64,000 nt of DNA. Origin: Paraphysoderma sedebokerense. Lineage: Eukaryota; Blastocladiomycota; Physodermatomycetes; Physodermatales; Physodermataceae. The notes beneath the pieces were generated by a model. It searched no databases. It was not told the DNA's origin and saw only the letters and a list, made by a program, of their open reading frames with translations. The translations under genes were made by a program, and so were the position numbers. The stretch spans positions 110,539 through 174,538 of the forward strand of contig JAHLJZ010000048.1 of NCBI GenBank assembly GCA_025602915.1. The letters run 5' to 3'. This document shows positions 1 to 64,000 of the stretch, one piece after another (positions within the stretch are counted from its first letter, which is position 1; the number at the start of each line of letters is the position of its first letter).

Positions 1-729
1 AGACAACACAACTCGAGTCACAATTATCCGAAAAAGAACTAACCATAAGTAAATTAAAGTATGAGATCAAAATATTAACAGACCACTTAAACGAAGCTAT
101 GAAAAAAATGAACAAAAAAGTCGAAGACGATGGAAATGTGGATCGGTTAGTCTCTATTTCCTCTTCCCTGTGCCAACTTCTTTAATCATGTTGGTTTGAC
201 TTATTATTTTCTTCATTCATTAAAACGTCAAACATGGTAATTTACCAATCACAGTCAAGTCGTTTCAAACGTTTTGGTCTCCTTTTGTTCTGCCAAACCT
301 GGTGATGCAAAGAAATTTGAAATGTTACAGTTGTTAGCTAGTCTTTTGCAGTTCACAGAAGAACAAAAATATTTGGTTTGTCTCTTACTATCATATTGTA
401 TAAAGCCAGTAGTATTGATTTTTGCAACTTAGGTTGGTTTGCTACGGCAACCATCAAATCTTAAACGAACACCGACTGCCAATTCCATCGTTTCTCCAGA
501 TGGGGGAACCCAGTCTGTGGAGAGTGAAGCTATGAAGGAGGTATATATCCTTGTGTCCTCTTCCTTTCATTTTGCATTGGCATTTGTCTTTTCTCTTCAG
601 ATCCTCAGATAACGACTTATATGTCGCAACGCGGAAATGACTTATTCATTGATTATCAAATAGGGCTTCACGGATCGGTGGATATCATTTTTGTTGGCTG
701 AGAGCGATACCAAACAAAATCCAAAGTAA
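1..729 (+). CDS. RUD3: Golgin with C-terminal GRAB domain (Rud3/GMAP-210 type), 3' part only
   Basis: Four exons are read: 1-145, 255-375, 433-540 and 664-729, joined at GT..AG introns in one frame, stop TAA at 727. The 5' end lies outside the window. The first exon encodes a charged coiled coil (SEKELTISKLKYEIK, then HLNEAMKKMNKKVEDD). The remainder resembles the GRIP-related Arf-binding (GRAB) domain of fungal Rud3: RQVVSNVLVSF, then KKFEMLQLLASLLQFTEEQ, then VGLLRQPSN, a Ser/Thr linker, and the C-terminal FTDRWISFLLAE. Known for the family: cis-Golgi tethers recruited to membrane by Arf1 through this domain. The domain order and the distance of the C-terminal FTDxWISFLL block from the stop agree with Rud3. 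Gene symbol is by domain similarity only, since most of the coiled-coil rod is missing. Confidence 0.8.
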
Positions 730-1181
730 CAAAACAATTCTCCTTAAATTCGCAGACTTTGGACTTTCTGTTACATATTGTGATTCTTCATTGTTCTACG
801 CTTATCATTCATTGTATAATAGCCATATTTATTCGTAATCAAAAAAAGTACCCTAGATTGTTTTGGCAAAAACCAATGGAAATAAAGCTCATTATTAGAC
901 TTGATTGAAAGAATGCAATTCCACTCTCATGTATACTGTCATCGTTACTGATTCGAACTAAAATGAAGCTTTTCGTTCACATAGTACGAGTCGGCATTCT
1001 CATGATTATTCTGCGACGAGCCAAAGTCAAATCAGCAAAAGAAAGGCAATTTCTTTCATGCATGACTATTTTACACCATCGCCTTCGTTCAGAATTTCTT
1101 AACAGTTCCGGGTATGGAAATCAACGAAGAGTTCCTCGTTGCTCCACAGATATAAACAGCTTTATTACGGATTCCATTTCA
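730..1181. other. Intergenic, golgin 3' to dymeclin 3' (convergent)
   Basis: AT-rich spacer between two convergent genes. An open frame of 77 codons starting at 963 overlaps the last dymeclin exon in antisense and shows no recognisable domain; it is taken as chance. No RNA gene or repeat was seen. Confidence 0.5.
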
Positions 1182-4100
1182 TTACATCAATTTTGAACGA
1201 AAGAGGTCAGCGATATACTGTTCCAGGAATGAATTAGTCGAATTACTTTTGTCTATCGAGCTCATTGAAGCTGATTTGTCTTCGGCTGGTGCCGGTACAG
1301 GTATTTCATTATATTCAATGTAGTCATATTTTCGTACAATTGTTTGCAATGGTTGAATGTCCTAATTATGATGTGGCCGGAATGATAATCAGCGAATGTA
1401 AATAAGCTGTGGCAGTTTCTTTAATGAATAGATTTAAGAAACGACGTACGATGTTATCAGGCAGTACGAACTTGAAAACGTTTCCGGTCCCTCTTACTGA
1501 TCCATTCACTACTGTCTCTAGGATAGCAACGACTTGATCCGGGGAAGTGAGAGCGAAATAAGACCGATCCAAATGTGAATTCTTTGTGGGTTCGGGTATC
1601 GACTCGGATGCGCCAATGGTGCTGGACGGGTTTAATTTTTGTATTATTTGGTCTAAAAACTATATGGATAGGTTTCAATAATGGTAATTTATGGCAGATA
1701 ATTGAACAAATAAGCACGGATTTGAAATAATGTCAACTTTCCATGCCTATAATAGGTGACTTGAGAAATGTGAACAAACCTCAATAATAATCGACGTAAG
1801 GACTTGCCATTTCATTTCGTGCTTATGTCCTATGTCTTCGACATTGGAGACTTTGCACCTTTCCTTATTTTGCCCAGCTGTGTCTTTATTCACTGCCGTT
1901 CGTTCCTGCTTTTTCCGGCCACCAATCTCTCCTTTATCGTGACATATGTTTTTGAGAATCCAATGAAACAATTCCATCTTCACTAGACAAACATGTATCA
2001 ATGGAATATTCCATTTCTTTAATGTAGTTATTAACGTATTCACACTTGGTTTTCTTACGTAACGGGACTCCTGAACTCTGTCGCTTGATTTTACAGGGTT
2101 ATTGGAATATTCAGGCGGAGTAGGGAGAATAGAGGACTGAGACGAATAAGAGAAGGAGAATGAAGAAGGCGAGGAAGATGAGGAGGAACCAAACAGCATA
2201 ATAAATATGGTATCAAGAAGGAAGGAAATCAGATTTCTATATATGTTCAAATCATGAATTTCGTTGATATTTGAGGTCGAAGTGTTGGTTGATGGATGGA
2301 TTCCGGATGAATGCAGCTTGTTAACGGAAGTAATTATTGATAGATCCGTCAGCGATGTGTTAGCAGAAGATGAAGGTGTGGGAGAGACTGATGTCGCAGG
2401 AGAAGAAGATCGTTGCAATGATGAAGATGATGTGGATGATATGACGAGACGGGAATACCGCTTGCAAAAGAATTCGAATAGACTAAGAAGTATTGAACAA
2501 ACGATAAACAATTAATCGATTCCGCAATCTCATCGAGAAGCAGGTAATAGAAAAATAGACGGAGAGTGACTTGACAAACCTCAGAATCTTTTCCATAACT
2601 TCCCCGCTTACTGGGATTTCCCTTAAATTAGTCACCAACGCGACGACGACGTCGTGTATGTTTTGATCTCGCCATTTTCCCAAATTAACACTCAGCACTT
2701 TAATCACAACACCGACCCATACAGAGATTAAACTTGGTTGACTATATCGACGATCGGGGTACCATAGGGGAGTGGAAGGAAGGGTAATATCTTTAAGGGA
2801 GTGGAGGTAGGATGTATCAGTAGAGAGAGAGAGCAGCAAACAAAGGGTTATAAGGGTATGTGATGTTGGCTGAGACGGCCGACTTGCTTCGGAAGATGAC
2901 TTGTTTGAAGTTGAGGCAAGAGAACTGGAGAGTAGTTGGAGCAGCGGGAGGAGCTAAAGAAATGTTATAAATAACCATGCATGTTTCGAAAATGAAACAG
3001 AATACCGAAGCAAGGTTAATGTTTCAGATAACAGAACGATAGATAACAGTGTGCTTGATAAAGACATGTATATCTACCAAAGTATCGGGGTCAGTTCTTG
3101 ACAAAGCGTAATTCCTGAATCCGGAGTTTCGAAGTAGAAATAAATAAAGGAGAAGTGTGCATTCTTCGTACTGTATTTTTCTGCTCGACAATTGAACAGA
3201 TGACACAAATGAAACGGTTAGCACAGCGAGGTGAAATATAGCAATAAGAAAAACATGAGACGCACCGTATCATTTCTTCAAACAACTTTTTGAAGGACAA
3301 TTCTATTGAATTGCTTCTGTTGGCACGCCCTTTTAAACCACGATAATTTGTCAACGAAGGTGCTGCTATTAATATCAAATTATCTAGTTCGCTTGCGTTC
3401 CCTGAGTGGTCTAACAACGGCGAAGCCCAACACAAAGATCCAAAGATGAAATAGACATCTTACCATTCGAATCGACTATCTGTCTGAGCACCTCATCAAA
3501 TACACTTATCTTCGCCACAACCTTGCGAGCCATCTCGATATCATGTTCTATGTGTACTTCAAAGTCATTTGAGGGAATATCGAATCCATTTTCGGAATAC
3601 AATTCGACTCTCCCAAAATGAGGACAACATACTAATCCTGCAAACAGCACAATACTATGACTAGATATACTTGAGAGTTCAGATGACTCGGCCGGTTGAG
3701 GAGAAGAAAAAAGGTAATTATAGGTTGACAGTATGAGTCCTTTGTTGGCGTAAGAGAGAGGCGAATAACAGTTTACATTAGAAGTTATCAAGGTGAAGAT
3801 GCAATGGAACAGCGATAAAGGAAGCAGAGTGTAATAAAAAGACATACCAGTATACTCGGTCGGTTGAGAAACACATTCCACAAAATTGTTTAAAAGGGTA
3901 CGTAGCAGGGGACGAATATATACACTACATAGAGGGAGATCAATATTTTTATTAACGTATACCAAAATTTATATACGAATTATGCCGAAACAACCGAATA
4001 TACAGGCAAGAAACAAGAACATAGAAATACCTTAGGTTTGACAACCAGACGTTAAAGAATAAGATTGAACCGGGCCCTCTCACTTCAGTGTGGTTAAAGT

Positions 4101-5420
4101 TCGTATTATTAGGTGACGAGGAAACGTTTATACACGGCGGAGGTGGTAAGAAAAGAATCATCAAAGTTTTTAGGATTTGAAGATACAATTCGTAGTTCTC
4201 GGCATTCCTAAGTTGGTAAAATCACAAGGTAGGAATGTCAATCGTGAATCCAAGATAGACAACAGAGCGCAACACAAAAGTGAAATAGAAACATTACATC
4301 GGGGGAAGATGGATAACAAGATCGAATAGAGTTTCGAGGAAAAGATATACAGGCGGATCTAAAAGTCGTACGAGATTAGACGCTTCACACGAACGCATAT
4401 ATCGCATTGGCGAATGTAATCATCACACATGCTAATAGAAGTTGAGCAAACATCCAAAATTCAAAATGTTGGAACTCACATTGGCCCTCAGCTTCTCGAG
4501 TTTTGTCGATTTTTCCATCTTTCAGCTTTGGCTCCTTATCCTCAAAAGTCGCGTCACTTTTGTTTAAGTCAACGTCGCCGGAAAGCCCATCGAAGAATAT
4601 TTTCAGTCTGGTAGGAGATACTATGTGAATGAGTTGCTCGAGAAATAGCCGGATTGTCACTATGAGGTTATAAATTTCGAAAGGGAGCTCGCTGTGGGAG
4701 TGTCGAAGTGCGTGATGTGACGAATAAAAATGGAATAGTTAGATCATGAACCAACAACAAAATTCCATGGTCTGAAAGATCAATAACAGAATAATGTGAA
4801 CAGATGATAAGTACTTCTGATAATGATTTGACCTATGGGGCGATACAGCAATCAAAAATAAATGAACGAGGTAGTTGAAATTTCTGGTCGTGGGGTTGTT
4901 CTTCACTGTCATGACGAAGTTCAATGAAGTAAAATCCATAATCTTTTAGAATACACAAAGACAGCCCTAATCGATATATCATTACCAACCTAATTGCTTG
5001 GATAAGTTTGCCACGGAAATCTTGAGTCTCGCTATGTCGGCGCTGTGGTTTAACAAACATGATTGAACAAAGCGAAAGGTGAGATGCCAAAGTCCATAAA
5101 CGACGCTAAAGTGAGTTGAGAGAGATTAATCGAATTGAATACCTTTTCGTGGGAAAAACCAACTTTTGAGGAGAAAAGATTCGGCGGAAAGAATGATGAC
5201 GCTCGCTCCGAGTATCGCAAAGGGTCGACGACGAAGCGATGAGAGCTAAAAGAGTCGGAATGTCCTCATCATCGCTACCGTTGTCGTCATCATCGTCGTC
5301 ATTATTGCTCTTGTGAATGTCGCTGTGGTCATTATAGTCCAAAGAAGGGGAGAATATGTTCATCTTTAGCAAAGATACGTAAATGGACGAAATGCGAATT
5401 AAAAATGATTCCACGACCAA
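1182..5420 (-). CDS. Dymeclin, multi-exon (5' end approximate)
   Basis: Several minus-strand exons match human dymeclin in order. PLCSVYIRPLLRTLLNNFVE (about 3880-3940) fits the block around LVKTLLYNFIR; EECTLLLYLFLLRNSGFRNY then SRTDPDTLV (about 3070-3170) fits [23 protein letters not shown]; the block near 2580-2800 (WYPDRR, then VIKVLSVNLGKWRDQNIHD, then LVTNLREIP) fits the segment that reads WYSER..VVIRTIQYN..RDKYLH. The last exon has KYDYIEYNE near the C-terminus, like the family KYVEEE, and stops at 1182-1184. An intron with donor gtactg joins it to the preceding exon. The 5' exons (4385-5420) contain an Asp-rich run and KNNPTTRNFNYLVHLF, which resembles VENNPRTGNLGALIKVFL; their splicing and the true start codon are not resolved. 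Family role: peripheral Golgi protein involved in Golgi organisation and trafficking. It is absent from yeasts but present in many other eukaryotes. Confidence 0.75.
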
Positions 5421-6579
5421 ATCTTTATTCCCTGATATATTTGGAGTTTACATTTTTTACTTGAGAAGAAATTTAGACTCAAGGTTGTTGATTATAAGTG
5501 CATTATTCAAAATGTGCAGACTGTAGACTGTACATTATGGATATTAGCAAAGGATGCAGAATTGATATTCTACTTAAAGGCTCCAACAGATTCGTTTACC
5601 TTAAAACTTATTGGGAAAAAAAGAGCAGCGACGCTCCACAAATTAATTTTTCTGTACAATTGCATTTATGTGGGTACAGCATTTGTATCCATAAAAACAA
5701 TCAAATCAGGTAGAATACGAAGTCCTCAAAATATTTGGAGTCTTTTTCATCCGTTGACCTATTGCGTTTCTTGCGCTATCGCTTTTTATTTTTCCTTTTC
5801 TTGCGGCTTACTCTAACCGGTTGGTGATTCTTTGCATTTATCAAACACAATCTCCTCCTTCTGAGGAATCAAGCGACGATGAAACTGAGGAAAGTCAACA
5901 ACGTAACATCAGCAGTCTGTAACGCAGGGAGCGCCATGTAGCGGACACCCATTAGAAGAGTTTCTGTCTTGGCATCTACTCATTTGAGTACTAGGCACGA
6001 TTACGTGAAAGTCTCGCACGGATTTATACAGCGATTTATGGCAGAGAGCGAAATTGCTTCGATGCGGTCAAAACATAAATGCAGCATCGATAATAAATGT
6101 AGATACCTCGTACGTCTTGCTCTTTCATTTACGTTCATTCTTTAGACTTGATGATTGGTATCGGGCAAAAGAGATTGGGCCTTACGATCATTTCGAATTA
6201 CCAAAAATCTGTGATCAAAATCGCAGCAATTGGGATCACCTTTCACATGATATCTGACAAGAAAGCGCAGCAATAACAAATTTTGACCCGTTATCATATG
6301 TGTCTGATGGTAAGTCAGTAAATTCAAGTAGTGAACCGTCTGAGCTCATCTGAATAATCATTGCGGATTTCTGCTGTGCGATTGTGAACATAACCAATAA
6401 TCTGCTGGTTTGTATATCGTATAGTTATCGGAATACGCTAAAGCGGTGTAGATCCATTGATAATAATACTTTGCAGAAATTATTACGTATGATTGAGGCG
6501 ATTATGTTTGAAAGACCATTAAGAAAATCAATTTAAACTTCATGCGTTATTGATGCAACGCTTTGTATTAATACGTAAG
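5421..6579. other. Intergenic between dymeclin and secreted-protein gene
   Basis: About 1.1 kb. A 100-codon open frame at 5514-5816 (+) has no recognisable domain, no signal peptide and no convincing intron partner, so it is not called. The right part (6540-6579) shares short similarity with the region upstream of the broken paralogue near 16730 (both contain gatgcaacgctt), which is consistent with an old duplication of the promoter region. Confidence 0.5.
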
Positions 6580-6642
6580 CCTACGCGTTGCAGGTTTAAA
6601 TCCATTAAAATCCGGGTTTATTTTTAGAATGCCGAGAATGGG

Positions 6643-6649
6643 TATAAAA
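6643..6649 (+). promoter_or_regulatory. TATA box of secreted Cys-repeat gene (copy 1)
   Basis: TATAAAA lies 97 bp before the ATG, preceded by a block (GTTTATTTTTAGAATGC then GAATGG) that recurs upstream of the paralogue at 15429, where the sequence is GTTTATTTTTAGGAATGC then GGAATGGATAAAA. The same box is present at 17093 in the exact duplicate and as TATAAAA at 16841 before the broken copy. Confidence 0.6.
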
Positions 6650-6745
6650 AGAAATGCTTTCCTATATTTTAAACTATTAAATTCATCATCAAAATACATC
6701 TTATTATCAATCAATCAATCACTCTACACAAATTCTTACATCAAA

Positions 6746-7147
6746 ATGCTTGCTAAAACCATCGCTACTCTTACTTTCGCCCTCTTGGCTTCTTCTGCCA
6801 CCGCGTTCCCTCAAAGCGCTACACCAGCACCTCAAATTCAAGATCTTGGTAATGGCTGCTTCAGTGTTACTTTTAAATCCGGTGGTAGCTCCTCCAGTTC
6901 AAGAGTTTGTGGGCCTCCCGGATCTGGAGCTCCTCAAATAACAGATCAAGGCAATGGTTGTTTCTCAGTTGTCCTGGGTGGATCCACTTCCAGCGTATGC
7001 GCCAGCTCTTCTGGTGGAAGTCCGTCGTCTTCTACCGTTATACGCCCATTTTCAGCAACCGGCAATAATGCCGTCAATAGAATTTCACATGACACCAACA
7101 GTTCTCCAGCTTCTGTCAGACATGGCTCTTCCAACAACAGAGCCTAA
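6746..7147 (+). CDS. Small secreted Cys/Ser-rich repeat protein, copy A
   Basis: A 133-residue protein, read from the internal ATG at 6746 rather than an in-frame ATG at 6629, because the TATA box lies between them and because the signal peptide (MLAKTIATLTFALLASSATA, cleavage probably before FPQS) starts there. The mature part has two related units of about 27 residues: QDLGNGCFSVTF..SSSSSRVC and TDQGNGCFSVVL..STSSVC. Each unit has GNGCF followed by a second Cys after a Ser run, so there are four cysteines and probably two disulfides (inference). A Ser/Asn-rich tail of about 45 residues follows. The gene appears intronless, unlike its neighbours. I do not recognise the family. It is identical to the copy at 17196 and related to that at 15429. 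Secretion is well supported; function is unknown. Confidence 0.8.
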   Translation: MLAKTIATLTFALLASSATAFPQSATPAPQIQDLGNGCFSVTFKSGGSSSSSRVCGPPGSGAPQITDQGNGCFSVVLGGSTSSVCASSSGGSPSSSTVIRPFSATGNNAVNRISHDTNSSPASVRHGSSNNRA

Positions 7148-7302
7148 TTTAATTTCTTGGCCCTTTAAGCGGATGTAGATTCTTGAATTGTAAAACGGAG
7201 GAGAGTTGAGATAGTGACTGGTCAGATTGCAGCGCATCTACGTCCATTAGCATACTCTGTACCATTTTCTCTTGATTCTACAACTGTACTTTTGTTCCAT
7301 AT

Positions 7303-7738
7303 TTTGTATATTGTATAGTTATCATATCGCAAGAATTGAGCCGCTCAATGAACCATTCAAATTATTGCAGTATTATAAAATTGATTTCCCCTAATTGCAT
7401 CTGTTCCCGACTGTCCTTAAATTAAGCATATTTGATTATTTCCCTTTATAGGGCATTTTTATTTTTGATATAGCCAAAGTTTGAGCTTTGATATGAAGTG
7501 ATCACAACAGGAACAACATTCGGCAATTGGGCGATTACCGTTACATCATATGCATATATGCAATTTCGAAAGACAATCATTATTGTATTTTATTTTGCCG
7601 TTACCGCTATATTCAAAAACGCACTTCGGAAAAATGATTTTACTGGGTGGTTCCATTTCTAGCCTCTGGTGCAAGTTGATCTTCCTCGGTGAATTTCGAC
7701 CGGAACTCAATTTTCAAGTACATTTAAAAGTATTCATT
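7303..7738. other. Intergenic, diverged repeat then unique sequence
   Basis: The first 120 bases or so are a diverged match of the region after 17753. The rest is AT-rich spacer between convergent genes. No further gene was seen. Confidence 0.5.
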
Positions 7739-9502
7739 TCAAGTGGGTAAATGATGTAAATCTATGAAAACAACAAAAACGGCCAAAAGGCTGACTAAAC
7801 TAAGATAGAGTCGCCATCCTGTTACGACGTCTTGGCTGTTATAATTGGGACTATATAATTGATCTCTTAAAACATCTACATTGATTCGAAAAATGCTGGT
7901 GATATCTTTCATAAATAGCTCTTTCCTAGCGAATATGAGACGATTTAATTGTCGAGACGCAGTAACCTGAACGAGGACCACTGAAACTGCTAATACTATA
8001 TTAGTCAATTCCGCCATCTGCCATATAGGTTCTCCATGCGTGAAGAGTGTCTTGTCCAGCAATGCTATTGTTCCAATACAGCTTATGGACGAAATTCTGG
8101 AGACAAAGTTCAACTTTGAGCGAATAATCTGTGATCGTACTTCTTGAATTGACTTGAGGGAGAGGGTAAAATCCTCTGCTGAATCACTCGAAAGTTTTGA
8201 ATATATCCATCGCTTACTTATCAAGGACCATATAATGTCGTCGACAGCACCTGTCGGTGGGAGGAAGTCTATAGTATTAACGGTTTGTGTTGTGCTTACT
8301 CGATGAAATCCATTAAAAAACAAACCTCCGTCTTTTAGAACGACGAAAACAAAGTTGAGACCCAAATGTGTCAGTAAAAGGCTCACGTCATTTTCCGTGA
8401 CGAGTGCAACGCAGACAGTTAAATCTTCGATAAATCTCCAATAGTATGAACGATGAAGGAAGTGATAATCTGAAAACGCGAATACAGAGATTCCCTCCAT
8501 GATAAAGCTAAATATGCTAGTCCAAAGCCTGAACATTAACTTCCAAAGAATGTGGCTGCTAGAAGTTTTGACGTCAGAGAGATCGTAGGAAATACATCGA
8601 CCGAAACCTTTAGTGAATGACACGCATGCCGTTCGGATATATAGTTGGGCAAGAACAACAGGGATAATCGCACAGATACCATAGGTTAAGGCGTAGTGAA
8701 AATTCGGCCTTAAAGAATGTGGCCAATCGCTAAGGTCACACAGCCCAGTCCCTACTTTGTGTAGAGATCTTACAGATTGAATATGTGATGCGGCTGGTGC
8801 CAATGTACACTTTTTGTAGTCATGGTAGTAGCAGTAAAGACAAACAACAATCGAGATGTACGTTACTGGAATCGACCAAAGAGGAAAATGGAACAGAAAC
8901 CACATTATTGCTATGAATGCCACAGTAACTCCTACACTATAACCGAAAGGGGAAAATTTTAAGAAGTTTTGATACCGGATGTCGTCCTTTATGAGTGTTG
9001 CGGGTGTTGACAACTGAAACCCAAACCGTAACAATACAGGGAAGATGAGCAGTAGTATAGCGTATCCTGTTGGTACTTCGTACTTAGTCTAAACGCTCGT
9101 CTCTACAACATTACGGAACGAAAACAAACCAAATCGGAACCAATCTGACAAAAATTCAGCGTCCGCTCCGTAAACGGCGATGTATCCATTAAATATGAAG
9201 CAGTAGGCGAGATTAATGAAGATAACTGCAAAGGTACATAGATCTCGCCAGCAAAATTTGTTCGGGAAGTTGCATCGAAATGGTTCAATCTGGAACAGGA
9301 CAATAGCTCCTGTTGGTACAGCCTGGAACAAAATAAAGCGTACCAATGCCGGAGTAGTGCCCGGATAATGATAGTCTACTGTCTTGGAGTACTCTGCGTA
9401 ATATCTTAGGAAGTATGAAATAAAAGCTCCGACAATGGCAGACAGTATTGCGGCATTGATGCCGTCGAACCTAAGAAAGTGTCGGATTTGTCGTTCATTC
9501 AT
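7739..9502 (-). CDS. Orphan multi-pass membrane protein, paralogue M1
   Basis: Three exons, approximately 9089-9502, 8300-9085 and 7739-8270, giving a protein of roughly 550 residues with about ten to twelve hydrophobic segments. The N-terminal exon starts MNERQIRHFLRFDGINAAIL and contains FLRYYAEYSKTV, FQIEPFRCNFP and SDWFRFG. The middle exon contains FSPFGYSVGV, SLRPNFHYALTYGICAI and FLHRSYYWRFIEDLTVCVAL. The last exon contains WSLISKRWIYSK, EVRSQIIRSKLNFVSRIS, TIALLDK and the C-terminus DLHHLPT. The second intron (8271-8329) happens to be open in frame, but the other family members are interrupted at the same place after KD-A/G-G, so it is taken as an intron. I do not recognise the family; it is not an obvious transporter or GPCR. 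It is one of six relatives in the window, all on the same strand. Confidence 0.7.
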
Positions 9503-9980
9503 TTCTCATCTCTCTCGAGGTCGGATACTGAGCGAAAAGATTTACAATCTTGATCACTTAGCTATATACGGAATGCTTTCCAGAACTTAGGAGAAGCCAA
9601 CAAGATTCTTCGTTTTGGTATGTACCCTGCGAACTGCAAAGACGTTCTTTTGATCCAGATGCAATGATCACGTAGTGCATCTCGTAGAACAGCATCCAGA
9701 CTACAGGCCGAGGCGAAACGAATTTGAAAGATCCAGACGCATGAATTCTGATGCCGCCTCATGATTCTTGAGAAGTTCTCATGGATCGTTACTGTAGCCA
9801 TAATTTTATTGTATGAGAGGATAGTTATTCTCTAAATTGAAGCTGCATGTGTGACGACCAGGTTCCAATTTGAGTTCTGCATTCTGAAAGCGCGATAATA
9901 CAGTACGGATTTTGATATTTTGATAGTGTTTTTGATTGACTAGTTATGGTCACAACAAATCATAGTACCCCAATTCAATT
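9503..9980. other. Spacer between M1 and M2
   Basis: Contains a 79-codon minus-strand open frame (9562-9801) without recognisable domain or TM segment and without a counterpart upstream of the other family members. No feature is supported. Confidence 0.4.
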
Positions 9981-11728
9981 TTATGTAGGTAGATTGTGCA
10001 AATCTCCAAAAACACCGATAATGGCCAAGACACTAATCAGAGTAAGATAAGTTTTCCATCCTTTTAAAATTTTCGGGTCATCGTAATTGATGCTTTCGAT
10101 ATCTTTCTGTAAATCTACTGACTTATTCGAACAACAATTAGCAAATTCTTGAACCTTTAACTTCTTCCTTGCAAACATATACTTGTTGAGCTGTCGGGAA
10201 AGGGCAACTTGTATAATTACTGTTGCAAGAGCTACCACTATATTGGTACAGTTGGACATATGCCATATCGACTGACCATGCGTGAAAGCGGCATTGTCAA
10301 GCAATGCTATTGTACCGATTACGGTGATGGAGGAAATTCGAGAAACGTAGTTAAGATTAGATCGTATGATTTGCGACCGCACTTCATGAATCAATTTTCG
10401 CAGACGTATATTTGAATCAGACGATAAGGCGTGAGATTTTGAATATAACCATTTTCGGTTGACCGCGGACCATATGAGATCATCGACGAAACCTATAAAA
10501 GAAGTTAGGAACTTATCTATCAAGCAATTTTTCATGAAACAAGTAATCCAAACCAGCATCTTTAAGGACGATGAAGAAGGCATTGACAATTAAGAGAACG
10601 ATTAAGACAGTGAGATTGCGTTCTGTTACTAGGCCGATGCATGCCATCAAGTCTTCAAAAAATCTCCATAGATAGGAGCGATGTAGAAAATTATTGTCGC
10701 TGAACGCAAACACACTGTACAGTTCCATTATAAAACTGATAATACCTGTCCAAAGTCGAAATAGTAATTTCCACATAAATTGACGAGGAGACGACCTTTG
10801 ATCTTCACCCATGCTCGCAAGATAGTACAACAAACATTTTTCGTGGGATTCCGTTGAAAATGCGCAGGTAACATTGACATACAATTGAGCAAGGACGATA
10901 AAGGTGATGCCACACGCCCCATAGGCCAAACCGTAATGGAAGTTGGGTTTTAGAGGGTGTGCTGATGAGGTGGTGTCCGCCGTATTTAAATCATGTATCG
11001 AGAAAAGATCAAGCATGGATGAATTCGAAGTAGTCTTTGTATAATCACGAAAGTAGAGTGCCATGCAAATACCAATTGAAATATAAACTATCGGAACTCC
11101 CCAAGTCGGAAATTTGAGGAGATAGAATATGATGGTGGTGACAAAACCGCCACGCCGAAAACATATCCAAAAGGTGTAGACTTTAAAAAGTTCTGAAAAC
11201 GAGTACTAGCTGCCCTGTGAGCAATATTAGGATGATACTTCAGGCGGTAGCGTAAAATTACTGGATAAACGAGGAGTAATATTCCATATCCTAGAAAAAT
11301 TGTTACTTCCTTAAAGGCTGCCGAAATAAAAATGAAGTATCAAAGTGAATTTGCAATCAATACGTACCCACTCGGAACCAATTGGTTAAATATTTTGTGT
11401 TTTCGCCATGTATTACGATGTACGTATTGAAAGTCAGGCAGTAAAGAACACTGCAAACGACTACGGCAATGGTGTAGGGATCTTTGAAGTGAAATATTTT
11501 TGGGAAATTTACCCTAAACGGTTCCAATTGAAATATAGTTATGGCTATCGTGAATGTACTCTGAAAAACTAAATGACGGACAATTAATGCAGTCTGAGAT
11601 GGTGAAATGATTTCATGCTCAACTGTTTTCGAGTACTCTGCATGATAACGGAGGAAAAAAGAGAAAAATCCACCAAGGAAGATAGAGAGGAAAACTGCGT
11701 TGATACTGTCGAGCTTGAAAAGCAGCAT
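9981..11728 (-). pseudogene. Orphan multi-pass membrane protein, paralogue M2, with one frameshift
   Basis: Same three-exon plan as its neighbours: exon 1 from MLLFKLDSINAVFLS at 11728, a middle exon with STPFGYVFGV, LKPNFHYGLAYGACGI and FLHRSYLWRFFEDL, and a last exon with NRKWLYSKS, EVRSQIIRSNLNYVSRIS, TIALLDN and the C-terminus DLHNLPT. In the middle exon the reading frame changes at the run of four A (plus strand 11143-11146): upstream the frame reads STPFGYVFGVAV, downstream the homologous continuation IIFYLLKFPTWGVPIVY is in another frame, as if one base of the homopolymer were missing. All other exons and splice sites look intact. Either this is a very young pseudogene or a single-base sequencing or assembly error in a homopolymer; the sequence alone cannot decide. 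Confidence 0.65.
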
Positions 11729-12498
11729 TGGATCTCCCGCATAACTCTTATATCTCTAATTCAATATGTAGGGATCACATAAATGATGCGAGTACTGCAT
11801 TAGGTTGGGTGTGTGCTCTAGAAGGTTAATACTGTGTGAGAGGACATAAGATTTCGTGACTTTTTACCAATTATCGCGAAGCCGTTGTGTTCTAGACTTT
11901 GGACATTTTGACAAAAAAAATTCTCGACTTGATGATAATGCTACAAAATCAACAAGTGCAGTTTAATGCGGCTTTGACTTTTACATTCTTGATGATGTTG
12001 TGCTTAATGGTCTACAAAAAATCTAGCACAACTGGCTGGTACATCTTTTTCGGTTATTACTGTTTCTTATTTTAAACTCATCGTACAAATTGACTATGTT
12101 TAGCACTTATAGCACCAAGAATATAAAATTGAGATTATACATGTCTGAAATATGAATTGGATTTTGTAAAGTGGATTGACGTTCTGAAGGAATTTACTGA
12201 CGACATGTACCGTTCGATGGAAAAAGAATGAATCCAATGTCAACATATAACGGTTTAAATTGACGAACAGGTTCAATAAATGTATAATACTTAGTTTGGA
12301 TTGTATACATTATGGTAGCATAGATTTTGAATTGTAAACAAATATATCATGAAGGGATCAAATGTCAATATCCATTGGTTAAAAAGCGAGAAATGCGTAG
12401 AATTTTATACATGGATGACAGATATCATATGTTATATATACAGTACCGCTAAAATTTTGGATAAATACCCCCCAAGTGATAGGAAAAATAGAAAATGC
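11729..12498. other. Spacer between M2 and M3
   Basis: About 770 bp, AT-rich, with only short open frames and no recognisable element. It presumably holds the M2 promoter and the M3 3' untranslated region. Confidence 0.5.
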
Positions 12499-14275
12499 TT
12501 AAAGAGGTAAGTTATGTAAATCAGATAACACACCGAAGCATGCCAAGATACTCATGGCAGTGAGATACAACCGCCAGCCGTTCAACACTTCAGCGTCGCC
12601 ATAATTAATGCTATCAATTTCATATTGATGATCTCCTATCTCACTTGAAGAATTATTGATAATATCTCGCAGTCTCGCTTTTTTCTTTTCGAACACGAGA
12701 AAATTGAGTTGACGAGAAGCAGCAATTTGAATGACGACAACCGGAACAGCCAATAATATATTACTGAACTCTGACATGTGAAATATTGCCTCTCCATTGT
12801 TAAGATAAGCGTTATCAAGTAAAGCTATTGTTCCGATAAAGATAATAGAAGATATGCGGGAAACAAAACTCAATTTTGATCTTATTACTTGCGACCGTAC
12901 TTCGTGTATTAGCATTGGCAAACGTGTGGATACGTCGGAGGCTAATGAGTGAGATGTTGAGTATATCCATTTTCTGTTGATGAGGGACCATATTATATCA
13001 TCGATGAATCCTATTTTTTCCGGGAATTTAAGTTAGGCCGATTGCCTGATCGTAAAATAGTCTATTTGGATACACTCACCTGCATCCTTGAACATGACGA
13101 AGAAGAAGTTAAAAACTAATAGAAGTATCAATATTGTGCGATTGCGTTCAGTTACGACGCCTACAGAAACTGTCAAATCTTCTGTGTACCTCCAAAAATA
13201 CGAGCGATGTAGAAAATGGCTGTCACTGAAGGCGAATACACTGTACAGCTCCATGATATAACTGATGATGCTTGTCCATATTCGAAATACTAATTTCCAA
13301 ACTAACTGACTAGGAGACGACCGTTGATCCTCTCCGACGCTGGTGACGTAATAAGCCAAGCAGCTCTCCCAGGATTGGCTAGAGAATGTACATGTTGAAC
13401 TCACATACAGCTGCGAGAGGATGACACTGATAATTCCACATATACCATATGCCAGACCATAATGAAAATTGGGCTTCAAGGGATGTACATGTACTGATAC
13501 TTTAGTATCTTTCGTCGTTTCCATTTTTTGCGAAGAGTATAGAAACAATGTCGACGCGCTGGTAATCGTCTTGATATAGTCACGATAGTAGCAGTACATG
13601 CAAGTAGCAATCAACACGTACGTCATCGGGACGCTCCAAAAGGGAAAGTCGAATAGGTACAAAGCGAGGCTAGCAGAAAGAGTAGTGATGCCAAATACGT
13701 ATCCGAAAGGTGTTGCTCTCATGAAATTTCGAAACTGGACATTATTTTGTCTAAGAGTTGGGTCAGGGTAGAACTTCAGTCGGTAGCGCATCAGTAAGGG
13801 GTACGTAATGAGAAGGATCCCGCAGCCTAGTGTTAGGATTCCATTAGCGTCATTACAATAGCCAATCTGTAAATTATTGACATGACAATCAGCACCTACC
13901 CAATCGATACCAATTTGTTAAAACATCAGTATTTTCATTATGCAAAATCATGTAGAGATTGAATGACAGGTTATAAAGTAAGCTGAAGACTATTATACCG
14001 ATTACGTAGGGATCTTTAAAATGAAATATGTGCGGAAAGTTTCTTCTAAAGGGTTCCATTTGGAACAGGTTGAGTCCTACCATCGGTAAACCCTGAAAAA
14101 CTAGGCATCGAACGACTAATGGATATGAGCCTGCTGGGAGAGTTTCTTTATCTAATGCTTTTGAGAACTCGGCCAGATAACGGAGGCAGTACGATAAGCT
14201 AGCACCGAGGAACATGGAAATTATAGCAACGTTTATGCTGTCAAACCGCAGACGCTGAATTCGTTGTTCCAGCAT
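12499..14275 (-). CDS. Orphan multi-pass membrane protein, paralogue M3
   Basis: Three exons, about 13903-14275, 13080-13863 and 12499-13013, roughly 560 residues. Exon 1 begins MLEQRIQRLRFDSINVAIIS and includes CLRYLAEFSKAL, FQMEPFRRNFPHIFHFKDPY and TNWYRLG. The middle exon has RATPFGYVFGI, YCYYRDYIKT, LKPNFHYGLAYGICGI, FAFSDSHFLHRSYFWRYTED and GVVTERN. The last exon has IDDIIWSLINRKWIYS, EVRSQVIRSKLSFVSRIS, GTIALLDN, SRQLNFLVF and ends DLHNLPL. About ten to twelve TM segments. It is the intact member closest to M2, and its open middle exon shows what the M2 frame should look like. No known family recognised. Three neighbours in head-to-tail order suggest tandem duplication. Confidence 0.75.
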
Positions 14276-15310
14276 CCTTCAATTATATATACCTAAGCAT
14301 AAAGTTTTCAGATTGTACGGGATTGTCAACTTTGAAACCGGATTGAATACCTGACTTCAAGATTGAGCTTTTGTATGGGATGAAAGAAAAATTTTGTAGT
14401 GCATTGTTGTCAGGAATCTCGCACGATATGATGGTCAACTTATCGTAGATTCCTCAATCTTTTGTGATTCACGTGTCGATTGGAGAATAGTCTGGTGACT
14501 GGTCACGTCGGCCAGAATGGAACTAATTTCGTGGTTGTATGGATGGGCCCGTGGATGTATTCTGCAAATTGCGGAAATATCGTGCAACATCTCGAGAAGA
14601 GTCGAGATACCCAATGCAGCGAGCAATGATATCGACATCCTGGAGATAGTGAATTGTAGAAGAATGCAGATTCGCGATTTTACATTCCCCGTCAATTCCA
14701 TTCTCTTTCAGAACAAGTCAACAAAGTCAACGCAACCGCTCTCAAAATACAGGAAATAATACATAACTTATTTGGGTATATCGAACTAAGTTTGTCTTTC
14801 GGGGGAATTCATTATCTTCTATTAATATTAGATAGCACAATTGTGTGCGAACGTATGTAAGAAAAACAAAGATTCAGTATGCAGATTATGGCTGGTGACT
14901 TGAGATGGCAATCTGCAGGCCGGTTATAATCAGTGTTGCATGTCGAAAGATAACGCTGCGGGAAAAGCAATCGAGGTCTATTGTCAATCCATTCAATTTC
15001 ACTGTTGTAAGGAGCCAATAGAATTCGAAAATTCTTAAAACTTTTAGCATTGTAAACCTATTGTCAGGTCGTCGAACTAGTTTCAATACCCTTGCCCCTC
15101 GGTTTGTCGATCTTACAGACTTATCGATCAATAGTATGTCCCATAACTGTTATATTCACACAGTTACAACGACAATATTACGTTATTATGAAGCATTGTT
15201 CCTGAAAATATATTTAAGCATTGAACTGTAAACGCCTGGATTGTAAATGCATGCTCACCACACCAACTAAGGTGGCTTGCTGCATTATGTGTGTTGCGAG
15301 CTTGTATTCC
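14276..15310. other. Spacer between M3 and secreted-protein gene C
   Basis: About 1 kb. A minus-strand open frame at 14435-14701 (88 codons) has weak hydrophobic character but no homologue upstream of the other M genes and is not called. Nothing else is supported. Confidence 0.4.
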
Positions 15311-15345
15311 GCGTTTATTTTTAGGAATGCAAGGAATGGATAAAA
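15311..15345 (+). promoter_or_regulatory. Promoter block shared with copy A (GTTTATTTTTAG(G)AATG .. ATAAAA)
   Basis: The block GCGTTTATTTTTAGGAATGC followed by AAGGAATGG and ATAAAA ends about 85 bp before the ATG at 15429. It corresponds base for base, apart from a few changes, with the block at 6613-6649. Conservation of a block of this length between paralogues whose intervening untranslated regions differ suggests a functional core promoter. Confidence 0.5.
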
Positions 15346-15428
15346 GGGCAATATCGTACAGCAACTTCTTCAATTCAAGCCTCAAACGCAACTGCATATC
15401 AACAACTATAAACTTAATCCTTTAAAAA

Positions 15429-15959
15429 ATGTTTGCTCGATCTATCGTCACTCTTGCTCTCGTCATCTTGGCTACTTCCGCTATAGCTATCCCTCAAACC
15501 GCCACACCGGCACCCCAAGTTCAAGATCTAGGGAATGGTTGCTTCAGCGTCACTGTGAAGAAAGGCGGCGGCTCATCCAGCTCGACTGTCTGTGGAAAAC
15601 CCGGATCAGGTGCACCCAAAGTTTTAGACAAAGGGAACGGTTGTTTCGAAGTCACCATGGAAAATTTTAGCTCCACTATGTGTGCAGGCACTTCCGGTTC
15701 TGCGATATCTAGCTCCTCTTCTTCTTCTTCCGTCATTGTAAAGCGTGACAATTCAGATGCCCCGGTACCTCAAGTTCAATACCTCGGAAACGGCTGCTTC
15801 AGTATTACCGTAAAAACAGGTGGTAGCTCATCTAGCTCAACCGTTTGTGGAGCTCCCGGATCTGGAACTCCTAAAGTCACAGACAAAGGAAATGGCTGTT
15901 TCGAAGTCGTTTTGGGTGGATCCACCTCCAGTGTCTGCGCAAGCTCTTCCGGATTATAG
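15429..15959 (+). CDS. Secreted Cys/Ser-rich repeat protein C, four units with internal Lys-Arg site
   Basis: A 176-residue protein without introns. Signal peptide MFARSIVTLALVILATSAIA, cleavage likely before IPQT. Four Cys-pair units follow, arranged as two modules: residues about 31-80 (QDLGNGCFSVTV..SSSSTVC, then LDKGNGCFEVTM..FSSTMC) and about 122-172 (QYLGNGCFSITV..SSSSTVC, then TDKGNGCFEVVL..STSSVC). The modules are joined by a poly-Ser run and VIVKRDNSDAP, which carries a dibasic KR of the kind cut by kexin-type proteases. Each module corresponds to the whole cysteine region of copy A, so this gene arose by internal duplication. Eight cysteines, all paired in the same spacing. Family unrecognised; role unknown. 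Cleavage at KR is an inference from the motif. Confidence 0.8.
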   Translation: MFARSIVTLALVILATSAIAIPQTATPAPQVQDLGNGCFSVTVKKGGGSSSSTVCGKPGSGAPKVLDKGNGCFEVTMENFSSTMCAGTSGSAISSSSSSSSVIVKRDNSDAPVPQVQYLGNGCFSITVKTGGSSSSSTVCGAPGSGTPKVTDKGNGCFEVVLGGSTSSVCASSSGL

Positions 15960-16800
15960 ATTAGGTTAGTTGGACATTAATTTTCCAACTGCGCAATTCA
16001 AAGAGCGGACATTAAATGGTACATACACTAATAATAATGAGATAGTAAAATATTAAAACACGGATTGAATCAGATGAAAAGGAATTTTGATGCTGAAGCA
16101 TTCTGCGATTTGAATTTTCAGTAGATTTACTACATATAATATGGAGTTGTCTTCAATTTTATAATTGTAATTTTATGTAAGGTCTGAATACAAATGGTGA
16201 CCAGCTCAATATATCGCTCGAATAAATAAAATGATTCCAAGTATCTTTCTTACGTGGTTCATACTTCACTATGACAGCAAACTTAAGTTTAACTTCATGT
16301 AAGTCTACATACTTTCATGCGGCGATAAACATTATAATCTGTTTATGATTCATTTTTTTGATCATGCAAACTTCAAGCCCCAGACTCTACGTTATTAGTA
16401 TTACGTTATACAATAACGTAAATACTGACCGTGCAGAAACACTCAGAGTGAGCAGCGGATTAGTAGGGATCAATTATGATACAAAATAACTTCAATTTAC
16501 CCGAAATGGTAGAAACTACGCAGGGCAGAAATATGTCTCGAATGAAGCTTAATGCGCAATTGCACAGGCAATGATAATTCACAAATTATCTGAGATGAAG
16601 TCATCGACAAAAAGACCCAAAGCAAAGATTCACAATGAATTCTAGGCGCTCTGCTAATATGGTGAGTTTCACGTAGTTAGTACTATTATTTTTAGGAGCA
16701 TCGCGAAGCTGCGGTTTTGAATGCAACAATTATGGATGCAACGCTTCGTGTGCTTACTGCCGGAACTTAATCGCTTACCTGATTATTATTTACGGGGCTT
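15960..16800. other. Spacer between gene C and broken gene B
   Basis: AT-rich, with no open frame longer than background and no recognisable element. A small inverted sequence at 16390-16430 (tacgttattagtattacgt..) was noted but is within chance for this base composition. Confidence 0.4.
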
Positions 16801-16923
16801 GGTATCTTCATTTATATTCTTATTTTAGAAATAAAATGTCTATAAAATGCAAGAGTGACCCACTAATATATCATTGCAATCAGCAAATACATCTTATTAT
16901 CAATCAATAATCCTTACACCAAA

Positions 16924-17049
16924 ATGTTCGCTAAAACCGTCGCTACTCTTGCTTTCGCTTTCTTGGCTTCTTCTGCCACTGCGTTCCCTCAAAGCGCTAC
17001 ACCAGCACCTCAGGTTCAAGATCTCGGTACCTACGCGTTGCAGGTTTAA
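16924..17049 (+). pseudogene. 5' fragment of secreted Cys-repeat paralogue B, cut by the duplicated block
   Basis: The open frame keeps a complete signal peptide (MFAKTVATLAFAFLASSATA) and the first mature residues FPQSATPAPQVQDLG, then meets the duplicated block at 17030 and reads six foreign residues (TYALQV) to a TAA at 17047. The lost part would begin with the first GNGCF unit. It has its own TATA box at 16841. Sequence identity with copy A in this fragment is around 85-90 percent by eye, so it was a distinct paralogue, not a recent copy. The residual 41-codon frame could still produce a secreted peptide of about 21 residues, but with no cysteine it is best called a broken gene. Confidence 0.8.
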
Positions 17050-17752
17050 ATCCATTAAAATCCGGGTTTATTTTTAGAATGCCGAGAATGGGTATAAAAA
17101 GAAATGCTTTCCTATATTTTAAACTATTAAATTCATCATCAAAATACATCTTATTATCAATCAATCAATCACTCTACACAAATTCTTACATCAAAATGCT
17201 TGCTAAAACCATCGCTACTCTTACTTTCGCCCTCTTGGCTTCTTCTGCCACCGCGTTCCCTCAAAGCGCTACACCAGCACCTCAAATTCAAGATCTTGGT
17301 AATGGCTGCTTCAGTGTTACTTTTAAATCCGGTGGTAGCTCCTCCAGTTCAAGAGTTTGTGGGCCTCCCGGATCTGGAGCTCCTCAAATAACAGATCAAG
17401 GCAATGGTTGTTTCTCAGTTGTCCTGGGTGGATCCACTTCCAGCGTATGCGCCAGCTCTTCTGGTGGAAGTCCGTCGTCTTCTACCGTTATACGCCCATT
17501 TTCAGCAACCGGCAATAATGCCGTCAATAGAATTTCACATGACACCAACAGTTCTCCAGCTTCTGTCAGACATGGCTCTTCCAACAACAGAGCCTAATTT
17601 AATTTCTTGGCCCTTTAAGCGGATGTAGATTCTTGAATTGTAAAACGGAGGAGAGTTGAGATAGTGACTGGTCAGATTGCAGCGCATCTACGTCCATTAG
17701 CATACTCTGTACCATTTTCTCTTGATTCTACAACTGTACTTTTGTTCCATAT
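17030..17752 (+). repeat. 723-bp exact duplication, copy 2
   Basis: Identical to 6580-7302. The left boundary falls after GGTA in the coding region of paralogue B, with no more than one or two bases of shared sequence at the junction. The right boundary falls inside the 3' untranslated region, beyond which the two loci continue as diverged homologues. That asymmetry points to gene conversion on the right and a non-homologous join on the left. Confidence 0.9.
17196..17597 (+). CDS. Small secreted Cys/Ser-rich repeat protein, copy A'
   Basis: 133 residues, identical in DNA and protein to the gene at 6746-7147, including the TATA box at 17093 and the untranslated leader. It starts 147 bp after the stop of the broken paralogue B fragment. 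Because the whole promoter was copied, it should be expressed like copy A (inference). For the domain description see the copy A entry: signal peptide, two GNGCF units with four cysteines, and a Ser/Asn-rich tail. Confidence 0.8.
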   Translation: MLAKTIATLTFALLASSATAFPQSATPAPQIQDLGNGCFSVTFKSGGSSSSSRVCGPPGSGAPQITDQGNGCFSVVLGGSTSSVCASSSGGSPSSSTVIRPFSATGNNAVNRISHDTNSSPASVRHGSSNNRA

Positions 17753-18218
17753 GTTATATATTGTATAGCTATCATATCGCAAGAATTGAACCGCTCAATA
17801 AATCATTCAAATCATTACAATATTACGAAATTAATCTGCCCTAATTGCATCTGTTCCCAATTTCAGGGTCCGTAAAATTAAACATGTCTTATCTTTTGTC
17901 TTGATAAGGTATTTGCTATTTTTATATCGCGAGAATTTGGAGTTTGACTGAAGTCATTACATACATTAATCAAAAGTTAGGCCATTTGCACTACATCACA
18001 ATTGTATCTGCAATTTTATAAACCAAGCAAAGTTGTAGCTTTTTATACTTTCACTGTAATAATTGAAAACCGAGTATGTATGACAGTTCACAAATTGACA
18101 TTGACTTTTGAAAAAATCAGCCGCGATCAATTTTAAGTTCAAACACAGACGCCATTTCACCACAGTTCAAAATTATACCTTCACATTAAAATATCTTGTC
18201 GTTTCGAATTACATCAAC
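17753..18218. other. Spacer between copy A' and Nup37
   Basis: The first part is diverged from 7303 onward; the rest is unique AT-rich sequence that presumably includes the Nup37 promoter. No feature is called. Confidence 0.4.
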
Positions 18219-19963
18219 ATGGTAAACGCACCTTATCAAGATCCCTCTTCTTTGTATGTTTAATTCTTCCTCTTCTTGCTTACTTCGCTATCCAGATGCT
18301 GACGATTCGTTCTCCAGTATCGTCCATCAAATCAAAGTCAACGACAATGTCCAACTAGTAGAGTTTTGTCCATTCGAGAAAGGACAAGATTTGTTGGCTA
18401 TCGGTATTCATTAAATTTCTGTCCCTTCAGCCTGCTGTTCTTGTCAAGTCCTAACCTTGAACTCTTTTCTGTTCTGTGCTCATCTCGATATCGAACCCTT
18501 GGCCCAATAATCACAGCAACGAATTCATCAGTACAAATTCTCCAAAGAGTCTTGAATCTCCCCGATAATATATCGCCGGAGGTATGGCAAGTCTAGTCAT
18601 GATGCTGGCGATTACTGTTCTGACATCATCTTTTTTCAGCCCAACGACAACAACTCATGAAGTTTGTATTTGTTTCGTCTTTTACGCTCTTCTTCTTACG
18701 CTGATTTTAACTAAACATCAATTCGCACATTCAATTATAAAGTTGGAGTTTTCGCAAACTGGATACATTCCCGGTCGGTCATAGAATCACATCTTTGTCA
18801 TGGTCGCCGATTACAGCTTGCAGTAGGACTGATCCGAATGAATACCTGTACCGGTAACTATATCAGTTTTGTTTGATAGGTACGCAGGTGTCTGATCAAA
18901 CTCTCTTTGTCCTGATTTTATGCTATTTTAGCCTAGTGGCCTCTAGCTCGTCGCACAAGTTGCATTTTCTATCAAACGTTCCCCTATTAGCTGATCCTGA
19001 AAACGACATGTCGCTGGCGCTGTGTATGATATCCACAATGGAACGTCACAATGGTTACATAAATGACGTAACATTTGGCAAGACATCCGGAAACTCGCAT
19101 GTAGTTGCGTCTGTCAGTTGTAAGTGGCCACCACCTTACTAGTCTTGTCGGTTTTGCTCTTGACGGTTCAGTCAAAACTCTAATTAATGCTTTCGACTTC
19201 TTGATGATATAACTCAACAACAATAGCCGACAGAACATGTAGAGTATGGCTTTTTACACTTCCTATATCTCTATATGCCACAACCGATCTTCCTCCTTCG
19301 ACCGCCTACACCGTAGCCCCACTCACCTCCACCATTACGCAGAGATTATCTTCCCCTGGTAGATCCATCCGTTTCGCCTCATCCTCGTCCAGTTTGCTCA
19401 TTTCTGAATTAAACGGTTCCGTTCGCCTTTATGAGATTATGGGGGATCGGTTAATGGTGAAATGTAGTTTGTATACACCTGGCATGTGCATTTTGAAAAG
19501 CGTTGATTGGGGCTCTGGAAGTAGCAGCGCCTACGGAGAATCAGAGCTCATAGTCGGTGTGGGTGAAAGACAGCTTTATGTGTGGCGTGTTAACGAAGGA
19601 GAATACATACAGAAACCTGTTGCGGTGGAGGATCTCGGTAGTGAAAGTGCCGGCGTTGTACGGTATGATTTTAGTTTTCTACCTGATGCTCTTGAAAGCT
19701 TCCCTTCTCCTTGTTCTGTATTTAACCCTTCTCCCTCTTCTAGCCTTCATCCTGCCTACCCTACACTCTTTGCGATTCCCGCACTTTCTTCTCATATCTT
19801 AACTTTCAAGTATCCTTCTTTGAAGATTCCAATTCAGGTGTCTTTACCAAATAATTATGTCGATGCGAAAGTAAAGTGCATTAGTTGGCATGGTAGTCTC
19901 CCTGTTCTAGCTACTGGAGTTGGAGACGGACGCGGTGTCGGGCTTTGGATTGTGGAAATATAG
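18219..19963 (+). CDS. NUP37: Nucleoporin Nup37-like WD40 protein
   Basis: Several exons ending in a long last one (about 19220-19963). Early exon: HQIKVNDNVQLVEFCPFEKG then LLAIG, fitting the YVHVVEFNPFENG..LIAYG start of human Nup37. Middle: NGYINDVTFG with VASVS then DRTCRVW, equal to the FINGLVFD..IASVSDDHTCRIW blade. Late: SPGRSIRFASSS, then LNGSVRLYEI, then VKCISWHGSLPVLATGVGDG and WIVEI at the C-terminus, equal to GSGLSWHRTLPLCVIGGDH..FWVTEV. The first exon is uncertain: with ATG at 18219 a 64-bp intron 18254-18317 keeps frame, or translation may begin at 18256 with no such intron. Known role: WD40 beta-propeller of the Y-shaped (Nup107-160) nuclear pore subcomplex, bound to Nup160. 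Absent from budding yeast, kept in many other fungi. Confidence 0.8.
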
Positions 19964-21111
19964 GATTGTCAATATGCAAAATGGTTTCTGTTATCAACGG
20001 AATAATATATATATCTATTGCGTCTTTGCCAATTAGAGATTTTCATATAACTTGGTATGATGCTGCAAACATTATCTGTTTTCGACGGGAAGATTAAGTG
20101 CGAGATGATATTATAAATTGTCATTCAACTTTAATTCGGCATGGTTGAGGTATTGTATAGCAGTAGTTTTCCGGTCTTGTTTGCGATTGCAATGTAAACA
20201 ATTCGCACCGCTTTTCCAATTGATTTTGTTCCCAATTAGCAAAATTGACTGAATCAACTGTCAAGACGGTAAAGGCTTCAAATCCCACGTTTGTCGGTTT
20301 TCACTGATAACTTTCATGTGAACTATTGAATTACTAATAACTAATTTAGCTTTGGTGGCAGGAAACGGCCAAAATTTCAGCAATCAAATCGTCTTATCTA
20401 CCTACATTTATAGGCCGCAAGACAATTTCACATCATTCAGGTGCATTCACAATTAAACATCGAGCGGCCAGAACAACCCTAGGATGGAAACGTGATATTA
20501 AATGACCCGCAGTTGTTCACGTTTTCAATGTTGAAAACTTATGATGGCCAGACCAGTGATAAGAAAACTTTCAGGCCGTTTCGACAAATTCATCAGAGCA
20601 CGGTAAAGAATTCTTTCAGACTACGCCGTTATATTGTCCCTAGAGAACGGTTTGAATGGACAACAAGAATCCCGTATCAAATTCCTAATCCTGATACAGA
20701 CGAAACGTTGTGACGCGACAACGACACAAAATCAGGTGGCGGGATGTTTCGTGAGTAACATGAAACTGCTTCAGAGGGAACAATTGATTGCCTCAAATCG
20801 GAATGAATTTTGTATGTGCGGATATGGTCGATTGAAACTATCGAAACGGAAGTTCTATTTCATCAAGTTTTATCACGGTTGTCGCACAATAAGGTCAATT
20901 GTCCACTTGGATCGCTTGCAGGACCTTATAAGGCCCGCTTCGCTCATTTTGTCAGGTTATACTGTTCCTTGTAATACTACTTTTTCGATTTTCAGGGAAT
21001 CCCGCAACATTACAGAGATATCGTCTCTTGCTATAAATAGTCTCAAAATCCCTTTCGTCCTCCCCTATCCATTCTTCGATCTACCGAATTCATACACAAG
21101 TCACCGCAAGA
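19964..21111. other. Intergenic before four-TM gene
   Basis: A 179-codon open frame (20634-21173) overlaps the start of the next gene in another frame, has no recognised domain and low-complexity composition, and is treated as chance. No RNA gene or repeat was seen. Confidence 0.4.
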
Positions 21112-21914
21112 ATGTCCACAGAAACTTCAACGAACAACACGCCGGTTCCCTCAGTGTCTCTGACGATAGATGATCAAAATATAAGCAATACTTTAAAAAC
21201 TACATCCAATGCAGCAGGGGATAGGCACTCCCCAAAACCCTATAGCTTTCGTACAGAAAGATCGTCGACCCTTTTTCTGCGGGTTATGGTGATGCTGTAT
21301 TCTGCAATTGCGCTGGGTTTATTTATATACAACGATATCCATTTAATCAAGAATATATTTCTTAATCGAGAGAGCTTTGCACAGAAGAAATCAGAGTACA
21401 AGTTGTGTAAGTATATCCTTTCCTTGTCTATTTCCAGACCGAAATCAATATATCTGACTGAACTCCCTATTTCATAGCTGGCTATCCAAATCGATTGGAT
21501 CAAAATCGACACATGCTAGTTGTCTACTCTGATTTTGCCATCTTTGAAATTATAGTATCAATTGTTGGCATCGTATTTCATTTCTTCGGATTTTTCGGGG
21601 CTTTTGCTCGTAAACTGAAATTGGTGAAATTGTCGTTGACTTGGAATATAGTCCACTTGATCGGTTACGCAGTGATTATGTTGACAACATTGATCGTCAT
21701 TCGGGTCAATTCTGACATGACGGGATTTATGATAATATTTGCTGTATTCATACCGGAACTTATTATTTGGAGTTTGTTGCATGCATTAGGTGTTGCTGTA
21801 AATTATTTTTATTTCTTAAGACTTCGACATCAGATTCGAAGGGACAAAAGGTTGTCAAGGAAAAAATTGCGACATTCGGTTGCCACCGTCGTGCCACAAA
21901 CGAATGAAGTATAA
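21112..21914 (+). CDS. Four-TM membrane protein of unknown function
   Basis: Two exons, 21112-21406 and 21478-21914 (intron GTAAGT..TAG), 243 residues. A Ser/Thr/Asn-rich N-terminal tail of about 50 residues (MSTETSTNNTPVPSVSL..) is followed by four hydrophobic helices: VMVMLYSAIALGLFIY, FAIFEIIVSIVGIVFHFFG, LTWNIVHLIGYAVIMLTTLI and FMIIFAVFIPELIIWSLLHA. The C-terminal tail is very basic (LRLRHQIRRDKRLSRKKLRH). N-terminal tail and basic C-terminus both cytosolic would fit four TMs. The architecture recalls small tetraspan proteins but no family signature was recognised. The ATG has an AAG ATG TCC context and no upstream in-frame ATG nearby. Confidence 0.7.
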
Positions 21915-22268
21915 TTGTACATATTAAATTTTTATATTGTTGTAATATTATTTCGAAACTGATTGTATTGAAATGTGTCAAGGAAAAAATGTATCAATGG
22001 GAATGAAAATGGAGTCGGCCCCTTTAACCTGCTTGCACTACAGAATGCATTTGTTATTGTGAAGCCTGCGTTTGGATTATCATGTCATTCATTATGGCTG
22101 TACAAAAGTTAAAATTTACAATAAACATTCTTCTGGGCCCTGTCGAATAGCATATAATGACCGAATTTCTCCAACGCAGTTTCCATGACAATTGTCACGT
22201 GCTTATCAACATCTTCTTGCTCTAATCAATACATGCTCAAACTACAATTTGATCATATCAGCTCAAAA
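21915..22268. other. Intergenic before RPB6
   Basis: About 350 bp between two genes on the same strand; presumably terminator of the four-TM gene and RPB6 promoter. Nothing specific is seen. Confidence 0.4.
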
Positions 22269-23038
22269 ATGTCTGATTACGGAAGTGACGATGACGCAGG
22301 GTTCGTACGACAAGTGTTATTACATATCGATACATTGTGTTTTATTCACCTCTGGTAATGTTTACGTAGGAGATACGATTACGAAGGGGGTACTCTCGAT
22401 GTATGGTTTCATCATCTTCGCATCCTATTTCCCTTTCTCTCAGACGTAATCAGCATAGAATGTGTCGTACTCACTATGATCGTTTCATTTTGATTAGGAA
22501 CCCGAATACCTAGAAGAAGAATATATGGGTGAAGCTGAACGGGAAGATCTTGGACAAGTAAATGGTCATCATCAACCGAATGGAGCAGTTGAGATATTAC
22601 CCAATGGAGACGTAACTGGTGCTTCAGCACGGAAAAATAGAGTCGGTGGATTGGATGAATTGTTTGCTACACCTTCGCAGGAGGAAGCTGAAGATGAAGA
22701 AATTAGGAGACAAAACAGAGTGACTACACCATATATGACCAAGTATGAGAAAGCGAGGATTTTGGGCACAAGGGCATTACAAATTAGGTGAGTATGACAA
22801 TAACAGTTTTATCAATCTGGTTCATTAAGGATAGTATGTTGGGTTGTCAGTTTCATTTACATGTATTTTCAATCGTAGTATGAATGCACCGGTGCTTGTC
22901 GATTTGAACGGAGAATCGGATCCGCTTATTATTGCGAATAAGGAGCTTTTGGAGAAAAAAATACCTTTGATAGTGCGACGACATTTGCCAGATGGTAGTT
23001 ATGAAGATTGGAGGGTGGATGAACTCATCATTGATTAG
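22269..23038 (+). CDS. RPB6: RNA polymerase I/II/III shared subunit RPB6
   Basis: Three exons, 22269-22304, 22498-22787 and 22879-23038, giving 161 residues. The first exon encodes [12 protein letters not shown], and joining at donor gtacga keeps the frame into [14 protein letters not shown], an acidic N-terminal tail typical of the family. The core is unmistakable: [20 protein letters not shown] in exon 2, then [38 protein letters not shown] and DELIID at the C-terminus, nearly the same as human and yeast RPB6/RPO26. Length is close to the family norm (about 130-155). Role: common subunit of nuclear RNA polymerases that stabilises the clamp region. It faces KRR1 tail to tail, about 210 bp apart. 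Confidence 0.95.
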
Positions 23039-23248
23039 ATTGGATGAGTGGTGGTGGTAATCAGAACATGGAAGGAGGAAGGGTTGTTAATGGAGACGAA
23101 CAGGCAAACATTGTGTATAAAGTTGTTCCATTAAATGTTTATTTTATCATCTTAATAGTATAACATGAGGATGTATTGGATTGACAATAGTAGGCTAGCC
23201 ATATATGGCATAGTCTAACACGAAACATCCATATCCATTCAGTAATTC

Positions 23249-24865
<1,617 letters not shown>

Positions 24866-25318
24866 AATTGCTAATGTGAATAATATCTGCGAAAATCAGG
24901 ATTGACAAAGTTGAGCAACTTGCTTTAATGCAAGACCTTATTTAGAGAGAACACGTGATTATCTCCATAGCAGCGGTGTGGATTATTCTGCTAATATAAT
25001 AGCCTTTCGTTTTCAACAATTCACTTAAATTTTAGCTACATCAATCTGCGCCAAATCATTCATTATTGTACGGTTTAAATTTCAGACATTCGAACCGCTA
25101 AAAATCAGACTTGTGCTGCATTCAGACGTCTTAAGGATTTACGACGACACATAATTACAAATTCCACCACGCTACTTTATCCAAAACTGAGACGCCAAGT
25201 GCCAAGTTGGGCAAATCCTGCGACTGCTTGCGCACCTCTGAGACCGAATTCTTCTGCAGATTCTTATAAAGGTCGCCGGGATTCTAATTGCACTGCATCA
25301 CCTTCTAAATATCGCTTA

Positions 25319-26066
25319 ATGTGGACTATGGCAGCCTCCATGATCATTACTGTGCTCGTGTTCTTTCTGGTAGCAGTAGTTCGAGGAGCAGGTAGATTTC
25401 ATTCTGAATCCCGATTGTCTTTGTCGTGTGATCTTGTATCACTAACCACCCCTTTATCTTGAAAGATGAGTTAAGCGCTACCTTTGTATCGCCAAAAGAG
25501 AATTCAGTGGTCGAAACGAATAAACCATTCACATTCACAATCCAGCAAGTCTTCCCTCAGAAGGATACAGTTCCGCGACGACGCTTTTATGATTCAAGTG
25601 TAAGCAGTGATGTTATACTTCTAGGAGAATGTCTTTAATGCTCACACTTACTATTTTATTGAAGGGTATGACTCGTCCAGACATTTACAAGATCCACGCA
25701 GAGCTCATCTCCGCCGAATCCGACAAATCGTACCGCCGATTTGTTCTTGGAGAGGAGATATATGCCCAGAACAGCAATTTGACCAAGACGATATATTTGC
25801 CTTCTAAAGCGACTGGTTACTACAAGTTGCTATTCAAATCAGAAAACCGAGACTACGCTATGCCAGGCTTACTTGGTAGAAAGAAAGAGTGGACCAGTGA
25901 TTACACTTTCAGTGTTGTCCAATGTCCGGAAGGAGAAGAGAAGGTAAAAGATGACCTCTGGAACAGAGAGAACGATGGTCTCAGCGAAGTCAGCATTATG
26001 AATGTGAACGGGGAACTGATTAGATATATCAAACGAGGTGAAGTGATACTCATGGAAAGGGTGTAA
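25319..26066 (+). CDS. Secreted or ER-lumen protein with beta-rich domain, unrecognised
   Basis: Three exons, 25319-25391, 25466-25599 and 25665-26066, 202 residues. Start MWTMAASMIITVLVFFLV (or the second ATG at 25328) makes a signal peptide ending about VVRGAG, followed by DELSATFVSPKENSVVETNK, an opening typical of Ig-like or Kre9/KNH-type beta domains. Downstream are KIHAELISAESDKSYRRFVL, TKTIYLPSKATGYYKLLFKS and YTFSVVQCPEGEEK. One NLT glycosylation sequon is visible. No known family is assigned. The frame upstream of the start stays open to about 25090 and encodes a stretch with weak resemblance to the mitochondrial protein MIX23, so the gene could begin farther upstream (see findings). 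It is divergent from KRR1. Confidence 0.6.
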
Positions 26067-26521
26067 GCGCTGCGCAGTTGTGTACGGTGTATCTCACCAA
26101 ATTATTAAATAATTGTATTGATAAGTTTTTGTATTTCATGGTCTGTAGTATTATCTCTATATGACATCTATTTCATCTTACTGTTTATACTGTTGTTTTC
26201 TCCACGGTAATCACCATTACTTGTTTCCTCCATCTCCGGCTGAGGCTCCATTCAAGGCGCAGATGTGAACTTGACGCGATGGATTTGAACAATCTATTTC
26301 ACAAAATTCGCCGAATAAATTTACCATTCCTCATTTGCCAAGACTCCATGTAAAGAAATTTAGACTTTAGAGTACAAGTGCTAGGCGTTTCACGATTTTA
26401 TGATTTCCCGAGCGATATCTGAAGTAGAGGGCATTGAAATCTGCCCTTTATTACAAATGGGGTGTTCTGCTCACAATTAACTGTATGACCACATAATAGG
26501 ATATTACAATATGTACAATAA
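26067..26521. other. Intergenic, convergent 3' ends
   Basis: About 450 bp between the secreted-protein gene and paralogue M4, presumably terminators. No feature seen. Confidence 0.5.
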
Positions 26522-28270
26522 TCACAAGGGTAGATTATGCAAATCAATAAAGACAACAAAAATTGCCAAAATGCTCATAAGACTGAGATACAGTTTCCAG
26601 TCCGCTATCACTTTCGGATCTTCGTAATCAATGATATCGAGTTCATCTTGAAAATTCTCTGGCTTATTCTGAAAACAACTCGCAATGTCTCTCACTCTCG
26701 CCTTCTTCCTTGCAAACACGATGAAATTCAGCTGACGGGATGCAGCAACTTGTACGAGGACAACAGAGACAGCTATGATGATGTTAGTCAAATCGGACAT
26801 TTGCCATATTGTATCACCATGTGTGAATAAGGTTTTGTCGAGCAGTGCTATGATGCCAATACAAGTGATGGACGATATCCGTGAAACAAAATTCAGTTTC
26901 GAGCGTATAACTTGTGATCGTACTTCTTCTATTAATTTTAATGATAATGTGGATGAGTCAGGAGTACTTGAGTAAGGTTTGGAATATATCCATTGTCGAT
27001 TGATCAGAGACCATATCATGTCATCGACGAAGCCTATAGAATGGAAAAAGTATAAGAGAGTGGATCTGCTGATAATTATAAAGCGGAGCAACACGAACCA
27101 GCGTCTTTTAGCATGATGAAAAAGAAATTAAGAATTAAAAGAATCATCAGCAGGTTAAAATTGTTCTCCGTCACAAGGCCGACGCAAACCATCAAATCTT
27201 CAGTAAATCGCCAAAAATAAGAGCGATGTAGAAAGTGGTTATCAGTGAAGGCGAATACACAATATAGTTCCATAATAAAACTAAAGACACTCGTCCATAA
27301 TCGAAACATCAACTTCCACAGTAATCGACGGGGAGAAGAACGTTGGTTATCACCGACGTTGGTTAGGTAATATGACAAGCAACTTTCCCAGGATTCGGTG
27401 GAGAATGCGCAAGTTGCATTGACATACAGTTGCGCCAACACGATAAGAATAATTCCGCAAATGCCATAGACAAGACAATAGTGAAAGTTGGGTTTCAAAG
27501 GATGTACCAGTATATTTGTATTTTTCTTTTCTGCTTCCATCTGCCCTAACGTTGGAAGGGCCAGCATGGATGAATTGGAGGTTGTTTTTGTGTAATCACG
27601 GTAATAACAGTAAATACTGATGATAATCAAAGCATACGTCACGGGAATACCCCAGATGGGGAAATTGCACAGATACCATGCAACGGCGGTAAAGACAACC
27701 GTGATAACAATCACGTAACCGAAAGGAGAAAATTTCATGAAATTGCGATAATAGACATTTTTGGCCTTTAAAAATTCGTCATGATGATTTCTAAGGCGAT
27801 GTCTCAGCACGAAAGGGTAAACTATTAGTAGCAGAGCGTATCCTAAGTTATGCGTTAAACACTTGGCAATATAGCAATTCATGTAACAACAATTACGAGA
27901 ACGTACCGAGACGAAACCAATTTGTCAAGTTTTTCGTATTTTTTGCATACAGCACGATGTAAGTGTTGAATGACAGGGTATAGAGAAGACTGAATAATAA
28001 GATACTGATGACATACGGGTCTCTGAAGTGAAAAATACGTGGAAAATTCTTCCTAAATGGCTCGAGCTGAAGTAAAGTGACGGCTGCAGAGGGAATAGCC
28101 TGAAATAATATAAAACGAACGACTAATGCAATTTGAGATGGTGACCCTTCGGTTACTCCATCTACCGTTTTCGAATACTCAGCATGATACCGCAGAAAAT
28201 ACGAAAATATTACGCCTAAAATGAGTGAAAAGACTGCGGCGTTGACGCTGTCAAACCTGAAGAATAACAT
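26522..28270 (-). CDS. Orphan multi-pass membrane protein, paralogue M4
   Basis: Start placed at MLFFRFDSVNAAVFS (28270), equivalent to MLLFKLDS in M2, although the frame is open to an ATG at 28558. Three exons on the same plan as M1-M3. Landmarks: FLRYHAEYSKTV, LEPFRKNFPRIFHFRDPYV and TNWFRLG in exon 1; SPFGYVIVIT, YCYYRDYTKT, LKPNFHYCLVYGICGI and FLHRSYFWRFTEDLMVCVGL in exon 2; VDDMIWSLINRQWIYS, EVRSQVIRSKLNFVSRIS, IALLDK and C-terminal DLHNLPL in exon 3. About 550 residues with ten to twelve TM segments. It is closest to M1-M3, yet sits 12 kb away from them next to the diverged M5 and M6. Two Cys near the extracellular-looking loop after YVNATC/ESC are conserved in M2-M4. Confidence 0.75.
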
Positions 28271-28629
28271 TAAGCTTCTTTGCGTGCTGAAATGTCTTTG
28301 AAATTCCCCCTTAATTAGTACGTGATGATAATTATATATGCTGGAAGTTACCTTTCGGACATATTCGAACTTCCGTTCCCTTCCTTTGGCCCGGTTGACA
28401 GGGCGGTAACAATAGGGTGCTCTGTCAACGAGGTTTAGTGAGAGAGTGCCAACCATGACTACACTTGCAGATAAAACTTTCGGCGTATAATCTGTCTTTT
28501 TATTTATCATTATTAATGTACATATCGGGAGATTGAGTCTTCTTTTTAGCGGACGCATGGTTTAGTGTAGCAAAGAATCAATAATGGATTATCAGCAATG
28601 AGAATATTTACAATATTTACAAGCACAAT

Positions 28630-30550
28630 CTAAATTGGCAAATTGTTCAAATCCACAGTTAAAATGAGCATCGATGCGACATCAAGTGTGAATAACAGTC
28701 TTCGCCATTTGGATATTACGCGAGTATCATCGATTTCAAATTCCTCGATCTCTCGATTTAATTGTTCATTCTTTTTGCAGTACCTACGATATAACTGGAT
28801 AACGTATTGAGTTTTCTTGGCAAATATCATAAGACATAGCCATCGAGAAACCAATAACTCTAAGAAAATAATGAAGAATAAGACAATTGATTTTTCAAAT
28901 GTCGCGTTAGGCCATATTCCTCCTGCTCCTGCAAAAATTTTATCAAAGACGGCAATCGTAGCTATGTAAACTGCCGCGGTTACCCGGGAATAAAAATTCA
29001 ACTTAGATCTGATAGTTTGTGTACGAATTTGGTCAAACATGCGAAGTAAAAATTGAGGATCGGCTTCTACATAAGCGTCCATGTTGTATATCCATTTTCG
29101 GTGGGTAATCGAAAAAATTACATCTTCTATGAACCCGCCATCCTGATTGACAACTTCTTAGTTTCCATTATGAGATGTGAGAGAAAAAGGACAATAAAAA
29201 CCTTTGCCACGACTAAGACAAATTGAAGTACAAGTAAAACAATCGTCAGAACATCACCATTCGAGTTCATTAGGCCGATAGTAACAATTAAATCTTCAGT
29301 ATGTCGCCAAAAATAACTAAAATGAAGAAAGTCGTTTTCTACAAATGCAAGGACACTGATGTATTCCATAGTCGTCGTTGCGACGGCGCCAAAGAAGCGA
29401 AATAATAATTTCAGTATTAAATGAGTTCCGAAGTCAGTTCGATAGCTCAAATTGTTCACTAAGCACCCGGTCACATCGGAGGTTGCTTGGGAACTCAATG
29501 CGCATATTGTTCCAGAGTATATCTGTCCTAGTAAGCCAAAAATTCGCAGCCCTGGAATGATTTGAGTGAATGTAGTCGTGACGCAGCAGCTTATTTCGAC
29601 GAAGTCTTACCTAATCCCCAGCCTAACATATACCACCAATTCGGTTTGAGAGTATCTCTGAAAAATTCATTCTTCGGGTCGTACCACAGCAGAAATGAAG
29701 AGGTTGTGACGGATTTCGAAAATGTTTTAGTGTGGTCCCTGTAATATAACCCAGCAGAACCAAAACAGAATAGAAGTAGAAAGACGACCGCCCATGGTGC
29801 CTGCACGAGGAATGAGTACGATAATCCTGCTGATATTGTAGTGATAAGGATAGCCGGTCCAAATGGGGTGAATCTGGAAAAATTATCGTATAAATTGGTT
29901 TCAGCGGATGACTCCAACTTTTGGTTTTCCTTCAGATTCGTTTTGCTATTTTCAAGCGAATTCCTTCTCACGTAATATAACCTCAACCTGCAGGCAACAG
30001 GTATACAAGGTAAAGAAAATATGACTATTACCCAATATATCACTAATGCGAAGGTGAACTCTTCATTGCGCATGCCGAACGTCATAAGGTAGGCGTTTGA
30101 TCCAAAATTGAGGATAAAACTAACAGCAATAACTGCTATTGAAAAGACATCAGTCCACTGGAATATCGATGGAAAATTGCGTTCAAATGGTAACAGCATT
30201 ATAATTGTAACTAGAAAACATGGAAACGCTTGAAATAAAATCAAATTCAACCCCAGGTTGAGTTGTTGCTCGAAAGTGTTGATATCCGTTGAACTTGAGA
30301 GGAAACGGAGGGAAAAGCCGAAAGCGATGGCGACAAGAAAGGACAAAAGAACAGCGAGGGGTAATTCATTCTTGAAAATGATGGATGATAATATGTCAAC
30401 TGGAGAGTATATTTTATTGACTGACGGTGCGACAGATTCAGCAATCGAGGGTCGAGCCCGAGAAAGTCTCCTTCCGAGAGCGTGAAGAATTGTCGGTTTT
30501 CTCGTAACTGTGAGTTGTGCCGCAACCTGCCTTGTTTTCTGTGTTTCCAT
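28630..30550 (-). CDS. Orphan multi-pass membrane protein, divergent paralogue M5
   Basis: Start at METQKTRQVAAQLTVTRK (30550) or an upstream in-frame ATG at 30631. Same overall plan as M1-M4 but clearly a different subfamily, shared with M6. A 60-residue basic and Ser-rich N-terminal tail precedes TM1. Landmarks: FLVAIAFGFSLRFLSSSTD, LFQAFPCFLVTIIML, PFERNFPSIFQW, YDNFSRFTPFGPAIL, GLYYRDHTKTFSK, DTLKPNWWYMLG, then in later exons FLHFSYFWRHTEDLIVTIGL, HRKWIYNMDAY, QIRTQTIRSKLNFYSRVT, SRWLCLMIFAKKTQ and the C-terminus DLNNLPI. Equivalent motifs in M1-M4 show common descent (FLHxSYxWRxTEDL, RSKLNFxSR, DLxNLP). Four or more exons. Function unknown. Confidence 0.7.
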
Positions 30551-30742
30551 GTGCGTAATATTGAAAAAATATTCGAAATACGATGAATATTTCGAAAACC
30601 GACTCGGGCATTGCATTGTCGCCAATTCCAACGAATTTCTCGAACAGTGACCGCCGGGGCCTGGTTATATTGTCAGGTTCATTTTACATGTCAGTTTATA
30701 TACAAATAATTTGCAAATCTAACTGTTCTCAAGCTCAACTTT

Positions 30743-32940
30743 CTACATTTTACCTATACCTCCGCCCGGTAGGTTAGATAAATCAGTCGCAAGAATAAAC
30801 ATTGCTGCCGCATCCATACAATACAGAAAAGTGCGCCAGTGAAGAATGACCAAAGAATCGTCTAAATTGAATTCATCTAAGTGAGTTTTAAATACATCGT
30901 TTTTCAAATAATACTTTTCGTTCAGTCTATTCACAAACTCCATTTTTTTCGTGAACACGATCAACGAAAGCCAACGCGACAGAAACAATTCTATCATGAC
31001 GATGACCAGGATGATAAAAATATTAGTCAACGAATTCGCAGGCCAGATTGAGTCTCCGTGAAAAAATAATCTGTCGAATATTGCGATTGTGCCTATGTAT
31101 ATGGATGATGTCATTCGTGAGAAAAAGTTCAGCTTGGATCTTATGGCTTGCGTTTGGATTTCGTCAAAAATTTTGGTCAAAAAACCGGGATCATCCTTAA
31201 CATATTCTTCCATAGCGTAAACCCACTTTTTGTAGGATAAGGAGAATATCAAGTCATCAATTAAACCGCAATCCTATAGGTAGAGAAATGGATTAAAACT
31301 TGGGCACGTTCCAACAACAAGAATAAAAAGGGGCTAATATTACCCTAACAGCAACGAAGACAAAATTAAATATGAGCAATACTACGATCAATTCGGGACT
31401 AGTTGTATTCACCAACCCTATGGCGACAATCAAGTCTTCTGTATGTCTCCAAAAATAGCTAAAATGTATGAAATCCCCTTCCAAGAACGCGAGAACGCTG
31501 ATGTACTCCACTGTCACAGTCGCGACAGCTGCAAGTGCACGAAAAGTCAAAGTCAAAAATAGTTGTGTCCAGAATGAAGCCTGTTGGGAATTTTGTTGTA
31601 TCAGGCAGCGTTGGTACTCAGACTTAAAATCAGTTAAGGAAGGGTCAGTCGAAAGAGCGCAGAGAGTGCCGGTGTAGATTTGCCCAAGAAGACCAAATAT
31701 TCTTATAGCTGAAACAAAAGTCAGTTCACCTAAGAACTAAGCTGACATGGCCGTTGAATGTAACTAACGTACCGAGTGTCCAAGCAATCACATAGTATAG
31801 ATTGGGTTTAAGTGTGTCTCGAAAGAAATCACTTCTAGGATCATACCGAAGTAAATACGTTGAAGATGTCATAGCCCTTGAGAATGTTTTTAAGTGGTCT
31901 CGGTAATAAAGCCCCGCGCAAAGAAAAAGCAAAAGCAATAGAAACGCGACCACCCATGGTGCATCACCCTGAATGTAATATGAAAGTCCGGCCAACAGAG
32001 TTGATACAACGACCGTTGGACCGAATGGAGTAAATCTGCAAAAATTGTCGTATGTGCTCATATCCATTGATGCGTCATCCAGTCTTGCTAGCGTCGCTCT
32101 AATTCTCCTTTCCACAAATAATAAACGAATTCTGCAAACCAGTGGGTACAATGGTAACATCATGATGTAGATAATCCAGTAGGCACCAAAATAGTAGACG
32201 AATTCCTCTGTGGCAGACCCAAAGGATGCTAAAAATAAATTGAAAGTGAACAAAAAGATGAAACTGAAAGACAGCAAGACCATGGTAAAAGGATCGCGAT
32301 ATCGAAATTGATGCGGAAAGTTCCGAAAAAATGGGAAAAGCATGATTACATGAACCAAAAAACATGGAACGGCTTGAAACAACATAAGAGATGTAATAAA
32401 AGAAAAGGTTGAACGTGTGAATTGTGGTGTGGTATTAGAGAGAAAAGTGCTGGAGGACTTGTTGAAAACATTTTTTGTGGTATCAGCATGAAACCGAAGC
32501 CCGAAAGAAAAAAATATTCCCATCAGAAAAGAAATTGTGATTGCAACGATAAGGTCATTGTTTTTAAAAATTGCCCTTAATCTGTTGTAATTAGTTGTGT
32601 ACTTCTTGTATTTTGGTTCTCTCTGTTCGTTTGCCTGCGGCTTTGGTTCTTCTCTATTCAAAGACGGCACAGAAAGCAAGGAAGGAGACGGCGGACGAGA
32701 ATTGGAGGTAACTTCATTCTCTGACTTTACTGAGTTGGAGCGAGAAGACCTTACAGATGACGTTAATTCATTTTCCGGGGCTAAAAGAAGCGGTGATGGC
32801 GGATTTAATGAAGGAAGCGACTTGTAATTCGTCTTTCTGGAGGAAAACGAAGCTTCGAGAGAGGTGGTTATAATTTTCGGTATCCTTGAAAGATTACTTT
32901 CCTTATCCGACTCCATGTCTAGTGTACAAATGAAGTGCAC
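30743..32940 (-). CDS. Orphan multi-pass membrane protein, divergent paralogue M6
   Basis: The long first exon starts at 32940 (MHFICTLD) or at 32916 (MESDKESNLSRIPK). An N-terminal tail of about 115 residues, rich in Ser, Pro and Arg (SSVRSSRSNSVKSENEVTSN, RPPSPSLLSVPSLN), looks like a disordered cytosolic, possibly phosphorylated region. Membrane part: TISFLMGIFFSFGLRFHADT, LFQAVPCFLVHVIMLFPFF, YDNFCRFTPFGPTVV, GLYYRDHLKTFSR, DTLKPNLYYVIAWTLG, FIHFSYFWRHTEDLIVAIGL, YKKWVYAMEEY, IQTQAIRSKLNFFSRMT, SRWLSLIVFTKKME and DLSNLP followed by GGGIGKM. It has seven extra residues after the conserved C-terminal motif. About 630-700 residues. Sister to M5. Confidence 0.7.
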
Positions 32941-33354
32941 TAATTTGTCGGCATAAGTTTATTACCTCTTTTATAAGAAATAGTGAGTGAGGTACATCAG
33001 TTTTGAAGGCCCGCCGCGTTCCTTTCGTTGCGGCTCCACGAGATGACGGCCATCACGGGCAAAAGGAGAATGTAAGAATACTATTGTCTTAAAACTCATT
33101 CGAATGTACTATCGAAGTTGTCAGATTATAAATTTATTTACAATGTGTGGGGTGACGACATCTTGCGCGGAAACCATGGCATCTAGACTCAACAGACCTA
33201 CAACTTAGTGGAGTTGTCTGCAAGGGGAAAAGCAAACAATCCTGCGAAAGATAAATATTAACTAAGATGCAATGTATTGAAACTGACTCATTAATAATTC
33301 ACTAAAGCGTCAATAATTCGTTCTATGTCTGTACATGTTGCAACATTGTGCAGC
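32941..33354. other. Intergenic between M6 and ABD1
   Basis: About 410 bp; contains a GC-richer patch near 33010-33060 but no recognised feature. Presumably M6 promoter and ABD1 terminator. Confidence 0.4.
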
Positions 33355-34728
<1,374 letters not shown>

Positions 34729-34940
34729 GACTGTATAGTTTACACAGAGAATAATAATGGAAATGCCGTCTTTTAATTTATCCTCATCGCAGTGATTCAC
34801 TGCATTCGAACTACTCCCTCATCATGTGACTGGAACAATATTGTTGATTCGAATATCCAAAGAAGACTTTTTTATATCGTTTGGAGTCGACATAATATAT
34901 ATACCCGGATTCCTATCCTATCTTCTTTGCAGCAGTTTCC
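34729..34940. promoter_or_regulatory. Divergent promoter region ABD1 / cullin
   Basis: The two start codons are 212 bp apart on opposite strands and no other gene fits between, so both promoters must lie in or overlap this interval. No specific binding site was recognised. Confidence 0.5.
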
Positions 34941-38548
<3,608 letters not shown>

Positions 38549-38802
38549 TTATGTATGTGTAGGGACCATGTTCTTGATGTGAAAGAGTAATACATAAACA
38601 TTCAACATGTAAAAGACATTGAAACTACTGATCAACTCGCCACAACACAATTCTATTATCATCACCTGTCTTTGCCATCTTGCATTCACAATTGTCAATT
38701 CTAAACAATCAGAGACTCTGCTTTCCCGAAAGGTCGTTTTGTTGGTCGCTAAATAAATCTGACTTAATCTTCAAGCGTCCAAATCCGCATAATCACTTTG
38801 TC

Positions 38803-38973
38803 TTTGAATGAAAAACAACGCCGGGCAGTCGATGTGATTGCACATCATGTGGTATGCAAACTTTTAAACTACTCCTTTGATTTGGTGCTTATGTGACCAA
38901 TTACATCACTCAAGTCGAACTAACCAAATGATGAGCGATTAATTCAACTGCCCGACGTTGTGTTTCATTCAAA
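38803..38973. repeat. Long imperfect inverted repeat (MITE-like hairpin)
   Basis: Left arm 38803-38853 begins TTTGAATGAAAAACAACGCC; the reverse complement of the right arm 38923-38973 begins TTTGAATGAAACACAACGTC. The arms share the core CGGGCAGT and CATCAT..TGGT and match at roughly three quarters of 51 positions, separated by a 69-bp loop with no coding potential. It lies 250 bp after the cullin stop. Size and shape fit a decayed miniature inverted-repeat element or a structured RNA; no flanking target-site duplication was recognised. Confidence 0.6.
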
Positions 38974-39745
38974 TATCTGGAGTCAATGAAAGAGTTTAGA
39001 GTTCACTTGTCGATTTCGAGTATGTTCGAGTTGATAAACTTGATAAATTGACATCAGTGTAGGGGATGCAGATATTCTGACCGCGATATTTAAATAGCAA
39101 TGGGGACTGTAGTAACATGGTAGCGCAGTATAAACAGTGGATATTGCACTTCAAAAGTTGGTATCTTTGTACGAACTACGGGACTTTTCCTTTATATACA
39201 CTTCCTCTTGGAAGATCCGTGCGAACATCCTTACAGACAATAACATCCTTATAGTCCGAATTCAATCGACTTTCCACATTCACAAGTCTAACCGGTCATA
39301 CCACTGTCATACCGTGTTATGCAGTAGTATGCAGTGCCCAGTGCACGGCATCTTAGGCACGATGCTTCCGAAGTTCCACATTGCATTTAGCATTACATTT
39401 TCATCTTTAATGCTATCTCGGATTCTCGTTACAGTCGACATTGAAATTAGACCGGGACCATAATCATATCATCATAACTTCGACTATCTGCTCGGTACGG
39501 TGGAGCTCTATTGCTTGTGTCGCGGATAACATAAACTTCATGTCACTTCCGTTTCTTATCAACACATCACCTACAAATGGTGACATCATCACCTGTCTTT
39601 ATCATCTTGCGTTCACAAACGACAACTCTTAAACACAATCTGTCTTTCCAGTTCCCACTGTCTTTCCAGTTTTACTTTTTCTCTTTTGACTTTTCGTCGC
39701 GCATTTCCGGGAGTTTACGAGGGAACGCGCGGAGTTCTTGGCCAG

Positions 39746-39781
39746 CCAATCAGATGCGCGCATAGCCGCGTCCCAGCCAAT
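39746..39781 (+). promoter_or_regulatory. Two CCAAT boxes upstream of PLC-like gene
   Basis: AGCCAATCAG occurs twice, with CCAAT at 39746-39750 and 39777-39781, spaced 31 bp (three helical turns) in the same orientation, 140-175 bp before the start at 39922. AGCCAATCAG matches the NF-Y/CBF consensus well. A pair at this spacing is a common promoter arrangement. Confidence 0.5.
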
Positions 39782-39862
39782 CAGCTTCGAGAATTCACAA
39801 TCAGCGCATTGCCTCGGTCTTGGCATCGCATTCCGCTCTCTCAACAAGTTTTATCATTTAAA

Positions 39863-39888
39863 ATTTGGAATTTGGAATTTGGAATTTG
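39863..39888. repeat. Short heptamer tandem repeat (TTTGGAA)n
   Basis: Three and a half copies of TTTGGAA in the leader region of the PLC-like gene, 35 bp before the ATG. Probably a simple repeat. Confidence 0.7.
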
Positions 39889-39921
39889 CGCAAGAAATTA
39901 TAGAAATTCTGTGTCGTATCC

Positions 39922-41307
39922 ATGATGACGCTGTCGTATTGCACACAGTTTGTCTCTGTATTCGTCCTTCTCGTCCTTCTGTCGCTCTCGAATGCCCAGC
40001 AGCCATGTAACGGCCATCCGTCGCTCTGCGCAAAGAGGTTGAATGAAGTATTTTATCCAATGACGCACAACAGTTTTGCTGTGGTATGTTGCTGTATGTC
40101 TTTTGTCCTATCCGCTTTATAAGATGATATGTATGCATGTCAGACAGAGTTGCGTCCGCCATTTATTCAGTCTCTAACTCAGTCATCTTTCGCCATTACA
40201 AATATAGGGTTCCTACAACACAACCGGTGCAAACCAGCGGACCAACATCACTACTCAACTGCAAAACGGTATTCGAGCATTGAACTTGGACTTTCACTAT
40301 TCCGCAGACAACACCACAGTCCAACTTTGTCACGGTTCTTGCTTTATTTTGAATAGAGGACCTCTAGTGGCCACGTTAACCGAAATCAGAAAGTGGATGG
40401 AAGGCAACAGACGAGAACTCGTATGGATTATTGTCGAGAATGGGCCCCCTGTGAGAACACAAGATATCGACAATGTAGTGAAAGCTAGTGGTATCGACAG
40501 GATGTTGGTGCAATTAACTCCGGGCGGTCAGTTGCCAACTTTAGGAGAGGTAGGTTTCTTCATTGCAAAATCTACTTTAGTTCTTGAAATCTGACGACTT
40601 CTTTACTTCCAGCTCATCAATGCCGACAAACGACTCCTCCTTCACATTGTCCCTCTGCCTGCTCCTTTTCCGCCTTACATGCATCCCGAGTTTGACTGGA
40701 TTTCGGAAACCCCGTTTGAGCAGTACTCGGAATCGGCTTGGACTTGTGCCATGGATAGACCCCGAAATCAAGCCAGACCATTTGTATTAGTGAATCATTG
40801 GATCTATGAAACCGTATTGGTATGTATTGGTGGATTTCAATCGTGAATTTTGCAACTCTGCAGCAGTGAATGCTCCTGAATACGAGGACTAACGACTACC
40901 ATTTCAGGGTTTTGGTGTTGCGGACTCAAATCCGACACGAGTGGCAGCTACAAACTCTTTTCAAAAGATGAAGGATCACATCAACAAGTGCCGGTCCATT
41001 CGACGACAATTCGTCAACTTTTTAAACATAGGTACGTCTATCTATTTTTGTCTGATTGTTCTTGCTAGACACGAGTCATTAAACACTAACTTTTTCCACA
41101 GATTGGTACGACAATTCCGAAATCTTTCGAGTTGCCGCAGAGATCAACCAAGTACCTTTTGTACCAAAACCTAGTGCCAACACGAATACTAGTAATTCAG
41201 CCAACAATGGTAGCAGAGCTCGGCGAACTAATAACGCAGCGGCAATGTTTGGTCTGAGTTATGCGACTTTGGGAGCCATTATGACAGGATTAGTGTTTGG
41301 ATTGTAA
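39922..41307 (+). CDS. Secreted PLC-like phosphodiesterase (PI-PLC X domain), probably GPI-anchored
   Basis: About six exons. Signal peptide MMTLSYCTQFVSVFVLLVLL ending near SNAQQ. Catalytic-type motif YPMTHNSFAV holds the first His; NGIRALNLDFHYSADNT and VQLCHGSC hold the acidic ligand and the second His. Then LVATLTEIRKWMEGNRRELV with WIIVENG, LINADKRLLLHIVP, FVLVNHWIYE and GFGVADSNPTRVAATNSF, typical of fungal PLC-like proteins. The C-terminus is a Ser/Asn-rich stretch followed by a hydrophobic end (FGLSYATLGAIMTGLVFGL), fitting a GPI signal. Family role: cleaving phosphoinositide or GPI-like phosphodiesters outside the cell; the real substrate cannot be told. Start is the first of two adjacent ATGs. 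Convergent with the severin genes. Confidence 0.85.
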
Positions 41308-41579
41308 GCAGTTTTAACGCTGCGAGGGAGAGATAGCTTTCCTTCTGATATGCGCTGTGTCTATACGTAATACGTCTACTGTACATTATACCACCTTATA
41401 GAATATTCCATTCAATATGTAATTAGCTCGAATATAATGGCCATTTGCAATGGACTTTATTTTATATATCGGTAGTACATATGACTAATGGATATCAAAC
41501 CGGTATATTGAAAATAATTTATCGTTCACTAAAATTGTTTAAAACCCGGTTCGAAATATCGAACAGCGAATTGTATAAC

Positions 41580-43438
41580 TTAGCGCAACATGCTTTCAAA
41601 GACTTCGTTTTCACCTCCTTCCATCACCTTGGAAATGGGGAGAGTGCGTGGTCTACATTAGAAGAGTTGTTAATTCACGAAGAACTGATAACTGCAATGG
41701 AGTGAAAAACATCTTCACGTACCTGTTGTGTTGAACCAAGTATTCTTCGGCAGCAGCCAAACCTTTAGCTCTCTCATTTTGAGTAGCACCTTTACCATAC
41801 CATACGAAAACTTCGCAGCAGCAATCAAAGATAAAGACGTCGTTGGTATCGAACATGGCTTTGGTGATTTTGGTTGGGGGAGAGGTAGCCTCGTGCTTGA
41901 ATTCCAATTGACCAGAGGCATCAGAAAGTCTGGGTATTATAGAGTGCCAGGTTAGGATGAAAGTCAAGTGGAATATGAAAGGAAGAGAGGAATGAATCAC
42001 TACACACCTGTACAATTTCTTTTCATTGCTAACGAGTTTATCGTCACCACCTTCGGCAGCAGACTTGATAGGACCAGGTCCACCGATGGCATTCCAGAAT
42101 GCACCCAAATCTCTGCCACCTTCCTCTATATTGATTAAAATAAAGTCATATTAGCACACTCATTATCCAAAGCATCAAAACCATAATCGTGACACAAACC
42201 AAAGACTTCGACAGTCGGGATACCCCTCCTTTCATCATCAAGAGCTCTGCATAATTCTGCAGCTTTGGCTTTTTCCCAGGGACCAGATTCTTTACCGTTG
42301 AATTGCATGATTTTCAAACCAAGGTCAGCAATGAATACGTCACCGCTGTTCAAAGAGGTATAACTCATTGGAACTTCACGGACGACAAGACGTTTCATGG
42401 TTCCCTTGACGTGAAGGAGACGTGGGCGATAGGTTTCTGGTTTAACTTGTTTGAAACCTAGAGTGTGAAATTTGAGATGAATATTGGAATGATGGGACAG
42501 TGATAGGGAAAAAGTCTTTAGGAACATACCACTGTCGACACCGCCGTCTTGAACCATAAAGACTGGGAAGTAGCCGAGGAAAAGGTCGGACTCGAAGCCT
42601 TGAACCTAGATTTATAGTAGAATTGGGCCGTGAGAAATTGGGTTATAATGGAGGAGGAGAACCTGCTTTAGGCAGAAACAGAAGCAAAAAACATACCTCA
42701 CGATGTTGAACTGGAAGACCGTGCAAATAATCATCAAGTTCGACGGTCTTGTAAGCGGCGGTACCAGCTTCATCGGTGGTAGTTTTTTCACCTATTAGGT
42801 ATTCGAAACAAATATTCATATTCGTTTAGCATTGAATTGAACAAGAGAAGACTTGGGACGATGGAAAAGAACTCACCGAGCCAAAAGTGCAAGTCGTGGG
42901 CGAGTTTATCTTGCTTCTTATAGGTCTGTAGTCCATTATCAGATACAGTTAGTCCTTAATACAGGCAGTTTTTGAATAAAATTGAAAAGAGAGTGGCTTA
43001 AACTTACATTTAAAACAATGTAACTGTCACCAGAGTAGAAGCGACCGTACTCGTTCTTTGGAATGGGCTTCACTTTGAATTGTTCGACTCTCCAGACGGA
43101 AAGACCGCTATTAAAACACAAAGTTCAAAGACAAAAAGATTATCAGTACATGTATGCAATAACTTTTGTCTAGTACATTGAGACGGAACGAATGGAGCAT
43201 GGATAACTTACACATCCTTTCCGACACCTTTCCAACTGGTCTCTTTATCGGCACCTTCAAGGCGAGCTTTCTTTTCGAGCTCAGAGCCGAGGTTGGCAAT
43301 GTTGGATTCGTTAATGTCTATTTATCATCCAAATGAATGCCAAAAAGTTAGAAATTGGGTTCATGTCCTCGCATATAGCCTCCTCGCACGCGAATTAAAC
43401 TTGAGAGAACACGAACTGAGTTGCTTAGACTTTATCAT
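41580..43438 (-). CDS. Severin-type actin-severing protein, copy 1
   Basis: About nine exons; tiny first exon MIKSKQL (43438-43417), last exon ends [15 protein letters not shown]. Three gelsolin repeats as in Dictyostelium severin: [130 protein letters not shown]; then [38 protein letters not shown] and [11 protein letters not shown]. Around 370 residues, the severin/fragmin length rather than six-repeat gelsolin or villin. Role: Ca2+-dependent severing and capping of actin filaments. Paired with a close paralogue 0.5 kb upstream (43978-45955) with the same exon plan. Confidence 0.9.
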
Positions 43439-43977
43439 TTTTATACTCTTGGGTATTAGTTTCAAACGACGGTGGTTGAACTGTGCAGAGGGCAAATGAG
43501 AGTTTTATATAAGAGGGAACTCAACGCTGGCGTTACTTCAAAAGAAGGAGTCGTGGTCGAAATGGAATCTTCTCCCTGGAAAATTGTTACTGCAATTGGT
43601 AAAATGTCATGGCTCTCAACTTGGTCTGGAGTTGTCAACCCTACCGAGGGAATTCTTCCACATGTTGCATTAAAAATAATCAATATTTTTTATACTGATT
43701 TTTCTTTTGCCCGCATGACAAGGTTTAAATGTTAATTATCGTTTCATTATTTTCACCGGTCAATGTCAAAAATCTGCGAGATAAATCCTGAGATGTTCCC
43801 CAATTCGGGTTCTCTTGCTCAGCCGAACGCTGCTGCCAAGTCCACAAATGATATAGTTTTTGTTGGTTTATTCAATATCAATGTGAGATTTTAACCTGAT
43901 AAGTAAATATATACATATATGTATCTGATATAAGTAGCCATAGTGCACCTATTAGATCTTATCAGCTGATATACGAT
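43439..43977. other. Spacer between severin copies
   Basis: About 540 bp between stop of copy 2 and start of copy 1 on the same strand; open frames here (43462-43735) are short and lack domains. Presumably the copy 1 promoter. Confidence 0.4.
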
Positions 43978-45955
43978 TTAACGCAACATGCTTTCAAAGA
44001 CTTCGTTTTCGCCGCCTTCCATAACCTTAGAGATAGGAAGAGTACGTGGCCTAAAAAATAATATGACAAGGTTAAAGCAAGCACAAATAGGATTGAAATG
44101 GAGCTTTGCAGACGCGCGCTTTCGGTGGCGGACCATGGAAGCAAGAATGCAGTAATCATGACTTACTTGTTGTTTTGAACCAAGTATTCCTCGGCGTACA
44201 ATAAGCCTTTACTCTTCTCCATTTGTGTTGAGTTTTTACCGATCCAGACGTATACTTCGACACCGCAGTCGAATACGAAAACATCATTAGTGTCGAGCAT
44301 AGATTTGGTGATTTTCTTGGTAGCAGAAGTAGCTTCCAATTTGAAATCGAGTTTTCCAGTAGCATCCGAGAGTCTGTATCTTGCAAGTACGATTGCCATG
44401 ACAACGGGAAAAGAAATAAAGACAACGGTGAATTTTAGGGAGAATACGGGTGATCAAAGTGAAGATATTACCTGTACAACTTCTTTTCGTGGTTTGCAGC
44501 CTTATCGTCACCACCTTCAACGGCAGACTTAATAGGGCCAGAACCACCAATAGCTTTCCAAAAGACATCCATATCCTTGCTTCCTTCCTCTATTCATCGA
44601 TGAATTACGAATAGAAATACATTAGACATTTGAATTCACTGGGCATAGAATTCAATATAAGATGAGAGTTGATAGAAAGCCAATACGAACCAACAACTTG
44701 GACAGTAGCAGCACCCTTTCTCTCATCATCGAAAGCTCTGCATAGTTCAGCGCCTTTAGACTTTTCGAAGGGACCAGCTATGATTTACAACAAATTCATA
44801 ATCAATCGATACGGCCTTTAAGAGAAAATGTACGACATATGGGTACCTGATTTTCCGTTGAATTGAATTAATTGCAGACCAAGATCCGCAATGAAGACGT
44901 CACCACTGTTCAATGAAGAGTGACTCATTGGTACTTCACGCACAATGATGCTCTTCTTGGTTCCCTTAACGTGGAGGAGACGTGGACGGTAACTTTCAGG
45001 TTTGACTTGTTTGAATCCTATAGAAAATGCGTTAGAGAGATGGGAAATCGGTGCATAAAGAAAGTGTGATGTCCTACTCCTTCTGGAGGAGTCAAGCGGA
45101 ATTGAAGTACTTACCACTCTCAATACCACCGTCTTGGACGATGAAAATTGGGAAGTAGCTGAGGAAGAGCGGCGATTCAAATCCTTGGACCTTTAAAACA
45201 ACGGGGTCTATGTTCAGTAATGGCGCAACAATTTAACTAATCGAAAAATCCGTAGCCAGTGAAACATACCTCACGGTGTTGTACGGGGAGACCATTCAAG
45301 CAGTCGTCTAATTCGACGGTCTTGTAAGCGGCGGTACCAGCTTCGTCGGTTGTAGTTTTGTCACCTGTGGAAAGGAAATTAACCGTGAGAATGCAAGAAA
45401 ACGGAACTTGTCAAGGATGGAAGTTACCAAGCCAAAAATGCAAATCATGAAGAAGCTTGTCCTCCTTCTTGTAACTCTATATAGAGATAATAATGGTCAA
45501 CACCAATGATACAAAGAAGCCAAACATACTCAGTCCGCCTGTAAAGAAATAACTCACGTTCAAAATGATATAACTATCGCCGGAATAGAATCGGCCAAAT
45601 TCAGGCTTTGGAACGGCTTTAACCTTGAATTTCTCAACTCTCCAGACATGAATTCCGCTATCAAGGAAAAACGAAGTTAGGAATCTATTTCACAGATAGC
45701 ACGGTTTTCCGCCATCGTTATAGCAAGCAGAATCAACTTACACTTCCTTTCCCACACCTTTCCAGCTATCTTCCTTTTGGGCACCTTCGAGACGAGCTTT
45801 CTTCTCGAGCTCGGAACCGAGGTTGGCAATGTTGGTGTCTTGGATATCTAGTTTGGTGAGAAAATTCACATCAGTATAACCGATATCTTTCACACTCTAG
45901 ATTAGCACCATTACTCGGCAGAAGAATACGTACTGAGTTGCTTAGCCTTGATCAT
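43978..45955 (-). CDS. Severin-type actin-severing protein, copy 2
   Basis: First exon MIKAKQL (45955), then [20 protein letters not shown] with SWKGVGKEV and [20 protein letters not shown]. Later segments: [26 protein letters not shown]-type loop ([19 protein letters not shown]), [80 protein letters not shown] and C-terminal [10 protein letters not shown]. All introns match those in copy 1, so the pair arose by tandem duplication with exons kept near 75-80 percent identical in protein. Same role as copy 1; possible differences in expression or Ca2+ response are unknown. Confidence 0.9.
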
Positions 45956-46503
45956 TTTGGTATTTCAGAATGACGATGATTGATGGAGAGTAAGAATCAG
46001 GGATTCAGGAACGGATGAGATTTTATTTACGGTACGGTTAAAAAGTTCCCTGGGAAAAAGGATATCTCCCACAAAGATACAAAAATGTGCCCAATTCGGA
46101 AGTCATGTCAACTCTGTTGCGTTCGATCATTCAAGCAAAGTTGATCAATTCACTTTAACGAGACAACTCGCATTGTTTGCATTCATTCTGGAATTCTTCG
46201 CTGACTCGGGTTCAATACAAGCCAGAATTATCTGATAAACATATACAATTTCACTTATTGTGATAAAGGTGTTAATGTTTGGATGTGTATTCTTATGATG
46301 GGCACAAGTTACAGTCTCACTTCTGCGGCAGTTGTACGCACTCATTTCCTGGTTTGCAATCTAATGAGGGAGTTATGTCACTTATTGCCTTATGAAGTCT
46401 CGATATGTAAGTTGATCTATTATTTTCTTCAAGTCAGAATGTTGTCTAATATATTATACATGCACTTGATTATTAACCAATTCGACTTAAAGAGTGGTCA
46501 TAT
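45956..46503. other. Intergenic between severin copy 2 and lipocalin
   Basis: About 550 bp with short unassigned open frames on both strands. No feature. Confidence 0.4.
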
Positions 46504-47241
46504 CTAGTAAACGCAACCCTGCTGTTCAGTTTTAGTTTGATCGCTGAGGTCGAATCCCATAGTTTTGAGGTCTTCGTAGATGGAAGAGAGGGTGGATTCA
46601 TCGAGGGTGGGTTTGCGTGAGATAACCCAGACATTGGAACCGCCAAAGACTGAAAAGAAAAATAAATAAAAGATCGTCAGAATAGTTCTCCGCTTGTTCA
46701 TTGATATTAAAATTACTACTCACCGGGGGTGTTAGAGCAGGACACAATAGCAGCCCATTGATAGCTCTTCTCATCAAGTGCAACAATATCGTAGGGAGCA
46801 TCGAATATTCTCCAGTCAATTGGGGCAAAATTGACAGCTAATTTACCAGGGCCCTTAACTCTTGCTTTTCCTGTGTTACCGGATTTCTTACCAGTGACGC
46901 TATCTTGGCGACATTCGTTGCGAACACTGATGGTACCGTCTGGTTGAGGAGTATATTCGGCAGTTGTGCAATAACAGCCACGTCCCCAAAAGAAACTGTC
47001 AGACGAGGAGATTTCGTACCACTAAAATATTTGGAATCCACATAAAATATGGGTTAGCTCTGAAGATTCTCGTACTCCTTTCAGTATTCAACATTCGGAA
47101 TAATACCTTGCCAGAGTACTGTGACAAATCGACATTCTTCGTGGCGTAGGTTTTGGTTTTGCAAGCACCAACGAGTCCGCGGGTGGCTTCCGTCTGTGAC
47201 AAGAGACCAAGGAAAGCGACGAGAGCAATGATGAGTTTCAT
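46504..47241 (-). CDS. Secreted lipocalin (Blc/apolipoprotein D type)
   Basis: Three exons, 47107-47241, 46724-47021 and 46504-46649; 192 residues. Signal peptide MKLIIALVAFLGLLSQTEAT. The lipocalin GxW motif is in YSGKWYEISS, followed by YTPQPDGTISVRNECRQDS, GKARVKGPGKLAVNFAPIDW, YDIVALDEKSYQWAAIVSCS, VFGGSNVWVISRKPTLDEST and a C-terminal helix region ending QTEQQGCVY-like Cys. The order equals bacterial Blc and animal ApoD: GKWYEI, DGxI.V.N.C, KLxVxF, Y.WAxV, NxWxISRxPTL. Two conserved Cys pairs are plausible (GRGCYC, NEC, SCSNTP, QGC). Role: binding of small hydrophobic ligands such as fatty acids or sterol-like molecules outside the cell. The ligand is unknown. Divergent from the first mannanase gene. 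Confidence 0.9.
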
Positions 47242-48316
47242 GATGTCTATGAGTATATCTTGTGTCTAATTGAATTACTGTACTGAAGTTTGAGAGGGAA
47301 AGGTCCATATTTATATTCAGCCGAGAAGAAATCGGGCCGCGGTCGATCGATCTGACGATATATGTATTCCGACAAGAACGATGCGACCCACATTCGTTAT
47401 TCGTCGTATTACTAAATTTTATGGCCGCATCTAACTGATATGGTCCATTGCGATCGTAAATTTATGTCAATGACCGGCGAATAGATGACAGTTCTGGCGA
47501 CGGCCACGACCACTAGTGCGATGGCGTGTAAATGGGAAACTTATCTAGCGGGTCGCCTCAACTAAAATTGACGTCCGCTGAAAGAGTATTATTATTGAGT
47601 AGCTGACATCATTTTAAATCTAGGCGAGTCCCTTTTTGTCTTGGTTATGTTTCGGACATCTAAGGTTTATAATATGTAAGTTGTCTGCGTCAAGAGAGAT
47701 GCATCGCAACACACAATAATTCACAGCGCCAAATCGGCAATCGGCAAACAGTTGATACGAATTTCCCTAATACAATTCCGAGTTGCCCCAGGATATAATA
47801 GTATAGACGATGATGTAAGTTTATTGTCTCATAATATATATTCAAATTGCTGGTCACGATATCTTGAGATAAACTAGTCAAAGTCTACACTAAACTAATA
47901 TCACCATTCTTCAGTTTAATTTGCTATAACTACTGGAGGTTTTAGCTACGGAACAATGGCCGGATTAGCTTGTATAAAGACGGATGAGATCAGGATCACG
48001 ATATGAGTTAAAGAGGGAAATTAAGCTAAAGTATCAACTTATTCGACAACTTTTCAACGTTTGAATATTGGTTGTATATTGTTCTATCGAGTCAGAATAT
48101 TCTAGCACAAAGACAGCTGATTATATACGTTGCGCCAAGCCTCAAGGAGCGAGCGCATGCGTCGGGTTCGAGCAATTCGCTTTCGAGCTTATCTTGAGAA
48201 AAGCAAAAAACAAAACATATGAAATAGAAAAAATGTTTATAAAATGCGCCTGTATGCTGCAACTCATACAAGGTTAATACAGACATAGAAACGTTAAAAA
48301 TATCTACAATCTTCAA
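47242..48316. other. Divergent intergenic region lipocalin / mannanase 1
   Basis: About 1.1 kb. Open frames (47690-47881, 48068-48277) have no recognised domains. Probably holds both promoters; no site recognised. Confidence 0.4.
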
Positions 48317-49901
48317 ATGTTACTACATATTTCCAGTTTCGTAGTATTAATTAGTATTTGTGTGATCAGTGCAGTCAGCCAGCAATTCGTGCAGACAAAT
48401 AACGTCGAATTTAAGTTAAACGGAAAACCATTTTTCTTTCAAGGAACGAATTTACATCGTACGTTTTTCTACTCTTTGAGTTCCAGTCGCGTCGACAACA
48501 TGGAAGCCTTGCTAACGAGACTCGACATCAAGATCTCGGATTTTTGACAAGCCAGTTAAGTTCAGAACAAGATATCGTTGAAACATTCAAACGGCATTCT
48601 CAGAATGGTATCAATGTGTTCAGAATGTGGGCTGTAAGCTATCTCAAATGACATTGCTTGACAAGAAGTCCGTACTGACCATTTAAGTTATCAGTATAAT
48701 AACCATAATGGAAACGACGACCGGTACCTTCTACGCAAACAAGCTGACGGACAGTGGATCCTCGGCGATGCTGCGTGGAGACGTATGGATTTTGTGTTGA
48801 ACGAAGCCAAAAACGCCGGAGTAAAAGTTATATTGACCCTCGGAAACTACGAGGAGGACTACGGCGGTAAGTCACATACTCCTACAAATGATCTACTTGA
48901 CGATACTGCGCTTTGATTATTCAGGGATAAAATGGCTCGTCGAAAACATTCTTGGATCAGGTAAAGACAAGGAACTATTCTACACCGACAATGCAGTTCA
49001 AGAGAGGTATAAGTGGTATGTTCAGCAAGTCATCAACCGAAAGAATAGCATATCGGGTGTAGTGTACAAGGACGACCCCACAATTTTTGCCTGTAAGTGA
49101 GAGTGAAACTTAACCACTTCAATTTGATTATAGTGACTCTGAATTACAAACTGATATTTCCTTCATAGGGGAAATTTTAAACGAACCACACACAAGAGAT
49201 GGGTGGGAACGCAATAAAGGCATTGAGCCAGGTAGCACTGTCAACAAATGGATTTGTGAATTTAGCTCATGGCTAAAATCAATTGACACCAATCATCTTG
49301 TTGCCTCTGGTGAGGAGGGATATCGTACTAGAGGTCTCAACGGAACATACCATGACTGGACTGAAAATGGACTGAAAGGTGTTGATTTTGCTGCCAACGC
49401 AAAATGTCAAGGAATCGACTTTATGTATGTGTCCAATGTTTAAACAGTCGTAGGTAACCGGCTTGTCGTCTTTTGCTTACATTCATTCAATGAAACAGGA
49501 CTATTCATATATATCCCGACAACTGGAAGATACCATTTGGTTCACAACGAGAATTCATGGACCAATTCTTGTATGATCGAAAATCCCTCGCCCATGCTCA
49601 GAATAAACCTATTATCATTGAAGAAGTCGGCTGTTGTATGCTCGACAAATCACCGGACTATTCTGGTAATCGGGCTATGGTTTTGCAGGCAGCTTTCGAT
49701 GCTGTCCATAAGCATGCATATGCGGGCGTCCTTGTGTGGCAAGCGCTTGCACTAAGTACTCAACGTCAAGATAGAAATTACGACATCGATATATACGGGC
49801 AGGATAAAACAACGGGTGGGAATCTGATTTTGGAGAACGCTAAGAAAATGAATGAAAGAAATAGTAAATACAATGCAACGGATTTTGAGTATGGATTGTA
49901 A
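48317..49901 (+). CDS. Secreted GH5 endo-beta-1,4-mannanase-like enzyme, copy 1
   Basis: About seven exons, near 400 residues. Signal peptide MLLHISSFVVLISICVISAV, then QQFVQTNNVEFKLNGKPFFF with QGTNLH, the start typical of plant and fungal GH5_7 mannanases. Then FKRHSQNGINVFRMWAYNNH, RRMDFVLNEAKNAGVKVILT, GIKWLVENILGSGKDKELF, and the acid/base glutamate in EILNEPHTRDGW. Later GVDFAANAKCQGIDFMTIHI, YPDNWKIPFGSQREFMDQF and the nucleophile in PIIIEEVGCCMLDK. GVLVWQALAL and DIDIYGQDKTTGGNLILENA precede the C-terminus. Both catalytic Glu are present, so the enzyme should be active. First of three tandem copies with the same intron positions. Role: hydrolysis of mannans outside the cell. Confidence 0.9.
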
Positions 49902-50619
49902 ACAATGATCGTCCCTTCACCATTTTATATATGTTTGTATAGTAAATATTGTATTTTCAAGTGACTGTATAAAGTTTGTTCAAATGGAATACAAATGTGG
50001 TTATACGACAATTATTACTCAACATACGTAGAGAACTTAAACACAGCATGTATTAAGTAACCAACGAATCAACTACCTTCTTATGTCGCTTTTCCGGCAT
50101 GCAAGGCTTATGAATTGTCTTACTAAGTTTACCTGAAATCACTTTTACCGAAAGCGGTAGCTAACTGAAACTAAAGATTTCACACATCCCGCCTCTTTTG
50201 TCTGCGTCGAGTTAAAATCCAGCTCCAGCAGGAACTAATTTTCAAACAACAATGTCTTGATTTATTTCTCATTACATTCAGCAGAAAGAAGAAAGGAGAT
50301 GTAAGCTGAAGCACCAAAACTGATTCCAATTTGAGGTTTAAAAGTGTTCTATTTTAGTTTGTTAATTGTGTGGCTATGTAAGTGAAACGACCTACAAAGA
50401 GCAGCTGAATGTATGCGGTGCACGAAGCCACCATTCCAAATTCAACGCTGAATGCGTTTTTCTGATTAGAATTAAAAACGCCAAAAGCTAAAACGTGTTT
50501 AATCAAACGAAATTTTCAGTTTATAAGAAATCCAAATCCTTCATGCTTGAGAGGCCTGTTTAAAACCCATTTTTTGAATATAGAGAACTACATTTTCGCC
50601 ATTCTAGAAATCCTATAAA
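49902..50619. other. Spacer between mannanase copies 1 and 2
   Basis: About 720 bp of AT-rich sequence without a gene; includes the copy 2 promoter. Nothing specific seen. Confidence 0.5.
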
Positions 50620-52161
50620 ATGTTATCATATTTCGCTATTCTTTTATTGTTCACGACGTGTCTCGGTGAAGTTGCCAGCCAGCAGTTCGTTCAGACGAAT
50701 AATGTCGAATTCAAACTCAACGGCAAGCCGTTTTTCTTCCAAGGAACTAATTTACACCGTAAGCAATCATCATTTTCGAGTTTAGTTTTCCGCACGAGCT
50801 TGGACTGAAAAGAATTCTTTATTGTAGACCTCGGATTTTTAACGGGCCCAAGTTCAGAGCAAGATATTGCCGAGACTTTTAAAAAACATTCTCAGAACGG
50901 CATCAATGTGCTCAGAATGTGGGCTGTAAGTTCTTGCATTGGATTCACCTAACTCTTTTCGGAGCTGACCATTAAGTTTAGTACAATAATCACAACGGAA
51001 ACGATGACCGATACCTTCTACGCAAACAAAATGACGGACAGTGGATTCTTGGGGATGCCGCCTGGAAGCGCATGGATTTTGTGTTGAACGAAGCCAAAAA
51101 TGCTGGCGTCAAAGTGATTTTAACTTTCGGAAATTTTGAAGAAGATTATGGTGGTACGTATTTTACCAACGAATCTCCAAACGGTTATGACATATTGTCT
51201 AAAGCGCTTTGATTATTCAGGGATAAAATGGCTCGTCGAAAACATTCTTGGATCAGGTAAAGACAAGGAACTATTCTACACCGACAATGCAGTTCAAGAG
51301 AGGTATAAGTGGTATGTTCAGCAAGTCATCAACCGAAAGAATAGCATATCGGGTATAACATACAAGGATGATCCTACCATTTTTGCCTGTAAGTAATGCA
51401 TTAACTGCTCCAACGATTGTAATATGATTATACTAACATACAATTGAAATTGACTACACAGGGGAAATCCTCAACGAGCCTCATACCAGTAATGGATGGG
51501 AGCGTAGCAAAGGAATTGAGCCAGGAAGCACTGTCAACAAATGGATTTGCGAATTCAGTTCATGGCTCAAACCATTGGTTCCGAATCATTTGGTTAGCTC
51601 TGGCGAGGAAGGTTACCGCACAAGAGGCCTTAACGGAACATATCATGACTGGACTGAAAATGGGCTGAAAGGCGTTGATTTTGCTGCGAATGCAAAGTGC
51701 AAGAACATTGACTTTATGTACGTTTTGAATTTACATTTGTTTGACTGAATTAGGCTCTGAAGATGTTGCTAATTTCGTTTAAATAAACCAGGACAATCCA
51801 TTTATACCCCGATAACTGGAAGATACCATTCAGTTCACAACGAGAATTTATCGATCAGTTTTTATTCGATAGAAAATCCCTCGCTCACGCCCAGAATAAG
51901 CCAATCATCATTGAAGAAGTTGGCTGCTGTATGCTTGATAAATCACCAGATTACTCTGGAAAACGAACAGAAGTTTTACGAGCCGCTTTTGACTCAGTGT
52001 ACAAACACGCTTACGCCGGTGTCATCGTATGGCAAGCTCTTGCAATCAACACACAGCGTCAAGATAGAAATTATGACATTGACATTTACGGTCAAGATAA
52101 GTCAACTGGTGGAGATCTTATCTTAGAGAATGCTAAAAAAATGAATGGAAAGAATAACTGA
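50620..52161 (+). CDS. Secreted GH5 endo-beta-1,4-mannanase-like enzyme, copy 2
   Basis: Same exon plan and motifs as copy 1. Signal peptide MLSYFAILLLFTTCLGEVAS before QQFVQTNNVEFKLNGKPFFF. Then LGFLTGPSSEQDIAETFKKH, NGINVLRMWA, KRMDFVLNEAKNAGVKVILT with FGNFEEDYG, GIKWLVENILGSGKDKELF, the acid/base site EILNEPHTSNGWERSKGIEP, GTYHDWTENGLKGVDFAANA, YPDNWKIPFSSQREFIDQF and nucleophile site PIIIEEVGCCMLDK. Ends NAKKMNGKNN. Exon 4 with the last 18 bases of the preceding intron (51204-51354) is identical to copy 1, unlike the other exons; see findings. Probably active. Confidence 0.9.
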
Positions 52162-52991
52162 TTTAGGCCATACATGTACTCAGTGGTTATGACTAGAATT
52201 TGTATATAAATCGATGCTAAATAAAATTATAAATTACGTACGATCAATGTTACCAGCAGATATATATATATTAACCTGAACGACTGATGTAAAATCTCGC
52301 CTAGGACAGCACCTGATACCCGCATTATGATAAGTGAAAGCATGACCATGTTTTGTGATTTCCATCTGATTGCGGTGGTACGGATGGCAACGGGTCAAAA
52401 TGTGCGCATGTCTATGCAATCATCATATCAAACGGCAATGTGTTCCGAAAATCATGAAGTAGCCATCGGCCGCATATTCAAAAGTTAATTTCTCTGGAAC
52501 TTATTCTCAGAACGCATACCGTTGGCCTAATCTTGCTAGTTATGGAACGACAGCAACTGCTCAATTATTTATAGCGCAACAGAGATAATTGGTCGGTGAT
52601 TCGGTAAAAAGAATTTGCCCGGGAGAAATTATTTCCGAATGAACTTTTCATGATTCTCTGCTGATAATTGACTATACAAAGGAATCTAGTCTGCCAAATG
52701 TGGGCTTATATAAGTTTAATAATGTTGAGAATAAGCTTATTTAAATGGTACATTGTGTGCTGGTGAACCGAGTCAATGCTCGAATTGGTAACGGTGCAAA
52801 TAGCCACTGGGTGCGCAGACGATTGTCAGGATAGTTATGAATCAACCAGCTACATCAGGTATAAGGTGACCAGAAGCTGAAAATAGAAGTCTTTCATTGA
52901 AACGGTTAACTGTAATATAAAAGCTGTGAGTATCCTCTTTTCGAGGCAACAATTTTTGTAAGATAACACAATTTTGTGGACAGAATTCGCA
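52162..52991. other. Spacer between mannanase copies 2 and 3
   Basis: About 830 bp with short open frames only; includes the copy 3 promoter. Nothing specific seen. Confidence 0.5.
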
Positions 52992-54546
52992 ATGAAATCA
53001 GATTTCGCAACACCATTACTTCTATTGATTAGTCTTTGCGTTAGCAATGTGCTCAGTCAACAGTTCGTCCAGACGAGTAATACCGAATTTAAACTGGACG
53101 GCAAACCGTTTTTCTTCCAAGGAACCAATTTACACCGTATGTCTTGATCCTTCTCTCTTTTGTTCCATTATCCACTAAAGACCGATTTTTCCCTAGACCT
53201 CGGATTTTTAAATGGCCCAAGTTCAGAACAAGACATTGTTCAGACATTTAAGCAGCATTCCCAGAACGGCATCAAAGTGTTCAGAATATGGGCTGTAAGT
53301 CATACCATTCCGCCACATTTAACCCAATGCAGAACTAATGATTCATATTTGTAGTACAATAATCATAACGGAATCGATGACAAATATCTTCTACGCAAAG
53401 AAGATGATGGGAAATGGGTTTTAGGCGATGGTGCCTGGAAACGCATGGATTTTGTGCTAAATGAAGCCAAAAATGCTGGCATAAAAGTAATATTGACACT
53501 TGGAAATTATGAAGACGACTACGGAGGTAATTTGTCCTACATTGATGACGTTAAGTTGGTAATCTCAAATAAGATTATGGCTGGAATTGATCCAATCTAT
53601 TTTGATTTGTCTAGGCATAAAATGGTTTGTCGAAAATATTCTTGGATCTGGCAAAGATAAAGAATTGTTTTATACGGACAAATCAGTTCAAGAAAAGTAT
53701 AAATGGTACATAGAGCAAATCATCAACCGAAACAATTCGATTTCGGGTGTAACTTACAAGAACGATCCCACCATATTTTCATGTAAGTGAAAACAAACAC
53801 AGACAAACCCCGTAAAGCTGAAATTAACATTTTCTTTCACAACACAGGGGAGATCCTAAATGAACCACACACAAGAGATGGGTGGGAACGCAAGAATGGC
53901 ACTGAACCCGGTAGCACTGTCAACAAATGGATTTGCGATTTCAGCTCATGGCTAAAACCATTAGTTCGAAACCATCTTGTCAGCTCTGGTGAAGAAGGAT
54001 ATCGCACTGGAGGCAAAAATGGAACAGCACATGATTGGGTTGATAATGGATTAAAAGGAGTTGATTTCGCTGCGAATGCCAAATGCAAGGATATTGACTT
54101 TATGTACGTTTCGGCATTTCGAATCTTATTATCAATTTGAACTAACAGATGGATTTGGACAATTTAGGACAATTCACTTGTATCCAGATAACTGGGGAAT
54201 TCCATTTGCTTCCCAAGGTGAATTTATTGATAAATTTTTGTCCGACCGAAGTTCTCTTGCCCATGCTCAGAATAAACCTATTATCATTGAAGAAGTCGGC
54301 TGCTGTATGCTCGACAAATCTGCCGATTATTCTGGGAAAAGGACGAATGTGTTACAATCAGCATTCAATGCCGCGGTTAAATATGGATATGCCGGTGTTC
54401 TTGTCTGGCAAGCTCTTGCTTCTGAGAAACAACGCTTGGATAAAAACTACGACATTGATATTTATGGCAAAGATAAGTCAACTGGTGGAAATCTCATCCT
54501 AGAGAATGCTAAAAAGATGGCCGGGAAAAATAGAGGAGGAAACTAG
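52992..54546 (+). CDS. Secreted GH5 endo-beta-1,4-mannanase-like enzyme, copy 3
   Basis: Signal peptide MKSDFATPLLLLISLCVSNV with LSQQ, then FVQTSNTEFKLDGKPFFFQG. Segments LGFLNGPSSEQDIVQTFKQH, NGIKVFRIWAYNNHNGIDDK, KRMDFVLNEAKNAGIKVILT, GIKWFVENILGSGKDKELFY, EILNEPHTRDGWERKNGTEP (acid/base Glu), YPDNWGIPFASQGEFIDKFL, PIIIEEVGCCMLDKSADYSG (nucleophile Glu) and IDIYGKDKSTGGNLILENAK. Ends MAGKNRGGN. It lacks the intron-spanning identical tract found in copies 1 and 2 but shares near-identical short blocks with copy 1 (49187-49280 with 53859-53952; 49590-49650 with 54258-54318), which suggests repeated exchange within the array. Probably active. Confidence 0.9.
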
Positions 54547-54793
54547 AGCGTTATACCTGTGAATATATTGAGAATAACTTGCTCATATTGTAAATATAGT
54601 TATCGCAATCAATTATCATCCAAAGTCTTATTCTATTGTTCCCCTTCCAATTCTCCTACGCGCTCTCGAGAGCAGAAATAATTCCCTCTTAAAGATATCT
54701 ATTGGACCAGAAAGTATTGCGGTTGATTTAGAATCTGCATATTCTGACATTGCAATCTATTCAAATTCCGGCTATCTGATAAATGGGGCCGCA

Positions 54794-57700
54794 ATGTCGC
54801 AGTCACAGTCGTCGTCGTTCTCGCTCTCTCACCTCGAGCAACTCGATGTCCTCACCACTCCAGACACAAATGCATACCTTCTCGCTCTGAAGAATAACAC
54901 TATACCTATTGAAGAGCTGCAGAACTTGCCTCGAATTATAAATATATTTATGATATCCTTTTCATGGTCACTTTCCTCTTCCTCAGTCCACATACGGTGG
55001 TTTGTTGTGAGTTGAGAAACCTCCCGATGTTTTAGATGTCTTCCTTGGTCCTTGACTGTTGCGATTACAGATTCCATAGGGGCAAGAAGATTGGACAACA
55101 ATCTCTCGCCTTGAAATTCTTTGAGAGATCGCTAGAATGGCATATGCAAGCTTTCCCCGCAATTGAATCGTCAAAATTCGCCCTCTTTGATCACTGTTTA
55201 GATGAGGTTTGGAGCATTGGACTTACGAATGAACAATAAGTTTTCTCCTATGTCTAACAGATAATTGATTTGGTTTGACATCAGGTGGTAAGTGCCGTGG
55301 GACCTGCCTTCGAACAAGTGTTTGGCATTATCCGCCAAGAAGTGGAATATGGAAAGGCATTGCTGAAAGCTTTGAGAATGGTAAGGACGAACTGCCCTAT
55401 TTCATCCTGGATTTCTTTCCACCACAATTTTTATATTTAACGGATTCGGATTACACAGAGAATATCAAGCTCTGGAGAAATATTAAAACGCATATCACAT
55501 CTTGCGATTTCATCGGTCAACGCTGGACTTCCGTTCATCCTTCAGCATTGCGGCGACGATTCGACTATACGAAGGCTCCAAAGATATGGTATCAACATGT
55601 ATCAAGTCATCCGGTATACCTTGGGAATAAATGTTGGTTTCTAGCGTTCTAGACATTGGAGAAAGCGACAGTGTACTGATTGTATCTTTCGTTAGGACAC
55701 GTCTAGCTTCAATGGAGACCTTTACAAAGAATGGGAGGATATCTTCAGAAAATACATTGAATTAAACAATTCCTCTATTAATTTCTTCCGAAAGTTACCC
55801 CCAAGTTCAATATTTTCCACTGACTTCACATCGTCGTATCTTGAATGTGTCGCCACTGGTACATTAAAATGTCCTATCTTCTACTCTAAACTACTGTGAG
55901 TTCTAACTACTGCCATATTTCTAAGTTCTCAATCAAATTATTTATACAGCTAGTGAAGCTAGAGATCTAAGATCATCAAAAGAAGCATACTCTTCTGTCA
56001 TCACAATTATATCAAAACACCTTTCAGGACCCGACGCAAAGTCTGTTCACAAATCGATAAACGTGAGTTATTTTGGCTCTTCAATTTCCTTCTAACTTTG
56101 CCTAACATTGAAATTACTGCACCATACTTAGTATCCACTTTTACTTCATTCCCTTTGTCAATCGCTCTCCAATTATACCGTTTTGCTGGAAGCCGATCCA
56201 TCGAATCAAACTGTTCAAACTGCTCTCACATTGTTCGCCAAATGTTCGTAAAATTTATCCGTCATCTCCATTGCGATCTTCCAATCATCATATCCTAATC
56301 TACCATATAGGTTTGGCTTCGATTTGTCGTGCTTGCGGCCCAACTATCATGAATCTGAAATTTAAAACAGATGATAATATTCCCATCTGCTTTGCAAGAG
56401 TCTATTCTTGTGTTCTATTTCTTGTCAGGTGTGATTTTGTTTAACACTATCAAGCCTATGTTCAATGTGGCACGCTGACACCATTCAATTTCATTTCCAG
56501 TCGATTCGAATGTAATCCGATTCGCCCGCTTGTTGACCTCGTCAATGAGAGTTCCTGTTCAATCAATATCAAATCCACACCCCTCAAAACAATCGGTGAC
56601 ATTATACTTTCACAGTCAATAACCCCTGATGCACAGCAAATGATTTTCGGGCATCTGCTGTCATTATCAGAATCGTATCCATCTCTTCTTCTTTTCGATC
56701 CTGTATTTGGCAACAGAGGGATACACCCTCAGTTACAGTTGGAGTCTCTCAAGATGGACATTTCATCCGAATCACTATCGTCCGTAGAATTCCTTGCCGC
56801 CCATCTGTGGGTGTTGAGAATAATATTGCAAGGTTGGGATGGATTGCGGCAGTCTGTCGCAGATGCATACTTTTCCTCCCCGCCGTCACCACAAAACAAC
56901 ATCATTAGTTTCTACATAACAACACTCGAGTCAGCCCCATTAACCGTCTTCAATTATAACGATAGTACCCCGTCAGATTTAAAAAGCAATACGCAATTGA
57001 AGGGTCCATACGGTAGCAGTGTCGAAGCTCTCACCATTTTTACAAAAATTCTGCCGCTTGAATATCTGTCCATTTGGGAAGAAACGATGATGAGCTGTTT
57101 ACTTGCGACACAGACAGAAGTCGTATCTGATTTAATCATTGATGTTTGGACAATAACAGCCAAATCGGTTTGTCCCGGCCTTGCCAAAGAATGGGTTGAT
57201 TGCGTTCTTCGCATTGTGAGTGAACTACATGAACATTTGATGCTCCCCAAAAAGCCGACTGACCATTTTGTACGCTCATATGCCATAGAATGCTTCATTA
57301 GTAGTGAGCGATGCTCTTTTGTTGTACAAACTCTCTGAGCTCGCATTGCGGTTACTCGAAACACTACCAGAAAATGACCGGGTACATAGACATCCCGAAT
57401 CTTGGTGAATCTACTGTTGGATGCTTCCTAAAATCACATTCATTGCATTCATATTATAGATCACCTATTTCTCATCGCTGAAACCGTTGGAAGCGACTCT
57501 AGAAAATCAATCACAAATTCTTACACTGTTCAGTCAATTCCCTTTCACTATTTATTCATCTATGTCTTCAGGCGAAACGTTCATCGCGGTAAGTTCGCTA
57601 ATCGTTACCTTATTAGTGTCTTGGTTAATGACAGAGCGTGTTTCATGAATTTAGACCCTGAACTCTGTTCTACGGGTTGCGGAAAGTCATATCTCGCAGT

Positions 57701-59167
57701 TAAAGGAACTTTATGAAACCGTGTCATCCATGGACGCTAAATGTGATGTCTGTGTTGCAATGGTACGTTGGTAAAAGGGCATGGAATCACAGATCTACTT
57801 GAGTGAAATAACTGAAAGTTTCAATCATAGATTCCAGCAGTTCAATCTGCTGCCAGGATTGTCGACTATTTCCTCGCAAAGCCAGAATCGCAACAGTCAG
57901 AAATCTCGGATCCTTTGTCCTCGATGTTTAGGTCTCTGATATTTATGGTAAAATTTATATTTGAGGCCGTGGAGAATAAAGCCGAAACAGGACAAACTAG
58001 GAATCTTGCAAAGGTTGAGAATTTTATTCTCATGTTGCTGCTTTCAGAATTGCGATTGACAAGAAGGAAATACATCATTTTTTATACTGCTGGATCATTC
58101 AGATATTGAAAAGCGCAGACGTAGCAATCGAGTTTCTTACAACTACGATCGCTTGGATAATACAACGTAAAATCGAAATCCCAATAACCGAGGTATGCAC
58201 TTCGTCAACTTTCTCCAATTTCGGCTAATTGTTAACGACTTGTTTTCTATATGTTATCGAAGGCATTGAGTGCGTTAGAGAAGTGGGCGGTGGCGCCTAT
58301 TCCGTTGGGTTTATGTGGATTGCGTTCCGTTGGGGCGTTGTTTGTTAGGCTTGCGAAAATGAAGGTGCGGTCATATTATCTTTAGTACAACCCTTTTACG
58401 ACTGATATCGATTTGTCTGTCCATTTGCATCACTCGCAACCGTAGACATACGACCAAGCCGCCTTAACACCCCTTAAGCCGATATTCATGACTTTAAAGT
58501 TCCATTTATTCTCCACATCGGGAACATTGCAATCTTATCTGTTGCATTGTTTTAATTCGATGATATCAGCTCACGACGGGCTAAAAATGCTGATTCAAGA
58601 TCAGCAAGAGATGGCGAGCTTGGTGTCCGATGTTGACAGGATAAACGGAGAGTTGTCCAAGGGTGTTCAGCGGGAGGGGATTGAAAAGGTTAGTAGTTCC
58701 TTCCTTGTCATTTGAATGTTTACGGTTTTCTGAGTGAATAGAAGAATTAGAATTGACAAACATTTCATTCGTGTTAGCCGCTCGTTTCTTCGATTTTTCA
58801 GTCACTTCCTACATTGTACAAGGACAACCAAGTTGAATTGTTGAAATCACTCGATGACTTTACCAATTCACCGATACTCGAATTGAGGGCTTTATCGTCT
58901 GTTACCAATTCCGCTAACACTAGTGACGTGTCTGATTTGGCTTCGAAAACACAAAGTGAAAAGGAGAATTCAAAAGATGTCTCATTGGACCAGTACCTGC
59001 ATTGTATGAGTATCGTGAAGGACTTGAACGAGGTGTTTAACGGAAATCTGTCTACGAAACTTGGGTCGGGACAGGGAGTACTTGGGTTGGGATTGAGCAA
59101 GGAGGAAGTGAGAATACTGAGAGAGAAATTGGATGAGCTGAAAGGAATGTTGAGAGTGTCAGTTTAG
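54794..59167 (+). CDS. FIRRM/C1orf112-like protein (FIGNL1 partner), multi-exon
   Basis: Some fifteen or more exons encode a helical protein of around 1000 residues. Start MSQSQSSSFSLSHLEQLDVL. The middle has FERSLEWHMQAFPAIESSKF, AVGPAFEQVFGIIRQEVEYG, CVATGTLKCPIFYSKLL, ICRACGPTIMNLKFKTDDNI and a long exon 56470-57338 with MIFGHLLSLSESYPSLLLFD, LAAHLWVLRIILQGW, WEETMMSCLLATQTEVVSDL. The C-terminus LDQYLHCMSIVKDLNEVFNG then LREKLDELKGM resembles the last helices of human C1orf112 (YRSALHTIAGALEATESLL..LQERMDKLKRYI), and the helical-repeat order agrees. Similarity is weak over the remainder, so this is a moderate call. Family role: with FIGNL1, removes RAD51/DMC1 filaments in homologous recombination. 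An alternative is another HEAT-like repeat protein. Confidence 0.5.
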
Positions 59168-59505
59168 AAGTGTTGTTGAATGTATTTCTTAGTGGTGATG
59201 AATTTAGCCATAACGCGGGAATATAAAATCAATGTAGTGTTGCTTGTAACTTCAAGAAATACCTGTAAATTATTTGATATTAATACAAATACAGCAATTG
59301 TGGCAATGATTACGTAGAATGATGGAGATCTATCCAATGATTTCTATTTAATTCTGTACTTGTAATTTTCCATTGTCCTCCCGGTGTCGGAGTTGAATGA
59401 CATCAATTGCTTCCAGCACAAACGGCATACATTCAAGCCGTTGATTTCGATATTTTGCAGCGACTGTTTTTGTAGTGACAACAACAACTATACGAATCCA
59501 TCGTC
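59168..59505. other. Intergenic before CEP104
   Basis: About 340 bp between two genes on the same strand, probably terminator and promoter. No feature seen. Confidence 0.4.
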
Positions 59506-62500
59506 ATGGATGCATCGATTCCGTTCTCCCTTGTTGCGTATTCATCCATCGATTCCTCCCTGCTCGTTTCGCAGTCCACACTCTCAGCACAACCAAAACT
59601 TCTTCAGCCATGGTGCTCCGAAATACATCCATTGTATCCGCAATATATCATAATCAAACTCAATACTACGGAGCCTTTGGAGAATGTGAATATTAAATCG
59701 TTACAAATTTTATCCCACCACTACAAGATTTCGTCCCGAATAGATATTTTTGCCGGTTTCCCCTATTTCGCCACCGACGAGGGCGTGGATGTAGAATTGA
59801 TAAATAATGTGAAAGTTATATTCAAAACCGTAGGGTGGGTCAGATCATTTGTCCGGTTCAGTGTCTCTTTGAGTTAACTTATTCATGGTGCTGTATACAT
59901 GTAGACAAATTACACCGTCTTCTAACCAGCATTCAAATTTTCGAGCCCGAGAACTTCAATCCGTTGCAGTCGACCTCTCTGGTGTTCAATACATCAAGTT
60001 TATTTTTCATCAAAATCATATTAATCAGTTTAATTTATGGAATCAAGTTTGTGTGATGTCAGTTTCGGTGATTGGGAGCGTTGGCTCCAATACTCAATCC
60101 GTTCAGACCAACAAGACCGAGGAGACGAAGGAGTCGAAGGAAATCGTGGCAAATGCAAAGCCGAGTGAAGGCAGAAAAGAACTTCAATTATCGACGGATT
60201 ATAGTGGTAATCGAAGGAGAACTTCGGACGGACGAAAGAAACAGAGGAGTCGAAGTCAGGCTCCAATTGCTACTGCAAAACAACCTAAATCATATCAAAA
60301 CCGTGGCCGTTCTTCATCGCCTGCGGCTTCTCTTCAAAAACGATCAATTGTTGAATCGCACAAATTTATAAACGAACTAAATCGTCCCCTATTGCCTGCT
60401 TTTGAACTCAGAATGGCCGGATTGACCGATATTGATCTCCAAGATGCAGAACCCCCAGCAAAAACGCCTATACCGTCTGAAATTTCAGCAGATGAAAGAC
60501 CAGTGAAGGGATTAGATGCTTCCTACTTGGCATTATATAAAATTGATGATTACGATACACGTTTGACTTCAGCCTCCGATAAGGCGTTGCCGGTTCCGAC
60601 GTCAGGGACTTCTAATAGTTATATCACCGCGAATCCCGAACAACGAGAAATGGGAGCTGAAAATCACCCGAAATTCGACCTTGACCCAATTCCGAATGAT
60701 GTACTTCCCGAGTATGAATTGCCTATATCGATATTCGGCCTTTACCTCATCAACTGTTTCTCCTCCAAGAATTTTACTGCGCGTGAATATGCCTTCTCCC
60801 AGATTTTACCATGTTTTCTGGAATACGCCGAACCCCTCCATTCAGAAGAGGAAGAATCGCAATTGGCCATACCAGAAGTTGTGAACTGTAATGTCGATTT
60901 GGAAAATTTTGACCCGCTCAAAATAGTGAAGGCGGGAATGCTCTTTGTCAGCAAGACTGTAATTGATGACCGCGAAAAAGTTTGTTGTTGGGGAATGAAG
61001 ATGTGGATGGTCGTACTCGGTACATGATGTCTCCACTCATCTCGGCGTTCGTCATTTGCTATTTTGTTAAAGCTATTCTATTATGTTTTCAGAAATTATT
61101 AGTAAGAACGATATTCATCACTCAGTTAGCTTCAACACCACTAGCGTTCTGTTCCCGACCATTCTCTTGAGAGCAGGTGACAATAATATCCGTATACATA
61201 AGGTAACTGCATCAGCACACTTGTCGTAGACTGAATTAGTTTTGACGTATTATGTCCATTATGATGTAGCCAGCGACGAATCTCGCCTTGAATCTAGTTA
61301 TCACGTATCAATCTCCCCCACACTCTCTTCTGCCCCTTTTGCTTAAAACATCGCACAAAGTTGTTCCTCGACATCTCAAGGCTCGTCTCGATATTGTAAG
61401 GCAATGTATTGACGTGGTGGGAATTACGGGATACAGAGACAAAAAGGTTGAAGGAAGTGGTGGGCTTGATTTGAGAGTGAGTATTTTATATAATGGGCTA
61501 CATTCCATACTCGCATCCTTGTTGTTCTGACATTCTGTCTTCCTATGTTGCAGGTGCTGGTGAATTTTGTTGACCCTCACCTTACCCACACTAACGCTGA
61601 CGTGCGTGAAGTAGCGGGCGATATAATGAGGCAGACCATAAAGATATGTGGGAAGTACGAGGTTTTACAACGATTGGTGGGCTCGAAGAATGAGGTATAT
61701 TGTTACTTTACATACTATTTTTGTCAAATCTTTTTCATATTTGTCCCTTTTGATAGGCTTATGTAGAGAAGATCGACGTTGTATCGGATTTGGGTCTAAG
61801 ACCTCAATCAAGGGGCGAGAAAAATGGCGATGGCGAATATCACCGGTCATTAATCCGTCCATCTTTAGCAACCGCATCCCGCACTCACGCAAAACAAAAG
61901 ACATCATCCACCCAGAAAAATCGGAGCGCCTCATTTGAAAAGCCCGCCGCTGAAATCGGACCTCCCCTATATTCTGCTTTGCAAAAAACTAAGAGTAAGC
62001 CTACATCGAATCGTCGAAATCCTGTTAGGCATTCTGCATCATCCACAACGGCGTCGTTACGCTCCAGTGATGATTTAGTCACACTGAAGAAGAACAATTT
62101 GCGTAAAGGCGGTCGTCCGCCAAAAAACGAACCCAAGAAGAAAGATATAGAGCGTGAAACTTTATCCGATCATATTAAGAAGTCGCAATCCGGCAACAAT
62201 TCTAAATCGGTTATGGGAGTTGGAGTTACAGACACAGAAAAAGCATCGAAAAATTTTGATAAAGAAAACAAAGACATCGTTAGTATTAACAATGTTAATG
62301 AGGGGCAGGTAATTTAGCTACAATTCTGATGTTATTTGAGTCTCTGGGACACATGGATTTGGTAATTAAGTTGTTTAATTTTTCTTTCTCTAGAGAAAGA
62401 AGAACATGCTCGAGAAACCGATAGACCTAGGTTTGTATTTCGTTTCTCGGAGGAGCTCTTTTTGTTATTACCCTGACACCACTGTTACCATTAATTATAG

Positions 62501-63152
62501 GAGTGTTAGAACAAATTGATTACGATAATTCAAGCACCCTGATTAGTGATGATTGGAATTTTGTATGTATACGGTTGTAAAGCGCGAATTGACACAACTC
62601 ATCTAACATGGTCAACGCAGGAACGCGTCTGTATATTCTGTGAAAAGCGCGACGAAAATTTTACCGAAGATGTGCTTGATGAACATTATTGGAACAGTTG
62701 TCCATTGTTGTGCAACTGCCCTCTGTGTAACCTAGTTAGTATCTTCCTACATCAAAAATCAATTCAGTTGTCCCCAATGTTGGAATTAACATGCATTCTC
62801 AGATTATTGAAGTCTCTACACTCACTTCTCACTTAGTTGATGAATGCGACTATAGCAATCGTATACAGCAATGTCCAATATGTGAGGAAGCGATTTTGAG
62901 AGAAGATTATCTGGCCCATCTTCAAAAAAAAGACTGCAAAGGTACAACAAGCTCAGCAATTAATGCGGCTGATGTTCAGTTTGTCATGGCTAACCAATTC
63001 TGACTATAGAGCTGTTACCCGGTATCGCAAGATGTCCCCTCTGTCATATCGATATTCCTGATGGCGACGCTGGTTGGCGAAGTCATCTATTGCAATCACC
63101 AGGTTGTCCAAAAGCCAACGCAAAGAGAAAAGCAAACGAAACGGACGAATAA
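59506..63152 (+). CDS. CEP104: CEP104, ciliary-tip TOG and zinc-finger protein
   Basis: Multi-exon, roughly 900 residues. N-terminal jelly-roll domain: MDASIPFSLVAYSSIDSSLL, IKSLQILSHHYKISSRIDIF (human IRKLQLLAHQYMISSKIEFY), then RARELQSVAVDLSGVQYIKF and IFHQNHINQFNLWNQVCVMS (human LIFHQNHVNKYNIYNQVALV). A disordered basic linker follows. The TOG-type helical domain includes VPRHLKARLDIVRQCIDVVG and VLVNFVDPHLTHTNADVREV. After a Lys-rich stretch come the zinc-finger blocks VCIFCEKRDENFTEDVLDEH, CPLCNLV, EISTLTSHLVDECD, CPICEEAILREDYLAHL and CPLCHIDIPDGDAGWRSHLL, ending KRKANETDE at 63152. This domain order is unique to CEP104. Role: tubulin binding at the tip of cilia and growing microtubules, with CP110 and NEK1 in animals. 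Its presence implies a flagellated stage. Confidence 0.9.
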
Positions 63153-63647
63153 ATTTTATGACCCTCGATCATTGTATATACTCTCTCTGCATTTCAGATT
63201 ATTTATACTTGTATGGATTTATATATATAATATTGCGTGACTCTCAACACTGTATGGTCATTACGACTTGCTCTTCAAGCTTTCCACTGTGACGTCATAC
63301 TGATGGGAAAACTTTATTGCAAGCAATTATACAATTCATCTGCCAATCTTGGCATCCGCATGTAAAGCTGAAAGCCATTCCCTTCGAACTCCAAACTGTT
63401 CTTAGCGAAGATTATTACTTCCAGCCGAGCGTTCTCTCTCTCCTTTGCAGTTTCACTATGCCAATGTAGGTACTTTTTCACGCGCTTTAATGACAGGGAT
63501 ATATATCAATTCATTGCTAGAATATTTTGTTAACATGGTTCTGATACAACAGTACTCTTCACTCTTCAGGGTTCATGCCATTGCGGTGCAGTCCGCTATA
63601 CCGTTGATTCAAGCACTCCTGTCCCTTACCTCTAGGTTTAGGTTAGG
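63153..63647. other. Unassigned sequence after CEP104
   Basis: About 500 bp. Short open frames (63074-63292, 63445-63651) without domains. No gene or RNA feature is supported before the repeats start at about 63648. Confidence 0.4.
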
Positions 63648-63915
63648 TTAGGGGTTTAAAATTAAGTTTATTTCCCTCCATATTAAGGGAAGTACATATC
63701 CTTAGCAAGGTATCAGATAGGTACATATCCTTAGCATCAGATAGGTTAGGTTAGGTTAAAATGGCGAAACTCAGAAAATTCAATAACAGGAGACAAATCG
63801 ATGACTAAACTAAAGCGAGTCTCTCCAGTTAGGGGAATTAAACCAGGTTTTATTGTCCTTGAAAAAGGTACATATCCTTAGCATCAGATAGGTACATATC
63901 CTTAGCATCAGATAG
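63648..63915. repeat. Nested tandem repeat: 24-bp GTACATATCC units within a longer repeat
   Basis: The unit GTACATATCCTTAGCATCAG plus ATAG occurs at 63721-63744, 63868-63891 and 63892-63915, with a variant of 29 bp at 63692-63720. Each pair is preceded by a TTAGGGG..TTAAA..TTTTATT-like block (63648 and 63829), so a larger unit of roughly 180 bp is itself repeated. Short TTAGG runs (63636-63652, 63744-63758) lie between. After 63915 a short GGAATAGTA duplication follows. The pattern continues toward the window edge and may belong to a longer satellite. Confidence 0.8.
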
Positions 63916-64000
63916 GAATAGTAGGAATAGTAGTCTTTAAAGGGCTGTCTTTGGGAGCAGGGTGACTTGATTTTTGTGGTATATCAATATATATCTGTTG

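Follow-up and report, generated by a model that had tools for sequence, protein, structure and literature searches.

The A and B loci and their surroundings

The DNA analyzed is a single stretch of 64 kb, referred to below as the window. Its plus strand carries three paralogous genes, here called A, B, and C, and a second copy of A, called A2. Gene A (6746 to 7147) encodes a protein of 133 amino acids (aa) with a signal-peptide-like N terminus and GNGCF-type repeats. Its start was assigned to the codon at 6746, which aligns with the start codons of B and C, and an in-frame ATG at 6629 was dropped in favor of it. Gene A2 (17196 to 17597) is intact and identical to A. It lies behind the truncated gene B (16924 to 17049), an open reading frame (ORF) of 41 codons plus a stop, in which 106 bases of B itself are followed by 20 from a block of sequence shared with the A locus. 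Splicing that would join the stub of B to A2 is conceivable. The stub of B, read from its ATG at 16924, differs from A at 10 of the 106 coding bases (9.4%). Gene C (15429 to 15959) encodes 176 aa and is 61.9% identical to A over 97 aa. With proteins A and C as queries, no further family members were found in the window, the remaining matches having E values of at least 2.1.

Read by eye, the proteins of the A family look as if they start with a signal peptide, and their repeat takes the form QDLGNGCFSV...VCG. No curated family passed its threshold for either protein (Pfam for A and C, NCBIfam for C). Protein A had no Pfam match at E values up to 1, and the best candidates for protein C were PF19079 in Pfam (24.9 bits, below the cut-off of 27) and TIGR04203 in NCBIfam (14.6 against a cut-off of 60). 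A PDB search with protein C gave four weak matches (E, 0.043 to 0.87). The predicted model of C was poor (mean pLDDT, 55.9; pTM, 0.37) and, at low confidence, places a helix at the N terminus with short strands after it. Pattern searches returned 50 stretches from GTDB genomes for protein C and 6 stretches from IMG/VR for protein A, none of them a relative, in collections that cover no eukaryote genomes. A near-identity DNA search of a plasmid collection gave no match, and a literature search, a result of little weight here, found no report of the A/B locus.

The gene layout of the window is compact. Among its other genes are those for KRR1 and an mRNA cap methyltransferase and a CEP104-like gene with CEP104 domains at 59885 to 61027; CEP104 belongs to ciliated organisms, and taken with the compact layout it suggests that the DNA is probably that of a zoosporic fungus. 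Two copies of a gelsolin-repeat gene, which share an identical run of 33 bp, lie on the minus strand at 41653 to 45366. The minus strand also carries an array of related genes at 7739 to 14275 and 26522 to 32940, read as encoding multi-span membrane proteins, with frames apparently interrupted by introns; a Pfam search with four ORFs from this array gave nothing above the cut-off. At the gathering threshold, Rfam had no match in the window, and a tandem-repeat search of the window found three arrays, none of them near the A or B locus.

An exact 723-bp block at two loci

The sequence at 6580 to 7302 recurs at 17030 to 17752 on the same strand, with all 723 bp identical, as the earlier note had described, and in a letter-by-letter comparison the match extends by 0 bases to the left and 0 to the right. 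The block is made up of 166 bp upstream of gene A, its 402-bp coding sequence including the stop codon, and 155 bp downstream. Among direct repeats of at least 25 bp, it is the longest exact one in the window, the runner-up being 151 bp long. It likewise tops the 19 self-matches of the window with at least 150 columns and an E value of 1e-15 or lower (16 of them distinct, with A and A2 identical and three rows repeated), and the longest identical runs of the other 18 measure 10 to 151 bp. At 9% divergence, 723 bp would be free of differences with a probability of about 2e-30, and at 5% with one of about 8e-17. With no difference observed, the upper bound on divergence is about 0.4% (3/723), compared with 9 to 13% between A and B. 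A2 is therefore young or recently homogenized, the two options that had been offered previously.

Several simple origins of the second copy were considered. The two copies start 10,450 bp apart with other ORFs between them, so that the copy is not adjacent to its source, and they share a diverged right flank; plain tandem duplication is thus unsuitable, in agreement with the earlier assessment. Transposon insertion was discarded because a repeat comparison at the block ends found no terminal repeats of at least 14 bp and inspection of the flanks by eye showed no target-site duplication of 1 to 8 bp next to the two ends. A retrocopy would begin near the transcription start and end in poly-A. 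As read by eye, the TATA-like stretch within the 166 upstream bp and the lack of poly-A at the block end tend to speak against one.

The runner-up repeat is an exact tract of 151 bp (48908 to 49058 and 51204 to 51354) shared by two members of a three-copy family, four frames of which had no Pfam match. The match containing it is 75.9% identical overall, a level at which the longest identical run is expected to be about 21 bp. Compared without gaps, the flanking stretches of 100 bases show 71 differences on one side of the tract and 52 on the other, counts that small insertions probably inflate. The third family copy matches the tract at 79% and its surroundings at 71 to 73%, so that conservation may contribute a little to the identity of the tract. 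Judged by its sequence, the tract suggests that conversion also happens elsewhere in the window. At 42739/45312 and 49590/54259 there are weaker identical runs, of 33 and 44 bp, respectively.

Borders of the block and the upstream regions

The limits of the exact match place the left breakpoint at 17029/17030 and the right edge at 7302/17752. To the right, the flank of B at 17753 to 18050 (plus strand) is a diverged homologue of about 7303 to 7600, as delimited by stepwise identity and BLAST. The right flanks of A and A2 differ at 14 of 106 ungapped bases (13%). Identity per 100 alignment columns runs 86, 63, and 60 and then 40, 41, and 34; the homology fades after approximately 300 bp, and the BLAST match stops at 7506/17961. 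The lower identity that had been reported for the right flanks was thus confirmed. As the stub and the flank have diverged to the same order, both are consistent with being original B sequence.

Gene A is flanked by a 21-bp direct repeat, the right unit of which (7303 to 7323) begins exactly at the right edge of the block; the left unit (6409 to 6429, plus strand) matches it at 20 of 21 bases. A pattern derived from this match itself occurred on average 0.00 times in 100 shuffles. A circle formed between the two repeat units was also weighed as the origin of the copy and abandoned, since the copy lacks 6430 to 6579.

The left border is of a different kind. The codons for QDLG in B end at 17028 and the block begins at 17030, one base later, so the earlier description of an abrupt start within the coding region of B after QDLG is accurate. 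Coding base 106 of B is joined here to position -166 of A relative to its start codon, and directly left of the junction B and A have no bases in common in register. The upstream sequences that would have to pair, A from -166 to -55 and B from -162 to -40, agree in 54 of 132 columns (0.41), inside the range of 30 shuffles (mean, 0.32; standard deviation, 0.07; maximum, 0.43). Ordinary interlocus gene conversion needs both tract ends in homology and was therefore rejected, as it had been in the earlier note. Since GTA is present in the left flank of A two bases before the break, the join could still have involved microhomology with a loss of two bases, or one or two added bases.

The junction also bears on whether A sequence was merely misplaced inside B during assembly or library construction. 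The exact identity is longer than short reads, and the absence of N from the window means that gaps may have been filled. In addition, the junction creates GGTACC at 17026 to 17031, one of eight such sites in the window; this is a KpnI site, and it could hint at a cloning chimera. However, an overlap misjoin requires common bases at the join, and the left flanks of A and B directly share none. The joined sequence does not agree with GGTAATGG, the continuation expected from A. Ligation of two KpnI ends fails as an explanation, since GGTACC is missing from the breakpoint in A. Some other sort of chimeric clone or read could still be the source, and we regard an artefact as rather unlikely overall.

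Further upstream, A and B share a distal element outside the copied block, at 6547 to 6566 in A and 16730 to 16749 in B (both plus strand), with 18 of 20 bases matching. The two elements are collinear, at -199 and -194 from the respective start codons, and the match has an E value of 0.003, in one of nine comparisons and over 20 bp. When upstream regions were compared within 15 bases of the diagonal in either direction, the observed score was reached in 0 of 1,000 mononucleotide shuffles for A-B, 0 of 1,000 for A-C, and 232 of 1,000 for B-C. The A-C match (6611 to 6649 with 15308 to 15345) lies inside the block. The distal A-B element lies left of the breakpoint, where A looks continuous and A2 is not, and on this modest evidence from sequence comparison A is the likely donor. 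The block itself contains the TATA-like stretch, read by eye, without the distal element common to A and B. Of the earlier proposal that a complete gene with its promoter had been copied, the part concerning the gene holds (full coding sequence), while a full promoter is called into question by the position of the distal element.

Origin of the second copy

The locus combines an exact block, diverged homology on the right, and a non-homologous left junction. Those are the marks looked for in the product of a one-ended repair: an ectopic copy identical at 723 of 723 bp, homology at the right border, and none at the left. The lack of homology at the left junction and an upstream A-B alignment within the range of shuffles favor such a repair over ordinary conversion, insofar as the sequence alone can be read. 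We consider it probable that A was copied into B by one-ended repair, with homology used on the right and end joining on the left, and one-ended copying accounts for the features in one step. A truncated B followed by an intact A copy, as the earlier note had it, would then arise as follows. A break or stalled fork would have arisen in B, and its repair would have copied from A, approximately 10 kb away, after pairing, on the right, between the homologous 3' flanks of B and A. Synthesis would have proceeded leftward, presumably through the 3' region of A, its coding region, and then the 166 bp upstream. The new end would have been joined, probably by end joining, to the broken end of B at coding base 106 without directly common bases. 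The expected product is the upstream region of B with the 41-codon stub and, behind it, an intact A copy carrying the TATA-like stretch. The second long exact tract in the window, the 151 bp shared by other paralogues, also counts in favor of this reading.

There is precedent for such an outcome. In mouse embryonic stem cells, gene conversion has been found to end beyond homology and to be rejoined to the second end of the break (PMC5104497). In the small sample of cloned junctions described there, every junction had microhomology or added bases and none was blunt, and the left junction seen here, without plain microhomology or added bases, counts against a repair of this kind. Two further points count against one-ended repair. 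The polarizing evidence is modest (the single 20-bp element and the null B-C comparison), and A as the donor is moderately supported in the repair model. For yeast, PMC3924818 gives maximum-likelihood mean conversion tracts of about 50 to several hundred bp and also cites an average minimum tract of approximately 500 bp; the 723-bp block exceeds the maximum-likelihood means.

The same product could be reached in two steps. An insertion or tandem duplication would first have put a second gene copy behind the B stub, and ordinary conversion from A would later have homogenized this copy up to the edge of homology. A conversion-like tract occurs elsewhere in the window, and identity ends on the left where homology does, as expected where conversion stops. 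Two events are required, however, and the upstream part of a second copy derived from B would hardly pair with that of A, an objection that is void if the second copy was derived from A. In many duplicated blocks of Drosophila, divergence climbs toward the edges (PMC2588116), whereas identity here is perfect right up to the left edge. Such a history appears unlikely to us. The earlier view that one-ended repair fits best holds with regard to the homologous right border and the lack of common bases on the left; a single event is more likely than an insertion homogenized later.

A replication template switch from B to A and back to B, in place of the repair of a broken end, would give an identical product through a non-homologous jump in and a homologous return. 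Replication template jumps usually use microhomology, and the left junction shows none directly; we hold a switch of this kind to be quite improbable.

One-ended repair resembles one-sided invasion, or coupled homologous and nonhomologous double-strand-break repair, under which Puchta 1998 is reportedly named: one border is homologous, one is not, and the donor is unchanged. Interlocus (ectopic) conversion between paralogues is alike in leaving an exact tract in a diverged background. Here, in contrast, one end lies beyond homology, so that the recipient is broken and gains upstream sequence where conversion would replace like with like. Chimeric or partial gene duplication by illegitimate recombination can also give a truncated gene beside an intact copy; it needs no homologous border, whereas the right border here is homologous. 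The system in PMC5104497 is a reporter in mouse cells, while the present case is a reading of one natural locus without visible microhomology.

The exact second copy is real in the sequence and its reading as a repair product is reasonable; the repair outcome is of a known kind, and the locus looks like a tidy natural example of it. It is highly improbable that a recurrent process is at work in this repeat-protein family, in which diverged relatives would time and again receive a donor cassette of upstream region and secreted-protein gene and so form arrays of stubs with intact genes. If reads confirm the arrangement, the locus would be a clean natural case in which repair with one-sided homology rearranged genes in one step: one paralogue was lost, and another was gained together with just the proximal part of its upstream region.
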